This document shows positions 1 to 64,000 of a stretch of 64,000 nucleotides of DNA, piece by piece. The stretch spans positions 1 through 64,000 of the forward strand of contig JAFXUJ010000010.1 of NCBI GenBank assembly GCA_017525025.1, given 5' to 3'. This DNA comes from Elusimicrobiaceae bacterium. GTDB lineage: Bacteria > Elusimicrobiota > Elusimicrobia > Elusimicrobiales > Elusimicrobiaceae. The translations under genes were made by a program, and so were the position numbers. Every line of letters starts with the position of its first letter. Positions within the stretch are counted from its first letter, which is position 1. The notes under the pieces are model-generated. The model was not told the origin of the DNA. It was given only the letters and a program-made list of their open reading frames with translations, and made no database searches.

Positions 1-252
1 GGTCAGTTGTCTGGCAAACCCCTGTTCTTTGGTAATGCGCGATCCGTCCGTTAGGGTAATGGACGAGTTTAATTCACGCTGGATGTAGGTATAGATACCG
101 TTTTTACTGCCTTTGGTTCGGCCTTTGGGGTTACCGCTTTGACCGGGTTTGAATTGGGTTTTCTTGGGTGGCTTACCGTACCCTACTTCGTATTGTTTGG
201 GTGCGGTGGACTCCGCTTGCGCGGTTACTCCTTTTACTTCACTTTCGTTCAT
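1..252 (-). CDS. DUF5681 domain protein, N-terminal part (runs off window)
   Basis: Reading from ATG at 252 gives 84 codons that stay open to the window edge. The product carries the YGKPPKKTQFKPGQSGNPKG core followed by RTKGSKNG, which is the signature of DUF5681 proteins, common in phage and mobile-element contexts and of unknown biochemical role. The start is supported by AAGGAG about 6 nt upstream. It is divergent from the LexA-like gene at 454, so the two share a 200-bp control region. The C-terminus is not visible. Family call is from the motif; function is not inferred. Confidence 0.7.
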   Translation of the reverse strand, partial: MNESEVKGVTAQAESTAPKQYEVGYGKPPKKTQFKPGQSGNPKGRTKGSKNGIYTYIQRELNSSITLTDGSRITKEQGFARQLT

Positions 253-386
253 ATTACTGCTCCTTATGTTATGTTTTATTTGTTTCCGTCATATAGTTAT
301 CCCTCTTTATTTAGTTAATTTCTTTACCCTTATAGGCAAAGTCCGTACCGACTTATTTAAGCATATTTTCTATTTTATGTCAACTT

Positions 387-405
387 TTTCTATTTTTAAT
401 AGAAA
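387..405. promoter_or_regulatory. Candidate operator dyad next to the lexA-like promoter
   Basis: A perfect 8-bp inverted repeat, TTTCTATT-TTT-AATAGAAA, ends one base before the -35 of the repressor gene. A related TTTTCTATTTT string lies just upstream at about 366-376. Position and symmetry fit an autoregulatory operator for the LexA/S24-type repressor, but that is inference. Confidence 0.45.
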
Positions 406-434
406 TTGACTAAACGGGTAAAAAGAGTTATACT
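406..434 (+). promoter_or_regulatory. Sigma-70-type promoter of the lexA-like gene
   Basis: TTGACT at 406-411, a 17-bp spacer and TATACT at 429-434. It decides the start of the downstream gene: an in-frame TTG at 406 coincides with the -35, so translation must begin at the ATG at 454. Confidence 0.75.
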
Positions 435-453
435 GTTTGTATTGGAGAACACT

Positions 454-1038
454 ATGCTTTCGGCAAAACAAAAACAAATTTTAGAACTCGTCCAGCAGAA
501 CTCGCAAATCACTTTGGCAGAACTGGCTAAAGCGGTTGGCTTGAAATCGGTCAGCACCGTGCACGTGCATATCCGTAAACTGATTAAAGAGAACTTTTTG
601 GAGCGCAACGGGCATTCTCTGATTGCCACGCATAGGCCCGTGGATGAGTTTACCCCCATCCCCTTTTACGGTTTTGCCCAGTGCGGGGACACGGACATTT
701 TTGCCGAGGAAAACATTGTGGACTATGTGAATATGCCCACCAAGTTTTTGCCGACTCCCACGCAAGATTTGTTTTTTATTAAGGCCAAGGGTGATTCTAT
801 GGAGCCGTCTATCAGCGAGGGTGACCTGTTGATGTTCCGCAAGACTAATCAGTTACCTCCTGTAGGGAGCGTGGTATTGTGCCGGAAAGAAGATGGGCTT
901 AAAATCAAGCGGCTTGGCCAATATAACACCGAAAACGGCCCCGCCTACCGCTTGGTATCGGACAATAAGGCCAAATACGAGCCGTTCCCGGCGGACGAAT
1001 CCGTCCAAATTTTAGCCAAACTGGTACGCATGAATTAA
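454..1038 (+). CDS. LexA-like (S24 family) self-cleaving transcriptional repressor
   Basis: The 194-residue product has an N-terminal winged helix (about residues 1-60) and a C-terminal S24 peptidase domain. The cleavage site is Cys77-Gly78 in FAQCGD. The nucleophile is Ser115 in GDSMEP and the general base is the Lys at about 152 in LKIKRL. Family members repress target promoters and self-cleave when RecA filaments form. Start chosen at ATG 454, with GGAGA 6 nt upstream and the promoter at 406-434. It sits between a DUF5681 gene and a RhuM gene, so it may be a mobile-element repressor rather than the chromosomal LexA; the sequence alone does not decide this. Confidence 0.8.
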   Translation: MLSAKQKQILELVQQNSQITLAELAKAVGLKSVSTVHVHIRKLIKENFLERNGHSLIATHRPVDEFTPIPFYGFAQCGDTDIFAEENIVDYVNMPTKFLPTPTQDLFFIKAKGDSMEPSISEGDLLMFRKTNQLPPVGSVVLCRKEDGLKIKRLGQYNTENGPAYRLVSDNKAKYEPFPADESVQILAKLVRMN

Positions 1039-1047
1039 GGAGATTTT

Positions 1048-2067
1048 ATGCAAAAAGATTTACAATTTTTACTCTACACGACACCAAGCGAAGATATTAA
1101 GATCAACGCTGTCATTAAGGATGAAACACTGTGGCTAACGCAAAAAGCCATGGCATCACTATTTGGATGCTCTACAGACAACATTTCACTTCATTTGAAA
1201 AATATTTTTGACGAAGGCGAATTGGAGAAAAATTCAGTTACCGAGAAAATCTCGGCAACTGCCAGCGATGGTAAAAATTATCTAACCCAATTCTATAATC
1301 TTGATGCCATTATTTCCGTAGGTTACCGCGTCAACTCCGCGCGCGCAACCCAATTCCGTATTTGGGCGACCAAAGTGCTCAAAGAATACATCCAAAAAGG
1401 ATTTGTATTGGATGATGACCGTTTAAAACAAGGCACTACGGTATTTGGCAAGGACTATTTTAGAGAATTATTGGAACGCGTCCGTTCTATCCGCGCGAGC
1501 GAACGGCGCATGTGGCAACAGATTACTGATATTTTCCAAGAATGTAGTTTTGACTATGACAAAAACTCCAAAATTACCCAAGAGTTTTTCGCTACAGTCC
1601 AAAACAAGTTTCATTACGCGATTACGGGCCAAACTGCCGCAGAAATCGTCTATCATACGGCAGATAGTACCCAAGAGCATATGGGACTTAAAACATGGTC
1701 AGGTGCACCGGATAAACGCATTTTGAAGTCCGATGTGAGCATTGCTAAGAACTACCTTACCGAAGACCAAATACGCCGATTGGAACGTACGGTAACGGGT
1801 TATTTTGACTATATTGAAGATTTGATTGAACGCGAGAACACGTTTACTATGGAGCAATTTGCCGCCAGCGTAAACGAATTTTTGGCCTTTCGCAAATACC
1901 AAATCTTGCCGGACAAGGGGTCTATCAGCCACGAACAAGCCAAGGCGCATGCCGAAGCCGAGTACGACAAGTTTAATAAGAAACAAAAGATAGAATCCGA
2001 CTTTGACCGCGCCGTTAAAAAATTAACTGCAAAAGCGCAAAAACAAAATAAAAAAAGTAACAGGTAG
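1048..2067 (+). CDS. rhuM: RhuM family protein
   Basis: The 339-residue product matches the RhuM (Virulence_RhuM) family over its length. Visible features are an N-terminal DNA-binding-like segment with LWLTQKAMASLFGCS, the block NLDAIISVGYRVNSARATQFR, and a Lys-rich C-terminus. The family was named from a Salmonella pathogenicity-island gene and is widespread in mobile and defence-rich regions, but its biochemical role is unsettled. It starts 9 bp after the LexA-like stop, with AAGGAG before the ATG, so the two are probably one transcript. This placement suggests control by the self-cleaving repressor, which is inference. Confidence 0.8.
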   Translation: MQKDLQFLLYTTPSEDIKINAVIKDETLWLTQKAMASLFGCSTDNISLHLKNIFDEGELEKNSVTEKISATASDGKNYLTQFYNLDAIISVGYRVNSARATQFRIWATKVLKEYIQKGFVLDDDRLKQGTTVFGKDYFRELLERVRSIRASERRMWQQITDIFQECSFDYDKNSKITQEFFATVQNKFHYAITGQTAAEIVYHTADSTQEHMGLKTWSGAPDKRILKSDVSIAKNYLTEDQIRRLERTVTGYFDYIEDLIERENTFTMEQFAASVNEFLAFRKYQILPDKGSISHEQAKAHAEAEYDKFNKKQKIESDFDRAVKKLTAKAQKQNKKSNR

Positions 2068-2321
2068 ATTGTTCCCTACCGCTGCAGATATTTTCCCTGT
2101 TTTTTCCCTGTTATCTCTAATAGGGAATTTGGAGAACTATGGTAGCTATTTCTCTGAAGAGAAGGCTTATAGATACGAATCCGGGAAACTAGCAAAAGCG
2201 GCTCAATTTTCCCTAAGTTTGCCTGTTAATTGCCTGATAAGCAGGGAACTCTCACTACGCGTTCGGGCAATCTAAGATGCAAGCACAGTCACTTCAAGCT
2301 GACCGACCATTTAAAATAAAG
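2068..2321. other. Gene-poor stretch after rhuM
   Basis: This stretch holds one short TTG-initiated open frame (2069-2275, 68 codons) with no Shine-Dalgarno and no recognisable domain. Several GGGAA/TTCCC strings recur in both orientations. I see no tRNA, att repeat or transposase remnant. It may be eroded mobile DNA at the edge of the lexA-like/rhuM patch. Confidence 0.3.
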
Positions 2322-2346
2322 AAACTGCCTTGTGGGCAGTTTTTTT
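2322..2346 (+). terminator. Rho-independent terminator after rhuM
   Basis: Stem AACTGCC / GGGCAGTT (one G:T pair) with a 4-nt loop, followed by seven T residues. It ends the lexA-like/rhuM transcript. Confidence 0.8.
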
Positions 2347-2383
2347 ATTTCTCTCCTTAATCAAACTGCTCCAAAGCAATTTG

Positions 2384-2442
2384 GGCCCACCCGGTTTGTA
2401 GGTCTTTTGACCCTTGTTATGTAAGTTCATGTAATCAATACT
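2384..2442 (+). promoter_or_regulatory. Shared exported-protein promoter, copy a
   Basis: GGCCCA (2384-2389), 9 bp, then TAGGTC-TTTT-GACCC (2399-2413), which abuts a -35 TTGTTA (2414-2419). A 17-bp spacer leads to AATACT (2437-2442). The same arrangement is found before four other exported-protein genes (near 26494, 32460, 36440 and 42790). The -10 is only fair. Confidence 0.55.
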
Positions 2443-2459
2443 TAAAGAGAGAGTATTTT

Positions 2460-4700
2460 ATGCACTTGCGAAATATTTGGGCAATTATTATTTTAAGTTT
2501 ATGTATGGTTCCTGCGTTCGGTCAAGGGGCTCTCATTAAAGGGCTGGAACAAGCCCGAACTATTGCCTCGCTTACAGAGCGGATTGCTTATTTGCGCAAT
2601 TTGAACCCCACCGTTCCGATAAGCACCATTAAAAGCGCGGCCAAGGGTTTAACTGTTGTATCAACTTCGTCTAAACTACCCAATTTATCTACACCTCCGG
2701 TACCGACTTCCGCGCTCACCAGTAAAATACCAATGCCCCCTCCCAGCCAAGATTTGTCGGCACTATCTCCGGTTCGAAGAACCCCACAGGAGTGGTTGAC
2801 TAGGTACACGGAAAATCCCGAAGAATTTCGAGCCGGGACTTCTATGTACCATGCATTTAAATATCAATTCAGCCGAGTAAAATCGGGGAAGGATGTAGAT
2901 GAATATTCTTTGAAGATGGCGCAAATTTATCGGGAAAATACTAAACAATTTAAATCGCCGGAAGATTGGCTAAAAGAATATGAGGAACATCCCGAACAGT
3001 TTGCATACGAAACCCCTCTGTATCTTGCCTTCTTGAGAATAACAAGACGCGTGGAAGCCACACGGGCCGCGGGGAAAGAAGTGGACGATGCTTCGTTGAA
3101 AATCTATCATATTTATCGGGAAAATACCAGGCAAAACAAATCACCAGAGGCATGGCTAGAAGAATATGAGAAACATCCCGAACAACTTACACAAGGGACG
3201 GTCATGTACCAGGCTTTTGCGGACAAAACCTATCGAGTAGAAACCGCTCAAAAAGAAGGAAAACCCGTAGATGAATTTTCACTACGGATGGCGCAAATTT
3301 TCCGAGAAAATACCAGACAGTTAAACACTCCGGAAAAATGGTTGCAGCGGTACGCAGAGAATCCTGAACAATTTTTCCATGGCAGCGCGATGTATAGAGC
3401 ATTTCAATACCAACGTATCCGCGTAAGAGAAGCGCAAGCCGCCGGGGAAGAAGTAAGTGAAGCTGCGTTACAAATGGCACAAATCTACGAAGAAAATACC
3501 AAGCGAGTAAAAACTCCGGTAGAGTGGTTGGAGGAATATGCAAAACACCCCGAGCAATTGGTACCCCAAACCGCTATGTACTCTGCATTTCGGGATCAAA
3601 ACCGTCGGGTAAAAACCATACAAGCCGCCGGGAAAGAAGTGGATGAATTTTCTTTAAAGATGGCACAAATCTACCAGGAAAATATCAGCCATCCTGACAC
3701 GCTGCCGGAAGTATATAACATGCTTTTAACTTACCTGCGGACCAATCGCGCATATCCGCTATCCAGATCCGTAGAATATCAAAAGGTCCGTGTACGTTTT
3801 CGCAACAAATCTCTGGTAGAAATCAAGGCCAATCCCGATTTGTACAAATTATATCGGTTAGATCAACTGGCCCGGGCTGTGCGCCGCGGTGAAAAACCGT
3901 GGGAAGTATTTGACCAAGATAACCCGCTACGGCGCAAACGCCGGGGCGAACAACAAGGAGAGGAATCCCCCAAAGAGCTGGAAGAAGCATATACGCAACT
4001 CTCCCAAGATGAACAACAAGTGTTGCGCCAAACCGAAGAATATTACGACCAGTTATGGCAAAATTATCCGGTCTGGTTTGAAGAAAATAAAGGCAACATC
4101 ATCTTTACCCGGCTGACCACAGCCGCTTTTGATCTACTTAACAAACAAGTAGCGGCCGGACGTTCCAGCGAGGAAATAATAAGCACCCTGGATATGCTGC
4201 AACAATTGTCGTTAGGTAATGTAGGAGACGGGGTATTTAACCGGGTCATTTATCGGGGCAATAATGCCACGCTGACACCGCGTGCGGAGGATTTCCATTT
4301 GGTAATTGAAGAACAAGGTCTCCCATCACTACCCCATATACGACAAATGTTCCCCCAAGAGGTACCCCACGTATACTTTAAGTTTATGGACGGAAAAATC
4401 TCCGTCATGGGGCTTACAACCGGCGTAACGCCGCAGGACATTGAGACAGCTATTGATACATTGCTAGAACATATCTCCCAGAATGCCCAAGTCTCCAATG
4501 CTAGTGACGGCTGGAGAATCCGCATGGGTAAGCATGAAATGAGTGACAAACCACATATTCACTTTGAATTTGTGGACGGAGAAGAAGGAATGGACCTCTC
4601 TTACGTACTGCGGCTAGATGTACGCGGAGTTATCCCCGAAGAAAAAAACGCCCGCAAAAAAACTTTTGAGTACCTCTTCGGCAAATATATAGAGCGGTAA
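2460..4700 (+). CDS. Exported repeat protein, five tandem ~62-residue repeats
   Basis: The 746-residue product has a signal peptide (cleavage near Ala19-Phe-Gly-Gln) and a Pro/Ser-rich linker to residue 107. Five tandem repeats follow (residues 108-413), the first 58 and the rest 62 residues long. Each carries the pattern (S/T)PxxWLxxY, then NPEQ or HPEQ, a MYxAF block, and a Gln-Ile-Tyr-x-Glu-Asn block near the end. The remaining ~330 residues are charged and include a DEQQVLRQTEEYYDQLW segment. The repeats look helical, in the manner of solenoid repeats, but I recognise no named family. It has its own promoter (2384-2442) and terminator (4721-4748). Probably lineage-specific; function unknown. 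Confidence 0.8.
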   Translation: MHLRNIWAIIILSLCMVPAFGQGALIKGLEQARTIASLTERIAYLRNLNPTVPISTIKSAAKGLTVVSTSSKLPNLSTPPVPTSALTSKIPMPPPSQDLSALSPVRRTPQEWLTRYTENPEEFRAGTSMYHAFKYQFSRVKSGKDVDEYSLKMAQIYRENTKQFKSPEDWLKEYEEHPEQFAYETPLYLAFLRITRRVEATRAAGKEVDDASLKIYHIYRENTRQNKSPEAWLEEYEKHPEQLTQGTVMYQAFADKTYRVETAQKEGKPVDEFSLRMAQIFRENTRQLNTPEKWLQRYAENPEQFFHGSAMYRAFQYQRIRVREAQAAGEEVSEAALQMAQIYEENTKRVKTPVEWLEEYAKHPEQLVPQTAMYSAFRDQNRRVKTIQAAGKEVDEFSLKMAQIYQENISHPDTLPEVYNMLLTYLRTNRAYPLSRSVEYQKVRVRFRNKSLVEIKANPDLYKLYRLDQLARAVRRGEKPWEVFDQDNPLRRKRRGEQQGEESPKELEEAYTQLSQDEQQVLRQTEEYYDQLWQNYPVWFEENKGNIIFTRLTTAAFDLLNKQVAAGRSSEEIISTLDMLQQLSLGNVGDGVFNRVIYRGNNATLTPRAEDFHLVIEEQGLPSLPHIRQMFPQEVPHVYFKFMDGKISVMGLTTGVTPQDIETAIDTLLEHISQNAQVSNASDGWRIRMGKHEMSDKPHIHFEFVDGEEGMDLSYVLRLDVRGVIPEEKNARKKTFEYLFGKYIER

Positions 4701-4720
4701 ATAAACAATGACTTTCATTT

Positions 4721-4748
4721 AAAAGCCCACCTGTACGGTGGGTTTTTT
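4721..4748. terminator. Terminator between converging transcripts
   Basis: AAAGCCCACC / GGTGGGTTT with a short loop and a T tract on the plus strand. It lies between the repeat-protein stop (4700) and the end of the minus-strand polyketide cluster (4769). The A run on the plus strand also supports use from the minus side. Confidence 0.75.
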
Positions 4749-4768
4749 AAGAAATTGAAAAATTTGCT

Positions 4769-5902
4769 TTACCAATCGCTATCTTTACCCATGGAATTGG
4801 TGGGCAATGTAGCCCCAAACGTAAAAGAACGTGGCATTTCGTGTGAAGATAAGTGTTGCATCAAATACGCACGAAGTTGGGGCAAAATTTTTTCATCACA
4901 GGTAGCTTGCAACACAACAAAAGCCTTTAACCGTTTACCTTCGTCCGGGCGCATCAACCGTACCCGACAAGCCTGCACCGCCGGATGCTCTTGTAACACT
5001 TTTTCTACCCGGTTCAGCGACACATTTACCCCGGCCACTTGGACAATACGGTCCATGCGTTTTAATGGAAAAATGCCGCGCGGTGGAACGAATTGCACCT
5101 TATCGGGGAAAGGTAACCACCCCTCAATTCCTTGTCGGCGGATTTTGGGCATTTCCACGTCATTAGATACTTCCCAAAAATCATTGATTTGGAACGGTTC
5201 CTCTTCACTATAGCGAACGCCTATTCCCCCCGTGTCCGTCGCGCCATATAGCTCAACTACCCGTTCCGCCCCGGCTTGTTTGAGCCGTTTGAACAACCCT
5301 TTTGGGCACGGTGCGGTAGACGTAACCGCTGTAACACCTGCCGGGAATGTATTACCCGCTTTTAAAAAATATTCCCAAAATAACGGAAATCCCGCAAGCA
5401 CATCTCCCGCTTGCAAAAGGGTTTTCCACGGTTGTACCGGTAGTGGTGGTAACGAAATGGCCGGTATTTTATACACACACGGAAAAAACCCCGCAAACGA
5501 AAGACCATATAAATGCTGACGGGGAGTGAGCGTAATTAGTCGCTTAGCGTTTTTAAAATGACGGCCGACACTTTTCCCCTCAATATTCATCATTTCTTGT
5601 GTATGTAAAATCAATTTCGGCGTGCCCGTACTGCCGGAAGTAGACAAATAAACAAATTGGTTTTTTTGATACGCTTGATAGGCCTGAGAAATAAGCGACT
5701 GCAAGGAAGTAAACGAAACAGGTTTAAAACTAAAAAACAGCCCTACTTGTTTGGTGGCTTGATTTAACACTTCTTGCGGAATTTGCTGCAAATTTAATTC
5801 TCCTGCCGTATCAAAAAAAGCAAAGGTATCCCGCCGCTCTTTAACCAGCTCCGTGGAAAAAATATCCTGGACAATCCACCCGATTTGCTCAAGAGAAAAC
5901 AT
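4769..5902 (-). CDS. AMP-dependent acyl/aryl-acid ligase of the APE-like cluster
   Basis: The 377-residue product has the P-loop STSGSTGTPK of adenylate-forming enzymes, the VELYGATDTGG A5-type motif, an LKRMDRIVQVAG hinge, and a C-terminal Lys in NSMGKDSDW. In aryl polyene pathways such a ligase activates the aromatic starter acid and loads it onto an ACP. At 377 residues it is shorter than stand-alone acyl-CoA ligases, as expected for this subtype. Start taken at ATG 5902, 14 nt inside the upstream gene and preceded by GGAGGG; an ATG at 5956 has no such support. Last gene of the cluster. The substrate is not readable; an aromatic acid is inferred from context. Confidence 0.75.
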   Translation of the reverse strand: MFSLEQIGWIVQDIFSTELVKERRDTFAFFDTAGELNLQQIPQEVLNQATKQVGLFFSFKPVSFTSLQSLISQAYQAYQKNQFVYLSTSGSTGTPKLILHTQEMMNIEGKSVGRHFKNAKRLITLTPRQHLYGLSFAGFFPCVYKIPAISLPPLPVQPWKTLLQAGDVLAGFPLFWEYFLKAGNTFPAGVTAVTSTAPCPKGLFKRLKQAGAERVVELYGATDTGGIGVRYSEEEPFQINDFWEVSNDVEMPKIRRQGIEGWLPFPDKVQFVPPRGIFPLKRMDRIVQVAGVNVSLNRVEKVLQEHPAVQACRVRLMRPDEGKRLKAFVVLQATCDEKILPQLRAYLMQHLSSHEMPRSFTFGATLPTNSMGKDSDW

Positions 5903-6683
5903 ACGGTTTTCCCTCCATTTCCAAGCGGGTACCGGCAAATTGTTCTTGCAACGCAAATGGTTTTCCCTCTTGCAAATAATTAGCTAATAACAACATACTG
6001 TGTGCACAAGAATGAACCGGCAAAAGAGGGTGGCTTTGGTGATGTATATCTGCCGTATTGGTAAGCGAAATGCCTTCTAAAACAAACCGGGTAGCGGGCG
6101 TAGGCGTTGCGCTTACCACAAAAGCTCCGGCCAACCGCGTAGCCGGTAAATGCGGCTGATAAATATAAGGATCAAAAAGGTGGGGATCTTTTTGTAGCAC
6201 TTCCGTTAAAAGCGGGTTGATATCTTCCGTAATGGCTACTAATACTTGCTTACACATATGCTTTTCCAAAAATTGTTGTGCCGTGAGTAAAGCTGCCGCA
6301 AAAGAGGCATCCAACTGCCCCGTTACCACACACGGGCCGTGAATACCCAAAAACATGGAAAGAAAAAGAGCGGTAGAATTGTGTACAGAACTGGCAAATG
6401 CCGTCGGGGAGGACAATTCGTCCCCGTCTTCCACAATGCTATCCATAAATTTGAGGGTGCTTTCCAAGGCACCCGCCCCCATCGCCAGACTAATACCAAA
6501 ATCTGCCCGGGCCACATCTGTAACGTTAGCCTCTTTCAAAGCCCGGAATGCACACAACAATACATTTTTTGAAATTTGTTCGGCCCGTCGTAATTTACGG
6601 ACTTCCACAAAAGAAGCAAAATCTTCCGTAGCGGCATTCCCGCATAAATAAGAAAATCCGTTTATAAATAATTTAGGCAGCAT
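5889..6683 (-). CDS. Ketosynthase-like chain-length factor (no active-site Cys)
   Basis: The 264-residue product has a beta-ketoacyl-synthase N-terminal-like fold (SSPTAFASSVHNSTA and HGPCVVTGQLDASFAAAL). The nucleophilic Cys position of true ketosynthases (as in VTACASG) reads GQLDASF here, so it cannot condense. That is typical of the chain-length-factor partner in APE systems, which forms a heterodimer with an active ketosynthase; the active partner is probably the upstream gene at 6673-7872. Start at ATG 6683 overlaps the upstream stop by 11 nt, which indicates translational coupling and supports 1:1 pairing. Chain-length role is inferred from the family. Confidence 0.72.
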   Translation of the reverse strand: MLPKLFINGFSYLCGNAATEDFASFVEVRKLRRAEQISKNVLLCAFRALKEANVTDVARADFGISLAMGAGALESTLKFMDSIVEDGDELSSPTAFASSVHNSTALFLSMFLGIHGPCVVTGQLDASFAAALLTAQQFLEKHMCKQVLVAITEDINPLLTEVLQKDPHLFDPYIYQPHLPATRLAGAFVVSATPTPATRFVLEGISLTNTADIHHQSHPLLPVHSCAHSMLLLANYLQEGKPFALQEQFAGTRLEMEGKPYVFS

Positions 6684-7872
6684 TACTCGCCCCCAATACA
6701 ATCGCCGCATTACACCCTCCGAAAGCGAGCGAATCCGATACCGCAAAATGTTTTGTAATCGCGCTTTGCTGCGTAGTAGGCACTAACTGCAGTTGCTCAT
6801 CCGGCGTAGTAAAACCAACAGTAGCCGGCAAAATTCGCTTATTTAACGCTTGTAAGGTAAGCACGGCTTCTATGGCTCCGGCCGCTCCTAAAGTATGCCC
6901 TGTAACGCTTTTGGAACCCCAAACGGGCACTTGCGGGAGTAACGCGTTAAAAGCAATAGATTCTGCACTGTCGTTCGCTTGGCTGGCCGTGCCGTGGGCG
7001 TTAATAAAAGCAATTTCTTCAGGCTCTTTTGCAGCTTCCCGTAAAGCAAAAGCCAACGCTTTTTGTAATCCGGTGCCTTTGGGATCCGGCGCCGTCGGGT
7101 GGAATCCATCACAACAATTTCCATATCCCAACACATACCCTTGGCAAGGCAAATGAAATTTTTCAGCCGTCTGCGCATTTACCAATAATAAAGCGGCTGC
7201 CCCCTCCCCGATGTTAATGCCTGTACGGGTTTTGCAAAACGGACGGCATCTTTCCAGTGTGGCTACTAACAAACGGATGAAACCGTCATAAGGACTCTCG
7301 GTCAGTTCATCGGTCCCTCCGCATAAAACCACATCACACAAATCGGTTTGTATCCAATTTTTGGCTAAGCCGATGGCGTCCGTGCCGCTTGCACAAGCCG
7401 TTACCACTGTTTGAAAAGGCCCCGTAAACCCAAAATAGCGGCTAACCCATTGGGCTAAAGGAGTAGCTAAGTAATTTTTAAGTCCGGCAATATCTTGAGA
7501 AGTTAAGGCGTTTTTTTTCCAGTGTTTATATATCTCAAAGCAGTGAAACGAAGGATGAACGGAAGAACCGATAATTACCCCCACCCGTTTGGGGTTAAGT
7601 TGCTGGGGTGTAATCCCGGCTTGTTTAAAGGCTTCCAACGCCGCACGAATGAAGAAAAATTGGCTGAAAGTTTGATCGGCCGGTTTTTGGGCACAAACAT
7701 CCGGGCTTACCAAAAACACCGGGTATTTAGTCGTATATGTACTGTGTACTCGCCCGGCAGGTAGCACAAAACGAGAGGTTCCACGTAACGCGCCTTCAAA
7801 CACCTCGCCTACCGTGTTACCACAAGCTCCTATACACCCCATACCGGCTACGGATACTTTATTGGAAATCAT
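6673..7872 (-). CDS. Beta-ketoacyl-ACP synthase, active (APE-type)
   Basis: The 399-residue product has the complete thiolase-fold triad: Cys in TACASGTDAI, His in NAHGTASQAND, and His in KSVTGHTLGAAGA. It catalyses decarboxylative condensation of malonyl-ACP with the growing acyl-ACP. It overlaps the ACP gene upstream by one base and the chain-length factor downstream by 11 nt, so it is probably the catalytic half of a ketosynthase:chain-length-factor pair. A FabF-like fatty-acid role is possible, but the neighbourhood favours polyene synthesis. Confidence 0.82.
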   Translation of the reverse strand: MISNKVSVAGMGCIGACGNTVGEVFEGALRGTSRFVLPAGRVHSTYTTKYPVFLVSPDVCAQKPADQTFSQFFFIRAALEAFKQAGITPQQLNPKRVGVIIGSSVHPSFHCFEIYKHWKKNALTSQDIAGLKNYLATPLAQWVSRYFGFTGPFQTVVTACASGTDAIGLAKNWIQTDLCDVVLCGGTDELTESPYDGFIRLLVATLERCRPFCKTRTGINIGEGAAALLLVNAQTAEKFHLPCQGYVLGYGNCCDGFHPTAPDPKGTGLQKALAFALREAAKEPEEIAFINAHGTASQANDSAESIAFNALLPQVPVWGSKSVTGHTLGAAGAIEAVLTLQALNKRILPATVGFTTPDEQLQLVPTTQQSAITKHFAVSDSLAFGGCNAAIVLGASNAA

Positions 7873-8135
7873 TATTTTTTTCGATTTTGTTCAATATAGT
7901 CCGCTAAAGTGCCCAAGGTTTTAAATACTTCCCGACCTTGTTGCATATTTTCAATTAAAATGCCGTACTTTTTCTGTAACAACATGATAAGTTCCACAGC
8001 GTCTAAACTATCCAGACACAACCCGGTGTTTCCGAAGATAGCATCTTCAGCACCAAAACCGGAAATATCATTACCGCCTAAATCAATGTTTTCGGCAATA
8101 AGTGTTTTTATTTCATCTATTGTTTGTTGTTGCAT
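7872..8135 (-). CDS. Acyl carrier protein 1 of the APE-like cluster
   Basis: The 87-residue product has the phosphopantetheine attachment motif LDSLDAVEL, in which Ser carries the 4'-phosphopantetheine arm. Three in-frame ATGs lie at 8153, 8141 and 8135. The last is preferred because GGTGGA lies 6 nt before it; for the other two the spacing is poor. It overlaps the acyltransferase upstream by 23 nt. It carries intermediates between the synthases, reductase and dehydratases of the same cluster. Confidence 0.82.
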   Translation of the reverse strand: MQQQTIDEIKTLIAENIDLGGNDISGFGAEDAIFGNTGLCLDSLDAVELIMLLQKKYGILIENMQQGREVFKTLGTLADYIEQNRKK

Positions 8136-9030
8136 AGTCATTCCACCAGTCAAAATAATTAAAGAACTGATACGGATATTTTATACAAAATTGTGTTAAA
8201 CCGTCTATAAATTGTTGGGCATATGGTTGATAATGTTGTTTAGAGGGCCCCTCATCTTCCACATAAATCGGATTGAATACCCAGCTGGCTAATTTTCCTA
8301 TCCCTTCCCACGGGAAAAAAGCTATCACCACAGGTGCTTGCGTAGCCGCCGCTAACCGATAGAAACTATACGGTACGCGTATCTTTCCCCCTAAAAAATC
8401 CACTTCCACGGCATTTTGCGGATTACCAAACACCCGGTCCGCCATAGCGCATACAATTTCCCCCCGGCTAAGTGCCGCCATCATTTCCGGCACGCCGCCC
8501 AACGGCTCTGCCGGATTAATAAAGGTAAAGGGAGCTTCTTTCCCGCTGTGTTGCGCCACCGTTTTATCATTATCTTTTGGATTCCGGTAATACAAAATAT
8601 GCATGGGTGTATTCAAAAATTGCATACAGTTAACGGCACTCTGCCAACACCCGACGTGAGCCGTCAGCAATAAAAGTCCTTTACCTTGCTTAATAAGGCG
8701 CTCACACGTTTGGCGGGCTTGCGGATCTGCCTTAAATTCCGCCGCACCTAAAATACCCAGTGCCGCACGATCCACCAATGTCCGCCCAAAGGTAAGATTA
8801 AGACGAAAAGTATGCTTAAAAAAATCCCATTTTGTTTGAGGATCAAACCGGCGCATTACATAGGCCCGGGATTTATCCCGCACCGACGGGTACAAACAAT
8901 ACACCAACACCAACGGGTACAAAAACAGATACGCGAGGGGCCTTCCCCCCAAGGAAATCAAGGCATATACAAAGCGATGTTTAAAACGCGAAGCCAAGCT
9001 ACGGCCGGTTCTTTCTTCATACGCGTTCAT
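8113..9030 (-). CDS. LpxL/HtrB-type lysophospholipid acyltransferase
   Basis: The 305-residue product is a bacterial lipid A acyltransferase family member. It has an N-terminal hydrophobic anchor (about residues 35-50), the LLLTAHVGCWQSAV block with the catalytic His, and a later ADRVFG substrate-site motif. In APE clusters, acyltransferases of this type are thought to attach the polyene to a membrane lipid or sugar anchor at the inner membrane. AGGAG precedes the ATG. It overlaps both neighbours. Lipid A biosynthesis is the alternative role, but the setting inside the polyene operon argues against it. Confidence 0.75.
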   Translation of the reverse strand: MNAYEERTGRSLASRFKHRFVYALISLGGRPLAYLFLYPLVLVYCLYPSVRDKSRAYVMRRFDPQTKWDFFKHTFRLNLTFGRTLVDRAALGILGAAEFKADPQARQTCERLIKQGKGLLLLTAHVGCWQSAVNCMQFLNTPMHILYYRNPKDNDKTVAQHSGKEAPFTFINPAEPLGGVPEMMAALSRGEIVCAMADRVFGNPQNAVEVDFLGGKIRVPYSFYRLAAATQAPVVIAFFPWEGIGKLASWVFNPIYVEDEGPSKQHYQPYAQQFIDGLTQFCIKYPYQFFNYFDWWNDYATTNNR

Positions 9031-10189
9031 GTAAACTCCTACGTAATCCCCACCCCAACGCGGCCACTACCAAAAAAACAATTCCGGCTAAACACGGAGC
9101 TACCACCAAAGATCCCAAGATCCACTCCCACACGCGCTGCAAGGCCTGTTTGCCCAAGGTGGTCATAGAAAATTCGGTAAGCCAATGCCCGTGACGTAAA
9201 AAATACCCAACCTCAATACACAAAGCCGGCACAAAAGGACCGATACACAATTTTTCAAAAGTAAGGCTAATCAAGCGGTTTAAATTCCACCAGCCCATTC
9301 CCCAAAACAACCACACTTGCCGAATCCCGACAAAAGCAACAGAACCGCAAAAAGTCCCCCAAGCGGCCGAAACCGCATTACGTAACGTACTGCCCGGAGT
9401 TGCCAAATTTTCCTTCAGCGTTTGCCAATAACTTTTTCGGATAAGATTTCCTTCTACTTGTTTATATTGGCGATGCGCCAACGGCAACATGGCCCGGGTG
9501 GTTAAATAGGTATTCAGTCCCGTTAAACGTAAATTATCTTTCCACTGGCTAAAATGTGAAATACGATCGCTCGTGTAAGATACCGAAACGGGAACTTCCT
9601 CTATGCTAAATCCGGCCCACAAGGCCCGCACCACAATTTCAACTTCAAAAGCATACCGTTTGCTCCATATTCGCAAAGTATTTAGCACATTTACCGGGTA
9701 GCACCGGTATCCGCTTTGAATATCTTGCACCGATTTACCCGTTTGAACATGTACCCAAAAATTGCCGAATTTACGCCCGAAACGAGAACCAAACGGTACC
9801 GTATTATCAAATTTGCGTACTCCTAAAATAAGAGAGTATGGGTGTTGCTGGGCTCCGTGAATTAAAAGCGGAACTTCTTTCGGATCGTGCTGTCCATCCG
9901 CATCAATGGTAACAATGTGGCTAAAGCCGTGTTCTCGTGCCCATGCAGCCCCGGTCAAAATGGCAGTCCCCTTGCCTTGGTTGTGCGCTTGCCGGAGGGA
10001 ATCCACTGCCAATCCTTGCAAATATGTCTCCGGTGCTTCGTCGCTGCCATCGTCCACAACTAAAACATGCGGCCATACCGCCAGGCACTGCTCGGCTACC
10101 TGTCGTAAGGTTTTCAAATGATTGTAATGCGGGATCACCACCAAGCATTTTACTTGGCTTGGAGTTGTCCTTTCTTCCACGCTTGGCAT
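9017..10189 (-). CDS. Glycosyltransferase family 2 with C-terminal DUF2062
   Basis: Residues ~14-230 form a GT2 domain: VVIPHYNH, VVDDGSD, and the metal-binding DADGQHD. Residues ~265-380 are hydrophobic and match a DUF2062-type membrane region (GTFCGSVAF, GPFVPALC). The fusion is a known architecture. It probably adds a sugar to the polyene lipid anchor at the cytoplasmic face. The start overlaps the thioesterase by 40 nt; no closer ATG is in frame. Sugar donor and acceptor cannot be read from sequence. Confidence 0.78.
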   Translation of the reverse strand: MPSVEERTTPSQVKCLVVIPHYNHLKTLRQVAEQCLAVWPHVLVVDDGSDEAPETYLQGLAVDSLRQAHNQGKGTAILTGAAWAREHGFSHIVTIDADGQHDPKEVPLLIHGAQQHPYSLILGVRKFDNTVPFGSRFGRKFGNFWVHVQTGKSVQDIQSGYRCYPVNVLNTLRIWSKRYAFEVEIVVRALWAGFSIEEVPVSVSYTSDRISHFSQWKDNLRLTGLNTYLTTRAMLPLAHRQYKQVEGNLIRKSYWQTLKENLATPGSTLRNAVSAAWGTFCGSVAFVGIRQVWLFWGMGWWNLNRLISLTFEKLCIGPFVPALCIEVGYFLRHGHWLTEFSMTTLGKQALQRVWEWILGSLVVAPCLAGIVFLVVAALGWGLRRSLHERV

Positions 10190-10620
10190 ATTTTCTCGTA
10201 AAAGGCAGGGCGTTCAAATAGCACTTGCCGATTTTTATCCATAAGTAATTGTACGCTATAACCGCGGGCCATTACTTTTTTTTGTTCATCTAAAATAGTG
10301 AAATCCACATTGAGTCGCACCGCTTCTGTATAGAATAACCGGGCCTTAACCTCATAGGTGTGTCCGTATGTCAGCGGAGCCAAATAATCCAAATGCATTT
10401 GCCGAACCGGTAAAAGGACTCCATGGTCAAAAAAATCTTTATATCCCATACCAAAAGCATTTCCAAGGACCATCCGGGCATCTTCACACATAGCTACATA
10501 ATGCCCGTGCCAAACAATTTGCATCACATCCATTTCATGAAAACGCACCGTGTGGAAAATAGATTTTTCAAGCGGTTGGGGATCTTGGGATTCTTGTTTA
10601 AAATAAATATATTGTTTCAT
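10150..10620 (-). CDS. YbgC-like hotdog-fold acyl thioesterase
   Basis: The 156-residue product is a 4HBT hotdog protein. The catalytic region reads RFHEMDVMQIVWHGHY, with the conserved Asp and the HGHY of YbgC-type thioesterases. Family members hydrolyse acyl-CoA or acyl-ACP. In this cluster it would release the finished polyene acid from ACP or clear stalled chains. Its ATG overlaps the stop of the dehydratase upstream by 4 nt (ATGA), showing coupling. Confidence 0.78.
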   Translation of the reverse strand: MKQYIYFKQESQDPQPLEKSIFHTVRFHEMDVMQIVWHGHYVAMCEDARMVLGNAFGMGYKDFFDHGVLLPVRQMHLDYLAPLTYGHTYEVKARLFYTEAVRLNVDFTILDEQKKVMARGYSVQLLMDKNRQVLFERPAFYEKICQAWKKGQLQAK

Positions 10621-10973
10621 AGAGTTTTCTCCGAAAATCTTACAATCATTTGGCTTAATTTTTTGTTATGGTTGGACTCCAGCAACTCGGCAAAATACCA
10701 CCCTTCCGGGCGTTGGGATAATTTAACTTCTATAAACGAGCCCGGTAAAACCGGGTTGATAAATTTAGCTTTTTTAATAGCTCTCACTTCTACCGATCGT
10801 CCTAACAAACGGCTGGCCGCGTCGCCGCAAAACGAGATATGACATACTGCCGGTAATAGCGGGTGCCCTTCAAAGTGGCCTTTAAAAGCCGGGAAATCTT
10901 CCCCCAATTTATATAAAACGCTATCACAAGTGGCTCTTTGATAACACGTTTTAACAGCCTCTTCTATAAACAT
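10617..10973 (-). CDS. Hotdog-fold 3-hydroxyacyl-ACP dehydratase, small (ApeI-like)
   Basis: The 118-residue product has the FabA/FabZ-type active-site block KGHFEGHPLLPAV. Its length and sequence suit the short ApeI-like dehydratases of APE clusters, which pair with a second dehydratase to create each new double bond. The second partner would be the gene at 14219-14665. It overlaps the lipoprotein gene upstream by 10 nt and the thioesterase downstream by 4 nt. Confidence 0.75.
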   Translation of the reverse strand: MFIEEAVKTCYQRATCDSVLYKLGEDFPAFKGHFEGHPLLPAVCHISFCGDAASRLLGRSVEVRAIKKAKFINPVLPGSFIEVKLSQRPEGWYFAELLESNHNKKLSQMIVRFSEKTL

Positions 10974-11380
10974 ATTCCTCCCGTTACTTCCAGCTCAAAT
11001 GTACCCCGTGCGACGCCGGATTGATGAATAATTTTCCGTTCCGGGCAAGAGATTAAAAATCGTTCACGCACCAATTCCCCCCAGGCACGAATCAACCGGT
11101 TCGGGATTTTGGCCGCACGCTCATGCACCTGTATTTGATCTTTTGATACCGTTAAATCTGCCAGTTTTAAAGCCGGTTCTGTTAAGATAATCACACGCGC
11201 TTGCGCGGAATTCGGATCGTATTGGCTAATCAGTGTAAAATAAAAACTCTGCGGTTGCAATACCCCGCTAGCCATAGAGGCCTCTTGCATGGAAACCGTT
11301 TTCGCCGGAACCGGGGCATATACCCAATGCGTTCCACAACCAAATAGAAAAATCAAACTGAGTCCAATTATTTTTTTCAT
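10964..11380 (-). CDS. Cluster lipoprotein of unknown function
   Basis: The 138-residue product begins MKKIIGLSLIFLFGCG, a lipoprotein signal with Cys at residue 15 as the lipidation site. The rest is mixed beta/alpha with no motif I recognise. Start chosen at ATG 11380, which overlaps the exporter stop by 4 nt and gives a clean signal sequence; an upstream in-frame start at 11491 would bury it. Position between exporter and dehydratase suggests a part in moving or anchoring the product at the envelope (inference). Confidence 0.7.
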   Translation of the reverse strand: MKKIIGLSLIFLFGCGTHWVYAPVPAKTVSMQEASMASGVLQPQSFYFTLISQYDPNSAQARVIILTEPALKLADLTVSKDQIQVHERAAKIPNRLIRAWGELVRERFLISCPERKIIHQSGVARGTFELEVTGGICL

Positions 11381-13638
11381 ACGCCATGCTTCCACAAAGA
11401 CGGCAATATAAATAATGATACCAATACCGTGCCCCCAATTCCAACTAATGCACAAATCCCCATCATAAACAAAACGGCATGTTTGGCACAAACAAGCACG
11501 CCAAAACCGGCTAACGTGGATAAACCGGCAGCCAGCAGGGCTCGCGCAGGGTATAACCGCATAAACTCTTCTTGCCGGGAACGATATTTTATCAACTGGA
11601 AAATCGCATAATCCAACCCCAAGCCGATAAGAAGCGGCAGGAAAATAAGTCCAAATAAATTAAGTTGTATCTTACACAAGGCCAAAAACCCAAACAGGAA
11701 ACTCCCCCCTAACAGGACGGGAATGAAACAAAGCAATGTTTCTTTTACGTTTCTAAATAATAACCACACAGCTATCAGATTCAACAACAAAGCCAAACAA
11801 ACTACTGTTATTGCCTCTTTTTTAACGCTTCGCACCAGATTTGTTTGCAACGCAGATCCGGAAATAAAAACAGTTTGTTTTCCATCGGCAAGTTGCGCAT
11901 AAGTAACTTCATTAGGAACTATATTGACCACCCCATACAGGGTATTTGAAATTTTAACTAACGGATTATACCAAGCGGAAAAATCAAACGAAGAAATTTC
12001 GGAAACGTTTTGCAACCACGTCCAAAAAGGAGCAAAGGCCTGCGTATTAAATCCTTTCTGTTGCGCGGCTGTTTGCAAGGAAAGTTGCACGGCATTTTGG
12101 CGCGACGAATCCCAAAACTTTTTCCAACGGTTCCAATTTCCTTCTCGGGTTTTGGCGGATACAAAAAGAGTTGCAAGAGGCAACCCATGAGGGACTTTTA
12201 AGGATACTAATTCATTGTTAACCAGAGCTTCTTCGGGCGTTTTGCCCAAGGCAAACAGCAAAGCTCCGCGGTTAGATGGGAATAGTCGTTCCGCGATTTG
12301 TTTATCTTTCACAAAGGCAGGAGAGGTGGAATTTAAATCGTTCAAGTCGGCACTTACCGACAAATGGGTAATACCCCAAATTCCAAATGCCAGCAAAAGA
12401 ATACTAACCCAAACCGCCCATCTAAAAGGTAAAGAATTGATCTCGGGCTGGCGGGTTTTCATACCGGAAAAAGCGGATATTCTAAAATAACCGGGTAATA
12501 CCCGTACAGATATGAAAAAGGCCAAAGACAACGCAATAAGGGCAAACACGGCGATTTGTCTAAACACTTCGATAGAAGAAAACAACAGCGCAATAAAACA
12601 CATACCCGAGGTTAAGAAATTACACCACAAATGTTTAGATATCTTAGATACGGCAGATTTAGCTTCTATCTTGGTTTGCTGTAAGGCAAAATAAATATAA
12701 ATAGCATAGTCTACCGATAATCCCACCACTACGCTGCCAAACCCCAATGTAATGCCGCTGATATGCCCGAAAATCAACTGTGTCATCCAAGCCGCCGGCG
12801 GAAGAACCAACAAAGGGAGCAAATACACCAGCAGAGCTCTTTTGGTGCGGAAAAAACATATAAAAATAAAGAGGAGACAAATAATCCCGGTTACACTGAC
12901 AACGAACAAATCCCGTTTAATGAGAGAGACATTTTCCAGCGTATAGCGCATTCCCCCTACAAAAAACGTACGCGCACCCGGTGGCAATGTCGCTTGCCGT
13001 TGAGTAAAAAACTGTTGGAGTTTTTGTGCGGCCTTGATATCGGATACCGCGGTAGCGGCATCATATAGCGCGGCCACTTCGTTTCCATGCTCATTGGACA
13101 AAAAACCATTTGTATAATTTAATGATTGCACCCCCTGCCCGATTTCGCGCCATTTATTCAATACAATTTCCGTTAAATTAAACGGATCTTGAGCCATTTT
13201 TTGAACAGTAAATATACTTTGAAATGAAAATAATTCCTCGTAGTAATTGGCAATTTGCCGGGTAATCACCGGCAAAGAGATTTTTTCTTCGGTTTCTTGT
13301 TGAATTTGGGGTGAAAAAAGGCCCGGCAAAGCAGAAAGAACATTTAACACCAAGTTATCCGTCGGCTGCGCCGGGAATTTAATAAAACCGGCCTGAGATA
13401 ATTCTTCCCGCACGCTCTCCGCTATTTCTTGGGCTTGTTCTTGGGAAGGAGCCTGTGTAATAACAATCAATTTTTGGCTAAGCGGAGAATGTTCAAAAAG
13501 GGAAACCGACTGTTTAATCGATTGAGGCACCAATGCCAGTATATTTTCTTCTACCGAGCCGCACCATACTCCTACTATGCCCACCAACATAAAAGCGACA
13601 AAACCCGTCAGTTTACCATGCCGGCGCCATATACTCAT
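11377..13638 (-). CDS. MMPL/RND-superfamily exporter of the APE-like cluster
   Basis: The 753-residue product is a two-fold-repeat RND-type protein. It has an N-terminal membrane segment (about 8-26), a periplasmic loop to ~240, and a five-to-six-helix bundle with VVGLSVDYAIYIYFA. A second loop is followed by a matching bundle with IGLGLDYAIFQL. The two GLxxDYA motifs are the conserved proton-relay helices. Proteins of this type are constant members of aryl polyene clusters and are thought to export the lipid-linked pigment across the inner membrane. It is coupled to the LolA-like gene by ATGA. Confidence 0.82.
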   Translation of the reverse strand: MSIWRRHGKLTGFVAFMLVGIVGVWCGSVEENILALVPQSIKQSVSLFEHSPLSQKLIVITQAPSQEQAQEIAESVREELSQAGFIKFPAQPTDNLVLNVLSALPGLFSPQIQQETEEKISLPVITRQIANYYEELFSFQSIFTVQKMAQDPFNLTEIVLNKWREIGQGVQSLNYTNGFLSNEHGNEVAALYDAATAVSDIKAAQKLQQFFTQRQATLPPGARTFFVGGMRYTLENVSLIKRDLFVVSVTGIICLLFIFICFFRTKRALLVYLLPLLVLPPAAWMTQLIFGHISGITLGFGSVVVGLSVDYAIYIYFALQQTKIEAKSAVSKISKHLWCNFLTSGMCFIALLFSSIEVFRQIAVFALIALSLAFFISVRVLPGYFRISAFSGMKTRQPEINSLPFRWAVWVSILLLAFGIWGITHLSVSADLNDLNSTSPAFVKDKQIAERLFPSNRGALLFALGKTPEEALVNNELVSLKVPHGLPLATLFVSAKTREGNWNRWKKFWDSSRQNAVQLSLQTAAQQKGFNTQAFAPFWTWLQNVSEISSFDFSAWYNPLVKISNTLYGVVNIVPNEVTYAQLADGKQTVFISGSALQTNLVRSVKKEAITVVCLALLLNLIAVWLLFRNVKETLLCFIPVLLGGSFLFGFLALCKIQLNLFGLIFLPLLIGLGLDYAIFQLIKYRSRQEEFMRLYPARALLAAGLSTLAGFGVLVCAKHAVLFMMGICALVGIGGTVLVSLFILPSLWKHGV

Positions 13639-14222
13639 TGAAATACCTCTGCTGAAAGATCGGGGTTAATTTGTGTTTGATTAAATTTCCACACGATAAA
13701 ATCACCGGAAGGTTCTTCCATCTTAACTTGTGTCACAACGCGCACGTCTTTTTCATCCAACCACACGGTAATTTTTTTGACTACTTTATGCTCTTTCAAC
13801 AGCGGCACAAAAGTAATTTTAGAACCGTTAAGCGTAATTTGGTAATTTTTTTGCAAGGAATCAAAATCAAGGGTTAGCCACACTAACATTTCCGCCATGA
13901 ACATACGTCCCATGGCAGATTCAACGGGCTTTTTAAGCGGACCTTGCAACCGATATACTTTCTCTTTTTCAATTAAAAAGCCATTTTCAAATGGTTTCTT
14001 ATATTGCCAACGCAGTTTTTGTGTATTTTTATCAAAAGCCAAAGTTCCCTCACTTTGAATGGGTTGGCTCAGTAAAGACAAATGTTTTTCTTCTGTAAAA
14101 TTACTTTGCAACGTTTGCACCGCGTTAATTTGTTTGGCATAGCTTTGCAACGAGGAAACTTCTTGCTGTGCCCAAGCAAGAGTAAAAAATAATCCCAAAA
14201 ATAAGCTTAAACCATATTTCAT
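13635..14222 (-). CDS. LolA-like periplasmic carrier
   Basis: The 195-residue product has a signal peptide ending LAWAQQ, then a LolA-type beta-barrel half-fold with SNFTEEKHLSLLSQPIQSEG and FDKNTQKLRWQYKKP. LolA relatives carry lipids or lipoproteins through the periplasm. In APE clusters this one is thought to hand the lipid-linked polyene from the MMPL exporter to the outer membrane. Start at ATG 14222 gives the signal peptide and overlaps the upstream stop by 4 nt. It is not necessarily the housekeeping LolA. Confidence 0.78.
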   Translation of the reverse strand: MKYGLSLFLGLFFTLAWAQQEVSSLQSYAKQINAVQTLQSNFTEEKHLSLLSQPIQSEGTLAFDKNTQKLRWQYKKPFENGFLIEKEKVYRLQGPLKKPVESAMGRMFMAEMLVWLTLDFDSLQKNYQITLNGSKITFVPLLKEHKVVKKITVWLDEKDVRVVTQVKMEEPSGDFIVWKFNQTQINPDLSAEVFQ

Positions 14223-14665
14223 AATGTTTGTGTGGGGGCTTTTCCTTGCCACATAAAAATATAGACGGTAACTTGTGCTAATTTAGTTCCGTTACAAAAA
14301 ATTTCCCCTCGTACAATGTGGGTATCAAAACATTCATCTATCTTTTCCGATTGAATTGTCAATCTGTCGCCGACGAGAGCCGAAGCAAAAACTTCCATGT
14401 CACGCAAGCTTGCCAAATATCCACCGCCATCTATGGTAAGTCCCTTTTGGGTACGTCTGTACGCTTCACACACACCAAAACCTTGTGCCACGAGTTCGCA
14501 ACAAGTTTCCGGCAGCAAGGTACCATCCGGACGTAAAAACAAGTGATCCGGCCCAATAAGTGCCTCTGCCGCCCCTGTTTTTTCTTGCACATCCAACACC
14601 CGGCTCACCCACAACATAGGGGGCCGGTGCGGAACAAGTGAAGTAACTTCAGGATATGTAGCCAT
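14219..14665 (-). CDS. Hotdog-fold dehydratase, ApeP-like
   Basis: The 148-residue product starts with VTSLVPHRPPMLWVSRVLD, where His is the catalytic residue position of FabZ/ApeP-type dehydratases. A conserved acidic helix follows (PETCCELVAQGFGV). It is expected to work as a heterodimer with the small dehydratase at 10617-10973 to dehydrate 3-hydroxyacyl-ACP. It lies 5 nt after the acyltransferase stop. Confidence 0.72.
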   Translation of the reverse strand: MATYPEVTSLVPHRPPMLWVSRVLDVQEKTGAAEALIGPDHLFLRPDGTLLPETCCELVAQGFGVCEAYRRTQKGLTIDGGGYLASLRDMEVFASALVGDRLTIQSEKIDECFDTHIVRGEIFCNGTKLAQVTVYIFMWQGKAPTQTL

Positions 14666-14670
14666 ATGAA

Positions 14671-15405
14671 TTAAAGTCTTTCTTTGGTTTCCTCGTTAAA
14701 AAAATCCATTATTTGTTTTTTGGCCGCTTGCGCCATGTGCAAATGGCCCAACTCGCCGACGTAATCTTTAGGGGACATCACCGGGAACATTTTAAGAACC
14801 AAGCGCGCCGGTTCAATCATTATCTTCCCAGCCGGAAGCATTTTTTGGGTACCGGCAATACCCACCGGCACCACCGGTAAATTAAGTTCCTTAGCCAAAT
14901 AAAACGCCCCGCTTTTAAATCTTGCTTGCGGGTCTTTGCGGGAACCCTGCGGAAAAAATACAATATCGCACCCCTTTTCCACCGCATTTTTGCACCGAGC
15001 TAATATTTCCTCGGGTGTCGTTGTTTCGGCATCTATGTAGCCGGCTCCATTCATTACGTAGCGGAAAAACGGCAACTTAAACACCCACCCCTTCGTGATA
15101 TAAACGATATTATCAAACCCGAAAGCACTAATCGTATACAAATCTATCGCCGACGCATGATTGGCTACAATCACACAACTTCCCGCGGGCCGGGTTTGTT
15201 TTTCCACGTGCAAACCTTTACTGGCCAAGCGTGCCAAAAAAACAATCCCGCGAGATTGAATATACACAAATTTACGCACGGCTCTATCCCGGTTGGAAAA
15301 GGTGAGCCATAAAAAAGGAGCTGCCAGGATAGTGGAAATAACCAGCCAACCGATTGCAGCCCCTCCAATAACAACGGTGTTAAAACCGGTACGTAAACAA
15401 TCCAT
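14671..15405 (-). CDS. PlsC-type 1-acylglycerol-3-phosphate acyltransferase
   Basis: The 244-residue membrane protein has an N-terminal helix (about 9-33) and the PlsC motifs NHASAIDLY (catalytic His and Asp) and FFPQGSRKD (acceptor binding). A third motif is VPVGIAGT. It transfers an acyl chain from ACP to a lysophospholipid-like acceptor. Inside this cluster it may attach the polyene to its membrane anchor, alongside the LpxL-type enzyme at 8113-9030. One nt separates it from the ACP gene. Confidence 0.78.
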   Translation of the reverse strand: MDCLRTGFNTVVIGGAAIGWLVISTILAAPFLWLTFSNRDRAVRKFVYIQSRGIVFLARLASKGLHVEKQTRPAGSCVIVANHASAIDLYTISAFGFDNIVYITKGWVFKLPFFRYVMNGAGYIDAETTTPEEILARCKNAVEKGCDIVFFPQGSRKDPQARFKSGAFYLAKELNLPVVPVGIAGTQKMLPAGKIMIEPARLVLKMFPVMSPKDYVGELGHLHMAQAAKKQIMDFFNEETKERL

Positions 15406-15406
15406 A

Positions 15407-15667
15407 TTATTGATGATGGGTTTTGGCTAGTTTTTCAATAAAATCATATAAATCATTTAAGGTAACGATTGTACGTAAATCATATCCTTGGCGCAAAGTA
15501 ACACCAAATTTCTGTTCCAATACAACCACCATATCTACCGCATCCAAACTATCCAAGCACAGATCATCTTTCAGTTGAGCCGTAGGCACCAGTTGCTCGT
15601 CTTTGAATTCAAACTCTTTTTTAAGAGCTTCATTTGTTTGTTTTATAATTTCTTCTCGTGTTATCAC
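15407..15667 (-). CDS. Acyl carrier protein 2 of the APE-like cluster
   Basis: The 86-residue product has the phosphopantetheine motif LCLDSLDAVDM. It overlaps the ketosynthase upstream by 4 nt. Two distinct ACPs, each adjacent to a different ketosynthase, is the arrangement seen in APE clusters. One ACP may take the starter and the other the extension steps; which is which cannot be read here. Confidence 0.83.
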   Translation of the reverse strand: MITREEIIKQTNEALKKEFEFKDEQLVPTAQLKDDLCLDSLDAVDMVVVLEQKFGVTLRQGYDLRTIVTLNDLYDFIEKLAKTHHQ

Positions 15668-16884
15668 AGGGGTCTCCTAAGAAGTAGCGAACAGTTATTA
15701 CCACCGATAGCAAAACTGTTCTTCATAATAATTTTTAAAGGGGTATTATTTATTTGTGTGTTATATTGTAAAGGAGCGCATCTCTCATCTACTTGGTTCA
15801 AATTACGAGTAGGTAAAATTTGTTGATTTCTTAACATTTCCACACAGGCAATACTCTCTAAACTGCCGCTTGCACCCATCGTATGACCGATATGGCCTTT
15901 TAAACTATTGATTTTTAAATTGCGGCCAAATACCTCACGGGCGGCTTGTGTTTCCGCAATATCACCGGCGATAGTGCCCGTGGCATGTGCGTTTAATAAA
16001 TCCACTTCTTCGGCCTTCACGTGCGCGGATTCCAACGCCCCTTCCATACATTTTTGTAATGTTTCGGCCGAAGGATATGCCATATTTTCCGTTTCGGTAT
16101 TAGCATAAAAGCCAAGTACTTCCGCCAAAATAGGCACCCCTCGTTTTAGTGCGCTTTGTTTAGTTTCCATAAACACCAAGCCACACCCTTCCGAAACTAC
16201 AAGCCCGGTCCGCGTAGCGTCAAACGGACGGCATGCCAAGGCCGGATTATCATTAGAATTTTTAGAGGTTGCCTGCATAATATCAAAGCAAGCACTAAAC
16301 ATGGGGTGGTATTCTTCCGTTCCGCCACACAAAGCTTGTGTAACAAGTCCTTGCCGAATAGCCAAAAATCCTAAGCCCATATTCATAAGCCCCGTTGCGC
16401 AAGCTTCACTTCCCCCCATAGCGGGGCCGTTTATTTTAAGGGCTTGACATACCGCCGCAAGCGGCGAATGATTCATAATTTGTAAAAAATCGGATGTTTT
16501 AATAAGCTCTAAGTGCGCCCCTTGGCTATACTTAGTAAGTTCCATCCACACGGAAATACTATTGAGCGTAGACCCCATAAAAAAGCCAAGTTGTTCGGGT
16601 GCTATCTCGTAACCGGCTTGTTTAAGTGCTTCTTGCGCGGCACAGTAGGCATATAAACCCATACGGCTCATGCTGCGGCGGTACTTGCGCGGGATAAAAG
16701 AGTAATCGGTATCCGGAACCGTGGCTGCCACTTTTGTATTCACCATGGGCAACGCTTCTAATTCTTGCACGGTATGTATACAATTTTTGGCAGATAACAA
16801 CCCCTCCCACAGGGTTTGCACACCCGCCCCATAAGGAGAAACTGCCCCCATTCCCGTAATGACTACCGCATTAGAATCGTCCAT
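15664..16884 (-). CDS. Beta-ketoacyl-ACP synthase 2 (FabF/ApeR-like)
   Basis: The 406-residue product has the full triad: Cys in GSEACATGLMN, His in NAHATGTIAGD, and His in KGHIGHTMGASG. Its placement next to the reductase and ACP2 suggests it does the first condensation of starter and malonyl-ACP, while the ketosynthase:chain-length-factor pair elongates. The ATG at 16884 has no Shine-Dalgarno. It sits 6 nt after an extended -10 box (16891-16899), so this gene may also be read from its own leaderless transcript inside the operon. Confidence 0.82.
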   Translation of the reverse strand: MDDSNAVVITGMGAVSPYGAGVQTLWEGLLSAKNCIHTVQELEALPMVNTKVAATVPDTDYSFIPRKYRRSMSRMGLYAYCAAQEALKQAGYEIAPEQLGFFMGSTLNSISVWMELTKYSQGAHLELIKTSDFLQIMNHSPLAAVCQALKINGPAMGGSEACATGLMNMGLGFLAIRQGLVTQALCGGTEEYHPMFSACFDIMQATSKNSNDNPALACRPFDATRTGLVVSEGCGLVFMETKQSALKRGVPILAEVLGFYANTETENMAYPSAETLQKCMEGALESAHVKAEEVDLLNAHATGTIAGDIAETQAAREVFGRNLKINSLKGHIGHTMGASGSLESIACVEMLRNQQILPTRNLNQVDERCAPLQYNTQINNTPLKIIMKNSFAIGGNNCSLLLRRPL

Positions 16885-16890
16885 ACTCGT

Positions 16891-16899
16891 ATTATAGCA
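16891..16899 (-). promoter_or_regulatory. Internal extended -10 promoter, leaderless start of ketosynthase 2
   Basis: On the minus strand TGC-TATAAT is followed by 6 nt and the ATG of the gene at 15664-16884. No good -35 is present, which an extended -10 can tolerate. Confidence 0.5.
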
Positions 16900-16915
16900 A
16901 TTTGCCGGCCGGCCA

Positions 16916-17647
16916 CTACATACAAATTCCGCCGTTTACCTGGAATGCCTGCCCCGTAATATAGGAAGCTTTTTCGGAACATAAAAAGGAAACCAAATGG
17001 GCCACTTCTTCGGGGCGCCCTAAACGGTGCAACGGAATGAGTGGCAAAATCTTATCTATGGGTAAGCCCTCTAACATATCCGTCTCAATAAACCCGGGTG
17101 AAACCGCATTGACCAAAATATTACGTTTGGCTACTTCGGCTGCCAGGCTGCGTGTAGCCCCCACAATACCGGCCTTAGCCGCCGAATAATTGGTTTGCCC
17201 CGGTACCGGAGCATGGGCCGCAGAAGAAGCAATATTCACAATCCGGCCTTGTTTGGCGCGGATCATAGCCGCTAAAACGGCCTTTGTAACATTATGAAAC
17301 CCACCCAACACCGTAGACAACACATCCGTCCACTCTTTATCTTGCATAAAAATAAGCAAATTATCTTTGCGGATCCCCGCATTGTTAACCAAAGCATAAG
17401 GAGTTTGCTTAGCCAAAAGCGGATTTAAGGCCTCTTGCACCGCTTTTGCGTCTGCCACATCAAAGGGAAGCAGGGTGCAATGAGCCCCCATATCTTCTAT
17501 GATTTTTTGTGCTTCTTGGGCGGCTCCATGATTGGAATGATAATTCAACCAAATATCAAAACCATCTTGAGCGAGCTGTTTGGCAATGGCTAAACCGATT
17601 CCGCGGCTGGCACCTGTAACCAGGGCAATCTTTCGGGGGGATGTCAT
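16916..17647 (-). CDS. 3-oxoacyl-ACP reductase (FabG-type)
   Basis: The 243-residue short-chain dehydrogenase has the NADPH-binding GASRGIG near the start, NNAGIRKD, and the catalytic Ser-Tyr-Lys set in NIASSAAH and YSAAKAG. It reduces each 3-ketoacyl-ACP to the 3-hydroxy form before dehydration. First gene of the cluster; AAGGAG lies 9 nt before its ATG and a promoter lies at 17679-17707. A housekeeping FabG would look similar, but the setting favours the polyene pathway. Confidence 0.82.
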
Positions 17648-17678
17648 GTGTTGTTCTCCTTAAAAAGTCTATATTACT

Positions 17679-17707
17679 ATGATAACTAAAATGAATTAAT
17701 AAGACAA
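17679..17707 (-). promoter_or_regulatory. Main promoter of the APE-like cluster
   Basis: On the minus strand TTGTCT (17702-17707), a 17-bp spacer and TATCAT (17679-17684). The start of transcription would fall about 25 nt before the reductase ATG. No operator is obvious. Confidence 0.6.
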
Positions 17708-17712
17708 CTTTT

Positions 17713-17744
17713 AACCCCGCCGGAAAGTATATTCCGGCGGGGTT
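17713..17744. terminator. Hairpin after the autotransporter gene
   Basis: A perfect 13-bp stem AACCCCGCCGGAA / TTCCGGCGGGGTT with a 6-nt loop. The T tract is weak on both strands, so it may slow transcription or protect the 3' end rather than stop transcription fully. Confidence 0.6.
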
Positions 17745-17766
17745 TATTCAGTATCTAATCTTTTAC

Positions 17767-20700
17767 TTATCTTCCGTTACGCCAACGGCGTTCTATTTCC
17801 TGCATCAACGTGTAATCTTTTTTCTTCGTTGAATAGGAACGCCTACTCGTAGAGCGCGTGGTGCTGGAACGCGTGCTGGTAGGACGCGTAGTGGTAGAGC
17901 GCGTGGTCGTAGAATAGGATCCCGCACGCTGCGTATACGTTACCGGCCGCGTCGTTGTAGAACGAGTGGTTGTCCTGCTACGAGTCGTAGGACTCGTCGT
18001 ATACGTTACCGGTCTCGCAGTGGTAGACCGCGTAGTCGTGGTTGTTCTGGTACGAGTGGCAGGGCTCGTTGTATACGTTACCGGCCGCGTCGTTGTAGAA
18101 CGAGTGGTTGTAGAGCGCGTAGTCGTAGAATAAGTTCCTGTGCGCTGATACGTTACCGGGCGCCCATTCGTCTTTGTAGACGTATTTTGCGGTTGATAAG
18201 AAGTTCTTTGTGTTCCGTACGGATAAGAAACTTGTTGCTTCTTATACTGATAATTTGTCCGTTGATAAGAAGGTTGTTGTTTCTTAGGCTGATAAGACGG
18301 TTGGTACGTTCCAGATTGGTAAGAAACGTTTTGTTTCCTTGTCTTAGACGCATGAGGAGCGGCACTTTCTCCACCAAACATATACCGCACACCCGCATGT
18401 AAGCCCCAACCGCTTAACTTATCACCTTTTTCATACGTACCTAAAGCATGCCAATATAAATTATCGGCCACTTGTACACTGGCTCCCGCGGCAACCTCAA
18501 TTCCTTTACCATTTAAGGAAGTTTTCGTGGAAGCGCCGCCGTATGACACTTTGCCTCTCCCGGCAAATTCCCGGTTATAAGCCAGTTCCACAAGCGGTTC
18601 TATTAACAAACCGTTGTTCAGTTTTCCTTTGTACGAAAGCAGGATGGCCGCGCGGCCTGTAATATGATTTTCAGCCGCATAAGATAGATTCCCCACGCCA
18701 TTGGTTACAGGCGTACTATCGGATCCCGCATGCATATAAGCAAGTTCCGCTTTCGGTTCCAGTTTTAGCCCGTGATCAATTTCGTACGTTTTTCCTGCTT
18801 CTGCGCTGGCAGCTAATAAATTACGGTTGCTATCAAACTTCAACACCGTGCTGCTTGCCGTGCGTGTTTTGTTTTCAATCTTAGTCCAGAAGTTACGCGC
18901 CGCCAAATCAACAAACCAACCGGTCTCATTGGCTAAGGTCGCATAGACACCAACTGCCGGCGCAGTACCTTCTCCGCTGTTACTTTCTCCGTTGCTATTC
19001 TTGGTTTTGATAGAAGGTGCCATTATGTATCCTATCATGACACCCGCGTAGAGCTTCGTCGGTTCATCGGCGTCAAAAAGCCAATCATACCCAGCCTCTA
19101 CCCCAAACAAAGACATATCTGTTTTAAGCAAGTCGTTGACCGTCATATCTTTGTAATACGAGCGAGCCCAAATACCTTGCTTATGTCCCAGTTCGTCCAT
19201 ATCGCGCAGTTCACCCATACGTTTATTAAGCGAATTCATCCCCGTCCGAGCTATAACCGCATTTAACATGGGAATGCTAGCCATCGTTTTCATGGCATCA
19301 CTAAATTCGCCCGTGGACCGCAAATAATAGTCCGGGTTGCCGTCATCTTGGAACAGTTTATACACATACCCGCCTTCGTCCCATTGTCCGCCGACCAGAT
19401 TAAATGTACCATTTCCGGTAGCGGTATCCGAAATATCTACCAGTTTGATGCCGTCGCCGGTTGTTGCCTGGGCAGTGGCAGCGGTGTTGTGTAACGCCAA
19501 CGTCGCATTGCCGTTATAACTGTCCGTAATTTGTAATTGGTCTGCCGTTTGGTTTTGTAAATTAACGCCCATTGAAATAAGCGCCCCATTGGCAGACAGA
19601 TTCTCTACAGCCACTGTGCTGGGGGCATTGTTTCCAAAGTGGAAAGTACCGTGACCTAAATTGGTAGTACCGCCAAGAGTATTATTACCATATACGTAGA
19701 GGTGTCCATTCCCCGAGTAATTGTTAAGTATGCCGCCGGCGGACAAATTAACTCTACCGCTATTGGTAACATCCGTAGCAGAACCGCCATTGTTGATGAA
19801 CTGAGTTCCACCGACTTTTATGGTTGCACTATTGGCCGTACCACCCGTTACAATTACCTGACTGCCGCCATTATTTACCGTTGTATTATTGGCGGTTGCA
19901 CTGAAAACGTATTGTTCCCCGCCGGAATTTACAATCGTACCACTGGCAATCGCCCCAACTCCCAAGTGTTGGGAAGCGGCATTGAGTACTGTATCGTTGG
20001 CAACCCCGCCGTTATAAACCTGTTGAGTACCACCGTTAAAAATCGTATGGTTGGCATCTCCACCTACAAGCTGGGTACCTTCAAATATCGTGGTGCTATT
20101 GGCTTCTCCTCCAATGCCAATTGTTTGACTTCCCCCACTACTTACAATAGTACTATTGGCTACACCGCCGACAAGTTGAGAACCATGAGCACTCACAACC
20201 GTGTTGTTTGCCGTAGCACCATCTAAAATCACTTGCGACCCGTAGGCATCTACATGTACGCCGTTGGCCACACCGCCGGAAGATATAACTTGGCTGCCCC
20301 GCTCCGCTATCAGCCCGGTGATTGTTCCTCCGCTGGCAACCCCGCCGGAAAGGATGGTTTGGATCCCGCCGCCGTTAACGGTGGTATCGATGGCTGTTCC
20401 GCCTTCGCTGACCAGTTGCACACCGCCACTATTTACAGTGGTATCACTTGTTACACCCACGGTATATAAAATCTGCGTTCCGCCGTCATTTACTTGCACA
20501 CCGGAGGTATATCCGTTCAACCGCACTACTTGTGAAGCGCCGTCCCCGATAGTCGTCCAGAACGCAGCACCGTTACTTTCTACATATTGCACGGTGCCTT
20601 CTCCCATCGCACTATTGTAATAAGCGCTACCACCGGCTAATACTTGGCTACCGCCTTGATAGATACTGGTATACCATGCTTCACCGCCAGTAGAAATATA

Positions 20701-23700
20701 CTGCCAACCGCCACTACTTAAGACGGTATTACTGGCCACGCCACCATTACTGATTATTTGGCTACCGCCACTGTTAATCACTGTACTGTTAGCTACACCG
20801 CCGTTACTGATGATTTGGCTACCGCTTGCGTTAATAATGGCATTATTGGCCACACCGCCATCATTAATTATTTGACTACCGTTTTCGTTGATAACGGTAT
20901 TATTGGCCAGGCCGCCATCATTGATTATTTGCCGACCATTGGCATAGATAGTTGTATCATCCGCCACGGCCCCGTTAACCGTTTGAACACCGCCGGCAGA
21001 TATTTGTGTATCCGTGGCCGTAGCCCCTGCGTAAAGGATTTGCGAACCTCTTACTGTTGCACCGGTGGCCGATCCGCCATTAAAAACTTTTTGGTAGCCA
21101 CCTGCTTCTATCAAAGTACCTGCTGCAATTCCGCCGGACACGTCTTGCGTACCTTGATTGCTTACGATTGTATTACTGGCTGTACCACCGGTTTGGACTA
21201 CTTGTTGGCCGCCATCGCTGACAATTGTTCCATAAGCCGTTGCACCGCTATACACGCGCTGTCTTCCTGCATAACCGATAATGACATCACTAGCAGTAGC
21301 ACCTATCTCAATAGCTTGGCTTCCGCCGGATCCTATTATACCCCCGCTAGCCGTTCCACCGTATGAAATGACTTGAACAGAGCTTGTACCGGACACCGTA
21401 GTATTATTTGCCACGCCGCCGGAAGAAACGTGTTGCACACCTCCCGCACTGACGTACGTATTATTGGCCACACCACCACTACGTACCATTTGGTAGCCAT
21501 TATTTTTTATTTGCGCATTATTGGCAATACCACCACTAAAAACATCTTGTCCGCCACCGGATAAAACTGTACCGTTGGCCGTTCCACCCGTTCCGACTCG
21601 CTGACCGGCACCGGTATAAACAATCGTATCATCCGCAATACCGCCGGTAGATACCCATTGTACTGCACTGTTGGCCAATAATTCCACCCCGGAAACATAC
21701 CCAAACACACGTTGTGAACCGTACGAACTGACGGTTACATCATAGGCCGATCCACCCGCATTGATTACTTGTGAACCACCGGAGTTGATCGTCGTTGAGT
21801 TTGCGTTTCCGGCTACTTCTTGCAAACCGCCGTTATTGATTGTGGCATGGTTGGCGACCCCACCGGCGTAAATAGATTGATAGCCGTCACTATTGATAGT
21901 AGTGTGATTAGCCGTACCGCCACTTAACACATACTGGCTACCACCTAAAACGGTATTTTCGTCAATCACACCATCTGAAACGTAATAATTTCCACCGGGA
22001 TCTACGATCGTTCCGTTTATGATAGCCCCCGCTGCGGCATATAAATTTCCGCCATCCATAACGGTATTGTTATTGGCCGTGCCGCCGTTTGATACATATT
22101 GATTACCACCACTCAATACACTTGTATAGTTTGCACTACCACCGGTCAAAATGGTTTGTGAACCGCCCGAACTGACTGTTGTACTAGTTGCTTGACCACC
22201 GCTTGAAACAATTTGATGTCCGCCGTTGCTGATACTGGTGCCACTTACAGAACCGCCATTAAAAATATTTTGCTGGCCGCCGGAGCTGATTATTGTATCA
22301 CTTGCTTTACCGCCGTTCCAAACATTTTGCTGTCCGCCGCTATAAATAACCGTACCGGTTGTTCTGCCTCCGTTGTTAAGACTTTGTACCCCGCCGGCAT
22401 ACACGTATGTGCTTACTGCTGAACCGTTGTTGTTAACCGATTGTGAACCGCTGTTGCTAATGTACGTATTACTTGCAACACCACCGGCCAGGATAGTCGC
22501 ATGTCCACCGGAATTGATAATTGTACTGTTTGCAACACCACCGCCGGAAATGATCTGAGCAGCCCCACTGTTGATCGTTACGTGTGTCGCCGTACCACCA
22601 TAAACGTGTTGTTGCGTATTACCACCGACACCACTCATGGTCACATTGTTTGCCGAACCGCCGGCAGAAATGGTTTGGAATCCGCCATTGTTAACAGTTA
22701 CATTTTCTGCTACACCGCCACTTAAAATCTGTTGCGCAGCCGTGGTGCCGGTAACGGTTGTGTTTGTTGCCGAGCCGCCATTGCTGACAGTTTGATATCC
22801 GCCACTCACAGTTGTAGAATCTGCTACACCGCCTAATAAAATGTTTTGCCGACCGTTCCTAACGATTGTCCCGATTGCCTGGCCACCGTTTGAAACATAT
22901 TGATAACCGCTATTGGTAATTGTTGTACTTGTTGCAACACCACCGGACAAAACGTCTTGGATACCTCCGCTTACCTTGACATTGAATGTAGAGCCGGCAT
23001 TGTCTTGCAAACCACCGGAATGGATAATTGTGCTATTTGCCAAACCGCCAAAGTATACAGATTGATAGCCGCCGCTGTTTATAGTAGTATTATTGGCTAT
23101 GCCACCGGATAAAACATATTGATAAGAACTATCGTTTAATGTAGTATTATTATCTATGGCACCGCTTGAAACATATTCGCTACCGTTGGAATTGATTATC
23201 GTACCATTAATTACGGCACCACTTACGACGTGTACAGCACCACCATTATCTACTGTGTTATGATTGGCAGAACCGCCGCTTGAAACAAATTGATGAGCTC
23301 CATTCGTAACGGAAGTATAGTTAGCCGTACCGCCGCTTGTAATAAACTGTGACCCGCCGCTGTTAACCAGTGTACTGTTTGCAACGCCACCGTTTGAAAT
23401 AATTTGCGAACCGCCACCGCTGACAATTGTATGATTCGCAGTACCGCCATTTGAAATAATTTGTGAACCGCCGGAGCTAATATGAGTACTGATTGCCGAA
23501 CCGCCGTTTGAAATGTGTTGCTCGCCGCCAATATTAATGATTGTACTTGTCGCAAGCCCGCCGGCCAAAATGTTTTGTCTGGCACTGACGCCACTTAACA
23601 TTGCTACAAATGCACTACCTCCTACATCCTGAAGGCCATAACTGTTTATAAATGTACTGTTGGCTAAACCGCCATAAGATACAATTTGGTGGCCGCTGGA

Positions 23701-25014
23701 GTTTACTGTGGTGCTGTTGGTTATACCGCCGTTTAAAACATATTGTACACCACCGCTGTTTAGTGTAGTACCGTTAACGGTTGCACCGCTTGAAACATAT
23801 TCACTACCGCCGGAATAAACCACATCGCCATTAACTATGGCACCGTCTGCAACAAATAAGTTACCGCCTTCATATACGCTATTATGATTGGCGGTAGCAC
23901 CACTTGAAATGTATTGATTGCCACCGTTTAAAATATCGGTATAATCTGCACTACCACCACTTAAAATAGTTTGTGAACCGCCGGAGCTGACGATTGTGCT
24001 AACTGCATGACCGCCATTGGAAACGGTTTGCTGGCCACCAGAACTAATGGTAGTGTTACTTGCACGCCCACCATTGAAAATGTTTTGCTGACCACCGGAA
24101 TTAACGGTTGTACCACTTACGTCTCCGCCGCTATAAATATGTTGTTCGCCACCGTTATAAATATGGGTACCAATTGTAGTCCCACCGTTATTAATTTTTT
24201 GTATCCCGCCGGCATACACGTATGTGCTTACTGCTGAACCGTTGTTGTTAACCGATTGTGAACCGCTGTTGCTAATGTACGTATTACTTGCAATACCACC
24301 GGCCAGGATAGTCGCATGTCCACCGGAATTGATAATTGTACTGTTCGCGACACCCCCGCCGGAAATGATCTGAGCAGCCCCACTGTTGATCGTTACGTGT
24401 GTCGCCGTACCACCATAAACGTGTTGTTGCGTATTACCACCAACACCACTCATGGTCACATTGTTTGCCGAACCGCCGGCAGAAATGGATTGGAATCCGC
24501 CGTTGTTAACAGTCACATTTTCTGCTACACCGCCACTTAAAATTTGTTGTGTAGCCGTGGTGCCGGTAACGGTTGTGTTTGTTGCCGAGCCGCCATTATA
24601 AACAACTTGTCGCCCCCCACCAATGACTGCCGTGCTAATAGCATGACCGCCGGAATAAATTCCTTCTAAACCGTTTGTATAAACACTCGTTCCTTGCGTA
24701 GTCCCATATACGTACACGCTGATTCCCGAAGATGCTTGCAAATTGTTACTTGTCTGCCCGGCCTCTACTATAATTTCTGCCCCATGTACCGGAAGTGGTA
24801 TATTGTTAGCCAACATGGCCCCTATGGTAGCCGTATAAACAGCGCGCCGTCCGCCATCATAAATACGCGATACGATACGGTATCCCATTCCATGGCTGGA
24901 TACACAGCACGAGCTTACTACCGCTGCGCTGCAGCTAGAACAATATTCTTGCTCCAACGCTTGCACGCAAGCACTGGAATAAATATTCTCAATTTTAGGG
25001 GCATGGTTAGACAT
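17767..25014 (-). CDS. Giant AIDA-type self-associating autotransporter
   Basis: The product has 2415 residues. Residues 1-42 hold six Cys; a possible signal sequence follows (Arg-rich at 46-57, hydrophobic 58-75). Residues ~110-1780 are tandem ~19-21-residue strand-loop-strand repeats of the type GGxANxTxINSGGxQ, the O-heptosylation targets of AIDA-I/TibA-like passengers; I estimate about 80. A pertactin-like stabilising region (QWDEGGYVYKLFQDDGN) leads to a beta-barrel at ~1948-2213 ending VRYMF. A further 202 Thr/Arg/Ser/Tyr/Gln-rich residues follow the barrel, which is abnormal for this class. Start at ATG 25014 overlaps the heptosyltransferase stop (TAATG) and has AGGAG, so both are made from one mRNA. 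Likely role: glycosylated surface adhesin. Confidence 0.88.
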   Translation of the reverse strand: MSNHAPKIENIYSSACVQALEQEYCSSCSAAVVSSCCVSSHGMGYRIVSRIYDGGRRAVYTATIGAMLANNIPLPVHGAEIIVEAGQTSNNLQASSGISVYVYGTTQGTSVYTNGLEGIYSGGHAISTAVIGGGRQVVYNGGSATNTTVTGTTATQQILSGGVAENVTVNNGGFQSISAGGSANNVTMSGVGGNTQQHVYGGTATHVTINSGAAQIISGGGVANSTIINSGGHATILAGGIASNTYISNSGSQSVNNNGSAVSTYVYAGGIQKINNGGTTIGTHIYNGGEQHIYSGGDVSGTTVNSGGQQNIFNGGRASNTTISSGGQQTVSNGGHAVSTIVSSGGSQTILSGGSADYTDILNGGNQYISSGATANHNSVYEGGNLFVADGAIVNGDVVYSGGSEYVSSGATVNGTTLNSGGVQYVLNGGITNSTTVNSSGHQIVSYGGLANSTFINSYGLQDVGGSAFVAMLSGVSARQNILAGGLATSTIINIGGEQHISNGGSAISTHISSGGSQIISNGGTANHTIVSGGGSQIISNGGVANSTLVNSGGSQFITSGGTANYTSVTNGAHQFVSSGGSANHNTVDNGGAVHVVSGAVINGTIINSNGSEYVSSGAIDNNTTLNDSSYQYVLSGGIANNTTINSGGYQSVYFGGLANSTIIHSGGLQDNAGSTFNVKVSGGIQDVLSGGVATSTTITNSGYQYVSNGGQAIGTIVRNGRQNILLGGVADSTTVSGGYQTVSNGGSATNTTVTGTTAAQQILSGGVAENVTVNNGGFQTISAGGSANNVTMSGVGGNTQQHVYGGTATHVTINSGAAQIISGGGVANSTIINSGGHATILAGGVASNTYISNSGSQSVNNNGSAVSTYVYAGGVQSLNNGGRTTGTVIYSGGQQNVWNGGKASDTIISSGGQQNIFNGGSVSGTSISNGGHQIVSSGGQATSTTVSSGGSQTILTGGSANYTSVLSGGNQYVSNGGTANNNTVMDGGNLYAAAGAIINGTIVDPGGNYYVSDGVIDENTVLGGSQYVLSGGTANHTTINSDGYQSIYAGGVANHATINNGGLQEVAGNANSTTINSGGSQVINAGGSAYDVTVSSYGSQRVFGYVSGVELLANSAVQWVSTGGIADDTIVYTGAGQRVGTGGTANGTVLSGGGQDVFSGGIANNAQIKNNGYQMVRSGGVANNTYVSAGGVQHVSSGGVANNTTVSGTSSVQVISYGGTASGGIIGSGGSQAIEIGATASDVIIGYAGRQRVYSGATAYGTIVSDGGQQVVQTGGTASNTIVSNQGTQDVSGGIAAGTLIEAGGYQKVFNGGSATGATVRGSQILYAGATATDTQISAGGVQTVNGAVADDTTIYANGRQIINDGGLANNTVINENGSQIINDGGVANNAIINASGSQIISNGGVANSTVINSGGSQIISNGGVASNTVLSSGGWQYISTGGEAWYTSIYQGGSQVLAGGSAYYNSAMGEGTVQYVESNGAAFWTTIGDGASQVVRLNGYTSGVQVNDGGTQILYTVGVTSDTTVNSGGVQLVSEGGTAIDTTVNGGGIQTILSGGVASGGTITGLIAERGSQVISSGGVANGVHVDAYGSQVILDGATANNTVVSAHGSQLVGGVANSTIVSSGGSQTIGIGGEANSTTIFEGTQLVGGDANHTIFNGGTQQVYNGGVANDTVLNAASQHLGVGAIASGTIVNSGGEQYVFSATANNTTVNNGGSQVIVTGGTANSATIKVGGTQFINNGGSATDVTNSGRVNLSAGGILNNYSGNGHLYVYGNNTLGGTTNLGHGTFHFGNNAPSTVAVENLSANGALISMGVNLQNQTADQLQITDSYNGNATLALHNTAATAQATTGDGIKLVDISDTATGNGTFNLVGGQWDEGGYVYKLFQDDGNPDYYLRSTGEFSDAMKTMASIPMLNAVIARTGMNSLNKRMGELRDMDELGHKQGIWARSYYKDMTVNDLLKTDMSLFGVEAGYDWLFDADEPTKLYAGVMIGYIMAPSIKTKNSNGESNSGEGTAPAVGVYATLANETGWFVDLAARNFWTKIENKTRTASSTVLKFDSNRNLLAASAEAGKTYEIDHGLKLEPKAELAYMHAGSDSTPVTNGVGNLSYAAENHITGRAAILLSYKGKLNNGLLIEPLVELAYNREFAGRGKVSYGGASTKTSLNGKGIEVAAGASVQVADNLYWHALGTYEKGDKLSGWGLHAGVRYMFGGESAAPHASKTRKQNVSYQSGTYQPSYQPKKQQPSYQRTNYQYKKQQVSYPYGTQRTSYQPQNTSTKTNGRPVTYQRTGTYSTTTRSTTTRSTTTRPVTYTTSPATRTRTTTTTRSTTARPVTYTTSPTTRSRTTTRSTTTRPVTYTQRAGSYSTTTRSTTTRPTSTRSSTTRSTSRRSYSTKKKDYTLMQEIERRWRNGR
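17770..18375 (-). repeat. Low-complexity basic tail coding region of the autotransporter
   Basis: This encodes the 202 residues beyond the barrel's final Phe. The first third is Gln/Tyr/Lys-rich (SYQPKKQQPSYQ type). The rest is an imperfect array of TTTRSTTTRPVTYT-like units with repeated PVTYT. The last ~20 residues (KKKDYTLMQEIERRWRNGR) are not repetitive. Confidence 0.8.
22389..22782. repeat. 394-bp direct repeat, copy 1, inside the autotransporter gene
   Basis: Nearly identical to 24204-24597. The offset is 1815 bp, exactly 605 codons, so recombination between copies would keep the frame. Both encode the same run of strand-loop-strand repeats, including TMSGVGGNTQQHVYGG. Confidence 0.85.
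24204..24597. repeat. 394-bp direct repeat, copy 2, inside the autotransporter gene
   Basis: Second copy of the repeat at 22389-22782, with only scattered base differences, which suggests a recent duplication or gene conversion within the passenger. Confidence 0.85.
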
Positions 25015-26360
25015 TATTTATTCTCCTGTTTTTTGTTCTTGGGGGCAGTCAAATGATGATCTTTCATAAGTTGCTTAATATGTCCAATGACTTGCTTACC
25101 CGTAATCAAACGGGTGCATTCAAATTGGCGGTCTGTGCCTTTAAACTTCGGGCACCAAAAATAATCATAGTGATCAAAATTGCAATGGATATCATCCCAA
25201 CAGCCGTTACAACCATGGGAGTTAAACACACGGTAGGGCGTGTAAAATTCGCATATTGGCAAAGAAAATCCGCTAATTAAAATCACCGGCACATGTGTAC
25301 ACCAGGCCAACCATGAAAGACCTGAGCCGAGGCCTATAAAGAAATCGGCATGCTCCAACAGTTCAATGCGTTCCTGCAACGGTCTGGCTCCGGTAAAATC
25401 TTCCGCTTCGTGCGGCATACGGTTCCATGTAAAATTGGAGCCGGTTACAGCGTCTTTATCAATACATAACACGCGGTAACCCAACTCTTTTAAATAGTGC
25501 ACTACTTGTTCCCACCCGAAGCCATTGTTCCACATTTTAGCCTGAGAGCTGGCCTTGGTGGCGATACACACATAACGCTCTTTGATTTTACGCGGGCTAC
25601 CCAGTTTTACCCGAGGGGCTTCTTCGCGCGGATCTACTCCTAAAATAAATCCGGCCGTCCGGTGCAACCCCACTTTGCGGAAATCAATGGGCTGATTAGT
25701 TGTATTTCCCCGGAAGAACAAACCCAACATGTAGCTGGCATACGGTTTTTCAAACCGCGGTTTGCCGGGCAAATGGGTAAAAAACAAATTAGGATATTGG
25801 GCTTCAAAAATTTCCGCCATATTGTGAGCCATGGCTACTTCCGCCACGCACTGATGTTTTTCTTGGAAACGATTGGCATACGTCATCCAGCCGATCGTAT
25901 CTCCCAACGTACCGACGGGAAATTTCAATTGTACTTCTTTGCCTTTCAAACTAAGGGTGTGGTTTAAAACCGGGGTTTTCTTTCCGCGTTCCCATACACG
26001 AATACGGAAAGGAATATAATATTTCTTCGTGCTTAACACCCACCCTTCATCCGCATCACAAGCAAAAATAATATTGTCTGTTTCATCATCTTCAATCTGT
26101 ACGTGCCATTTTCCTTTGGGTAGTAATACCCGGGCCCCATCGTTAAAATCAAAACGAATACCCATAGGTCCTTCTTGAGTCGGAATTGCCGGAATGTCTA
26201 TCAAAAAAGGATTTTGCGGATTTGGTTTTTGCTCGCTATTTACGGCAGCGGTTACATCTTGTGGGGCCTGACTAGCAGAAGCAGCAGTTGCCACTCCTTG
26301 AGATTGTATAGATGATTGAATAGAAGTATTATTCACTTGCGGGGTTTTTTCTTCCGGCAT
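25014..26360 (-). CDS. Autotransporter strand-loop-strand O-heptosyltransferase (TibC/Aah-like)
   Basis: The 448-residue product belongs to the bacterial autotransporter heptosyltransferase family. Visible signs are GTLGDTIGWM near residue 150, a GT-B-like C-terminal half with FIGLGSGLSWLAWC, and the Cys set CNGCWDDIHC plus WCP, which in TibC binds iron and holds the dodecamer together. The family transfers heptose from ADP-heptose onto Ser/Thr of strand-loop-strand repeats in the cytosol. The first ~65 residues are low-complexity and probably disordered. Start at ATG 26360 (AGAGGA 5 nt upstream) rather than 26387. It precedes and is coupled to its presumed substrate at 17767-25014. ADP-heptose genes are not in the window. 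Confidence 0.88.
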   Translation of the reverse strand: MPEEKTPQVNNTSIQSSIQSQGVATAASASQAPQDVTAAVNSEQKPNPQNPFLIDIPAIPTQEGPMGIRFDFNDGARVLLPKGKWHVQIEDDETDNIIFACDADEGWVLSTKKYYIPFRIRVWERGKKTPVLNHTLSLKGKEVQLKFPVGTLGDTIGWMTYANRFQEKHQCVAEVAMAHNMAEIFEAQYPNLFFTHLPGKPRFEKPYASYMLGLFFRGNTTNQPIDFRKVGLHRTAGFILGVDPREEAPRVKLGSPRKIKERYVCIATKASSQAKMWNNGFGWEQVVHYLKELGYRVLCIDKDAVTGSNFTWNRMPHEAEDFTGARPLQERIELLEHADFFIGLGSGLSWLAWCTHVPVILISGFSLPICEFYTPYRVFNSHGCNGCWDDIHCNFDHYDYFWCPKFKGTDRQFECTRLITGKQVIGHIKQLMKDHHLTAPKNKKQENK

Positions 26361-26478
26361 ATGGTTCCTCTTTTTTTTAGAATACACGCAACCCTGGTTT
26401 GCGCGCGTACGATATCTCCCTTCATTGTATCATAAAAAATATGAGAATACACAATTTTAAAATAAAATATTCCGCTTA

Positions 26479-26537
26479 GACCTAGGCGCCGAGTAGGTCC
26501 AAAGGCCCTTGTTTCCCTTGTACATATTCCATACACT
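26479..26537 (+). promoter_or_regulatory. Shared exported-protein promoter, copy b
   Basis: GACCTA (26479-26484), 9 bp, TAGGTC-CAAA-GGCCC (26494-26508), then -35 TTGTTT (26509-26514), 17 bp and TACACT (26532-26537). Same architecture as at 2384-2442. A TATAAT overlaps the end (26537-26542) but has no -35 at proper spacing. Confidence 0.6.
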
Positions 26538-26557
26538 ATAATAAAGGGTTATATATT

Positions 26558-27730
26558 ATGAGAAAAAATTTATACCTATTATCTATTTTTGTGTTGTTTA
26601 CCGTTGTCCCCCTCCGGGCACAAACCGGCAATGCGCTTGTGCCTGCCGGAAAAAGCCTTGCCGCAGGCGTTCGAGCAACGTCTCGTTTACCCGCTGCCGG
26701 ACAAGCTACGCTTGTTTCTACGGAAAAAGTTACTCACTCCGCAGCTAACGCACAACGTGGCGCAAAAGCAGCGGCGGACATGGCTGCCGGCCACCCTCAC
26801 ACATCCGTCGGATCGGCTCCGTCTGCCAATACTTTCAACCCGGGTAACGGGAATTCTGCTTTAAATACGGCCCGTATCCAACCGCCATCCTCCATGCCGA
26901 AAATTGATTTTCCTGCCCAAGCGGCCCCAAATTTCAGGCCGGCACAATGGGCACAAGATTTAATTACACCGGACACACCGGTCCAAATTGCCACAACGCT
27001 CAAATTGCTGGCTACGCATTGGAACCACATCCGTGTCTCTAAATCCAAATTTACCGAAGAACAACTGGCCCGGGTAGACGAAGCCGAAAAATACTTTTTA
27101 AGTTTAACACCCGAACAAGCCAACGATATCAACGTTATTTCTTCCGCCGAATTCCGGGGGAATGCCATGGTACTCCGCTCACCCACAGCTACTCAGTATG
27201 GTTATTTTTTTACGGGGTACCGCCTTCAAGAGGAATACATGAATCGTGTTCCTAATGAATCAGGATATATCCCCGTCTATATTGGTGAACCCAAAAACGG
27301 ATTTGGCAGGTGGGATATGCGCTCCTTAATACCATCCCCCAACAAAACCAACCGCCCGATTTTTGTACAACTGGATATCCATGGAGGAATCAATTCGTTG
27401 GAAAGATTTCATGCCGGGATCAATATCTCCCGCACGATATCTACGGAAGAAATTGTACGCGCCATGCAAGACTTACGCCAACTGACCGGAGCCCCCGAAG
27501 TTAATCTTTTTGTAGACTCCTGTTGTACAGGTGGATTTTTAGATGAATTTGAAGCGTTGCCTTTATCCCAGCGCCAAGGTATCAATGTATTTGTTCCAAC
27601 GGGAGCCGGCCAATGTACCGCGCTATCAGCTACGGTCCATTATCGTACGCATACACCGGGAAACGACATTGCCAAGGACCTGGTAGAGAAAATGATTAGG
27701 CAAATCATAGAGGGACACATTATGCCTTAA
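26558..27730 (+). CDS. Exported caspase-like (clan CD) protein, ended by an in-frame stop
   Basis: The 390-residue product has a signal peptide (MRKNLYLLSIFVLF, cleavage after RAQ) and a low-complexity Ala/Pro/Ser linker to ~125. A C-terminal region has the clan CD signature: His275-Gly-Gly in QLDIHGG and Cys322 in FVDSCCTGG, each after a hydrophobic strand. That pattern marks caspase/legumain/gingipain-type cysteine peptidases; cleavage specificity is unknown. AAAGGG precedes the ATG. The TAA at 27728-27730 is followed in the same frame by 119 more sense codons (27731-28090), so the protein is either truncated by one nonsense change or extended by readthrough. Confidence 0.72.
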   Translation: MRKNLYLLSIFVLFTVVPLRAQTGNALVPAGKSLAAGVRATSRLPAAGQATLVSTEKVTHSAANAQRGAKAAADMAAGHPHTSVGSAPSANTFNPGNGNSALNTARIQPPSSMPKIDFPAQAAPNFRPAQWAQDLITPDTPVQIATTLKLLATHWNHIRVSKSKFTEEQLARVDEAEKYFLSLTPEQANDINVISSAEFRGNAMVLRSPTATQYGYFFTGYRLQEEYMNRVPNESGYIPVYIGEPKNGFGRWDMRSLIPSPNKTNRPIFVQLDIHGGINSLERFHAGINISRTISTEEIVRAMQDLRQLTGAPEVNLFVDSCCTGGFLDEFEALPLSQRQGINVFVPTGAGQCTALSATVHYRTHTPGNDIAKDLVEKMIRQIIEGHIMP

Positions 27731-28090
27731 GCCAATATTGCCGGGGAATCTTTTAATCCGCTGCAACTAGCCATTCAACAAGCCAATAAATCAGGGGACT
27801 ATCGTTTAGCCGACCTTTTGGGAAATACATTTAATTTGCAAAAGACCAAACGTCACGCACCGGGTTCTTCCCTCAGCAAGGATGAAAGCCTCCGCTACTT
27901 TATCGCCCGCGTGGCGTATGAAGAAGGGACGGCCCGGTTTGGCACCCTGTTTGAAGGAAGCGACTACTTCAAAAAGGCCATGCAAAACCTAAAAGACGCT
28001 TGGGCCGCACATTATAACATTCCCCCCGAAGAATGGATTTTTGAAGAAAGGTTTTTTGACGGAAGATTCGGTCATAAACCGCTTAAATAA
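27731..28090 (+). pseudogene. In-frame 3' continuation of the caspase-like gene
   Basis: Directly after the TAA at 27728 the same frame stays open for 119 codons (ANIAGESFNPLQ... to HKPLK) with normal-looking composition. An internal ATG at 27818 has no convincing Shine-Dalgarno. The simplest reading is the original C-terminus cut off by a single nonsense substitution or a sequencing error. Stop readthrough is the alternative. Confidence 0.7.
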
Positions 28091-28102
28091 GGGTTTTAGA
28101 AT

Positions 28103-28246
28103 ATGAACAAAAGGTTACATTTGTTATTTATATTCACATTCGTTACAGTTTTCCCGCTTTGGGCGCAAAACGGTAGTGGTATTATTCCAGCCACCACCTT
28201 ACTTGCGGGTTTTGATTACCAAATCAAGGTCCCTGCGTTACGTTAA
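28103..28246 (+). pseudogene. Remnant of a paralogous exported protein
   Basis: A 47-codon frame encodes a signal peptide (MNKRLHLLFIFTFVTVFPL, then WAQNGSG) resembling the N-terminus of the caspase-like protein at 26558: both have a basic start, a Phe/Leu-rich core and AQ at the cleavage site. It stops after 47 codons with no domain. It looks like the truncated head of a decayed tandem paralogue. Confidence 0.55.
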
Positions 28247-28265
28247 GGCAACTAAATAAATGGAT

Positions 28266-28718
28266 TTATTTTCCTTGTTTTGCCAAGTATTTCTCTAAAA
28301 TTCCGGCAGCACACTTTACTTTATCCGCACACGCGCGATGTTGGTAATAATCCGCGGTACGTTTGTCCGGCGTGGGAGAAGAAGGGCCCGGAGCTAACCC
28401 CAGCAGTTCCCGGCAAATAATAGAACCGTTTTCGTCCTTAAACTCTTTACACAGTTCTTGCACACGCGCGTAAAAAGCGGCCTTAGCAGCATGGTCTGTT
28501 GGGTCCTTAGGCGCATATTTTAACGATAGGGCCATACACATACCACTTACTGCCCCACACACTTCGCGTTGACGGCCCAGGCCGCCGCCAAAACAGGCCG
28601 ATACCGTGCGGGCCATATCCTGGCTCATACCCAGTTCATCCGCAAAAGCGCACAAAACAGCTTGCGCGCAATTATGTCCGTCCAGAAATAATTGTTTCGC
28701 TTTTTCTGCTTTACTCAT
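28266..28718 (-). CDS. C_GCAxxG_C_C family redox-type protein
   Basis: The 150-residue product has the family's spaced Cys set: NCAQAVLCAF near the start, SACFGGGLG, REVCGAVSGMC, then single Cys near ICRELLG and in the C-terminal RACADKVKCAAG. Members are small, probably metal- or redox-binding proteins of anaerobes with no established reaction. Start taken at ATG 28718: it lies 6 nt after an extended -10 (28725-28733) and has no Shine-Dalgarno, so a leaderless mRNA is likely; ATG 28724 is an alternative. Confidence 0.75.
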   Translation of the reverse strand: MSKAEKAKQLFLDGHNCAQAVLCAFADELGMSQDMARTVSACFGGGLGRQREVCGAVSGMCMALSLKYAPKDPTDHAAKAAFYARVQELCKEFKDENGSIICRELLGLAPGPSSPTPDKRTADYYQHRACADKVKCAAGILEKYLAKQGK

Positions 28719-28724
28719 GTTCAT

Positions 28725-28733
28725 ATCATACCA
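28725..28733 (-). promoter_or_regulatory. Extended -10 promoter, leaderless start
   Basis: On the minus strand TGG-TATGAT, 6 nt before ATG 28718. It starts just beyond the typA terminator. Confidence 0.5.
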
Positions 28734-28736
28734 TAA

Positions 28737-28762
28737 AAAACCCCGCACCTGGCGCGGGGTTT
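28737..28762 (-). terminator. Rho-independent terminator of typA
   Basis: On the minus strand AACCCCGC / GCGGGGTT stem followed by a run of T residues, three bases after the typA stop. Confidence 0.8.
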
Positions 28763-28765
28763 AAA

Positions 28766-30604
28766 TTATTCTTCTTCGGCTTCGTTGGCACGCTCGGTAC
28801 GTTTACGTACCAAGTGTGACAAAATCTTTTTACGTAGCCGAATAGAAGAAGGTGTAATTTCGGCCAGTTCGTCCGGCGCAATATATTCTACCGCCTGCTC
28901 CAAGCTCATCACCCGCGGCGGCGTAAGCACATAAGATTCATCACTGGCTTTGCTGCGCATATTACTTAAATGTTTTGCTTTACACGGGTTAACGACCAAA
29001 TCGTTAGAGCGGGAATTTTGCCCCACAATTTCTCCTGCGTACACTTTTACGCCGGGCCCTAAAAAGAGCTCGCCGTTATCTTCAAGCGCAAATAGCGCAT
29101 ACGGGGTAGTCTCGCCGTCTTCTTTGGCAATTAACACCCCGTTACGGCGTAAATCGGGCAAGTTTACTTTGGGATAATATCCGTGGAAACTGTGGTGCAT
29201 AATACCCGTACCGCGCGTATTAGTTAAGAATTCATTTTTAAAACCAATCAACGCGCGGGAAGGGATCAAGTATTCCAGCCTCAATCGTTCTTCCCCTTCG
29301 GAAACCATATTTTCCAGTTTGGCGGCACGAGTTCCTAAAGAAGTAAACACCGCCCCTTGATATTCCGAACGGATGTCCAAAATCAAATATTCCATCGGCT
29401 CTAAAATTTGACCGTTTTCTTCTTTATAGATTACTTCCGGCGAAGACACTGCCAATTCAAACCCTTCCCGGCGCATATTTTCAATAAGAATAGTCAAGTG
29501 TAGCTCTCCGCGTCCGTAAACTTTAAATTTCCCTTCGCCTTCCAGTTGTTCCACTTTGAGCCCAACGTTTGTTTGAGCTTCTTTTTCCAAGCGGTTTTTC
29601 AAGTGCCGGCTGGTAACAAATTTACCTTCTTTACCGGAGAACGGACTATCGTTAACCATAAAGTCCATAGACATCGTGGGTTCATCAATGGTAAGCGGCG
29701 GGAGTGCCTTTAATGCATCCGGACGACAAAGGGTATCCCCCACGTCTACACCTTCCAACCCGGCAATAGACACAATATCCCCCGCCTCGGCACTTTCTAC
29801 TTCCACCTTACCAAGCCCCAAAAACCGTTCAATCTTAGCGGCTTTGGCTTGTGTAACGGAACCGTCTTGGTGCATAAGTGCAACGGGCTGCCCTTTTGTA
29901 ATTTTTCCTGCCAAAATGCGGCCAATTCCCACGTGGCCCAAAAAGTTATTGTAGTCCAACATCGTTACCTGCATTTGAAGCGGCGCATCCGGCATGGCTT
30001 CCGGCGCGGGCACATGAGATAAAATAGTATCCAAAATCGGTGCAATATCTTTCCCTTTTTCTTCCATCTTATAACTGGCCCAACCGTCCCGCCCGGAAGC
30101 ATAAATAATCGGGAAGTCCAACTGGGCATCGGTCGCACCCAATTCCATGAACAAATTAAAAACTTCATCAATGACTTCGCTGGGACGTACATGGTCGCGG
30201 TCCATCTTATTGATCACTACAATCGGTTTTAAACCAAGTGCTAACGCCTTACGCAACACAAAACGCGTTTGCGGCATAGGCCCTTCTACCGCGTCTACCA
30301 TCAAAATGGCGCCGTCCACCATACGAAGCACCCGTTCCACCTCACTACCGAAATCGGCGTGGCCGGGCGTATCTACAATGTTAATGGTATGGCCCTTATA
30401 GCCGATAGAGGTACATTTAGCTAAAATGGTGATTCCGCGTTCGCGCTCCAAGGGATTGGAATCCAACACCGTATCTTGGGCTTGATCCTCTTTTACTTTA
30501 AATTCACCGGCAAATTTTAATAAGGCATCCACCACTGTGGTCTTGCCGTGGTCCACGTGAGCAATAATAGCTACATTACGTACATCTTGACGGGTATGAG
30601 TCAT
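28766..30604 (-). CDS. typA: Translational GTPase TypA/BipA
   Basis: The 612-residue product is a full-length TypA. It has G1 AHVDHGKT, switch-II region DTPGHADFGSEVERV, G4 NKMDRDH, then EF-G-like domains and the TypA-specific C-terminal region. The protein binds ribosomes and helps large-subunit assembly and stress growth. Start at ATG 30604 (AGGATT upstream, product begins MTHTRQDVRNVAIIAH). An in-frame start at 30667 would add 21 residues that no family member needs. A terminator-like hairpin lies in its leader at 30639-30660. Confidence 0.92.
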   Translation of the reverse strand: MTHTRQDVRNVAIIAHVDHGKTTVVDALLKFAGEFKVKEDQAQDTVLDSNPLERERGITILAKCTSIGYKGHTINIVDTPGHADFGSEVERVLRMVDGAILMVDAVEGPMPQTRFVLRKALALGLKPIVVINKMDRDHVRPSEVIDEVFNLFMELGATDAQLDFPIIYASGRDGWASYKMEEKGKDIAPILDTILSHVPAPEAMPDAPLQMQVTMLDYNNFLGHVGIGRILAGKITKGQPVALMHQDGSVTQAKAAKIERFLGLGKVEVESAEAGDIVSIAGLEGVDVGDTLCRPDALKALPPLTIDEPTMSMDFMVNDSPFSGKEGKFVTSRHLKNRLEKEAQTNVGLKVEQLEGEGKFKVYGRGELHLTILIENMRREGFELAVSSPEVIYKEENGQILEPMEYLILDIRSEYQGAVFTSLGTRAAKLENMVSEGEERLRLEYLIPSRALIGFKNEFLTNTRGTGIMHHSFHGYYPKVNLPDLRRNGVLIAKEDGETTPYALFALEDNGELFLGPGVKVYAGEIVGQNSRSNDLVVNPCKAKHLSNMRSKASDESYVLTPPRVMSLEQAVEYIAPDELAEITPSSIRLRKKILSHLVRKRTERANEAEEE

Positions 30605-30638
30605 AATCCTAGATTTTATTTCCTTACATAATTTCCAC

Positions 30639-30660
30639 AAAAAAGCCCGCTCACAGCGGG
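30639..30660 (-). terminator. Terminator-like hairpin in the typA leader
   Basis: On the minus strand CCCGCT-GTG-AGCGGG followed by CTTTTTTG, just upstream of typA. A second small hairpin (CGGCT/AGCCG type, 30670-30685) precedes it. It could attenuate typA transcription or end a short RNA started at about 30720-30770. Confidence 0.6.
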
Positions 30661-30770
30661 TAGGCACAAAGCCGGCTTCGCGGCTGGCACTTCACTTGTA
30701 GATTATTTATATTTTAGTATTTTTTGAGTAACTTTGCTTAAAAACCTATGATACAACTTTCCAAATTTTT

Positions 30771-30776
30771 TATAAT
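30771..30776 (+). promoter_or_regulatory. -10 box with leaderless start
   Basis: TATAAT is followed by 6 nt and the ATG at 30783; there is no Shine-Dalgarno. Confidence 0.55.
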
Positions 30777-30782
30777 AACGGT

Positions 30783-31412
30783 ATGGAACGATTATTGGAA
30801 ATGGTTGGCGTGTTGGCCATGTTATATGTGGCGTATGCCCTCACTTTAGGAAAATGGAATTACGATTCCCCCACCACCCGCGAAAAACGCAAAGAAGAGC
30901 TTAAACACGCGGGGTTGTCTTCGCAATTTTATTTTATGAATGCGGGAACGCTATTAGTTTTAGCACTAGCCAGTGCCGGTACGTTTACGTTTTATTGGTT
31001 GTACAAACAATGGCAATGCGTGCATACCGGGTTCAAACGCGCCGGGCGCATGACCTTGCACGGCAACGCTTTTTGGCGGGCCGTAGCCGGCATTTGGAGC
31101 TTTTTTGCCTTGGGAGAACTTATCAACCGCACGTGTGAATATACACACAAGGAAACTTCCTGGCCGGCTTTTTTATGGGGAACGGTATGGATCGTTGGAT
31201 TGGCTTTAATTCTTTCCCCGGCAGAATATATTTGGAAAATAATCGGCTATGTGCTTTTTTGCGTAACACCCGTTGTTTTTCAACGGCGTATTAACACGCT
31301 TACGCGCGAATATCTACCGCTCTTTCCGCGTGCCATAGAATTGGCCGCCACACTCATAGGAGCTATTTGTGCAGCGGCCATTTTCATGTTATTCAAATTC
31401 TATAACCGGTAA
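30783..31412 (+). CDS. Polytopic membrane protein of unknown function
   Basis: The 209-residue product has hydrophobic segments at about residues 5-22, 55-73, 95-110, 130-147, 151-167 and 185-203, so 5-6 membrane helices. A cytosolic loop with PTTREKRKEELKHAG lies between the first two. I recognise no family with confidence; it loosely recalls DUF4234/DUF898-type proteins. It is divergent from typA. Translation probably starts from a leaderless mRNA (-10 at 30771-30776). Confidence 0.65.
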   Translation: MERLLEMVGVLAMLYVAYALTLGKWNYDSPTTREKRKEELKHAGLSSQFYFMNAGTLLVLALASAGTFTFYWLYKQWQCVHTGFKRAGRMTLHGNAFWRAVAGIWSFFALGELINRTCEYTHKETSWPAFLWGTVWIVGLALILSPAEYIWKIIGYVLFCVTPVVFQRRINTLTREYLPLFPRAIELAATLIGAICAAAIFMLFKFYNR

Positions 31413-31424
31413 ATCAACGGCTCC

Positions 31425-32381
31425 TCATGGATTTACTTCTTTCAATACATCCAAAGAATTAAATAATATACCATCGCCGGCCTCTTTGCCATACAACACT
31501 CTTCCGGTATGCTCTTTATAAGAGATATAGACATTTGCCTTCCACCCGGCCCATAACCGTTGCGCCGTTTGGCTTTCCATGGAATAGCGGTCCCAACGGA
31601 TCCCATCCGTAGTGACTTCCAATTCTTTAGGGTTCGCCGGGTCGTCCACCCTAACAAGCACCCCGCGCCTGGCTAATATCTGCTCTTGGGTGAGGTCCAT
31701 CTCTCTCAACAACCGACGCAAGCCATTGTATTTGGTTGCCAAAGCTGTACCGCGGCTTTCCTGCAAACTAATCCAACCGCCTTGACGAAGATCCAACACG
31801 AATACATCCTTGGGATAGAGGGCATTTTTTTGCTGGGCCAACACAAAGAATCCTTTGCCGTCCCCGTGGTGACTTGCGGCAAACGCTTCAAACACAGCAT
31901 CCTGGGCCGTACCGCCATCTACCACCGGAACGTCTAAAAGTTCAACAACCGTCTCAAAATTCGGTACAAAATATCCTCGGAAAGATTTGTTGGGGTTAAA
32001 AGCGTCGCTTAACCAAACATCCCAATATTCTACGGGAACTTGGGCCTGATCTGCGTATTCTTTCAATTGTTGTGGGAAATTATAAAAATATCCCGGCAAA
32101 GATACTTGCTCAATTTTTTTAGATAACGAAGCAGGTAAAAGAATACGCTTAGATTTGTAAGGAATACTCGGAGACATTGTAGCAACTGCCGCGATAGAAG
32201 ACGGTTGGCCCAGCGGACGCACCGTTCGTAACACCTCAAATCCTGAGCGGGTATTACACATAATGCTGAGTTTCCTGCCAAATTGCCCGGCAGCTTTAGC
32301 CCCCTCTTCCAAAACCTGAGCGTGAGCGACCGATGTTACCAATAAGAAAACTGCCGCCAAACTTATTTTTCCCAAATTCAT
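31425..32381 (-). CDS. Exported protein of unknown function
   Basis: The 318-residue product has a signal peptide (MNLGKISLAAVFLLVTSVAH, cleavage after HAQ). The mature part is mixed alpha/beta with VELLDVPVVDGGTAQDAVFEAFAA and an aromatic C-terminus. No family recognised. AAGGAGG precedes the ATG. Its promoter (32423-32481) has the same unusual layout as four other exported-protein genes here, so it probably belongs to the same regulon. It converges on the membrane-protein gene at 30783. Confidence 0.7.
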   Translation of the reverse strand: MNLGKISLAAVFLLVTSVAHAQVLEEGAKAAGQFGRKLSIMCNTRSGFEVLRTVRPLGQPSSIAAVATMSPSIPYKSKRILLPASLSKKIEQVSLPGYFYNFPQQLKEYADQAQVPVEYWDVWLSDAFNPNKSFRGYFVPNFETVVELLDVPVVDGGTAQDAVFEAFAASHHGDGKGFFVLAQQKNALYPKDVFVLDLRQGGWISLQESRGTALATKYNGLRRLLREMDLTQEQILARRGVLVRVDDPANPKELEVTTDGIRWDRYSMESQTAQRLWAGWKANVYISYKEHTGRVLYGKEAGDGILFNSLDVLKEVNP

Positions 32382-32422
32382 AAAATAGTAACATCCTCCT
32401 TATTAAACGACTCTATAACTGT

Positions 32423-32481
32423 ATTATGTAAAAAAATTTACAAGCGTTGCAAGGGCCAAAAGGCCCAAGTTAGCTTGGGCC
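32423..32481 (-). promoter_or_regulatory. Shared exported-protein promoter, copy c
   Basis: On the minus strand GGCCCA, 8 bp, TGGGCC-TTTT-GGCCC (32453-32467), then -35 TTGCAA (32447-32452), 18 bp and CATAAT (32423-32428). The central GGGCC-TTTT-GGCCC is a perfect palindrome. The upstream half-site also forms a GGGCCCAAG/CTTGGGCC dyad. Confidence 0.6.
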
Positions 32482-32491
32482 CTTTCTCCTA

Positions 32492-32527
32492 TAAAAATGA
32501 GGGTTGAGCGGAAAGCTCAACCCTCAT
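32492..32527 (-). terminator. Terminator of the NifU-like/GGGtGRT operon
   Basis: On the minus strand a perfect 13-bp stem ATGAGGGTTGAGC / GCTCAACCCTCAT with a 5-nt loop, followed by TTTTTAT. Confidence 0.85.
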
Positions 32528-32545
32528 AAGGCATGAATTTGTATT

Positions 32546-33541
32546 TTACTTAGCTTGCGCAATGGCTACGGCTAATGCAACCGTCGCACCTACCATTGGG
32601 TTGTTACCCATACCGATCAAGCCCATCATTTCCACGTGAGCCGGTACAGAAGAAGAACCCGCAAATTGCGCATCACTGTGCATGCGGCCCATGGTGTCGG
32701 TCATACCGTAAGAGGCAGGGCCGGCGGCCATATTGTCCGGGTGTAAAGTGCGGCCTGTACCGCCTCCGGAGGCGACGGAGAAATATTTTTTACCGTTTTC
32801 GGTAGCCCACTTTTTATACGTACCGGCTACCGGGTGTTGAAAGCGGGTAGGATTGGTGGAGTTACCGGTAATGGAAACATCTACCCCTTCGTGGCGCATA
32901 ATGGCAACGCCTTCGTTTACATCATCGGCGCCGTAGCATTTTACTTTGGCGCGATCGCCATCAGAAAATGCTTTTTCGCTCACGATTTTCAACTCACCCG
33001 TTTTATAGTTATATTCGGTTTCCACGGAAGTGAAACCGTTAATGCGGGAAATAATGTACGCGGCATCCTTACCCAAGCCGTTTAAAATAACGCGCAAGGG
33101 CTCTTTGCGTACTTTGTTAGCGGTGCGGGCAATACCGATCGCCCCTTCCGCCGCCGCAAAACTTTCGTGTCCGGCCAAAAAGCAGAAACATTTGGTTTCT
33201 TCGCGAAGCAACATCGCACCCAAATTACCATGTCCCAAACCTACGGCACGTTGATCGGCTACGGAGCCGGGGATGCAAAAACTTTGCAACCCTACACCGA
33301 TTTGTTCGGCGGCTTCGGCAGCCGTTTTTACACCTTTCTTAAATGCAATCGCCGCACCGACTGTATAGGCCCAGACGGCATTTTCAAAAGCAATGGGCTG
33401 AATGCCTTTTACAATGGCTTCCACATCAACGCCTTTTTTGGTGCAGATTTCTTTGGCTTCTTCCAAAGACTTAATACCGTTTTCTTTGAGTACGGCATTG
33501 ATTTTATCAATTCTTCTTTCGTATCCTTCAAAAGTAATCAT
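32546..33541 (-). CDS. GGGtGRT family protein
   Basis: The 331-residue product carries the family-naming motif in FSVASGGGTGRTLHPDN, along with HGNLGAMLLREETKCFCFLAGHE and a Gly/Met-rich C-terminus (GLIGMGNNPMVGA). The family occurs mainly in anaerobes and has no assigned reaction. It lies 18 bp downstream of the NifU-like gene on the same strand with GGAGAA before its ATG. The pairing, and conserved Cys residues in both partners, suggest an iron-sulfur or redox role (inference). Confidence 0.85.
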   Translation of the reverse strand: MITFEGYERRIDKINAVLKENGIKSLEEAKEICTKKGVDVEAIVKGIQPIAFENAVWAYTVGAAIAFKKGVKTAAEAAEQIGVGLQSFCIPGSVADQRAVGLGHGNLGAMLLREETKCFCFLAGHESFAAAEGAIGIARTANKVRKEPLRVILNGLGKDAAYIISRINGFTSVETEYNYKTGELKIVSEKAFSDGDRAKVKCYGADDVNEGVAIMRHEGVDVSITGNSTNPTRFQHPVAGTYKKWATENGKKYFSVASGGGTGRTLHPDNMAAGPASYGMTDTMGRMHSDAQFAGSSSVPAHVEMMGLIGMGNNPMVGATVALAVAIAQAK

Positions 33542-33559
33542 ATCGTTTTCTCCTCGGGC

Positions 33560-34261
33560 TTACTCTTTGCGCGGGTCAATAACTTTAACGGCTTCGTCAA
33601 AGCGACCATATTTGCTGATGTTCTTTTCATAGGCCGTTTTGGGATCTTCGCCTTTCTTGATAGCGTCCATCATTTTGCCCAAGTTGACAAATTGATAACC
33701 AATGATTTCGTCGTTTTTGTCTAAACCGATCTTCAGCACATATCCTTCCGCCATTTCCAAATAACGCGGTCCTTTGGCTTCGGTACCATACATCGTGCCG
33801 ATTTGGCTGCGGTGGCCTTTACCCAAATCTTCCAAGCCGGCGCCGATAGCTAGTCCGTCGTCGGAAAAAGCACTTTGCGTACGACCGTAGACAATTTGCA
33901 AGAAAAGCTCGCGCATGGCAGTGTTAATAGCGTCGCAGACAAGGTCGGAATTTAACGCTTCTAATAACGTTTTGCCGGGCAAAATTTCCGCAGCCATCGC
34001 AGCGGAATGTGTCATGCCGGAGCAACCTAAGGTTTCCACCAAAGCTTCTTTAATAACACCGTTTTTAACGTTTAAGGAAAGTTTGCAGGCACCTTGTTGC
34101 GGGGCACACCAACCAATCCCGTGGGTAAAACCGCTCACGTCGGAAATTTGTTTGGATTTGACCCATTTTCCTTCTTCGGGAATCGGGGCCGGATCGTGCT
34201 TAGCGCCTTTGCAGACGCGGCACATATTCTGTACTTCTGTGGTACATTTTTCGCAGCTCAT
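33560..34261 (-). CDS. NifU-like iron-sulfur scaffold protein
   Basis: The 233-residue product has an N-terminal Cys cluster (MSCEKCTTEVQNMCRVCKG), then an IscU/NifU-N-like core with GWCAPQQGACKL, ETLGCSGMTHSAAMAAEI and LVCDAINTAMRE. The NifU-type Cys positions are present, so cluster assembly or transfer is plausible. It is first in a two-gene operon with the GGGtGRT protein. It is not a standard IscU: the length and the N-terminal Cys cluster set it apart. The client is unknown. Confidence 0.75.
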   Translation of the reverse strand: MSCEKCTTEVQNMCRVCKGAKHDPAPIPEEGKWVKSKQISDVSGFTHGIGWCAPQQGACKLSLNVKNGVIKEALVETLGCSGMTHSAAMAAEILPGKTLLEALNSDLVCDAINTAMRELFLQIVYGRTQSAFSDDGLAIGAGLEDLGKGHRSQIGTMYGTEAKGPRYLEMAEGYVLKIGLDKNDEIIGYQFVNLGKMMDAIKKGEDPKTAYEKNISKYGRFDEAVKVIDPRKE

Positions 34262-34362
34262 GAAAGTCTCCTATCTGAAAATAAATATCTTATATATTTT
34301 ACTAAAAATATCTGCTCTGCGTATCTCTGCCGCTTTTGCTACAATAAAAGAAGGAATTTTTT

Positions 34363-35517
34363 ATGAACGTTTCTTTGGATAAAAAACATCTTCCTACCAG
34401 CACATTTGCTTGCGGCCCCGCGCAAAGTTTACCTTCGCAGCGGAATGCGTGTTTATATGAAACTCGTTTTGAACGCAGCCACCGCGCGCCGGATATTTCT
34501 ACCTACGGTCTTTACAAAGAAACGGAAGAAAATTTACGTCAATTGTTAAATATCCCTTCCGATTATACCGTTTTATTTTTCCCCGGCGGGGCAACTGCCG
34601 CCATGGAAGCTGTTTTATGGAGTTTAACAAGGCAAAGTGTCAGCGGACTTAACATGGGAGCGTTTAGCCGTTTGTGGAGTCAAACGCTGGCGCAACGTTT
34701 ACCCGATGTAACAAAAGATTTTCAAACCGTCCATTTGATTCCGCATCAATTACCCAACCCACAAACCAGCTTAATTATTCTGACACCCAACGAAACTTCC
34801 ACCGGGGTACAACTGCCGGATGATTTCTTGTCGGACGTTTGGCAACACCGCGGTACGGACACGTTAGTGGCGTGGGATACTACTTCGTGCGCCGGCGGGC
34901 GTATATTGCCGGCAGATATATATGACGTACAACTGTTTGCCTTACAAAAATGTTTTGCTGCCGGTGGCGGAACGTGCGCGCTGATTTTGAGCCCCCGGGC
35001 GGTAGCACGTGCAAAAGAAATGTCCGACAAACGGTCTATTCCCTATTTTTTAGATCTATCGCAAGCCGTTACGTTTGCCGGCCCCAAACACCAAACACTT
35101 AATACACCTTCCACCATTAACATTTGGCTCACAAATGAAGCCTGTAAATTTATGCTGGCTAATGGCCGACTGAAAGAAATGGAAAACTTATGCAAAAAGC
35201 ATGCCGATTATTTGCTTAACTGGGCTACTCAAACCGACTGGTGCCGCCCTTTGGTGCCGGAAGAAAAATTCCGCTCCTTCACTACTCTTACGTTACAGAT
35301 TACAGATCCGAAAATTTTAGATACGGATATCAATAAAGCCTTAGCGGATACCGGTCTGGAAAATTTGCAAGACGGACTGAAAAAATATCGTACGGTTGAA
35401 CAAAACTCGCTACGTATAGCGTGTTTCCCATTTGTAGATACCAACGGAATAGTAGAATATCAAAAATTAACTGCCGCACTGGATGAAATCGTGCGGCAGT
35501 TACGAACAAACAAATAA
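34363..35517 (+). CDS. serC: Phosphoserine aminotransferase (SerC-type)
   Basis: The 384-residue class V aminotransferase matches SerC: FACGPAQSLP at the start, LLNIPSDYTVLFFPGGATAAMEA, TPNETSTGV, WDTTSCAG, and the PLP Lys in ALQKCFAAGG. LNTPSTINIWL is the SerC-typical C-terminal-domain entry. It converts 3-phosphohydroxypyruvate to O-phosphoserine in serine synthesis, with glutamate as donor. GAAGGA lies before the ATG. It is divergent from the NifU-like gene. No serA or serB is nearby. Confidence 0.82.
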   Translation: MNVSLDKKHLPTSTFACGPAQSLPSQRNACLYETRFERSHRAPDISTYGLYKETEENLRQLLNIPSDYTVLFFPGGATAAMEAVLWSLTRQSVSGLNMGAFSRLWSQTLAQRLPDVTKDFQTVHLIPHQLPNPQTSLIILTPNETSTGVQLPDDFLSDVWQHRGTDTLVAWDTTSCAGGRILPADIYDVQLFALQKCFAAGGGTCALILSPRAVARAKEMSDKRSIPYFLDLSQAVTFAGPKHQTLNTPSTINIWLTNEACKFMLANGRLKEMENLCKKHADYLLNWATQTDWCRPLVPEEKFRSFTTLTLQITDPKILDTDINKALADTGLENLQDGLKKYRTVEQNSLRIACFPFVDTNGIVEYQKLTAALDEIVRQLRTNK

Positions 35518-35519
35518 TT

Positions 35520-36362
35520 CTATCTGTGATAGTGAGCCAAAAAAGCGTGTAAGGCTTCTGCTTCTTCGGTTGAAACTCCGTATTTATTTTGTAAGGATTC
35601 CACAGAGAACGGTTCAGTATACGTTTCCATACCGTATTGGCGGCGCAATTCATCCACTGTTACGGTTTTATCCCACCCGGTACGAATAGGTTGGCGGAAA
35701 TATGTTTCATGCAATTGCAACGCCACGTGACGGGTTTGTTCATTTTGGTACAGTTTATTATATTGATTGGCTAATCCAACCAAATTTTTAACGATATCGT
35801 TTGCATCCCGTTTAGACATGGCCACCAAAGCAATTTCCAACCGGACTTGTTCAAAAACAAAATCATCCGGAAGTTGGTCGGTTAAAGCTTTATTTTCAAG
35901 CCAATCTTTATAAGAAAGCAGGTTTTTCTTAACCAGAAATTCCAACTTGGCCAGTTCTTTATTACCGTGATTGTCCGGGATATATGTATCTATAATCTCA
36001 ATAAGGCTATTGCCACGATACATATTCCAATAGACCTTTACAGGCTGATTAAGTTCTTGTGCAAGCCGATAGGATGTCTCGTCCCAATTAGCCAAAAAAG
36101 ATAATTGGGAATTATAAGCCGCCAGTTCATTTAAAACGGGCAATAATTCTTCTTGAGTGGGTTTTCCTTGATTAGCAGCCGGCGTTAAGGCCTGTAGTTG
36201 TTCCCGATATTTTTGCAAGGGCGTTTTTTGTTCCAACACGCTTTTTTCAACTGCACGTTGGATTTTTACTTCATTAGAGCCGGGAACAGCGGCCGAAGCG
36301 GTAAGAGCCGTTACACTAATAAGCAATAAACCGCTTATCGCATTTTGAATAACATTCTTCAT
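35520..36362 (-). CDS. Exported helical protein of unknown function
   Basis: The 280-residue product has a signal peptide (MKNVIQNAISGLLLISVTAL, cleavage near ASA-A). The mature part is predicted alpha-helical throughout and highly charged, with no recognisable domain. Start at ATG 36362 with GGAGAG 6 nt upstream; a GTG two codons earlier is less likely. Its promoter (36400-36458) shows the shared exported-protein layout. It converges on serC, with the two stops 2 bp apart. Confidence 0.7.
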   Translation of the reverse strand: MKNVIQNAISGLLLISVTALTASAAVPGSNEVKIQRAVEKSVLEQKTPLQKYREQLQALTPAANQGKPTQEELLPVLNELAAYNSQLSFLANWDETSYRLAQELNQPVKVYWNMYRGNSLIEIIDTYIPDNHGNKELAKLEFLVKKNLLSYKDWLENKALTDQLPDDFVFEQVRLEIALVAMSKRDANDIVKNLVGLANQYNKLYQNEQTRHVALQLHETYFRQPIRTGWDKTVTVDELRRQYGMETYTEPFSVESLQNKYGVSTEEAEALHAFLAHYHR

Positions 36363-36399
36363 GAGCACTCTCCTCTTAAAACTTGCGAATTACACTTTC

Positions 36400-36458
36400 A
36401 TTGTAAAAAACTTTTCCAAGGTCAACAAGAGTCTTTGGACCTATACAGTAGCTAGGTC
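36400..36458 (-). promoter_or_regulatory. Shared exported-protein promoter, copy d
   Basis: On the minus strand GACCTA (36453-36458), 9 bp, TAGGTC-CAAA-GACTC (36429-36443), then -35 TTGTTG (36423-36428), 17 bp and TACAAT (36400-36405). The GACCTA-N9-TAGGTC pair is the same as in copy b. The plus-strand reading TAGGTC-TTTT-GGAA at 36453 may be a second, opposite site. Confidence 0.65.
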
Positions 36459-36483
36459 TTTTGGAACATGGAGAGGGATAATA

Positions 36484-37398
36484 TTATTCAACGTCTTCTT
36501 TTTGAATGTAACCGAACTTTTCCAACAGTTCCGTATTATTGCGCCAACCCGGAGATACTACCACATTGAGTTCCACCCGGCAAGGACGGCCTAAAAATTC
36601 TTCCACGCGTTTTTGGGCACGCGCGCGCAGTTTGGCAATCATGGAACCCCCTTTACCAATTACAATCGGTTTTTGGCTTTCACGTTCCACGTGGATAATC
36701 GCACGGACAAAATTTTTATCACCCAAGTCCTCCGTAAATTTTTCAACTTCTACAAACGTGCTATACGGAATTTCTTTTTGATAAAGCAGAAAAATTTGTT
36801 CCCGGATAAATTCCGCCGCATAAAAACGTTCCCACCGGTCCGTCCATTGGCCGGGCGGGAAATAGGCCGGGCTAACGGGCAAGGCCGCAGCTACCGCTAC
36901 TTTTAATTTCTCTACATTGGTTGCTTTTTGGGCCGAAATGCGGAATTTTTTTGTAATTTTTAACTCACTTGTAATGCGTTTTTCAAGTGCATCCAAAACG
37001 GACGGATCTTTTACCAAATCAATTTTATTTAAGACGAGAAAAACAGGGCAGTAGACCGTTTTTAATTTTTCCACCAAGGCCGCATTCTGGGCATATTCTG
37101 CGGTGGCATCTACTAAAAAGAGGATTAAATCCGCTTCTTCGGTAACGGCGCGGTCCACGCACGAAACCATGGTCTGCTGTAATTTATATTCCGGCTTTAA
37201 AAAACCGGGTGTATCCACGAAAACAATTTGGTAATTATCGCCCTCGGCGATAGCCAAAATATTTTGGCGTGTGGTTTGCGGTTTATAAGTTACCGCCGAT
37301 AAAAGCCCCCCCGCCAATTGGTTAAGTAGCGTAGACTTGCCCGCATTGGGTAGCCCGGCTAACACAGCAAAACCACTTTTAAATTTTGTTTCGTCCAT
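36484..37398 (-). CDS. era: GTPase Era
   Basis: The 304-residue product has a complete Era layout: G1 GLPNAGKST, G3 DTPGF, G4 NKID, a SAQK G5-like motif, and a C-terminal KH domain with VIGKGGSMI. Era binds 16S rRNA and checks 30S assembly. The ATG at 37398 has no Shine-Dalgarno and sits 6 nt after TACAAT (37405-37410), so a leaderless mRNA is predicted. It is divergent from the VanX-like gene. Confidence 0.93.
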   Translation of the reverse strand: MDETKFKSGFAVLAGLPNAGKSTLLNQLAGGLLSAVTYKPQTTRQNILAIAEGDNYQIVFVDTPGFLKPEYKLQQTMVSCVDRAVTEEADLILFLVDATAEYAQNAALVEKLKTVYCPVFLVLNKIDLVKDPSVLDALEKRITSELKITKKFRISAQKATNVEKLKVAVAAALPVSPAYFPPGQWTDRWERFYAAEFIREQIFLLYQKEIPYSTFVEVEKFTEDLGDKNFVRAIIHVERESQKPIVIGKGGSMIAKLRARAQKRVEEFLGRPCRVELNVVVSPGWRNNTELLEKFGYIQKEDVE

Positions 37399-37404
37399 AA
37401 ACTA

Positions 37405-37437
37405 ATTGTACTTATTTTATGGTGAAAGTGCTATACT
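37405..37437. promoter_or_regulatory. Divergent leaderless promoters of era and the VanX-like gene
   Basis: Minus strand: TACAAT at 37405-37410, 6 nt before the era ATG. Plus strand: TATACT at 37432-37437, 6 nt before ATG 37444. Neither gene has a Shine-Dalgarno. Confidence 0.55.
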
Positions 37438-37443
37438 AATGCT

Positions 37444-38109
37444 ATGAAGAAAATTTTTTTCCTTTTTCTCTTATTGGCCGGTTTGTTGGCGGCCGCTCCC
37501 AGACAGCCTGAACTTATTGATGTGAAGACAATAAAAAATTTGCCTGTTTTTGTGTCGCTACGCTATGCTACAACCGATAATTTTACGGGTCAAAAAATTT
37601 ACGATTTTGACACGTGTTATTTGCGCCCGGAAGCAATAGAAGGTCTTAAAAAAGCCGCGGCTTTAGCCGCAAAAGAAGAAAACCCTTTTACTTTTTGTTT
37701 GTGGGATTGCTACCGGCCACCTCAAGCACAAGAAAAATTATGGGCCGTAAAACCCAACCCCAACTACGTAGCACCCCCCAAAAAAGGATCCCGCCACTCC
37801 CGCGGGATGGCCATAGATTTAACCCCGTGTGATTTTAACGGCAAGCCCTTGCCCATGCCAACGGATTTTGATAATTTTACGAAGCGGGCCCATATGGATT
37901 ACCCGAATTTGCCAGCCGATATGTTAGCCCGGCGAGAAGCCTTGAAAAAAATTATGACAGCTGCCGGATTTACCTATACCCGAACCGAGTGGTGGCACTT
38001 TGACAAAACCGGTTGGAAAACAAAACCCTTGCTTAATTTTATTCCCCCGACTACGGAAGAATATAACTATCCACAATCTGCGCCACAAAAAACACATGAT
38101 AATCGTTAG
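37444..38109 (+). CDS. D-Ala-D-Ala dipeptidase (VanX/DdpX-type, M15D)
   Basis: The 221-residue product has an N-terminal signal sequence (hydrophobic 4-18). The zinc-site motifs are RHSRGMAIDLT (His and Asp ligands) and EWWHFD (catalytic Glu and His ligand), plus WDCYRPPQAQ. These define the VanX/DdpX group of M15 peptidases, which cut D-Ala-D-Ala in the periplasm for cell-wall recycling. No vanA/vanH partners are present, so resistance is not implied. Its last 59 bp overlap the converging flavin-reductase gene. Confidence 0.82.
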   Translation: MKKIFFLFLLLAGLLAAAPRQPELIDVKTIKNLPVFVSLRYATTDNFTGQKIYDFDTCYLRPEAIEGLKKAAALAAKEENPFTFCLWDCYRPPQAQEKLWAVKPNPNYVAPPKKGSRHSRGMAIDLTPCDFNGKPLPMPTDFDNFTKRAHMDYPNLPADMLARREALKKIMTAAGFTYTRTEWWHFDKTGWKTKPLLNFIPPTTEEYNYPQSAPQKTHDNR

Positions 38110-38557
38110 ATTGTCTATCGTACCAAAGCTCCTGGATAGCCGGATCTAATTTTTCTGCACTCATCGGGCGGGCATAAATGACTGTACACTCCAAATGCAT
38201 ACCGGGCACATCTAACACGGGCGTGTTGATTTTGCGGGCGGCACGAGTAGATAAACCGCTCTTTTCCAATTTATTTATGTCCCGCCCGGAATAATGGCCG
38301 CAAATTTCAGCCGCCTTGGACAAATCCGCATACGGGAATGTAACTGTAAACTCGTGGGTTTTTTCAATGAGTGAATAGGAATACCGGCTCTTTCGTATCA
38401 TGGCCACAAAGACAGGCATTTTCCACATTACGCCCAAGCCCCCCCACGCGGTTACCATAACATTGGTTTTACCCATGTGATAGGTAGTTAAAAAAGCCGT
38501 TTTGGATAAAATCTCCAAATTTTTACCGGCATTAAAATTAAAAGGTACTGTTTGCAT
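38051..38557 (-). CDS. Flavin reductase-like protein
   Basis: The 168-residue product fits the flavin-reductase-like (FMN-binding split barrel) family: FLTTYHMGKTNVMVTAWGG near the start, FVAMIRKSRYSYSLI and HEFTVTFP in the middle. Such proteins bind FMN and transfer electrons; the partner is unknown. The best Shine-Dalgarno (GAGGGGG) lies inside the 3' arm of the trxB terminator hairpin directly upstream, so expression may depend on readthrough. The 3' end overlaps the VanX-like gene. Confidence 0.7.
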   Translation of the reverse strand: MQTVPFNFNAGKNLEILSKTAFLTTYHMGKTNVMVTAWGGLGVMWKMPVFVAMIRKSRYSYSLIEKTHEFTVTFPYADLSKAAEICGHYSGRDINKLEKSGLSTRAARKINTPVLDVPGMHLECTVIYARPMSAEKLDPAIQELWYDRQSNDYHVFFVAQIVDSYILP

Positions 38558-38562
38558 AAAAA

Positions 38563-38593
38563 ATCCCCCTCGCTTTATTGTAGCGAAGGGGAT
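38563..38593 (-). terminator. Hairpin between trxB and the flavin-reductase gene
   Basis: On the minus strand ATCCCCTTCGCT / AGCGAGGGGGAT (one mismatch) with a 7-nt loop, then TTTTTT and at once the ATG of the next gene. It acts as the trxB terminator and may also hide the Shine-Dalgarno of the following gene. Confidence 0.7.
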
Positions 38594-38688
38594 ATCCTTT
38601 TACACGACAGAAAAAAGGTTAGAAATTACTATTATCTACATTCTCCGTTAAAAGCAGATTTCCCTAACAAACAATTTATACTGCTTTC

Positions 38689-39615
38689 CTACCGGTGTTT
38701 ATTCACAAATGCCGCGGCTTCTATGCCGGCCTTTGCCCCCGTTCCGGCGGCAATAATGGCCTGGCGATAGTGTTTATCGGCACAATCTCCGGCCGCAAAA
38801 ATGCCTTCCAATGTAGTGTGGGCCCGATCATCGGCCAACACCAATCCATCATCCGCAAGTGCCACTAACGACGTTTTTAAAAAATCCGTTTGCGGCACCG
38901 CTCCAATCGCTACAAATACACCGCTTACTGCCAAATCTTTCGTTTCGCCCGTTTGCACGTTTTTAACACGCAATCCTTCTACGGCGTCCGTACCTAAAAT
39001 TTTTTCCGGTACGGCATTTAATACAAATTCTATTTTCGGGTTATGACGGGCCAGTTCCACCGTTACTTGGTCAGCGCGGAATCCTTCACGGCGGTGTACT
39101 AAATAGACCTTGGGGCAAAATTGCGAAAGAAAAAGTGCGTCTTCAAAGGCCGTATTTCCACCGCCTACCACGGCTACGGTTTTGCCGCGCATAAAGAAAC
39201 CATCGCACGTAGCACAGGCCGAAACGCCTTTTCCGCGCAATTTTTCTTCTTCGGTAAGCCCTAACCAGCGGGCTTTGGCCCCGGTGGCAATCACAATACT
39301 TTTAGCCGAATAAATTTTGCCATCGGCACAAGTAACGGTAAAAGGTGTTTTTTCTCCTTCAATTTTAACCACTTCGTCAGAAGTAATTTCTACTCCCAAC
39401 CGTTTACATTGCTTGTGCATAGCATCCATAATTTCAAATCCACCTATCGGATTTACAAATCCGGCGTAATTTTCAATTTCACTCGTTTGCAAAAGCTGCC
39501 CTCCGGGAGCGGCCCCTCCGGCAATGATTGTTTTTACTCCGGCACGCACCGCATAAATTGCCGCACTGCATCCGGCCGGGCCGGCCCCGATAATTAACAA
39601 ATCTATCTCTGTCAT
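38689..39615 (-). CDS. trxB: Thioredoxin reductase
   Basis: The 308-residue flavoprotein has FAD-binding GAGPAGCSAAIYAVRAG, the redox motif CATCDGFF, NADPH-binding VVGGGNTAFEDALFL, and the C-terminal GIFAAGDCAD. Standard length for TrxB. It reduces thioredoxin with NADPH. It overlaps the maf stop by 4 nt and is followed by the hairpin at 38563-38593. Confidence 0.93.
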   Translation of the reverse strand: MTEIDLLIIGAGPAGCSAAIYAVRAGVKTIIAGGAAPGGQLLQTSEIENYAGFVNPIGGFEIMDAMHKQCKRLGVEITSDEVVKIEGEKTPFTVTCADGKIYSAKSIVIATGAKARWLGLTEEEKLRGKGVSACATCDGFFMRGKTVAVVGGGNTAFEDALFLSQFCPKVYLVHRREGFRADQVTVELARHNPKIEFVLNAVPEKILGTDAVEGLRVKNVQTGETKDLAVSGVFVAIGAVPQTDFLKTSLVALADDGLVLADDRAHTTLEGIFAAGDCADKHYRQAIIAAGTGAKAGIEAAAFVNKHR

Positions 39616-40169
39616 AACTTGCGAAACTCCTTAAATAATTTTTCAAAAAACTCTACCGGAAACCCTACCACATTGGTTTTGCTTCCTACGATACGCTCAA
39701 TAAAGGGGTCCTCTTTATCTTGCACCGCATAAGCACCGGCTTTGTCCATGTGCTTACCGGCCAAGTGCGTCAATTCCTTGGATGATAAATGACGGGCTTT
39801 ACAGGCCGACACATCATAGCCATACAACATTTTATGTTCGGCTAAACACAAGATACACACCCCGGTATACACCCGTTGCCAACTGTTATTTAACTTATTT
39901 AAAATACGTTTGGCATCTTGTAAATTTTTTGGCTTGCCGATTACTTCTCCTTTGCAATATACCAAAGTATCGGCCCCGATGACTACCGCTTGCGGGTATT
40001 TACGGGCCACGTCAAACGCTTTTTGCAACGATAGTTCCGTTACGCGCGCGGAAGGGCGCTTTTTAAAGCTCTTTTCTTCACATTGGGCGGGAATAATATC
40101 AAACTTAATGCCCAACTGTTTTAAAATTTCAATCCGCCGCGGGGATTTGGACGCAAGAACAATGTGCAT
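39612..40169 (-). CDS. maf: Maf-type nucleotide pyrophosphatase
   Basis: The 185-residue product begins IVLASKSPRRIEILKQLG with the Maf signature. It has GADTLVYCKGEVIGKPKN with the substrate-site residues and a DKAGAYAVQDKEDPFIERI block. Maf enzymes hydrolyse non-canonical or modified nucleoside triphosphates. It lies 1 nt after the small membrane protein gene and overlaps trxB by 4 nt, so the four genes 41656-38689 are probably co-transcribed. Confidence 0.9.
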   Translation of the reverse strand: MHIVLASKSPRRIEILKQLGIKFDIIPAQCEEKSFKKRPSARVTELSLQKAFDVARKYPQAVVIGADTLVYCKGEVIGKPKNLQDAKRILNKLNNSWQRVYTGVCILCLAEHKMLYGYDVSACKARHLSSKELTHLAGKHMDKAGAYAVQDKEDPFIERIVGSKTNVVGFPVEFFEKLFKEFRKL

Positions 40170-40170
40170 A

Positions 40171-40389
40171 TTATTTTTTTACGAAACTGCAAGCAATTAA
40201 ATAGCTGATAAGAAGCCCCACCAAGCCACAGATGCTAAACGAGATACTAAGCGTATCAAAACCCAACCCGTGGACGCGGGTCAATACCCGCGCTACATCT
40301 GCCGGCAAGTACGCGGCCCCTTTTTCCAGGGCGAGCCCTAATGCGCCCCCAAAGAGGAATGTTAAAAAATAAAATAAGATCCCTTTCAT
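40171..40389 (-). CDS. Small two-helix membrane protein (DUF4321-like)
   Basis: The 72-residue product has two hydrophobic helices (about 3-20 and 45-66) joined by a short loop. The FGGALGLAL and FDTLSISFSICG strings recall DUF4321 proteins, which often sit beside maf in Firmicutes, as here. Start at ATG 40389 with GGAG 7 nt upstream; a TTG at 40401 overlaps that site. Function unknown. Confidence 0.6.
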   Translation of the reverse strand: MKGILFYFLTFLFGGALGLALEKGAAYLPADVARVLTRVHGLGFDTLSISFSICGLVGLLISYLIACSFVKK

Positions 40390-40402
40390 TTTTTTCTCCA
40401 AT

Positions 40403-41656
40403 CTAGTTTAAAGTTATTGTATCTTTTTTAATGGGAACTGGGACATTTTGTTTTCCATCTTCCTGTTGCGTTAAAGAATAACGCATACGCCAAAAGCCGA
40501 TTCCGGCCAATAAAGCCACCGCCCCTACGATAAGCCACGGGCCCGGTAAATAATGCGGGGCCACATAATCCCCCAACACCCCGGCCATAAAAAACCCAAC
40601 AGCTGAACCCAAATTATAAAATACCATCAGCATACCCAAATACCGCCCGCGTGTTTCGCGGGAGGCAATATTGGAAACCATTGTTTGCTCGCCGGGTGAA
40701 ACAATCAGTTCCCCCACTCCCGCTAAAAATACGCCCAGTCCAATAAGAAAAAATGAATTAAAAAACCCGACAGAACCAAACCCGATTGCATACAAAGCGC
40801 ACCCCCAAAACATTGCTACAGACAGCCGCATTTGAGACATTACCTTGGACGCCCAGTATTGCAAAAACACCACTACTAAACCGTTAATCGTAAAAAACCA
40901 ACCGATAAAATACTCCGGCATTTGCAAATATTGTTTACAGTGGATAGAAAGCCCCACCACAAGTTGCGAGTTAACTGCCGTAATCATCACCACGTACAAG
41001 CAAATTTTGGCTAAACGCGTGTCTTTTAGGGAACCTACCATGGCCGCAAAGCTGGGTTTACGTGTTTGGCGGTTTTTGCGGCGGGATGTACGGTCTTTAA
41101 TAAGCCGCCCCAAATACAAAATAGTAGTGGCATATAAAAGCGCCGTAAAATAAAACGCCATACTATAAGAATAGCGTACCAGAAACCCGCCTACCGCCGG
41201 TCCAAGGGCCCAACCGATGTTCAGCCCGATACGTATCATACCGAATGCTTCCACCCGTTGTTTAGGCGTTGTATGATCGGTTACCCAAGCATTGGCCGCC
41301 GGCCGAAAGAAGGCCCCCAAAAAGGTGGTAAAAAAATAACAAGCCAACACCCAACCTACCTGAGCCCGAAGCTCAATACAAAGCCCCAGTAAAAACATGG
41401 CTACAATTTGGGAAAACAGCCCCCACAACATGACCGTTTTTCGCCCAAAAGAGTCCGCCAATTCCCCACTCAACGCACTGGATACACAACGCGAAAGCCC
41501 GGCCAACGCCACAATAAGCCCCGCCATGGCAGGCGGCAGCTGGCATTGACCGACTAAATAAATAGTAAAGAACGGAAGGGATAACCCATAACCAAAGAGC
41601 AACAAACCGTTGGCAATAGCCACTATCCACATTCCTTTGCGGGTAACTGCGTGCAT
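40403..41656 (-). CDS. Major facilitator superfamily transporter
   Basis: The 417-residue product has about 12 membrane helices and the MFS loop motif GELADSFGRKTVMLWG between helices 2 and 3. A basic Arg/Lys-rich central loop (KDRTSRRKNRQTRKP) divides the halves. RETRGRYLGM is the matching motif in the C-terminal half. Probably a drug or metabolite exporter; substrate unknown. The ATG has no Shine-Dalgarno and lies 6 nt after a good promoter (41663-41691), so it is probably leaderless. Confidence 0.82.
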   Translation of the reverse strand: MHAVTRKGMWIVAIANGLLLFGYGLSLPFFTIYLVGQCQLPPAMAGLIVALAGLSRCVSSALSGELADSFGRKTVMLWGLFSQIVAMFLLGLCIELRAQVGWVLACYFFTTFLGAFFRPAANAWVTDHTTPKQRVEAFGMIRIGLNIGWALGPAVGGFLVRYSYSMAFYFTALLYATTILYLGRLIKDRTSRRKNRQTRKPSFAAMVGSLKDTRLAKICLYVVMITAVNSQLVVGLSIHCKQYLQMPEYFIGWFFTINGLVVVFLQYWASKVMSQMRLSVAMFWGCALYAIGFGSVGFFNSFFLIGLGVFLAGVGELIVSPGEQTMVSNIASRETRGRYLGMLMVFYNLGSAVGFFMAGVLGDYVAPHYLPGPWLIVGAVALLAGIGFWRMRYSLTQQEDGKQNVPVPIKKDTITLN

Positions 41657-41662
41657 AGGAAT

Positions 41663-41691
41663 ATTTTATTAAATTTGGCGATTTTCCTCAA
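41663..41691 (-). promoter_or_regulatory. Promoter for leaderless MFS gene
   Basis: On the minus strand TTGAGG (41686-41691), 17-bp spacer, TAAAAT (41663-41668), then 6 nt to the ATG at 41656. Confidence 0.65.
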
Positions 41692-41741
41692 AATAATGGC
41701 GCATTAAAGTAAATTTTGATATAATATGTCAAGGGAATTTT

Positions 41742-42449
41742 ATGAACAGGGAAGATCAACTCCTTCAAAATTATAAAAAGGTAAAAGAGGCCCTGTCCAC
41801 CGCCTGCCAACACGCAGGCCGTAGCCCCGAAGAAGTAACCCTGTTAGCTGTTACCAAATACGCCAAAGACAGCGATGTGCTTTTCTTGCTTAGGCAAGGG
41901 TTGATTAAGCACGTGGGCGAATCCCGCGTGCAACAGGCATTGTTGCGTTGGCAAAGCCCGGATTTTGTACCGTTTGCGACGGTAAAACACTTAATTGGGC
42001 ATTTACAGCATAACAAAGCGGCCAAAGCCGCACAGTTTTTTGATTTTATAGATTCCCTGGATGATTTCTCCACGGCACAAGCGCTGGATAGGCATGTTCC
42101 ACAAGGGAAAGTCTTGCGGGGGCTGGTACAAATCAAATTAACAAACCGGGATAGCCAATCCGGTTTGCCGCTTGAACGAGCGCGGGAACTGGTACGCCAA
42201 TTACGGACGTTGCCCCATGTAAAAGTTTGCGGATACATGGCTATTGCTCCGCAAGGCGGCGCAGAAAACGAATTAAAACGTTTATTTGCAGAAGTAAAAA
42301 AAGCTTTTGACGTAGATTTCCCGGCCGGTACAGAGCGGTATTTGTCCTTAGGAATGAGTGAAGATTTTACCATAGCAGTAGAGGCAGGTTCCACCTTGCC
42401 TAGAATTGGCAGTAAACTGTTTGCCGACAATTTACAGGAGGTTGTATGA
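41742..42449 (+). CDS. yggS: YggS/PLPBP family pyridoxal-phosphate-binding protein
   Basis: The 235-residue product has the PLP-binding Lys in LLAVTKYAKD, GESRVQQALLRW (variant of the GENYVQE block), HLIGHLQHNKA, GYMAIAP and SLGMSEDFTIAVEAGST, which binds the phosphate. The family has no known catalytic activity and balances vitamin B6 and amino-acid pools. AAGGGAA precedes the ATG. It overlaps the yggU-like gene by 4 nt. Confidence 0.9.
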   Translation: MNREDQLLQNYKKVKEALSTACQHAGRSPEEVTLLAVTKYAKDSDVLFLLRQGLIKHVGESRVQQALLRWQSPDFVPFATVKHLIGHLQHNKAAKAAQFFDFIDSLDDFSTAQALDRHVPQGKVLRGLVQIKLTNRDSQSGLPLERARELVRQLRTLPHVKVCGYMAIAPQGGAENELKRLFAEVKKAFDVDFPAGTERYLSLGMSEDFTIAVEAGSTLPRIGSKLFADNLQEVV

Positions 42450-42712
42450 TCATTAAGGTACGTTTAATCCCCACCACCGGGCGCAGCGAGGTAATTAGTC
42501 GTATTGGCAGTGTGCTGCGTGTAAAAATTAAAAACAAAAAAGTGGATGATGAGGCAGCAAACGCACTCATGAAAACCTTCTTATCGGATTTCTTTAACGT
42601 CGGCGAAGAAAGCATTATTATTGTTAAAGGTAATAAAGGCAAAGAGAAAACCGTAGAAGTACGGGACAAAAGCGAAGAAGAACTCCGCCAAATTATGGAC
42701 GCTATTCCGTAA
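42446..42712 (+). CDS. yggU: DUF167/YggU family protein
   Basis: The 88-residue product fits the small DUF167 fold: IIKVRLIPTTGRSEVIS, then VKIKNKKVDDEAANALMKTFLSDFFNV with the conserved Ala-Asn pair. It is coupled to yggS by an ATGA overlap. The same gene pair recurs in many bacteria. Function unknown. Confidence 0.8.
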   Translation: MIIKVRLIPTTGRSEVISRIGSVLRVKIKNKKVDDEAANALMKTFLSDFFNVGEESIIIVKGNKGKEKTVEVRDKSEEELRQIMDAIP

Positions 42713-42732
42713 GTGATTTAAAAGCTTTTATA

Positions 42733-42776
42733 GGGGCCAAAGATCCTGTTTTTATATAGGTCCTTTGGCCCCTTTT
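42733..42776 (+). terminator. Terminator after yggU, built from operator-like sequence
   Basis: GGGGCCAAAGATCC / GGTCCTTTGGCCCC pair at 12 of 14 positions, followed by CTTTTCTC. The right arm (42757-42774) also matches the exported-protein operator TAGGTC-N4-GGCCC, so it may serve both roles. Confidence 0.6.
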
Positions 42777-42823
42777 CTCTAGGCCCAAATGCCCTTGTGT
42801 CGCTCCGCTTCATTTACTAAACT
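42767..42823 (+). promoter_or_regulatory. Shared exported-protein promoter, copy e
   Basis: GGCCCC (42767-42772), 7 bp, TAGGCC-CAAA-TGCCC (42780-42794), then -35 TTGTGT (42795-42800), 17 bp and TAAACT (42818-42823). The upstream half-site is imperfect in this copy. Confidence 0.5.
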
Positions 42824-42849
42824 GCTAATAAGAGATCATGGAGGCTTTT

Positions 42850-43659
42850 ATGAAAAAGCAAGAAGTTTTCACATTCATCATGGCATTATTTATGATACTT
42901 TCACTTGCCCGATTATCTTACGGCCAGGAGTTTGTATATAATCTTAACGAGTATCAAAATCAAAAGGATTTTGGTCTGGCTTTAAAAGAAGGAAATTTAA
43001 AAGCGGTAAAATATTTGGCAGAAACATATACATGGTTGAATTTATTAAATATCCCAATAAAGAATGAAGACGGAGACAAAGAGCAACCTATTTGTATTGC
43101 CGCCGGTAAAGGTTATACAGATTTAGTTGAATATATGGTTAGCCAAGAACCCGATTTAGTTAATAAAGATTGTTTTGAAAATAATCCAGATTATAAAGCG
43201 CTTGGAAAAGCACTTGATAACGGATTTGCGGATACTGCTTTGGTGTTATTAAAACTTGGTCCCCCGGTTACAACTAATTGGCGCTGGAATCTTTTTAACA
43301 AGACGGGATTCCGCCCCGCCCTGTTTGTGATAGTTGCCAGAACATTTACAGACAGAGAAACTTTGGAAAAATTGATACCTGCATTATTAGACGCCGGAAC
43401 CCCTGTTGATGAATTGGTTGGCATCAACGCTAATTATTGGGATGCTTTTGACTATGCCGCTGGCAATAAAAATATTAATTTTATAAACATTTTGCGAGAT
43501 GAAATGGTTAAACGCGGACAAACACCCATATCAAGAGTTGAAATTTACGCAGATTCACATGAAGCTAGTCAAGAGATTGAAAGTTGGCATAAAGAACAAA
43601 AAGAATTGTTGTGGCATTGCGGTGTATGGCAAGAGTATAAACGTCCGAAAAAAGAATAA
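42850..43659 (+). CDS. Exported ankyrin-like protein
   Basis: The 269-residue product has a signal peptide (hydrophobic ~8-20, cleavage near YGQ). The mature part shows ankyrin-like helix pairs: FGLALKEGNLKAVKYLAE, QPICIAAGKGYTDLVEYMV, ALGKALDNGFADTALVLLKLG. Ankyrin arrays bind proteins; the partner is unknown. Start at ATG 42850 with GGAGG 6 nt upstream rather than ATG 42838. A terminator at 43696-43727 follows. The G+C content looks lower than in its neighbours. Confidence 0.7.
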   Translation: MKKQEVFTFIMALFMILSLARLSYGQEFVYNLNEYQNQKDFGLALKEGNLKAVKYLAETYTWLNLLNIPIKNEDGDKEQPICIAAGKGYTDLVEYMVSQEPDLVNKDCFENNPDYKALGKALDNGFADTALVLLKLGPPVTTNWRWNLFNKTGFRPALFVIVARTFTDRETLEKLIPALLDAGTPVDELVGINANYWDAFDYAAGNKNINFINILRDEMVKRGQTPISRVEIYADSHEASQEIESWHKEQKELLWHCGVWQEYKRPKKE

Positions 43660-43695
43660 CCGGATATGAGAAAATCTAATTAAATAAAAGACATA

Positions 43696-43727
43696 AAAAT
43701 CCTCCGGGCCAAAACCCGGGGGATTTT
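43696..43727. terminator. Bidirectional terminator
   Basis: AAAATCC-CCGGG / CCCGG-GGATTTT type stem with A and T tracts on both sides, between the ankyrin-like gene (+) and the pilin gene (-). Confidence 0.8.
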
Positions 43728-43751
43728 AATTCTTCGTTATTATTAGAAAAA

Positions 43752-44294
43752 TCAAGGCAGTTCAAAACGTTTCCAGGTAGCATCGCTGGAAGTCAAACGT
43801 CCATGTAAATTCATACATACTTTGGCCCCTATATCTGTTTTAGAAAAGCAATACCGTTTTCCCCGGCAATTAGGAATTAAACTCGGGCACGAAACATGTT
43901 GGAAAAATTTTAAGTACCGGACGTTCTCATCCCCGGCTTGTGCGTTAGATGGTCCATCACTCATCCCCCACATAGTAAGTTGTGTAGCATTGGGACGGCA
44001 CACACGTCTATCGTATAGATTCTGCCTATATTCCCGCGGGCAATTCCTGGCTTCCGGCGGCACCAGTACACCCAATTCATCCAACTGTGTCGCATAATTG
44101 CCGTTAGCCAAATAATAAATTTCCTGCGCATCCGCCAAGGCATTCACCCACGGGATATACTTGGTGTATTTTGCTTTTTCTACAGCAATTCTGTATTGCG
44201 GTAACGCTATGGAAGACAATATCCCAATAATGAGTACGACTACCAAAAGTTCTATCAAAGTAAAACCTTTTATACTACTGTTTTTATATAACAT
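43752..44294 (-). CDS. Type IV pilin-like protein 1
   Basis: The 180-residue product has a short basic leader and the prepilin site KGFTLIELLVVV, with the Glu at +5, then a single hydrophobic helix (to SIALPQY). The C-terminal domain has six or more Cys, including CPREYRQN and CPSLIPNC, fitting disulfide loops. It is processed by prepilin peptidase and assembled in the envelope. Start at ATG 44294 with AGAGGT 4 nt upstream. No pilus assembly genes are adjacent. Confidence 0.82.
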   Translation of the reverse strand: MLYKNSSIKGFTLIELLVVVLIIGILSSIALPQYRIAVEKAKYTKYIPWVNALADAQEIYYLANGNYATQLDELGVLVPPEARNCPREYRQNLYDRRVCRPNATQLTMWGMSDGPSNAQAGDENVRYLKFFQHVSCPSLIPNCRGKRYCFSKTDIGAKVCMNLHGRLTSSDATWKRFELP

Positions 44295-44374
44295 ATGTAC
44301 CTCTATACGAGTCAAGTAATAAAATCAGTTTATCAAAAAAAATAAATAAAACAAGAGAACCCACCATTCCCCCG

Positions 44375-44410
44375 TAAAAAACGGCACAAACAAATAAGTT
44401 TGTGCCGTTT
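44375..44410. terminator. Terminator of thrS
   Basis: AACGGCACAAAC / GTTTGTGCCGTT, a perfect 12-bp stem with 6-nt loop, followed on the minus strand by TTTTTTAC. Confidence 0.85.
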
Positions 44411-44428
44411 GTGTGAAATAAAGTAAGG

Positions 44429-46180
44429 CTATTTAAGCAAGTTTTTCAAACTAAACGTTTTAACTTCTTCCTGCATTTGCTTAATAGCATCCTCCACTTT
44501 AAGCGGTTGTGTATTCGTACCGTCTTTCAAGCGGATGGTAAGCGTGCCGTTTTCAGCTTCGTTCTTGCCGATAATTGCCGTATACGGGATACGCTCCATG
44601 TGTGCCTCGCGGATTTTTAAGCCAAGCTTTTCGGGCCGCGTGTCCAGTTGCGGACGCAAACCGGCTTCACGCATTTTGGCAGCCACTTCTTTAGCAAACG
44701 GAATTTGATCATCCGTGAGCGTAAGAATTTTTACTTGCACCGGCGCGAGCCACAACGGGAACCAACCCGCAAAGTGTTCAATAATCACCCCGGTAAACCG
44801 CTCAATACTGCCAAACATGGCGCGGTGCACCATAATCGGGCGCTCACGTCCTTCGGGGGCCACATATTCCAAGTCAAAGCGTTGGGGCAGGTTGAAATCA
44901 AACTGGATGGTAGACAACTGCCACAAGCGGCCGATAGCATCCATTACTTTGATATCAATTTTCGGCCCGTAGAAAGCGGCTTCTCCGGCGTGAGCGGTAT
45001 AGGGGATCTTGCTTTCTTCCAAGACTTTTTTAAGTGCATTTTCGGCACGTTCCCATTCTTTTATATCGCCCGTAAAATGTTCCGGATGTTCCGGGTCGCG
45101 CGTGGAAAGTTCAACCGCATATTTTTCAAACCCAAAGGTTTTAAAAATATGCTTGGCATAATCAAACGCCTGTTTGACTTCATCTTCCACTTGCTCGGGC
45201 GTGCAGAAAATGTGCGCATCGTCTTGTGTAAAACCGCGCACGCGCATCAAACCATGTAGCGCGCCGGAACGTTCGTAGCGGTAGACCGTGCCTAATTCGC
45301 TAAAGCGCAAAGGCAAATCGCGATACGAACGCAAGTGCGTTTTGTAAATTTCCACGTGGAACGGACAGTTCATCGGTTTAATTTGGTATTTTTCTTCGTC
45401 AATTTCCATCGGGTGGAACATACTGTCCGAATAGAAACCCGCGTGCCCGCTGATTTCAAACAAATGATAGCGCGCAATGTGCGGACTCACAACCAAATCA
45501 TACCCGCGTTTTAAGTTCTGATCTTTAATCCAATCTTCCAAAATTTTACGTAGCATGCCGCCTTTGGGGTGCATCAAAATGAGCCCCGGGCCGATATTGT
45601 CGTTGATACTAAACAAATCAAGTTCCGGGCCCAGTTTGCGGTGGTCGCGCTTGGCGGCTTCTTCCTGTTGTTTAACGTAAGCGTTTAGTTCGTCTTTGGT
45701 ATTAAAGCACAACCCGTAAATACGCTGGAGCATGGGGCGTTTTTCATCCCCGCGCCAGTAAGCCCCGGCAATGGTAGTCAGTTTAAAACTGTTTACTTTT
45801 CCCGTATGTTCTACGTGCGGCCCGCGGCACAGATCGGCATAGTCCCCGTTTATATAAACGGTAATAGAGCCGTCTTCCAATTCTTCCAATAATTCCAATT
45901 TATAGGTTTCGCCGCGTTTAGTAAAAAATTCCTTAGCTTCAGCCTTACTCATCTCTTTGCGCTCAAAAGGTTGGCGCGCTTTGATGATTTCTTTCATTTT
46001 GGTTTCAATGGTTTTTAAATCTTCAGGCGTGAATTGCTTGGGGCAATCAAAATCGTAATAAAAACCATTATCAATGGCCGGCCCGATACCGAGTTTCGTA
46101 CCGGGGAACAACTGCTGCACCGCTTGCGCCATAACGTGAGCGCAGGAGTGACGTTTTACTTCTAATTCGTTATTTTCCAT
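44429..46180 (-). CDS. thrS: Threonyl-tRNA synthetase, lacking the TGS domain
   Basis: The 583-residue class II synthetase opens directly with the editing domain (KRHSCAHVMAQAVQQLFP, with the HxxxH zinc-like pair). The catalytic core follows: MNCPFHVEIY (zinc Cys), YRYERSGALHGLMRVRGFTQDD (motif 2) and HRAMFGSIERF (motif 3). The C-terminal anticodon-binding domain is complete. The usual ~60-residue N-terminal TGS domain is absent. It charges tRNA-Thr and edits Ser-tRNA-Thr. The leader holds a GC-rich hairpin at 46194-46224. It is divergent from the pilin at 46531. Confidence 0.93.
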   Translation of the reverse strand: MENNELEVKRHSCAHVMAQAVQQLFPGTKLGIGPAIDNGFYYDFDCPKQFTPEDLKTIETKMKEIIKARQPFERKEMSKAEAKEFFTKRGETYKLELLEELEDGSITVYINGDYADLCRGPHVEHTGKVNSFKLTTIAGAYWRGDEKRPMLQRIYGLCFNTKDELNAYVKQQEEAAKRDHRKLGPELDLFSINDNIGPGLILMHPKGGMLRKILEDWIKDQNLKRGYDLVVSPHIARYHLFEISGHAGFYSDSMFHPMEIDEEKYQIKPMNCPFHVEIYKTHLRSYRDLPLRFSELGTVYRYERSGALHGLMRVRGFTQDDAHIFCTPEQVEDEVKQAFDYAKHIFKTFGFEKYAVELSTRDPEHPEHFTGDIKEWERAENALKKVLEESKIPYTAHAGEAAFYGPKIDIKVMDAIGRLWQLSTIQFDFNLPQRFDLEYVAPEGRERPIMVHRAMFGSIERFTGVIIEHFAGWFPLWLAPVQVKILTLTDDQIPFAKEVAAKMREAGLRPQLDTRPEKLGLKIREAHMERIPYTAIIGKNEAENGTLTIRLKDGTNTQPLKVEDAIKQMQEEVKTFSLKNLLK

Positions 46181-46193
46181 GTGATTTGCACTT

Positions 46194-46224
46194 GCTCCCG
46201 CCGGCCACCACGACCGGGCCGGGA
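46194..46224 (-). promoter_or_regulatory. Hairpin in the thrS leader
   Basis: On the minus strand CCGGCC / GGCCGG stem, extended by CCC/GGG around a bulge, with a 10-nt loop CGGTCGTGGT. The loop contains CGT, the anticodon of one tRNA-Thr isoacceptor. It could be an autoregulatory operator, but this is speculative. Confidence 0.4.
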
Positions 46225-46251
46225 AGACAAGGCTCCTAGTAAGATATTTCT

Positions 46252-46273
46252 ATTATACCAAATATGTTATAAT
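46252..46273. promoter_or_regulatory. Divergent extended -10 promoters of thrS and the pilin gene
   Basis: Minus strand TGG-TATAAT (hexamer 46252-46257) for thrS; plus strand TGT-TATAAT (hexamer 46268-46273) for the pilin. They lie back to back. The predicted pilin leader is about 250 nt. Confidence 0.55.
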
Positions 46274-46311
46274 GAAGCTGGCGTAGATGTACAATTTTAT
46301 CTGTTTTTGGA

Positions 46312-46474
46312 ACCGTACGTAGAGTACGGTGTACCGCCAAACGGTCCAACGAGAGTCCGAAAACAGCCTGTTTAGGTGCAAAGCAAAGGAACTTATAATC
46401 CCTTTACTTTGTGCCGAATGTTTATCGCTTCCGCGATAAACTACGGCTGTTTTTGTTTAAGACACTCTCGTTGG
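46312..46474 (+). promoter_or_regulatory. Structured leader RNA with a three-way junction
   Basis: Perfect or near-perfect stems are readable by eye. A 7-bp hairpin lies at 46312-46330. The outer stem is CCAACGAGAGT (46346-46356) with 46464-46474. An inner stem is AAAACAGCC (46360-46368) with 46445-46453. Within it lie two arms: a 14-bp arm with one mismatch (46375-46389 with 46401-46415) and a 9-bp arm GTTTATCGC (46420-46428 with 46433-46441, loop TTCC). I match it to no known riboswitch. Confidence 0.6.
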
Positions 46475-46504
46475 CTTAACAAAGGTAGCCGTTTTTGTTG
46501 GGCG

Positions 46505-46527
46505 GTTCTCCAAAAACAAAGGAGAAC
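46505..46527 (+). promoter_or_regulatory. Hairpin that sequesters the pilin Shine-Dalgarno
   Basis: GTTCTCC (46505-46511) pairs with GGAGAAC (46521-46527) across a 9-nt A-rich loop. The right arm is the Shine-Dalgarno of the pilin ATG at 46531. Folding would block translation. Confidence 0.6.
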
Positions 46528-46530
46528 TCG

Positions 46531-47046
46531 ATGCAAACAAATAACGCAGGTTTTACCCTCATTGAACTGCTGGTAGTAGTACTCATTATTGGTATTTTGG
46601 CTTCAATTGCACTACCTCAATATCAAAAAGCAGTCGTTAAATCCCGCTTCTCCGAAGCATTTATGAATTTAAGGAATATTGGTAAGGCCGTTGAATTGTG
46701 TGAATTGGAAAACGGAACATCAGGACGATTTAGCAACGATGTTTGTAACTTTTCTACCTTAGCAATATCCGTAGGAGAAGTCGATCACGATACAGTTCAT
46801 GCCCAAACCAAAAATTTTGAGTATGTAGTCTATAACGTTGACGGAGAAGATGACATCCTTGCCACCGCCGATTATGTAGACGGGGGCCACAACAATGCTA
46901 ATAGTTCAGATGTTTGCCTCTGCTTATTTCGCGACGGTTCTATCCGTGGGGTTCCGGGAAATTGTTATAGAGAACCAAGCTGGGATATTTTAAGGGCCAT
47001 TAAAGTTGACCCCGCCACTGGTGCGGATAATTGTAATTGTTGTTAG
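46531..47046 (+). CDS. Type IV pilin-like protein 2
   Basis: The 171-residue product begins MQTNNAGFTLIELLVVV, with a prepilin cleavage site after Gly7 and Glu at +5. The hydrophobic helix runs to SIALPQYQKAV. Cys residues are at NDVCNF, VCLCLF, GNCY and the C-terminal CNCC, so the globular domain is probably disulfide-stapled. Its N-terminus is almost identical to that of pilin 1. Start at ATG 46531, whose Shine-Dalgarno GGAGAA lies in a hairpin. Its long structured leader implies post-transcriptional control. Confidence 0.85.
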   Translation: MQTNNAGFTLIELLVVVLIIGILASIALPQYQKAVVKSRFSEAFMNLRNIGKAVELCELENGTSGRFSNDVCNFSTLAISVGEVDHDTVHAQTKNFEYVVYNVDGEDDILATADYVDGGHNNANSSDVCLCLFRDGSIRGVPGNCYREPSWDILRAIKVDPATGADNCNCC

Positions 47047-47087
47047 TTTTCGCCAAGTAGCCAAAAGCACAAGAACTCCAAAAAAAA

Positions 47088-47093
47088 TATAAT
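47088..47093 (+). promoter_or_regulatory. -10 box with leaderless start
   Basis: TATAAT followed by 7 nt and ATG 47101; no Shine-Dalgarno precedes this ATG. Confidence 0.45.
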
Positions 47094-47100
47094 GATGTAT

Positions 47101-48831
47101 ATGAAACATTTTTTGGGGTGCTTTTTTTCTTCTTTTAAAACGCAGTGGAAACTACTACTCATTTTATCCATCCCGGCGATATTGTTGGGATTGTTCGGCC
47201 TGTATCAAGTGGGCCAGCTAACGCTTACTAATGCCATAGCACTTACTTTAATTAAAGGGTTGTGTGAGTTTTTCTTTATCGGTTTAGGACTAGCGATTTT
47301 AAATTTAATTGGCCTAAAAAATAAATGGGTGTTATCTTTTATCGGGTTTGTGTATTATTTCGCTATGACGGCCGATTTTGTTCTCTTAATCTATTTTCGC
47401 GAACGGTTTGGCGCCAAATATTTAGATACCGTACAAGGCGGCGACTACAACTTTATGACCGATTGGCGGCTGCTGACCTATTTCGCGCTTGTATTTTTAT
47501 TTTGTGTATTTGTACTCCGCCGATTTTTTACTCCCACTTCAACTAAAGAAACCGCACGCCGCGCCGTCGTATGTTTGGCCGGATTTTTATTTTTGATGAT
47601 ATGGACTCCCTTGAAGTGGCTGCCCGCGCCGGATAATTTTTATACAACGTATTTAGTTCCCCCCTCTCTTATATATACATTACAAACCAAGCTATTCAAA
47701 GTGCCGAAAGCGATTTACAGCTTAGATGAAGGTACGACCGAACTGGCCCGGAAATACAATGTATTTTCCGCCAAGAATACCGGCGTTGGAAAAAATTACA
47801 AACGTGTAATTTTAATCGCGGCGGAATCGCTTTCTAATAAGTATATGCACCACTTTAACCCTAATATCCCCGCCGAGGCAAGCAACACGTTGGATAATTT
47901 GTATGAAAACTACCCCTCCGCTTCGTTGCGCCACGTATCGCTTTCCACACTATACGGATTATCGGTTATTTTTACTTCGCACCCTTACGTACGAGTAGCG
48001 GTGGAAAACGGATATCCGGTTTCATTTGTGCGCATGTTGAAAGAACGCGGTTTCCATACGGCTTTTTTGCGCGGAGCCAATGAAACCTACATGAACGAAC
48101 ATCTTTATTTTAAACAAGCCGGATTTGAAGAAGTGATAGGGGCCACCTATTTTCAAACACAAGAAGATTATAAGAAATACGTTAATTGGTGGGGCTTGTT
48201 GGACCGGAAACTGTTTGATTACGCCCTTGAATTTTTGAATAAACATCAAAACGAGCCGACTTTTATCACTATTTTAACGGTAGACTCACATGCCCCGCTG
48301 GGCCGCTTGGATTATTTGGATGAAAAATACACGGAAATTGACCATAAGGACTACAAAACCCCCACGTTGCCGCGGGCCTTTGCACGCTTCGGACAAGATG
48401 TAAGCCGTTTTTTGGACGGCTTAAAAGAAAAAGGATTATGGGACGATAAAACGCTGGTTCTCATCATGCCGGATCACCCTTCCTATTCCAATATGCCGAC
48501 GGTAGATTTATTTACTCCTTTCAAAAAAGAATTTGATAATTTACCGTTTATCGTAGTAACAAAGAATAAAATTACCGCCCCCATTACAAACGACCGCCTT
48601 GCCAGCCAACTGGATATTGCACCCACGGTATTGGATTTGCTTAATATAGAACCGCCGCAAGCATTCTTCGGTCACAGTTTATTTGATGTAACCGCCAAAC
48701 GCAGCGTGTTTGACATTAAGGACGATTACGCCGTTGTAACAAGCCCGGACGGACAAACATTGGTTCCTTTAAATTCCAACCGTAAGCAAGATAAACCCTT
48801 GCTGAATTTAATGGCTACTTTTATGAAATAA
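47101..48831 (+). CDS. Membrane sulfatase/LTA-synthase-like phosphotransferase
   Basis: The 576-residue product has about five N-terminal membrane helices (to ~180) and a periplasmic alkaline-phosphatase-fold domain. The domain has VILIAAESLSNKYM with a metal-binding Glu, a probable Ser/Thr nucleophile in LSTLYGLSVIF, TVDSHAPLG, and metal-site PDHPSYSN. That layout fits lipoteichoic-acid-synthase or phosphoethanolamine-transferase-like enzymes, which move a phospho-alcohol group onto surface glycans or lipids. Substrate unknown. Start at ATG 47101 from the leaderless -10; ATG 47092 overlaps that box. Confidence 0.78.
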   Translation: MKHFLGCFFSSFKTQWKLLLILSIPAILLGLFGLYQVGQLTLTNAIALTLIKGLCEFFFIGLGLAILNLIGLKNKWVLSFIGFVYYFAMTADFVLLIYFRERFGAKYLDTVQGGDYNFMTDWRLLTYFALVFLFCVFVLRRFFTPTSTKETARRAVVCLAGFLFLMIWTPLKWLPAPDNFYTTYLVPPSLIYTLQTKLFKVPKAIYSLDEGTTELARKYNVFSAKNTGVGKNYKRVILIAAESLSNKYMHHFNPNIPAEASNTLDNLYENYPSASLRHVSLSTLYGLSVIFTSHPYVRVAVENGYPVSFVRMLKERGFHTAFLRGANETYMNEHLYFKQAGFEEVIGATYFQTQEDYKKYVNWWGLLDRKLFDYALEFLNKHQNEPTFITILTVDSHAPLGRLDYLDEKYTEIDHKDYKTPTLPRAFARFGQDVSRFLDGLKEKGLWDDKTLVLIMPDHPSYSNMPTVDLFTPFKKEFDNLPFIVVTKNKITAPITNDRLASQLDIAPTVLDLLNIEPPQAFFGHSLFDVTAKRSVFDIKDDYAVVTSPDGQTLVPLNSNRKQDKPLLNLMATFMK

Positions 48832-48938
48832 TGCGTGTTGGCAATTCCGCACCCGGAGCAAGATATATTCTCCTACCCCCGCGACGGAAAATATGCTAAA
48901 ATAACTGTGTATATTTTATTTCATTGGAGGAAACATCT

Positions 48939-49253
48939 ATGGATGCAGCTGCCCAAAACGGCGGAATGTTTTTTTGGTTACTGCTAATGGCGGTAATGTT
49001 TATCGTTTTGATTTTTATGCCAGCCCGTTCACAAAAAAAACGTGAAATGGAATTGGCAAACAAAATCAATGCTTTGCAAAAGGGCGATCAGGTGATTATT
49101 CCGGGAGGAATCGTCGGTACTGTCGCCGGTTTCAAAGAAAATATGTTAGAAATTAAAGTGGCGGAAAATGTCAAAATTAACGTTTTGAAAACTGCCATTG
49201 TCGGGCTTGTAAAAGATTTACAGGCCATCAATACGCAAGGAGGAGAGAAGTAA
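48939..49253 (+). CDS. yajC: Preprotein translocase subunit YajC
   Basis: The 104-residue product has one membrane helix (~10-27, FFWLLLMAVMFIVLIFMPAR) followed by QKKREMELANKINALQKGDQ and the conserved GGIVGTVAGF. It binds the SecDF complex in the inner membrane. Start at ATG 48939 with GGAGGA 8 nt upstream. It is followed at once by secD (TAATG overlap). Confidence 0.92.
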   Translation: MDAAAQNGGMFFWLLLMAVMFIVLIFMPARSQKKREMELANKINALQKGDQVIIPGGIVGTVAGFKENMLEIKVAENVKINVLKTAIVGLVKDLQAINTQGGEK

Positions 49254-50668
49254 TGTCTAACAAATTAGCCGTAAAGTGGGGACTTATTTTCGCCATTTTG
49301 CTCGGTTCGGCGTTTTTGATTTACCCCAATTATAAATGGTATTCCAAGCCCCTCGCAGAACGCGAAACCTTGGATACCTTAGGTGAACGTCCTAAACGCA
49401 TGCTCAATTTAGGCCTGGATTTAAGAGGCGGTTCCAGCTTGCTTTTGGAACTTGAAGTATCCAAACTCAGCGGAAACGAACCCCTCCACGAAGCTATGGC
49501 CCGTGCCATTGAAATTATCCGCAACCGCATTGACCAATACGGCGTGGCGGAGACTTCCATCACCAAACAAGGCGATAAATGGATTATGGTACAACTGCCC
49601 GGTGTTTCCAACCCGCAACGCGCCGAAGAACTTATCGGCAAAACAGCTATGTTGGAATTCCGTATCGTTAAGAACGATACTACCGAAGCCCAAAGTGCTT
49701 TTGAATTATTGGAAAACACCGAAAAACCGTTTGATGACGACGGAAATCTCGTTCCGGAAATCGCCAAATTGGTTCCCCCCGGGCTGCAAATCATGCGCAA
49801 CAAGGAAGGCGGCTATAGTTTAGTGAGTGATACGGCTACTGTTACCGGTGCAGACTTAGAAAATGCCCGCGTTATCATGATGAGTGATAACGGATACCCG
49901 GCCATCTCTTTCTCCTTCAACGCAGAAGGGGCTAAAAAATTCGGTCAACTTACAGGCGCTAACTTAGGCAAACAACTGGCTATTGTGTTGGATAATACAA
50001 TCCAATCTGCTCCGGTTATTCAAGCCCGTATTACTAAAGACGGCCAAATTACCGGGCACTTCACTTCCGACGAAGCCCGCGGTTTAGCCATTGTGCTAAA
50101 AGCAGGTGCTTTACCGGCCCCCGTCAAAGTAATTGAAAAGAAAACCATCGGCCCGACGTTAGGGGAAGACTCTATTAAATCCGGGTTGTCCGCTTCTTTG
50201 TATGCCCTCATTTTGATCTTACTGTTTATGGCGGTGTACTACAAAGCAGCCGGCGTAATTGCCGATATTGCCTTACTACTTAACTTTGTATTCACGGTAG
50301 CCCTCATGAGCTACTTTGGAGCCACCTTAACGCTTCCCGGCATCGCGGGTATGATTTTGTCCTTGGCGATGGCTATTGACGCCAACGTACTGATCATTGA
50401 ACGTATGCGCGAGGAAAAATTGTTAGGCAAACCCGTGTATGAAATTATCAACTTGGGTTATGACAAAGCCTGGTCTGCCATTTTTGACTCAAACATTACC
50501 ACCATTATCGTAGGTGCTTGTTTGTTACAATTCGGCACAGGCCCGGTAAAAGGATTTGCCGTTACGCTTATCATCGGGTTACTCGTCAGCTTGTTTACGG
50601 CTGTGTTTGTTACCCGCGCGATCTATGAGCTTATCCTAACTTCTAACACCCAGGAGATCAGCTTATGA
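49253..50668 (+). CDS. secD: Protein translocase subunit SecD
   Basis: The 471-residue product has an N-terminal membrane helix, the D1 motif LGLDLRGGSSLLLE, a periplasmic P1 domain, and a C-terminal helix bundle with the SecD motifs GMILSLAMAIDANVLIIERMREE. SecD and SecF use proton flow to pull proteins out of the Sec channel. It overlaps the yajC stop by one base and the secF start by 4 nt. Confidence 0.95.
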   Translation: MSNKLAVKWGLIFAILLGSAFLIYPNYKWYSKPLAERETLDTLGERPKRMLNLGLDLRGGSSLLLELEVSKLSGNEPLHEAMARAIEIIRNRIDQYGVAETSITKQGDKWIMVQLPGVSNPQRAEELIGKTAMLEFRIVKNDTTEAQSAFELLENTEKPFDDDGNLVPEIAKLVPPGLQIMRNKEGGYSLVSDTATVTGADLENARVIMMSDNGYPAISFSFNAEGAKKFGQLTGANLGKQLAIVLDNTIQSAPVIQARITKDGQITGHFTSDEARGLAIVLKAGALPAPVKVIEKKTIGPTLGEDSIKSGLSASLYALILILLFMAVYYKAAGVIADIALLLNFVFTVALMSYFGATLTLPGIAGMILSLAMAIDANVLIIERMREEKLLGKPVYEIINLGYDKAWSAIFDSNITTIIVGACLLQFGTGPVKGFAVTLIIGLLVSLFTAVFVTRAIYELILTSNTQEISL

Positions 50669-51648
50669 TGAATATTTTTCCGAAAACACACATTGATTTC
50701 CTCAAATATCGTAAGGTATACTTTACGCTATTCGCGCTCGTGTTAATCGCCGGCGGTTTCTGTTTCTTTACCAAAGGATTCAATATGGGTATTGACTTTA
50801 CCGGCGGTACTATGGTGCAAGTGCAATTTGCTTCTCCCGTAGACATGGGACGGTTGCGCAGTGCGCTTACGGCCACGGGAGCCAATTCCGAATTGCAATC
50901 ATTTGGGGATAACACTTACTCCATCAGCGAAAAAAGCACCGAACATGAAGTAGGCGTCGTACAACAACGTATTGAAAATGCGCTTAATACGTTGGGTGTA
51001 GAATATACGGTACAACAAACCAACTCCGTCGGGCCGGCCGTGGGTGAAAGCATGACTAACCGCGCCATCGGAGCCATTGCCTTATCGTTATTCTTCATTA
51101 TTATTTACGTAGCCTTTCGGTTCAGCAACATTTTGTGGGGTATATCCGGCGTAGTAGCGCTGTTCCACGATTTGTGGGTTATGGCGTTGGCTTTCTCGCT
51201 AACCGGTCGGGAAATTGACCTCGTCGTTGTGGCGGCCTTCTTGACGGTGGCCGGGTTCTCTATTAACGACACGATCGTCATTTTTGACCGCATGCGTGAA
51301 AATATCCGCCTGCACCCCAAAATGAACTTTGGGGAGTTAATCAACACTTCCATTAACGAAACACTTTCCCGTACGGTAATTACTACCTTAACGGTATTGT
51401 TTGCGTTGCTCATTTTATACTTTATGGGCGGCGAAGTAATTAACTCCTTTGCATTTGCTATGTTAATTGGTTGTATTTCGGGCGTATATAGCACCATCGC
51501 CCTGACGACTCCGCTTGTCTACACCTGGAGCCACGGCCAGTTAAACGACGGTTCTTCTTTTGAAAAACCGGCCACTAAGCAAAATGTAGAAGAAGTCGTT
51601 AAACAACAACATTACGGTAAACGCAAACGTAACCGTAAACACAATTAA
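50665..51648 (+). CDS. secF: Protein translocase subunit SecF
   Basis: The 327-residue product has the SecF opening IDFLKYRKVYFTL, GFNMGIDFTGGTMVQVQF, and the C-terminal bundle with VAAFLTVAGFSINDTIVIFDRMREN. It partners SecD in the inner membrane. The last ~35 residues are Lys/Arg-rich (GKRKRNRKHN). ATG 50665 overlaps the secD stop; ATG 50668 is equally possible. Confidence 0.95.
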   Translation: MMNIFPKTHIDFLKYRKVYFTLFALVLIAGGFCFFTKGFNMGIDFTGGTMVQVQFASPVDMGRLRSALTATGANSELQSFGDNTYSISEKSTEHEVGVVQQRIENALNTLGVEYTVQQTNSVGPAVGESMTNRAIGAIALSLFFIIIYVAFRFSNILWGISGVVALFHDLWVMALAFSLTGREIDLVVVAAFLTVAGFSINDTIVIFDRMRENIRLHPKMNFGELINTSINETLSRTVITTLTVLFALLILYFMGGEVINSFAFAMLIGCISGVYSTIALTTPLVYTWSHGQLNDGSSFEKPATKQNVEEVVKQQHYGKRKRNRKHN

Positions 51649-51658
51649 GCATTCTAAA

Positions 51659-51685
51659 ACGGAGCCTCCAAACAGGAGGCTCCGT
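51659..51685. terminator. Hairpin after secF
   Basis: A perfect 11-bp stem ACGGAGCCTCC / GGAGGCTCCGT with a 5-nt loop. There is no T tract on the plus strand, so it may be a weak terminator or a 3'-end protecting structure. Confidence 0.6.
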
Positions 51686-51737
51686 AAACGGTTTACGTGA
51701 ATATCCAGACGGGTATTGACGCGAACAGTTTGCAAGT

Positions 51738-52376
51738 ATGCGAAAAATAAAACGTTTTAAAATTACACCTCGCCAAAAAGAAATCCTGCGCCGTTTACTG
51801 CGCGGGGGCGGTTTGTTGCGCCAAGCCGGTTTTTCAACCGAATTGGAAGTTACCAAATATATTTTAGAAGGCTTTGCCACCCTAAACCCGGGCGTTGTAT
51901 ATGCCTTTAATCAAGATGCCCATTGGGAACTGGATGCCGACAACACCGTCCACAAGGAAATGTTTAGCGCGTGTGCCGTTACATTAGGCCCCAAGTTGGA
52001 AGAATGGGTGGAAAAAGCACACGAACAAGCTCCGGCCCGGTATATTGTGGCAGGAACCATTGCTTTTGAATTTTTAAAAAGTGCCATTTCGTTTGTAACG
52101 GATCTGATTGCCGAACAAGCCCAGAAAGAGGAGTATGAATCGCTCCCCCCTCAATTTGTATATTTGCCTCCGTTTGGGGTTACCGCCCCGCCTAAATTAT
52201 TGCGGGAAGCTGTCCGTTTGGAGCAATCGTTGGCTACCAAAATTTTGCCTATTATATTAGAGAAGCTAAACGCCACCAAGGTAGATGTTTCCCTGAACCA
52301 ACAATTGTTATCTCCCTTTTATACGACGGTATTTTTAGTGCCGTGGCAAAAGGCATACAAAAAAGGAAAGAAATAA
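51738..52376 (+). CDS. Possible MetH reactivation-domain-like protein
   Basis: The 212-residue product resembles the vitamin B12-dependent methionine synthase activation domain in outline. It has a strand then CAVTLGPKLEEWVEKA (compare ATLGP motifs), VAGTIAFEFLKSAISFVTDLI, and C-terminal VDVSLNQQLLSPFYTTVFLVPW (compare VSLTES). The RxxxGYP motif for S-adenosylmethionine is not seen; the equivalent region reads FVYLPPFG. It could reactivate a corrinoid enzyme or have a new role. A DUF374 acyltransferase follows 1 nt later. The assignment is tentative. Confidence 0.4.
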   Translation: MRKIKRFKITPRQKEILRRLLRGGGLLRQAGFSTELEVTKYILEGFATLNPGVVYAFNQDAHWELDADNTVHKEMFSACAVTLGPKLEEWVEKAHEQAPARYIVAGTIAFEFLKSAISFVTDLIAEQAQKEEYESLPPQFVYLPPFGVTAPPKLLREAVRLEQSLATKILPIILEKLNATKVDVSLNQQLLSPFYTTVFLVPWQKAYKKGKK

Positions 52377-52377
52377 T

Positions 52378-53064
52378 ATGGCAAAGAAAACTACCCCGTA
52401 TAATGACTGGAAACATGCGCTAATTTCTACATTTGCCTATTATTACACGCTTTTTTTAGGTTGGACAACGCGCATCTATTGGTTTAAAACAACCGAAGCC
52501 GAGACCTTGGAAAAAGAAGGCAAAGGCATCATTTATGCCATTTGGCATAACCAACAACTCTTCTTGTTATATCCTTACCGTAAACGCAAAATCGCGGCGC
52601 TTATCAGCCAATCCAGCGACGGAGAATATATTGCCCGTTGTCTGCCGAAATTCGGCATGATTGCGGTTCGCGGTTCCAGTACCCGCGGAGGAACACGTGC
52701 GTTGATTAAATTACTTCAAGCCACACGCAACGGCTATTGCCCCATGCTCACGCCCGACGGGCCGAGAGGACCTATTTACAAGGTACAACCGGGAATTTTA
52801 TTTTTAGCTAAAAAAACAGGTTGGCCGATTGTGCCGGTCGGTTCGGCTCTCAGCCACAAGTTCAAAGTTCACTCGTGGGACAAAATGCGGGTGCCTCTCC
52901 CCTTCGGAAAAACTGCTTTTTATTACGGAAAAGCCATTTATGTTAAGGATAATGAAGATATGCCACGCGCGACGGTGGAATTAGAACAAGAACTTAACGA
53001 AATGACCGACAAAGCCGAAATGTTTATCAACAAAAAACATTTTGACCCCACAGCAAAGCAATAA
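52378..53064 (+). CDS. DUF374 lysophospholipid acyltransferase-like protein
   Basis: The 228-residue product has one N-terminal hydrophobic segment and the acyltransferase-like motifs IWHNQQLFLL (His) and AVRGSSTRGGTRAL. TPDGPRGPIYKVQPG is the DUF374 hallmark. Homologues are thought to acylate lipids or a sugar-lipid at the inner membrane, often near lipid A genes. It lies 1 nt after the MetH-like gene and ends at the terminator 53081-53115. Confidence 0.78.
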   Translation: MAKKTTPYNDWKHALISTFAYYYTLFLGWTTRIYWFKTTEAETLEKEGKGIIYAIWHNQQLFLLYPYRKRKIAALISQSSDGEYIARCLPKFGMIAVRGSSTRGGTRALIKLLQATRNGYCPMLTPDGPRGPIYKVQPGILFLAKKTGWPIVPVGSALSHKFKVHSWDKMRVPLPFGKTAFYYGKAIYVKDNEDMPRATVELEQELNEMTDKAEMFINKKHFDPTAKQ

Positions 53065-53080
53065 ATTTCGCTCATCTAAA

Positions 53081-53115
53081 AACGCCCGGATAAAATAATA
53101 TCCGGGCGTTTTTTT
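53081..53115. terminator. Terminator after the DUF374 gene
   Basis: A perfect 12-bp stem AACGCCCGGATA / TATCCGGGCGTT followed by seven T residues in all; an A run on the left also allows use from the minus strand. Confidence 0.85.
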
Positions 53116-53126
53116 GCAGATAATAT

Positions 53127-54383
53127 CTATTGTAACTGTTTAATACCTTGCGCAATATTGCGGCCGCTGGGTTGTTGGTAAGCGTATAAACCAAATTCCG
53201 GCAGTACTGAGAATAAATGATCAAAAATATCACTCTGGTATTCTTCGTATTTGGTCCACACCGTGGTATTCAAAAAGCAATAAATTTCAAGCGGAAGACC
53301 TTGCGCATCTTGTTTTAATTGACGAACCATTAAGGTAAAAGAAGGATCGTCGTTAATCACATACGGACGAGAGGCCAAATATAATTCGGCATACTTACGG
53401 AAAGTACCGATATTAGTCAAATGCCGTCCGTTAAGCACGCTTTCGTTGATATTATGTTGGGCGTTGAAATCCGCAATATCCTTTTCTTTTGTATCCAAAT
53501 AGTCTTTTAAAAGTTCAATCTTTTTAAGGCGGGATAGCATTTCTTTATCCAAAAATTTAATCGTATCCACATCTATTAAAATACTGCGTTGTACACGGCG
53601 GGCACGCGCCTCGTACATACCGCTCCAATTTTTGAACGGTTTGGAAACTAAATCATAGTTGGGCACGCTTACAATGGTCATATCAAAGTTTTGCACACGC
53701 ACACACGTAAGCGAAATATCTACGATATTACCGTCAGCGCTGGCCGAATCTACCGTAATCCAGTCCCCTATTTTAATCATCTTGTTGGTGGTCAACTGTA
53801 TACTGGCTACGAATCCCAAAATCGGATCTTTAAAAATGAGGGAGAACACGGCTGCCAAGGCGGATAAGCCCGTAATAATATACATGGGCCGTCTGCCCAA
53901 CACCAAGGAAATGATGAACAACCCCGTTGCCAAAAATACAATAATTTTAAGGGCCTGTACAAGTCCTTTAATGGGCAAATTCGGATTTCTTCCGTACAGG
54001 GCATTTAGCGTATTAAGAAAAGTACATACAAGCCACGAAAAACTTAACATCACAAACAAGCCCGTCATTTTCCCCGTCACAAGGGTAACCCAATTGATAT
54101 TGCCCGGTATGAAAATGGGATGTATATGAATAGCCGCAATTGCCGCAAATACCACGCCAAGTGCGGTGAAGAAATGATACTGTTGCAATGCCTCAAACCA
54201 TCTTTTAGAGCGAAAACGTGAAACCAATTGGTATAAACATTTGTTACAAAACCAGGTAAAGGCCCCCGCCATCACAACCAGCAATATTACAAAAATCACA
54301 GCCGATATAATCTGAGCCAACAATGCGTGGTGTTGCTGGGGTATGTAAGGTATTTTTTGAATCCATACTAAAATCAATTCCAT
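53127..54383 (-). CDS. MscS-family mechanosensitive channel (YbdG-like)
   Basis: The 418-residue product has about five membrane helices to ~165. The MscS pore and beta domain follow: GLSALAAVFSLIFKDPILGFVASIQLTTNKMIKIGDWI and VPNYDLVSKPFKNW. A YbdG-type insert and a C-terminal domain with LPLEIYCFLN complete it. It releases solutes under osmotic downshock. Start at ATG 54383 with AGAGGA 6 nt upstream. It converges on the DUF374 gene. Confidence 0.83.
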   Translation of the reverse strand: MELILVWIQKIPYIPQQHHALLAQIISAVIFVILLVVMAGAFTWFCNKCLYQLVSRFRSKRWFEALQQYHFFTALGVVFAAIAAIHIHPIFIPGNINWVTLVTGKMTGLFVMLSFSWLVCTFLNTLNALYGRNPNLPIKGLVQALKIIVFLATGLFIISLVLGRRPMYIITGLSALAAVFSLIFKDPILGFVASIQLTTNKMIKIGDWITVDSASADGNIVDISLTCVRVQNFDMTIVSVPNYDLVSKPFKNWSGMYEARARRVQRSILIDVDTIKFLDKEMLSRLKKIELLKDYLDTKEKDIADFNAQHNINESVLNGRHLTNIGTFRKYAELYLASRPYVINDDPSFTLMVRQLKQDAQGLPLEIYCFLNTTVWTKYEEYQSDIFDHLFSVLPEFGLYAYQQPSGRNIAQGIKQLQ

Positions 54384-54409
54384 GCGAGTCCTCTTTGTTG
54401 AAAAGTTAA

Positions 54410-54415
54410 TATAAT
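54410..54415 (+). promoter_or_regulatory. -10 box with probable leaderless start
   Basis: TATAAT followed by 8 nt and ATG 54424; no Shine-Dalgarno. The -35 is weak. Confidence 0.45.
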
Positions 54416-54423
54416 AAAAGTGT

Positions 54424-55338
54424 ATGAAAAAAGTGCTTGGTACTGCAATTCTCATTTTGATTACTGCTGCGTGTTATACCCCGCTTAACAACTCGGGAGT
54501 GGCTACCACAAAGCCGTGGCTGGAGATTTACGGCAAAAAAATGGATTTTGAGGGTAAGCAATATGATTCTTGCTACCAATTTAACGTGCATTTTTGGCCG
54601 CAAGAAGCCGCCCAAGCCATTGATTTGCAAGAATCTTGTATTTCTGCCTGTTGTTGGCGGAGTGACAAAGAGGAAGTTATCTTGGATTTTAACCGCAACT
54701 TTGAAGAAGATTTAGCCGCCTACGGGCAAGCTTATAAATATACGCCCGGTAAAATTACTTTAAAGGTAAACCATGCGAATTGGCTTAATACCACGCGTGT
54801 AACCGTATCACCCAAAAGTGCCATTCGCAACAACGGGCTTATCAAACTGAAGTATAAAAAGTATGAAAACCCCACCCGCATGGCCCAAGTGCAAGAAGAG
54901 GCCCGCGAAGCGGCCGTACACCGCAACGCCGACGAACTGGATGAACGCCAACGTCAAGAGCTGGAGTCCTTTGCGCAGCATAAAGCCATCCCACAACGCA
55001 CACCCAAGGCTTCGTCCGCTTCTATTCCCAAACTAACCGATCCAACCAGATTGCTTGTTCAACGGCAGGCCGGAGCCAAAATAGATAATTATTTTTATCA
55101 AATGAATAAACGGTATACCAAGCAAGGGGCCACCTTTCTATTGAGTGAGCGCTTCCTCTATTCTCAACCGGTTGACGAAAACACCGCAATTGTTTCTTGC
55201 CAGGCCAAAGCCCGAACGGGATTAGACGGCAGCGGCTTAAATGCTTCTACCTTTTCGTGCGGACAATGGCTGGTAGATATAAAAACACAAACCGTTACCC
55301 CCTACGATAACCGCGCCAAACTCATTTGGAATGAATAA
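54424..55338 (+). CDS. Lipoprotein of unknown function
   Basis: The 304-residue product starts MKKVLGTAILILITAAC, a lipoprotein signal with Cys17. The mature part has a Cys cluster (ESCISACCWRSDKEE), a charged helix (QEEAREAAVHRNADELDERQ) and a Ser/Pro-rich linker. The C-terminal domain contains two more Cys. No family recognised. Probably outer-membrane or periplasmic. It is divergent from the MscS gene. Confidence 0.7.
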   Translation: MKKVLGTAILILITAACYTPLNNSGVATTKPWLEIYGKKMDFEGKQYDSCYQFNVHFWPQEAAQAIDLQESCISACCWRSDKEEVILDFNRNFEEDLAAYGQAYKYTPGKITLKVNHANWLNTTRVTVSPKSAIRNNGLIKLKYKKYENPTRMAQVQEEAREAAVHRNADELDERQRQELESFAQHKAIPQRTPKASSASIPKLTDPTRLLVQRQAGAKIDNYFYQMNKRYTKQGATFLLSERFLYSQPVDENTAIVSCQAKARTGLDGSGLNASTFSCGQWLVDIKTQTVTPYDNRAKLIWNE

Positions 55339-55340
55339 AA

Positions 55341-55365
55341 AAACGGCACATAAATTGTGCCGTTT
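55341..55365. terminator. Bidirectional terminator
   Basis: AAACGGCACA / TGTGCCGTTT stem with a 5-nt loop; a T run lies on either side, between the converging genes ending at 55338 and 55387. Confidence 0.8.
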
Positions 55366-55386
55366 ATATTTTTATTTTCTTGGCTA

Positions 55387-55908
55387 CTAATAAATGGCTT
55401 GCCAGTCGCGCTTGGTAAACGTAAATTCCACCCGGCGGTTTACTCGGCGCGCCTTGGCCGACATATCTAACGTAAGCGGACGGTCCTTACCGTGGCTATG
55501 AATACGGATACGCTCCGCATTGATACCACGGCTAACCAAGTAAGATTTAACCGACGCCGCACGCGACGCACTCAACCAATAGTTATATTCGGCAGAGCCT
55601 AATGAATCAGCATGACCTTCTACGATTAAGTGCAAATACGGGTTTTCAATCATGATAGCCGCGATCTTATCTAACAACGAATACGCTTCATCCGGTGGGC
55701 GGACGGAGTCAAATTCGTACGTAATTGCCGGCACCTGCAACGATTTGCGCATTTTCTTAAGAGATTGCTGGGCCAAACGAGCATTTTTATAATTTTGTTC
55801 TTCAACCGTCGGGTCATCTATTTTCACCCGAGGAGCATCATCCGGCACCGAGGAGCAAGCCCCCACGGCAAATAACGTGATTAAAAATAAAAAGGGTTTC
55901 AATTTCAT
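55387..55908 (-). CDS. OmpA-family (Pal-like) peptidoglycan-binding lipoprotein
   Basis: The 173-residue product has a lipobox AVGAC (Cys18) and a short linker. A C-terminal OmpA domain has TYEFDSV, LIVEGHADSLGSAEYNYWLSASRA and a C-terminal NRRVEF, the diaminopimelate-binding layout of Pal. It tethers the outer membrane to peptidoglycan. Start at ATG 55908 with AGGAGG 8-9 nt upstream. No tol genes are adjacent, so it may be an accessory Pal. Confidence 0.85.
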   Translation of the reverse strand: MKLKPFLFLITLFAVGACSSVPDDAPRVKIDDPTVEEQNYKNARLAQQSLKKMRKSLQVPAITYEFDSVRPPDEAYSLLDKIAAIMIENPYLHLIVEGHADSLGSAEYNYWLSASRAASVKSYLVSRGINAERIRIHSHGKDRPLTLDMSAKARRVNRRVEFTFTKRDWQAIY

Positions 55909-55979
55909 GATTAAAAACCTCCTGTTCCCATTATAGCAAAAGAATGACGGGATACCCAAAAAATTCCTATCCGGCCCAA

Positions 55980-56228
55980 CTATCCACATACTGTGGATAA
56001 ACTGTGGATAACTCGCTTTCCACTCTATACTTTACCCACAACTTATGAAGCCCTTGTTAAATTTTACCCCTATTTTGGGCAAAAAGCTGTTGATAACTTC
56101 TACTTTTTGTGGATAAGTTTTATTTTTTATTCCAAAAATCAATCCAAAAGAGCTATTTTAACGACGATACATCATTATAATCCGGTTGGGAGGAGCTTCA
56201 CCCCTTTTTACAAAAAATCTGTTGACAA
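55980..56228. other. DnaA-box cluster, candidate origin of replication
   Basis: This gene-free stretch has three perfect DnaA boxes, TGTGGATAA at 55992-56000, 56003-56011 and 56108-56116. The first two are spaced one helical turn apart. One-mismatch boxes lie at 55980-55988 (CTATCCACA), 56032-56040 (TTACCCACA) and 56088-56096 (TGTTGATAA); a weaker one is at 56220-56228. AT-rich stretches lie at 56051-56066 and 56117-56150. It is a good oriC candidate, though no dnaA or dnaN is in the window; a DnaA-titration site is the alternative. Confidence 0.6.
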
Positions 56229-56249
56229 TTTGGCCTAAAAATGCATTTT

Positions 56250-57212
56250 TTATTGTTTTTTAAGCTTAATTTTAACAGAAAAGGGCATTTTATCCACACC
56301 GTTACGGATGCGCACCGTCCCCGGTACCGCCCCGGAAATAATTTGCAATTCCCCGGTAAACGGTTCCCAACTTAAATAGGGTGGGCTAAAACGCAATTGT
56401 AACGGAATATAATCAAACAAACTGCCATCTGCCAATATAGCCCAAGCGCGCAGAAAAACCGACTGCGGGGTTTTTACATGTATTTTATTATCGGAAAGGG
56501 CTACTTTCAATCGGCTCAACGCAACATCTTGTTTCAAAGCCCACAGGTAGGACACATTTATCGTAAACAAATCTTGTACCGGCAACGCATAACGCAAGGC
56601 AAAATCCGGACCGTATTCCTTGCCGGCCTGTTCAAAAACAAATTGCGCCAAGGCCAAGTCATGTTGTTCCCCCACCACAAGCGTCCGTACCGGCGGCACC
56701 AAACCGTCCTTCCACGAATAAGCGGGGTTTACCAACGCCAACGCTCCGTATAATTGCGGGTTTTGTACCACACGCAAAGCTACGCGTGCGGCTTCTTTTC
56801 CCTCAGCCACTAAAATGCGATTTTCGGGGCCGGTCTTCGTCCAATAGTTAGTATCCACATAGGGCAGCAATTCCCGTGATAAAAATGAAACTATTTTATC
56901 ACCGTATTGTTCATAATCTTTCGCATTAAAATTGATTCCCACCACGAGTGCTTTATGTTGTTCTTGAAATTTTTGAACTTGCGCGGCCTGTTGCGGCGAT
57001 ACACCCAACATCACAATTACCGGATAGCTTTTTTTAAGCGGAACTGCTTTTTCCGGCAGAAAAAAAGTAACCGTATAACGGTCTTGCAAGGTAGCGGAGG
57101 GAAAATGTACAAACGTTTCCCGGCCCGGATTGATAATCAACCGAGATTCTTCTTGGGCACAAAGTACATTCCAACTCAAAAGAAAAACCAATAACCCTAT
57201 TATTTTTTTCAT
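56250..57212 (-). CDS. Esterase-like alpha/beta-hydrolase-fold protein, apparently inactive
   Basis: The 320-residue product has a signal peptide (cleavage after LCAQ). Its fold is like the putative-esterase (Fes/esterase D) family: SYPVIVMLGVS, LSRELLPYVDTNYWT, then NRILVAEGKEAARVAL where active relatives carry GxSxGG. The nucleophile Ser is missing, so catalysis is unlikely. The C-terminal ~90 residues look beta-rich. The ATG has no Shine-Dalgarno and lies 7 nt after a promoter at 57220-57248. The role is unknown, perhaps a binding protein. Confidence 0.6.
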   Translation of the reverse strand: MKKIIGLLVFLLSWNVLCAQEESRLIINPGRETFVHFPSATLQDRYTVTFFLPEKAVPLKKSYPVIVMLGVSPQQAAQVQKFQEQHKALVVGINFNAKDYEQYGDKIVSFLSRELLPYVDTNYWTKTGPENRILVAEGKEAARVALRVVQNPQLYGALALVNPAYSWKDGLVPPVRTLVVGEQHDLALAQFVFEQAGKEYGPDFALRYALPVQDLFTINVSYLWALKQDVALSRLKVALSDNKIHVKTPQSVFLRAWAILADGSLFDYIPLQLRFSPPYLSWEPFTGELQIISGAVPGTVRIRNGVDKMPFSVKIKLKKQ

Positions 57213-57219
57213 ATTAAGT

Positions 57220-57248
57220 ATTTTAGCATTTGTACAAGACGGACTCAA
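57220..57248 (-). promoter_or_regulatory. Promoter for leaderless esterase-like gene
   Basis: On the minus strand TTGAGT (57243-57248), 17 bp, TAAAAT (57220-57225), then 7 nt to ATG 57212. Confidence 0.65.
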
Positions 57249-57308
57249 AAAATTTTCTCCGGGGGCCGAATACAATAATGTTATAATAAAAAGAGGAGAG
57301 GTCCCTTT

Positions 57309-58343
57309 ATGAAAAAAATATTCTCTTTAGCCACTTTGTTATTGTCATTTTATATAACTGCCGAGGCGCAAACAACCTTGAACAGCGCCTTGCCCTTACT
57401 GCAAAAAAATTACCGCACCGAAGCCGAAACTCAACAGGTACTGCGATTATTCCGTTCCGCCAGCGACCCGGAACTCATTTTTGCCGCCGGGGCTAGCTTA
57501 GTTAAAATTCCGCCGACCAAGGCGCAAGAACCTGCTTTATTTAATACGCTACTCAGAGCGCAAGATCCGCTCAAACAAACTTTTTGTGCCGTTATTATTA
57601 CCACCATGGGGACCGTGCATGAAGAACTAACCCCCGTTTTGGAACAAGCCCTTTCAAGCCAAGATCCCGTCTTGCGGGCGTATGCCGCAGCGGCCTATAC
57701 GATTATTCATCCGCAAGATACCTACGTAGCAGACCTTGTACGCCTGTATATTTTTGACCGCCCGCTGGCTTCCCGGGCATTAAACTTGGCAACCGGAAAA
57801 ACGCAAAGCCCGCTTAAATATTTAAAACAAACTGCTAAAAACGAAGATGCCCAGATCCGGGCGGCTACGGCCACCTGGTTATCAAATTTGTACACCGCAC
57901 AAGCCGCTAACCAACTTCTCAAAATGGCCAAGAAAGAATCTTCGGCCGAAGTGCAAGCCGCCATTGCCCGCGGATTAGCTGCCAACCGGGAACACGTTTT
58001 TTCTTCCGTCGTGGCCGGTTTACGTAAAAACTACGAATCCGCTTATGCCAACACGTGTGCGTTGGCTCTTGGTTTTATGACGGGAAACGCCGTAGAAACG
58101 CTTCGCCCGGCCCTGACCGGGAAAAACCGTCACGAACATATCAATGCTTCCCGCGCGGCAGCCTACATGGCAGGCGTACTGAGCAACCCGGACGCTTTTA
58201 ATTTTTCTTCTGATCGGGCTTTTGATATCCATTTATTAAAAGGACTTATTGCCCCGTTGACGGTATTATCCAAAACCGGCGATAAAACAGAAAAATTGTA
58301 TGCTTCCAATGCTTTAACCCAAATTGAAAAATTAATGGAGTAA
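57309..58343 (+). CDS. Exported HEAT-repeat protein
   Basis: The 344-residue product has a signal peptide (cleavage near EAQ). Helix pairs of HEAT type follow: EELTPVLEQALSSQDPVLRAYAA, LKYLKQTAKNEDAQIRAATATWL, LLKMAKKESSAEVQAAIARGLA. They form a solenoid that probably scaffolds proteins in the periplasm. AGGAGAGG precedes the ATG. It lies 3 nt before dut, so the two are probably co-transcribed. Confidence 0.75.
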   Translation: MKKIFSLATLLLSFYITAEAQTTLNSALPLLQKNYRTEAETQQVLRLFRSASDPELIFAAGASLVKIPPTKAQEPALFNTLLRAQDPLKQTFCAVIITTMGTVHEELTPVLEQALSSQDPVLRAYAAAAYTIIHPQDTYVADLVRLYIFDRPLASRALNLATGKTQSPLKYLKQTAKNEDAQIRAATATWLSNLYTAQAANQLLKMAKKESSAEVQAAIARGLAANREHVFSSVVAGLRKNYESAYANTCALALGFMTGNAVETLRPALTGKNRHEHINASRAAAYMAGVLSNPDAFNFSSDRAFDIHLLKGLIAPLTVLSKTGDKTEKLYASNALTQIEKLME

Positions 58344-58346
58344 CCC

Positions 58347-58775
58347 ATGAAACTTACCATGAAAGTTAAAAAGCTCGCAGCCCGGGCCAAACTCCCTCAC
58401 CGGGCCCACGAAACCGATTCCGGCGCTGATTTATTTGCCTTAGACCGCACCGTTTTACCGCCGCATGCCATTACAAACGTGCATACGGGGATTTGCGTAG
58501 AACTGCCGGAGCAGACCTCGGGTATCATTTGGGGTAAAAGCTCGGTAGAGAGTAAAGGCATTAAAGCTATGGCCGGGTTGGTAGATGCTCCCTACCGGGG
58601 AGAACTTATCGTATGTATGTACAACCTCAACGATACGGAATTTGTTTTTGAAGCCGGGCAAAAGGTGGCACAGCTGGTGGTGTTACCTACCTTGTATCCA
58701 TCCTTTGAAGAGGCCGCTGAATTAACCGATACTACCCGCGGAAGCGGCGGCTTTGGTAGTACCGGGCAGAAATAA
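58347..58775 (+). CDS. dut: Deoxyuridine triphosphate nucleotidohydrolase
   Basis: The 142-residue trimeric dUTPase has all five motifs: ETDSGADLFAL, WGKSSVESKGI, GLVDAPYRGELIV, GQKVAQLVVLP, and RGSGGFGSTG. It hydrolyses dUTP to dUMP, which keeps uracil out of DNA and feeds thymidylate synthesis. Start at ATG 58347 with GGAG 7 nt upstream; ATG 58359 is possible. A terminator follows. Confidence 0.94.
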   Translation: MKLTMKVKKLAARAKLPHRAHETDSGADLFALDRTVLPPHAITNVHTGICVELPEQTSGIIWGKSSVESKGIKAMAGLVDAPYRGELIVCMYNLNDTEFVFEAGQKVAQLVVLPTLYPSFEEAAELTDTTRGSGGFGSTGQK

Positions 58776-58793
58776 AATTATTTCTTTACACCA

Positions 58794-58823
58794 AAAAGCT
58801 CCGGGTTTTTACCCGGAGCTTTT
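58794..58823. terminator. Terminator after dut
   Basis: AAAAGCTCCGGGT / ACCCGGAGCTTTT with a 4-nt loop, between dut (+) and pilin 3 (-). Confidence 0.85.
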
Positions 58824-58837
58824 GTTGAAATACTCGT

Positions 58838-59977
58838 TTAATTAGCTACGCATTGGTATGTATTCACTTCCAGGTTACATACGGGCGGCCCTAAGAATTG
58901 CCAGTACCAATCCGCCAATTCAAAAAGATACGTTCTCTTCACGTCGCCGACATGTTGCGCATCACACGGATCACTGGGTTGCGAGGATCCTTGTATGGTT
59001 CCAATCGTACCGCCGACAGCACAGGCAGTAACAATCGCCACTTGCGGTATCGTTGGAAGGACCAATCCCGACGGAGTTTGCACTGGGAATACCGCCGGCA
59101 ACGGAGGAATTAGGGACGCGATCAACAACGAAGGGAGCGGACCGATGTTACGTTGTTGAATAAGTAGCCAATAGTACCCTGTTCCGCTATGGTTCATCAC
59201 ATAACACTGGGATACCCAATCCCCCGTTTGCGTACTGACCACATTTCCTTCACAATCAAGTATCGTGGTTTTCGTTCTCATTCTGCGCCCGAACTGTCCT
59301 TCCGGACACGAGTCATATTCAAACTCAAATTGTCGCGGGCGCTGCGTACAAGCACTCCGGTTCCATCCGGCTCCAAGACCTGGTTTCCAAGTTCCCGTAT
59401 TCACATCACAATAGTAAGGACGGGTTTCTGTTCCGCAGGAATCAGGATCCGTAATGGAGCAAAGACGTTCCTCGTCAGCCGGGCGGGGACCACATTCTAC
59501 CGGATCTCCCGTTTCCCCCGGTAGTGTAGCCGCACAAGCCGCATTGGGGGCTTCATAATCTGGCATGCGTCGCAAATCCTCACAAGTCGGGTAGTCTTTG
59601 TTGAGTCGGGAACATCCGTCCCCTTCACAACAAATACGTCCATCCGCATAAGAAGGTATTTGCAATTGATAATCCAATTGTCTGCTTTGCGCACTCACCC
59701 CACTGGCTTGGGCCATATACACATAACTATCCGTATTCGTATTGGGGACAATATCACTCAATGCAGAAAGATCCACATACGGTTTATCCAGTGCACAACG
59801 ACGTTCTTGTTCCGTGCGTATGGCACGCAACATCTCTTCGGCTTCAGTCGTACGGCGCGTAAGCAACACCTTATTAAACTTGGGTAACGCCACCGTAGCT
59901 AAAATACCGATAATTACCACTACCACCAATAATTCGGTGAGGGTAAAGGCTTTCTTTTTATTTCTTTTAAAGAACAT
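58838..59977 (-). CDS. Large type IV pilin-like protein 3
   Basis: The 379-residue product is about twice the normal pilin length. It begins with a basic leader and KAFTLTELLVVVVIIGI (Glu at +5), then the hydrophobic helix. The globular part has about 19 Cys (for example RICCEGDGC, YPTCEDL, ECGPRPADEERLC, YCDVNTG, CPEGQ) and a hydrophobic stretch near 275-310. This looks like a minor or adhesive pilin. AAGGAG precedes the ATG; the promoter is at 60079-60107. No assembly genes are adjacent. Confidence 0.78.
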   Translation of the reverse strand: MFFKRNKKKAFTLTELLVVVVIIGILATVALPKFNKVLLTRRTTEAEEMLRAIRTEQERRCALDKPYVDLSALSDIVPNTNTDSYVYMAQASGVSAQSRQLDYQLQIPSYADGRICCEGDGCSRLNKDYPTCEDLRRMPDYEAPNAACAATLPGETGDPVECGPRPADEERLCSITDPDSCGTETRPYYCDVNTGTWKPGLGAGWNRSACTQRPRQFEFEYDSCPEGQFGRRMRTKTTILDCEGNVVSTQTGDWVSQCYVMNHSGTGYYWLLIQQRNIGPLPSLLIASLIPPLPAVFPVQTPSGLVLPTIPQVAIVTACAVGGTIGTIQGSSQPSDPCDAQHVGDVKRTYLFELADWYWQFLGPPVCNLEVNTYQCVAN

Positions 59978-60078
59978 AGAAGCTCCTTATTAAGATTACT
60001 TTCGCTTACCAACAAATAAAAAATACAGCTAATCATCTCCACAAGCCTTTTGGGCATATGGAACCCCAACTACTTTAT

Positions 60079-60107
60079 AGTATAAGCAAACAAATGCTTA
60101 AAATCAA
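60079..60107 (-). promoter_or_regulatory. Promoter of pilin 3
   Basis: On the minus strand TTGATT (60102-60107), 17 bp, TATACT (60079-60084). It overlaps the 3' end of the TPR gene and gives a leader of about 95 nt. Confidence 0.65.
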
Positions 60108-61165
60108 GTGTAACTTTCTAAATAGGTATGTAATCCTTCTTTCTTGGCTTGTTGAACTGCTAGCGCATAAAAAGATTCCGCTTCGTCGGTGTTACCAAGC
60201 GCATACAACACTTGTGCCAAAGAAAGCTTGGTTAGGATCTGCCCACGTAACTCATCCGAATTATCAAACAAGACTTGGGCTTCTTGTAAATCTTTTAGGG
60301 CTTGTTGCATTTTATTTTGGCGACGCAACACATCGGCGCGTCCCCATTTTACAAACCCTAAATCTACCGTGTCATGAATAGAAGAGTAGAGCTTATCTGC
60401 CGTATTATAATGACGTAAAGCTTCGGCATATTTGCCTTGTTGGCGTAGGCCATTGGCCATGCCGCACTGGGTATAGGCTTTGCCGAAAATATCTTGTGTG
60501 TTTTTAAAAATTTTTTCAGCCAATTTATAATTTTTCACGCAATCGTCTATTTTCCCGCAAATACGGCTGATTCCGGCCAAACCGCAATAACCATACGCTT
60601 CACTAATTTTATCCTGCACTTTTTTGGCTAGCGTGATAGATTGTTTAAATTGAGCAATACCTTCTTCAAAATGGCCCTGTAAGCGGAACACTCCTCCTTT
60701 GGCCCAATGAATAAAGCTCATACCGGCATAATCTTTTTCCTGCGTGTAAGCCGCCAGTACCGTATCTAATAATTCTAAAGAGTCATCTAACTTCCCCCAA
60801 GCACGCAGGGCCATCGCCATTTCTTGCATTGCACGTACGTAATAATCATCAAATTCCAACTCCCGCGCCATTTGTAATGTTTCGTCTGCCAATTCGTAAG
60901 CAGCCGCCGCATGGCCTAACGTACGATAACAAGAAGCCATGGCAAGCAAAATATCCATACGTTCTTCAATGACATCCGCTATTTTAAGTCCTTTGGCATA
61001 CGTCAAAAGGGCCGTTTCAAAATTCCCCAGTTGGCGTTCCGCTTCGCCTTGCAAAAACCAACCCTGGGCATTTTTGGCACGTTGCTTTTTTAACAACGTC
61101 AGCGCCTGCGCCGGCTCATTATTTTCCAACAAATCGTATATTTTTTCCGCATCCAGTTTAGCCAT
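60104..61165 (-). CDS. Tetratricopeptide-repeat protein
   Basis: The 353-residue product has no signal peptide. It consists of about eight TPR-like helix pairs, such as GWFLQGEAERQLGNFETALLTYAKG, CYRTLGHAAAAYELADETLQMAREL and AYTQCGMANGLRQQGKYAEAL. It probably binds partner proteins in the cytosol, as in Rap/LGN-like arrays. AGGAG precedes the ATG. It follows the response regulator by 11 nt, so it may act with it. Confidence 0.82.
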   Translation of the reverse strand: MAKLDAEKIYDLLENNEPAQALTLLKKQRAKNAQGWFLQGEAERQLGNFETALLTYAKGLKIADVIEERMDILLAMASCYRTLGHAAAAYELADETLQMARELEFDDYYVRAMQEMAMALRAWGKLDDSLELLDTVLAAYTQEKDYAGMSFIHWAKGGVFRLQGHFEEGIAQFKQSITLAKKVQDKISEAYGYCGLAGISRICGKIDDCVKNYKLAEKIFKNTQDIFGKAYTQCGMANGLRQQGKYAEALRHYNTADKLYSSIHDTVDLGFVKWGRADVLRRQNKMQQALKDLQEAQVLFDNSDELRGQILTKLSLAQVLYALGNTDEAESFYALAVQQAKKEGLHTYLESYT

Positions 61166-61176
61166 ACAAACGCTCC

Positions 61177-61539
61177 TTATTTCAAATGTTTTTTTATCTC
61201 GGCCAATGTGTCCGTTAAATCATAGGGCTTAGGGATAAAATAATCCGCTCCCGCCTCTTTAGCCCGATCCTGCGATTCCGGATCGGCCAGCGTAGACATT
61301 ACAATTACCGGAATACGCCAGGTAGCGTTATCGGTTTTGAGCAATTTGCATACGTCAAAACCGCTCAATTTAGGAAGCATTAAATCCAATAAAATCAGAT
61401 CCGGCGTAAGTTGTTTAGCCAGCCGCACACCTTCCACTCCGTTTTGTGCCCAATAGACCTCTATTCCCTCCACTTTTAACGCACCGGACAAGGCCGTTCC
61501 CAATACTTTAGAATCTTCTATTAAAACTATTTTTTTCAT
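61177..61539 (-). CDS. Single-domain response regulator (CheY-like)
   Basis: The 120-residue receiver domain has the acidic pair in LIEDSK, the phosphorylation Asp in LILLDLMLPKLSG, Ser in VMSTLAD and Lys in IPKPYDLTD. There is no output domain. It receives phosphate from an unidentified kinase and probably signals through a partner, perhaps the TPR protein downstream. Start at ATG 61539, which is 2 nt after the upstream stop; ATG 61557 gives a short extra N-terminus. Confidence 0.85.
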   Translation of the reverse strand: MKKIVLIEDSKVLGTALSGALKVEGIEVYWAQNGVEGVRLAKQLTPDLILLDLMLPKLSGFDVCKLLKTDNATWRIPVIVMSTLADPESQDRAKEAGADYFIPKPYDLTDTLAEIKKHLK

Positions 61540-61541
61540 AT

Positions 61542-62057
61542 TTATATTTCCCGGCAATGCTTTTTATACTGTTCGATAGATGCCACATAATCGCGGGCAT
61601 TTTTCATAACGGCATTGACTTCATCTTCTTCCAAACGGCGTACTATTTTAGCCGGCACTCCCATGACAAGTGATCCGGCCGGAATGCTTTGGCCCGCAGG
61701 AATAACCGCCCCCGCCCCAATAACACAATTGGGACCGATTTCGCTTTCCATAATGACCGCATTCATACCAATCAGGCAATTATCCCCGATTTTGCTGCCG
61801 TGCACAACCGCTCCATGCCCGATACTTACCCCTTTGCCAATGATAGCCGGCGCATCGTAGTTGACGTGAATGCACGCATTTTCTTGCACGTTGGAGTTAG
61901 CCCCTATGGAAATAGCCGCAATGTCTCCGCGCAAAACAGCACACGGCCAAATGGACACATTTTCCCCCACCTGCACGTCTCCGATAATAACAGCGGTTTT
62001 ATGGACATAACAACTGGAATGTACCACCGGTAACAGTTTACCGATTTGTTCTTTCAT
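61542..62057 (-). CDS. Gamma-carbonic-anhydrase-like hexapeptide protein
   Basis: The 171-residue left-handed beta-helix protein belongs to the YrdA/PaaY/Cam-like group. Hexapeptide turns are spaced throughout (IIGDVQVGENVSIWPCAVLRGD). The zinc ligands sit in ENACIHVN and IGHGAVVHGS (three His). A C-terminal helix with NAVMKNARDYVASI follows. It may hydrate CO2 or act on acyl-CoA; the reaction is uncertain. Its start overlaps the UPF0104 gene by 20 nt. Confidence 0.82.
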   Translation of the reverse strand: MKEQIGKLLPVVHSSCYVHKTAVIIGDVQVGENVSIWPCAVLRGDIAAISIGANSNVQENACIHVNYDAPAIIGKGVSIGHGAVVHGSKIGDNCLIGMNAVIMESEIGPNCVIGAGAVIPAGQSIPAGSLVMGVPAKIVRRLEEDEVNAVMKNARDYVASIEQYKKHCREI

Positions 62058-63093
62058 GCGCGCCTCCTTTTAAAGGACGGTACGGTGTAGCGGATAATTG
62101 TAAGCCCCAATAAATAAAAATGCTGACAATCCCCGGCAAAATGTAATACACCACCCGGTAAATCAAGGTAGCCATCAGCGCGGCATCCCAGTCAATTCCC
62201 ATTTGGGCATAAACGGCTGTCATCGCTAATTCCATAGCCCCCAAACCTCCCGGCAAAATGGGAATTAGCGTAGCCATCATCCCCACAGCAAATCCGGCCA
62301 CCAGTATTCCCGGGTCAATGTGGACGCCCACAGCACGGAACGCAAAAAACAACACCAAAATCGTAAACAACCAATCGGCACAGACGTAAACAATCGTCCA
62401 AGTCATTTTTTTCTTTTTCTTATGGATGAGCTCAATACCTTCGTCCAGCTGGTCCATAAAATCATCGTAGCGCTTTTTAGGAATCAACGCCCCAAAAACA
62501 TGGAATAATATTTTGTTGATGAGCCGGAAAGTTTTACGGATCGATTTGGAGCGCCACTCGTTATTAAATAGAAAAGCCGTTACCGCGCAGCAAACCGCAC
62601 ACATTACCACTATAGAAATAAAATTCCGAAGTAGTTGCGCCGGAGTTGCCGAGGAATGAAAAAACATCAAAACAGATCCCTGCAAAATAATAATCGCCAG
62701 CACAAAATACAAAAGAACCGTGATGACAATACTGGCCGTTACGCATGTGCCAAAGGGAATCCGCCGCCGATTCAATAAATGTGCCCGCAAGGCAAACCCG
62801 CTGGCTCCCAAAGAAGACACCGCATAATTGACCGTTGTAGAAACAAGCGCAATTCCGATCGCCGCACTTTTGCCGATGCGCCGCCCCATAATACGCAAAA
62901 CCTCGTACAAACTCATCCCCATAGATACATAAATCAGCACTGACGAACCAACACTCAAAAATAAATATTTTGTTTGTACGTTTTGCCAAATTTTGACAAA
63001 GCTATCCTTGGCTTGATATACCAGTAGCGCAATCAGCCCCAGCGAAAACAAAATACCCAGGATATAAAATAAGCACTTAACTTGTTTTTTCAC
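62038..63093 (-). CDS. UPF0104/lysylphosphatidylglycerol-synthase-TM family protein
   Basis: The 351-residue product has about eight membrane helices. Typical family blocks are NYAVSSLGASGFALRAHLL and PILPGGLGAMELAMTAVY. This family includes the flippase half of MprF and flippase-like proteins of unknown cargo. The lysyl-transfer domain is absent, so it would move lipids rather than modify them. Start is GTG at 63093 with GGAG 9 nt upstream. It heads the minus-strand group 63093-60104. Confidence 0.8.
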   Translation of the reverse strand: MKKQVKCLFYILGILFSLGLIALLVYQAKDSFVKIWQNVQTKYLFLSVGSSVLIYVSMGMSLYEVLRIMGRRIGKSAAIGIALVSTTVNYAVSSLGASGFALRAHLLNRRRIPFGTCVTASIVITVLLYFVLAIIILQGSVLMFFHSSATPAQLLRNFISIVVMCAVCCAVTAFLFNNEWRSKSIRKTFRLINKILFHVFGALIPKKRYDDFMDQLDEGIELIHKKKKKMTWTIVYVCADWLFTILVLFFAFRAVGVHIDPGILVAGFAVGMMATLIPILPGGLGAMELAMTAVYAQMGIDWDAALMATLIYRVVYYILPGIVSIFIYWGLQLSATPYRPLKGGAHERTNR

Positions 63094-63195
63094 GTAGAAA
63101 ACTCCGGGACAAATTAACTCAATAAATTATATAATTTATTTAGCCAAAAGGCATTGGATTTGATCCTATTTTTTACTTTCTAAAGGACACTCTCT

Positions 63196-64000
63196 ATGAA
63201 GAGTATTAAAGTAATCGGCGCGAAAGGCCATAACCTAAAAAATATCACCGTAGAAATACCCAAAGACAAAATGACGGTTGTAACGGGATTGTCCGGCTCG
63301 GGCAAAAGCTCCTTAGCGTTTGACACCATTTACGCCGAAGGCCAACGCCGCTACGTAGAAAGCATGTCCGCCTATGCCCGCCAATTTTTGGAACTCATGG
63401 AAAAGCCCGACGTAGAACACATTGAGGGTTTGTCTCCCGCTATTTCCATTGAGCAACGCAATCCGTCCAAAAATCCGCGTTCTACCGTAGCCACCGTTAC
63501 GGAAATTTATGATTATCTGCGCCTGTTATTTGCCCGCGTAGGCAAGCGTTATTGTCCGCATTGTGGCCGCCCCGTGGAGACGTGGAGTGTACAAGGAATT
63601 GCACAAGATATTTTAAAAAAATTTGCCGATAAAACCCTCTACATTCTCTCCCCCGTAGTGCGCGGACGGGCCGGCACGTACGAGGAACTTTTTGCAAAAT
63701 TCAAAAAAGAAGGTTACGTCAAAGCCCGCGTCAACGGCACGGTACTTACATTAGATCATGTGCCTACTTTAGAGCGCTACAAAAAGCACACCATTGAACT
63801 TGTGGTAGATGAATTTTACGTAGATGAATTTGACCGCGAGCGGTTGGTAGAAAGTTTAGAAACATCCCTGAAATACGCCCAGGGGCTTGTACACATTTTA
63901 GAAACCAATGGTTCCAAACCTGTTGATTTTACGTATAGTGAAAGCAACGCCTGCGCGCATTGCGGAATTGGGTTTAGTGAATTGGAACCGAGGCTTTTTT
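63196..64000 (+). CDS. uvrA: UvrA excinuclease subunit, N-terminal part (runs off window)
   Basis: ATG 63196 opens a frame of 268 codons to the edge. It has UvrA hallmarks: KVIGAKGHNLKNI, Walker A GLSGSGKSSLAFDT, AEGQRRYVESMSAYARQFL, and LSPAISIEQRNPSKNPRSTV. The zinc-binding RYCPHCGRPVE and CAHCG follow. UvrA scans DNA for lesions with UvrB. AAAGGA precedes the ATG. Confidence 0.95.
   Translation, partial: MKSIKVIGAKGHNLKNITVEIPKDKMTVVTGLSGSGKSSLAFDTIYAEGQRRYVESMSAYARQFLELMEKPDVEHIEGLSPAISIEQRNPSKNPRSTVATVTEIYDYLRLLFARVGKRYCPHCGRPVETWSVQGIAQDILKKFADKTLYILSPVVRGRAGTYEELFAKFKKEGYVKARVNGTVLTLDHVPTLERYKKHTIELVVDEFYVDEFDRERLVESLETSLKYAQGLVHILETNGSKPVDFTYSESNACAHCGIGFSELEPRLF

What the first reader, a model, noticed from the sequence alone, without database searches (positions are those of the whole stretch)
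17770..18375. 202-residue basic low-complexity tail beyond the autotransporter barrel
Classical autotransporters end in a barrel whose C-terminal aromatic residue is the BAM signal. Here VRYMF is followed by 202 residues: a Gln/Tyr/Lys-rich part, an array of TTTRSTTTRPVTYT-like units, and a charged terminal helix. The tail would face the periplasm and could bind peptidoglycan or DNA-like polyanions, or replace the BAM signal. No precedent is known to me.
Basis: partly seen in the sequence, partly recalled or inferred. Interest (0 to 1): 0.7.

Follow-up and report, generated by a model that had tools for sequence, protein, structure and literature searches.

The report
Autotransporter with exchangeable periplasmic tail
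A giant, probably sugar-coated surface adhesin of a gut-type Elusimicrobium bacterium really does carry 202 extra, positively charged residues after its membrane barrel, and in its relatives the same spot holds either similar charged tails or a known cell-wall-binding domain, which suggests that the tail helps tether the adhesin to the cell wall.

Summary
ORF 25014..17767(-), 2415 aa, has AIDA-type repeats, a canonical type Va barrel ending HAGVRYMF, then 202 residues (17770-18375). It is no assembly error: close relatives in Elusimicrobiaceae carry tails of 5-229 aa at exactly this point. The tails are of two kinds: an OmpA (PF00691, peptidoglycan-binding) domain on a linker, or disordered basic sequence. 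22 of 23 non-OmpA tails are net positive and none is negative; OmpA linkers at the same place are not basic. The window's tail ends in a helix motif, DYTLMQEIERRWRNGR, shared with three other species whose barrels are not one clade; it was found on no other protein of the phylum. Other PF03797 barrels of the genus end at the usual aromatic residue. The BAM beta-signal is intact just before the tail, so the tail does not replace it. The gene is coupled to a TibC/Aah heptosyltransferase. Best reading: a periplasmic tether, probably electrostatic to peptidoglycan, standing in for an OmpA domain. This function is inferred, not shown. Precedents: 12 alpha-tails among about 1500 type Va autotransporters, and SLH/OmpA domains on trimeric autotransporters. 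New variant of a known kind.

The parts
17770..18375 (-). 202-residue C-terminal tail, net charge +33, predicted disordered except its end
   Evidence: Translation and composition; AlphaFold pLDDT about 30-40 over model residues 346-529
18166..18375 (-). Tail part 1: Gln/Tyr/Lys-rich, about 70 residues (YQPSYQPKKQQPSYQ...)
   Evidence: Sequence
17833..18165 (-). Tail part 2: Thr/Ser/Arg array of TTTRSTTTRPVTYT-like units, about 111 residues
   Evidence: Sequence; tandem repeat 17932-18111, 72-bp unit x2.6
17770..17832 (-). Terminal motif STKKKDYTLMQEIERRWRNGR, predicted helix
   Evidence: Shared with tails of G060, G038, G003 and weakly G033, on no other protein of the genus; leave-one-out test; helix 531-541
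18376..18399 (-). Intact beta-signal HAGVRYMF in the last barrel strand
   Evidence: Alignment; consensus from PMC10945584; strand E329-342
18376..19401 (-). Autotransporter translocator: helix plug and 12-strand barrel region (PF03797)
   Evidence: PF03797 E 1.5e-26; BrkA 3QQ2 and EspP 3SLT/3SLO best by fold
19402..24780 (-). Passenger: AIDA-type strand-loop-strand repeats, heptosylation-target type
   Evidence: PF16168 22 stretches; TIGR04415 O_hepto_targRPT 46 stretches, E 2e-276
24781..25014 (-). Long conserved Cys-rich N-terminal leader (ENIYSSACVQALEQEYCSSCSAAVVSS...) followed by a signal-peptide-like stretch
   Evidence: Conserved in relatives; no Pfam or NCBIfam match; AGGAG before the ATG
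25014..26387 (-). TibC/Aah-type autotransporter heptosyltransferase; its stop overlaps the autotransporter's start codon (TAATG)
   Evidence: PF21129 E 7e-34; TIGR04414 576.7 bits against cut-off 200; PDB 4RAP/4RB4 E about 1e-169; junction

Best explanation
The tail is a genuine C-terminal periplasmic extension of an AIDA-I/TibA-like, probably heptosylated, type Va autotransporter in Elusimicrobiaceae. The barrel's own beta-signal takes it to BAM; after insertion the C-terminus of the last strand points into the periplasm and the tail hangs there. In this barrel subfamily the point after the last strand is a place where tails are exchanged: some members have an OmpA domain, others, like this one, a disordered polycationic strand, sometimes ending in a short helix. 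The most likely work of the basic tail is to hold the large surface adhesin to the cell wall, by charge attraction to peptidoglycan's carboxylates and perhaps by docking of the terminal helix on a periplasmic partner. Shown by computation: the tail, its fixed position, its alternation with OmpA, its positive bias, the conserved end motif, the intact beta-signal. Inferred: periplasmic location (from barrel topology). Hypothesis: peptidoglycan binding.
For: Relatives at the same point carry OmpA tails, PF00691 E 2e-17, 6e-19, 5e-11, 2e-12, one with the canonical GHTD...LSxxRA residues (L020/L036). Non-OmpA tails: 22 of 23 net positive, 0 negative, median +0.16 per residue; OmpA linkers median -0.02, 12 of 21 negative; Mann-Whitney p 4e-7, not corrected for kinship. 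OmpA and basic tails interleave on the barrel tree. Other PF03797 barrels in the genus end at F/W. The last strand ends at F342, the tail is disordered, with a terminal helix. OmpA/SLH domains on trimeric autotransporters were proposed to bind peptidoglycan (PMC7549365).
Against: No binding data. Tail length and sequence are hardly conserved; the sister barrel L041 has only 12 residues. Only 3 tree-independent pairs were available, so the basic-versus-OmpA contrast is not significant once kinship is allowed for. Three close OmpA tails (L011, L015, L016) have Cys, and L013 Ser, where the peptidoglycan-binding Asp is expected, so even those may not bind in the classical way.
Confidence: 0.5

Rival explanations
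1. The tail is a near-neutral, slippage-grown low-complexity extension that is tolerated because the barrel's C-terminus faces the periplasm; only the short GG-plus-basic start matters, or nothing does.
For: Tail lengths run from 5 to 229 aa and the middle parts are unrelated; the window's array is a DNA tandem repeat; the sister L041 has 12 aa.
Against: 22 of 23 tails net positive and none negative; the end motif is kept on four barrels that are not one clade (AU p 6e-29) and beats all shuffles; OmpA domains sit at the same place.
Confidence: 0.22
2. The terminal motif DYsxMxxIExxW is a docking peptide for a specific periplasmic partner (chaperone, BAM/TAM part, or an OmpA/Pal-like protein that itself holds the wall), and the basic stretch is mainly a spacer.
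For: The motif is the most conserved part of otherwise unrelated tails, always at the very C-terminus and on no other protein found; predicted helix; the genome has four PF00691 proteins that could serve.
Against: Most basic tails lack it; no partner identified.
Confidence: 0.2
3. The tail takes over or modulates BAM recognition.
For: It lies after the usual C-terminal aromatic residue.
Against: The beta-signal HAGVRYMF is intact and conserved; relatives with 5-aa tails or OmpA domains have the same last strand.
Confidence: 0.04
4. Assembly error, frameshift, or fusion with a downstream gene.
For: None found.
Against: Tails in many separately assembled genomes at the same residue; shared end motif; GC3 as in the barrel.
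Confidence: 0.02
5. The Ser/Thr-rich tail is a glycosylation target of the neighbouring TibC-type enzyme or of another transferase.
For: 85 of 202 residues are Ser or Thr; a coupled TibC-type gene.
Against: TibC acts on the beta-helical passenger (PMC4358343); the TIGR04415 target repeats were found in the passenger; most other basic tails are not Thr-rich.
Confidence: 0.04

Closest known systems
AIDA-I/TibA/Ag43 self-associating autotransporters with Aah/TibC heptosyltransferase (type Va)
   Same: Strand-loop-strand repeats of the heptosylation-target type, coupled TibC/Aah enzyme, PF03797 barrel
   Different: 202-residue tail after the barrel; a different, long Cys-rich leader; phylum Elusimicrobiota
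Trimeric autotransporters of Veillonella and Streptobacillus with C-terminal SLH, coiled-coil or OmpA domains (PMC7549365)
   Same: Extra periplasmic domain after the anchor, proposed to bind peptidoglycan
   Different: Those are type Vc trimers (YadA anchor); here a monomeric 12-strand barrel, and in the window a disordered basic tail in place of a domain
Type Va autotransporters with a short alpha-tail (12 sequences in a set of about 1500, PMC3419190)
   Same: A segment after the beta-motif, thought to be periplasmic, helical
   Different: Short there; here up to 229 residues, basic or OmpA-bearing, and usual within one barrel clade
OmpA (barrel plus peptidoglycan-binding domain)
   Same: Membrane barrel followed by a periplasmic part; relatives carry PF00691 itself
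   Different: 8-strand non-secreting barrel; the window's tail has no PF00691

Membership tests
Type Va autotransporter | PF03797 12-strand translocator at the C-terminal side | tested here: met
   PF03797 E 1.5e-26; BrkA/EspP/AIDA-I by fold
Type Va autotransporter | Barrel is the last domain, ending in an aromatic residue (usual, not strictly defining: 12 alpha-tail members are published) | tested here: not met
   202 residues follow MF; the aromatic beta-signal is kept internally; alpha-tails in PMC3419190. This is why it is called a variant
Type Va autotransporter | Secreted beta-helical passenger | tested here: inconclusive
   AIDA/TIGR04415 repeats found; secretion itself not testable
TibC/Aah heptosylated autotransporters (BAHT systems) | Coupled TibC/Aah heptosyltransferase | tested here: met
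   TIGR04414 576.7 bits, PDB 4RAP; genus: present in all 12 genomes with a well-matched barrel of this family and in 1 of the other 54
TibC/Aah heptosylated autotransporters (BAHT systems) | Passenger is heptosylated | not testable with these tools
   Only target-type repeats shown
OmpA-domain proteins (PF00691) | PF00691 domain | tested here: not met
   No Pfam match in the window's tail; met in relatives L011, L013, L015, L016
Peptidoglycan-binding tail | Binds peptidoglycan | not testable with these tools
   Only indirect evidence

The most novel reading that the evidence does not exclude
In Elusimicrobiaceae a monomeric autotransporter barrel carries an exchangeable periplasmic anchor at its C-terminus, and a folded OmpA domain has repeatedly been swapped with disordered polycationic tails, some with a dedicated C-terminal docking helix, as an alternative way to fasten a surface adhesin to peptidoglycan.
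Probability: 0.4. Interest if true: 0.62.

Novelty: new variant of a known kind. Interest (0 to 1): 0.47.

Why it matters
Textbook type Va autotransporters end at the barrel. A clade in which the barrel routinely carries a periplasmic tail, alternating between OmpA domains and disordered basic sequence, would show how very large adhesins are fastened to the wall, and offers a natural set for asking whether a disordered polycation can do the work of a folded peptidoglycan-binding domain. It also warns that tools which require a C-terminal aromatic residue will miss such proteins.

Tried and rejected
First genome-contig scan with the single barrel found nothing; the alignment found 17 loci. Terminal-motif hits outside the genus (G189, G190, G111; E 0.001-0.006) lie inside coiled-coil or helical-repeat proteins, not at C-termini, and were rejected as chance. 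Frameshift/assembly error, BAM-signal replacement and tail glycosylation were considered and rejected or set low. The basic-versus-OmpA contrast corrected for kinship had too few independent pairs to decide. A first automatic class call mislabelled L008 and L013; corrected by Pfam and by hand before the tree. No paper in the library holds both PF03797 and PF00691. A frame error in coordinates cost; a first motif script failed on an option clash.

Full report
What is there. The window lies in a 1.55-Mb genome; named relatives of its barrel are Elusimicrobium/Elusimicrobiaceae genomes assembled from metagenomes, several from rumen or gut samples. ORF 25014..17767 on the minus strand encodes 2415 aa. 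After a barrel ending ...GWGLHAGVRYMF come exactly 202 residues, codons 18375..17770: about 70 Gln/Tyr/Lys-rich residues, about 111 residues of Thr/Ser/Arg units (a DNA tandem repeat, 72-bp unit), and the end STKKKDYTLMQEIERRWRNGR.

The protein is an AIDA-I/TibA-type autotransporter. The passenger matches PF16168 (22 stretches) and TIGR04415, the O-heptosylation-target repeat (46 stretches). The barrel matches PF03797 at E 1.5e-26, and its model is closest to EspP and BrkA, with AIDA-I also among the hits. The gene overlaps by one base with an upstream TibC/Aah heptosyltransferase gene (TIGR04414 576.7 bits; PDB 4RAP/4RB4 E about 1e-169). In the genus, TibC was found in all 12 genomes that hold a well-matched barrel of this family (two of these barrels are only partial, at contig ends) and in 1 of the other 54. 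Published TibC/Aah enzymes heptosylate the passenger of such autotransporters (PMC4358343); heptosylation here is inferred.

The tail is real. Searches with the barrel found relatives in 39 of 341 genomes of the phylum. In the related subclade of 20 barrels (support 85/94) none stops directly at the barrel's last residue; tails of the close relatives run from 5 to 229 aa. Other PF03797 barrels of the same genus, fetched as a control, end at the usual aromatic residue. So the tail belongs to one barrel family and is neither a general habit of the genome nor an assembly error.

Two kinds of tail. Among 45 barrels on the tree, 20 bear an OmpA domain, 17 a non-OmpA tail (13 long, 4 short) and 8 none. 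OmpA assignments were checked with Pfam for L011, L013, L015 and L016 and by phmmer against solved structures for L020/L036 and L016; the others rest on sequence motifs read by eye and pattern. OmpA and basic tails interleave: L036 (OmpA) is sister to L004 (15 aa), and the window is sister to L041 (12 aa). All states together need 12 changes against 21.6 in shuffles. Of 23 non-OmpA tails, 22 are net positive and none negative (median +0.16 per residue), while the linkers before OmpA domains are on average neutral to acidic (median -0.02); p 4e-7, but not corrected for kinship, and only three independent pairs exist, all or nearly all in the same direction.

The end motif. The last residues of the window's tail recur in G060 (DYSLMEEIERGWREGK), G038 (DYSFMQSIEKRWIEEQK) and G003 (DFSYMQQLEQQWHEENK), with a weak form in G033. 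Left out in turn, each of the four scores 15.7-27.1 bits against a model of the other three, above all of 3000 shuffles. Their barrels are not one clade (AU p 6e-29), so the motif is either old and often lost, or has moved between barrels. It was found on no other protein of the genus or, credibly, of the phylum.

Topology and BAM. AlphaFold puts the last strand at residues 329-342 of the modelled piece, ending at the Phe of RYMF; the tail has pLDDT about 30-40, apart from the terminal helix 531-541 at moderate confidence. HAGVRYMF fits the beta-signal consensus quoted in PMC10945584. By the known topology of such barrels, the C-terminus faces the periplasm (inference). A second model, of the OmpA-tailed relative L020, shows the same barrel, a disordered linker and a partly confident OmpA-like domain.

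Function. The alternation with OmpA domains, the positive charge where OmpA is missing, and the periplasmic position together make wall tethering the best explanation. It is not shown. A caution: three close OmpA tails have Cys, and one Ser, at the place of the Asp that binds diaminopimelate in classical OmpA (the role of that residue is from general knowledge of the family).

Precedents. Celik et al. 2012 saw 12 sequences with a short alpha-tail after the barrel's beta-motif and placed it in the periplasm (PMC3419190). The 2020 Veillonella study describes trimeric autotransporters with C-terminal SLH or coiled-coil domains, and with OmpA in Streptobacillus, and suggests peptidoglycan binding (PMC7549365). 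I found no paper on monomeric autotransporters with OmpA or long basic tails in the library, which holds open-access papers only. I therefore rate this a new variant of a known kind.

Noticed in passing
window 24781-25014 (-): Unusually long, conserved, Cys-rich leader (ENIYSSACVQALEQEYCSSCSAAVVSSC..G.GxRxxSRIYxGGRxAxYTAT) before the signal-peptide-like stretch in this and most related autotransporters; no Pfam or NCBIfam match. It may be a new kind of extended signal peptide.
   Followed up: partly
window 6673-17647 (-): A cluster beside the autotransporter with two ketoacyl synthases, an acyl carrier protein-like gene, dehydratase- and thioesterase-like genes, acyltransferases, LolA, an MMPL exporter and a glycosyltransferase looks like an aryl-polyene-type pathway.
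   Followed up: partly
L011, L015, L016, L013 (OmpA tails): OmpA-type domains of close relatives have Cys (GYTCDLG, GYACDLG, AYTCNLG) or Ser in place of the usual Asp of GHTD.
   Followed up: partly
window 21969-24083 (-): Long internal direct repeats in the passenger (300-nt unit in 4 copies, 60-68% identity to the reference copy; 169-nt pair at 73%), which could allow length changes by recombination.
   Followed up: no
window 26558-27730 (+): 390-residue ORF next to the TibC-type gene, on the other strand, without a Pfam or NCBIfam match.
   Followed up: no
L057 and L048 (G293, G291): Very long tails (over 330 and about 500 aa, open at the locus end) with extra or repeated sequence between barrel and OmpA part in a distant family of the phylum.
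   Followed up: no

Follow-up and report, generated by a model that had tools for sequence, protein, structure and literature searches.

Leader RNAs with two alternative folds and a self-complementary loop as candidate attenuators of surface and restriction genes in Elusimicrobiota

Positions 46301-46496 of the analysed DNA, a 64,000-nt stretch of an Elusimicrobiaceae contig (hereafter the window), belong to an extensive family of bacterial leader RNAs that as yet has no name. Comparative sequence analysis assigns to these leaders two mutually exclusive folds, each backed by compensatory changes across 27 aligned copies, and we put at about 70% the probability that they are cis-acting transcription attenuators of a new RNA family. 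The leaders precede, nearly always in sense, genes for pilins, glycosyltransferases, outer-membrane and restriction-modification proteins, and the family looks built to switch cell-surface and DNA-defence genes on and off.

In the window, the segment 46312-46474 (163 nt) folds as a single nested junction of -71.1 kcal/mol, against a mean of -37.6 for shuffled sequences (z -7.91; none of 200 shuffles was equally stable), which bears out a preliminary description of this locus in which the arms were judged too regular for chance. The minimum-energy fold comprises an outer stem (46346-46356 with 46464-46474, 11 bp), an inner stem (46358-46368 with 46445-46455, 11 bp), arm 1 (46375-46415, 9 + 5 = 14 bp), arm 2 (46420-46428 with 46433-46441, 9 bp) and a 7-bp hairpin, P1 (46312-46330). 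The four stems described earlier, of 11, 9, 14 and 9 bp, are all present, the one differing length being that of the inner stem, 11 bp and not 9. The further hairpin reported upstream also exists, at 46251-46274 in the fold of 46250-46540 (z -6.95 against shuffles), but it overlaps the promoter-like TGnTATAAT at 46265-46273 and probably lies outside the transcript.

The complete element is larger, running from 46301 to 46496 (196 nt; folding z -7.29) and ending in an intrinsic terminator. It sits between an extended -10 promoter-like sequence, TGTTATAAT (46265-46273, read from the sequence, with a predicted transcription start near 46280), and the ATG at 46531 of a type IV pilin-like gene (46531-47046, 171 aa; PF07963 match at 46540-46614), all on the forward strand. 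Its parts, in order, are a 5' strand, CUGUUUUUGGA (46301-46311), P1, a short variable hairpin P2 (46331-46345; weak here, longer in many other copies), the outer and inner stems enclosing the two arms, and the terminator, with its hairpin at 46443-46491 and a U-tract read at 46492-46496. Four features had escaped the preliminary description: the competing 5' strand, the terminator (46443-46496), the palindromic loop of arm 1 (46393-46398) and the repetition of the element in the genome.

A search with R1, a covariance model trained on 27 copies, found 12 copies in the window's own genome, one of them in the window, and further copies were recovered by DNA search in the same genome and in genomes of the same genus. 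Matches to R1 occur in 32 of the 61 genomes of the relatives' set, namely the genome itself and 31 of 36 from the same genus, with none in the 24 genomes of family f2. Across the phylum Elusimicrobiota, 69 of 247 sampled genomes have matches, which fall in two genera of the window's family (g1 and g12) and in a second family, f12 (10 of 40 genomes). Within one genus, a genome may have anything between 0 and at least 52 copies; the copies are dispersed, not arrayed. After removal of 7 duplicates from 163 listed matches, 156 copies were available; this sample is weighted toward genomes with many copies, and the relatedness of the copies means that the shuffle tests below overstate independence. 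A pattern for the P1 region, which is blind to diverged copies, found 110 stretches in 84,980 species genomes; among the 80 listed, 77 are titled as Elusimicrobia-type organisms and 3 as uncultured bacterium only. Searches of phage, plasmid and viral collections (the viral scan with one exact P1-region pattern) gave no match, and a phage or plasmid carrier was rejected on these grounds.

No family of Rfam 15, c-di-GMP-I, c-di-GMP-II, T-box and guanidine-II included, matched the window at its gathering score, and a search of 46240-46540 by E-value returned STnc361 only (E 2.6; 17.8 against 80 bits). The scan agrees with the earlier statements that the RNA falls into no recognised class and lacks c-di-GMP motifs. 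No print or Rfam record of the family was found, the terms 'pilin' and 'Elusimicrob-' being absent from the main texts of PMC8040213 and PMC2864571.

Fold A is the antiterminator three-way junction and fold B consists of the 5' helix plus the terminator; the copies aligned in full have fold B as their consensus (5' helix, arms, terminator), and the core alignment gives fold A (outer stem, inner stem, arms). The three-way junction of the preliminary description is real, but it is one of two alternatives in a unit that ends in a terminator, and the compensatory changes in homologues whose absence had been named as a refutation are present for both. When the named pairs of both folds were counted on one sequence-only alignment of the 27 copies, 88.2% of cells were paired for fold A (arms and loop pairs included) and 90.3% for fold B, compared with 36-49% for slid partners, and each fold beat 500 of 500 shuffles on all five measures. 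Changes on both sides of a pair were observed in 6 of 7 pairs of P1 (77.7% of cells paired), 11 of 11 of the outer stem, 12 of 18 helix pairs of arm 1, 8 of 9 of arm 2 (100% of cells paired) and 12 of 20 of the terminator.

The outer stem, with a sequence private to each copy, gives the most telling evidence. From copy to copy its strands, X (46346-46356) and X' (46464-46474, within the terminator loop), differ on average at 7.4 of their 11 positions, and the pairing of X' is supported by covariation as well as by a partner test, in which a copy's own partner gave -12.1 kcal/mol against -4.5 for the partners of other copies, and did better than 60 random partners for 103 of 120 copies (10 of the 156 were dropped; 120 of the 146 usable copies have a distinct X). 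The opposite behaviour is seen in the strands with two partners each. The 5' strand is paired with 46356-46366 in fold B and free in fold A; the switching strand UCCGAAAACAGCC (46356-46368) is common to the 5' helix and the antiterminator; and CGGCUG, the 5' arm of the terminator, is also used by the antiterminator. These three, the last as CGGCUGU, are nearly invariant, as would be expected of switching strands. Because the 5' helix hardly varies (98.7% of cells paired, little covariation), its support comes from complementarity and from one length compensation, in copy L035, where it is shorter by one U and one A, one per side, and a swap test gave no signal for this helix since both strands are invariant.

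Two exclusive folds, one an antiterminator and the other a terminator, imply the logic of an attenuator. In constrained folding, fold A was the lower in all 106 copies before the 3' arm of the terminator exists, and at full length fold B was the lower in 97 and the minimum in 96 (50 of the 156 copies, many from the second family, were skipped where the 5' motif, switching strand or terminator motif was not found). Nine copies, the window's among them, prefer fold A even at full length; the window copy (-76.0 for A, -71.5 for B) may for this reason mostly read through. The terminator end motif occurs in 137 of 156 copies, at a median distance of 43 nt from U-tract to ATG (n = 123). In 76 of 152 copies, TGN(TATAAT), with at most one mismatch, is present no more than 75 nt ahead of the 5' motif (13.1 copies on average and 23 at most in shuffles). 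An intrinsic terminator therefore stands between promoter and gene, together with an exclusive antiterminator that uses the terminator's 5' arm. Control by a leader peptide was rejected by eye, no common reading frame being visible in the 5' parts. Six leaders (L084, L086, L091, L118, L120 and L123) have an extra initial hairpin, AUAAGCC...GGCUUAU, before ACAAUUU, and this hairpin is frequent in leaders without a nearby extended -10 sequence.

In the mechanism that we infer for transcription and its control, RNA polymerase would start near 46280, and the 5' strand of the emerging leader would pair first with UCCGAAAACAG. The later strand GGCUGUUUUUG would displace the 5' strand and form the three-way junction, allowing read-through; were the 5' helix to persist or re-form, CGGCUG would be free for the terminator, and transcription would stop at 46492-46496. 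The junction would serve as the sensor, and the self-complementary loop of arm 1 would let two leader RNAs dock through a symmetric kissing contact; docking, together with a ligand or a protein, would alter the balance of the two folds in front of surface and restriction genes. Copy number is erratic, from none to 52 or more in a genome; this would be unusual in a metabolite switch, and it counts against the scheme.

A coupling of read-through to translation may be added in the pilin copies. In the fold of 46250-46540, the post-terminator segment 46503-46527 pairs with 46301-46314 or hides the ribosome site GGAG (46521-46524). Pairing of the 5' strand with the post-terminator region reached -14.1 kcal/mol against -7.7 for shuffled regions in 73 pilin copies, and -9.4 against -8.1 in 35 others (48 of 156 copies were dropped), and a copy's own region was hardly different from swapped ones (-12.6 against -11.8). 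Such pairing with the freed 5' strand is only suggestive of a coupling, and the shared ancestry of the pilin copies could account for the complementarity.

The apical loop of arm 1 has the palindromic core UUAUAA (46393-46398) in the window copy. Among 120 copies of the window's family, 116 have a self-complementary loop at this place, with more than ten different palindromes: TAATTA (35 copies), TTATAA (23), GATC (22), the TTCGAA type (12, comprising 8 TTCGAA, 2 TTTCGAAA and 2 TCGA), the TCATGA type (5), GGCC (4), AGCT (4), TTGCAA (3) and CTCGAG (3), besides the single types TGTACA, CAGCTG, GGGCCC, CTATAG and ATTAAT. Three of the four non-palindromic loops are C-GACG-G tetraloops. Counting distinct arm-1 loops, 37 of 43 are palindromic (mean 18.6 and maximum 27 in 500 shuffles), 24 of them over at least 6 nt (shuffled mean 4.0, maximum 9). 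The loops of arm 2, P1 and P2, taken as controls, are not palindromic above shuffles (149 copies were folded, 119 for P1 and P2, and 7 of 156 were dropped). In the 27 aligned copies, one pair of loop columns switches between A-U (13), U-A (11) and G-C (3), and 20 loci of genus g12 used as a follow-up set were all palindromic (shuffled mean 11.5, maximum 18). In the second family, f12, palindromic loops were found in 24 of 29 copies, and in 12 of 20 validation copies (shuffled mean 9.2, maximum 18), a weaker result that is due to a divergent subgroup with loops of GCUAUGU or CUCGCUA type, mostly non-palindromic. In scoring, a GACG within a longer f12 loop was not counted as a tetraloop, and the loop of L228 (GAATTGCAGAC) was scored palindromic for AATT, sister classes suggesting that it is a decayed TTGCAA.

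In the window's family the loop thus keeps its self-complementarity through compensatory change, as symmetric kissing-loop dimers do. A partner within the same molecule was sought and rejected, since only 8 of 98 copies repeat the loop word at another place in the leader. Adjacent loop bases are unable to pair within one chain, and with the loop word so rarely repeated an intermolecular kissing contact is the simplest reading; from these sequences, a symmetric homodimer through the arm-1 loop is probable. In the divergent f12 subgroup with the conserved GCUAUGU loop (L248-L259, from genomes G225 and G174), no CAUAGC partner was found in the leaders. Loop words are common to several copies of one genome. 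TTCGAA (10 of 10) and GGCC (8 of 8) occur only before pilins, and the TAATTA class stands before 30 pilins, 14 other genes and 6 times before none; with some classes mixed, a strict rule linking loop class to gene type was rejected. One glycosyltransferase cluster of the window's own genome (contig C15, 156950-158477) contains two leaders, L034 and L035, separated by about 1.4 kb and each before its own gene; both have the loop UAAUUA and so could kiss on one transcript.

Automatic search found a sense gene with a ribosome site behind 140 of the 156 copies, pilin-like in 94 cases and of other types in 46. Nine of the remaining 16 have less than 500 nt of flank; reading of the other seven gave sense ORFs in six, coding for glycosyltransferases (L036, L108), a helicase-like protein (L067), a methyltransferase-like protein (L038), a nuclease (L039) and, in L083, 31 codons followed by an ORF that we take to be NAD-kinase-like. 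No convincing gene was seen on reading L073 (906 nt). Pfam searches with 30 non-pilin proteins identified glycosyltransferases, polysaccharide pyruvyl transferase, RgpF, outer-membrane barrels and sulfatases, as well as EcoRI methylase, HSDR_N, N6_N4 methylase, SNF2/PLD helicase, SNase, TPR and zinc-ribbon proteins; a match to MmeI methylase was below its cut-off, and seven of the 30 had no Pfam match. The window's genome (1.55 Mb) contains 60 matches to the PF07963 pilin N-terminus, 58 over the cut-off, and pilins stand behind 4 of its 12 leaders. Consequently, the preliminary description was right to place a regulatory RNA before the pilin gene, but the element is not a pilin leader as such, and a pilin-specific leader was rejected for this genome. 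A second pilin-like gene of the window, just beyond thrS (43752-44315, reverse strand), is without such a leader, as the window has a single R1 match.

The region upstream of thrS was compared in 30 loci, the window's own and those of 29 relatives. Leader and pilin are both present in the window; G031 and G011 have a pilin without a window-type leader, G048 lacks a pilin and has half a leader, the 5' one, and in the remaining 26 loci the exact leader motif is absent, most of them running directly to a sulfatase gene. The leader-pilin unit is therefore an accessory module in a conserved neighbourhood. The leaderless pilins of G031 and G011 (L192 and L195) have a TTGACA / GATAAT-like promoter, so that pilins at one site differ in their control. 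A GC-rich, hairpin-like stretch in the divergent thrS leader (window about 46190-46225, reverse strand), still recognisable in the relatives whose sites were read side by side, is perhaps a thrS control site.

Several other explanations of the leaders have been weighed against attenuation. An ordinary monomeric riboswitch for a metabolite or second messenger, with the loop making a local tertiary contact, would explain the conserved junction and arms and the presence of terminator and antiterminator. There is also a precedent, since pilA1 of Clostridium difficile is preceded by a c-di-GMP class II riboswitch that governs the pili (PMC6366702). The family resembles that system as a pilin gene leader deciding between termination and read-through, but has a different fold and, in its own genome, stands mostly before genes other than pilins. 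Not even a weak Rfam riboswitch match was obtained, a fixed receptor would leave the variation of the loop among many palindromes unexplained, and the genes behind the leaders have no obvious metabolite in common, so that we consider such a riboswitch unlikely. An RNA-binding protein that holds the junction, with paired RNAs offering it a symmetric site, would agree with arms 1 and 2 retaining much sequence while the outer stem drifts freely, as if the arms were read; the loop sequence itself varies, however, and protein control appears rather unlikely.

The predicted terminated product of about 215 nt keeps an independent small RNA, already considered in the preliminary description, among the rivals: stable trans-acting RNAs would meet through their kissing loops, the gene behind being only partly affected. 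A promoter-like site close upstream in half of the copies, the strong terminator and the sharing of loop words within a genome would suit this explanation, but conserved competing folds and nearness to ribosome sites fit control in cis better, and we hold a small RNA family to be quite improbable. Least credible is a DNA-level mobile or recombination element, MITE or attC-like, with folding inverted repeats. The copy number within one genus, the accessory look of the genes behind, the thrS site free of the leader in most relatives and the partly inverted repeats at the ends of the pilin copies could be so explained. In the empty and filled thrS sites, read side by side, no clear target-site duplication was seen. 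Against such an element, 140 of 156 copies lie in sense just before ribosome sites, the terminator and alternative pairing are conserved, and phage, plasmid and viral collections gave nothing. MITE or transposon ends were rejected because a search for the exact 14-nt end motif gave five sites in the genome, every one of them at a leader, and placement is in sense.

Transcription attenuation thus remains the preferred reading, and its parts can be compared with known systems. T-box and amino-acid attenuators work by an anti-antiterminator / antiterminator / terminator logic, and the leaders share this logic, but without a T-box match and, by eye, without a common leader peptide in the 5' parts. 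The dimer initiation site of HIV-1 has a loop of 9 nt. Among the leaders, loops of 9 nt with a 6-nt palindrome occur, and so does the GACG tetraloop. Palindromic loops kiss at the HIV-1 site and in murine retroviruses (PMC7357161, PMC516450), and in the RNA of the latter two base pairs hold together the kissing dimer of GACG tetraloops (PMC7357161). Unlike retroviral dimer sites, the family consists of bacterial cis-regulators with no packaging role, and its loop word differs between sister copies. A solved symmetric kissing loop is that of L9.3 in OLE RNA, supported by palindrome switching between GGCC, GAUC and AGCU and by the argument that adjacent loop bases cannot pair within one chain (PMC12286853). 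As in OLE, ROOL and GOLLD loops, self-complementarity is kept through changes of palindrome; the homo-oligomers of those RNAs have a counterpart here that is only predicted (PMC12286853). OLE, ROOL and GOLLD are large non-coding RNAs, whereas the present family consists of short gene leaders with a terminator and no Rfam match.

A bolder possibility, which we regard as speculative and unlikely, is that dimerisation does the switching by itself: leaders that share a loop class, whether nascent or already terminated, would dock, and read-through would be set by how much sister leader RNA the cell contains. In that case direct contacts between RNAs would coordinate surface and restriction genes by the dozen wherever they have a loop word in common, and the leader would be a cis-regulator counting its own kind, the private outer stems keeping the copies folding separately. 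Natural RNA homo-oligomers are few, and these small gene leaders would form a large, evolvable family in which a predicted dimer contact is coupled to a terminator switch. The dimer idea is directly testable, since nature supplies more than ten variants of the loop. The family would also offer a way of studying how uncultured gut Elusimicrobiota select from their many pilin, surface-sugar and restriction genes.
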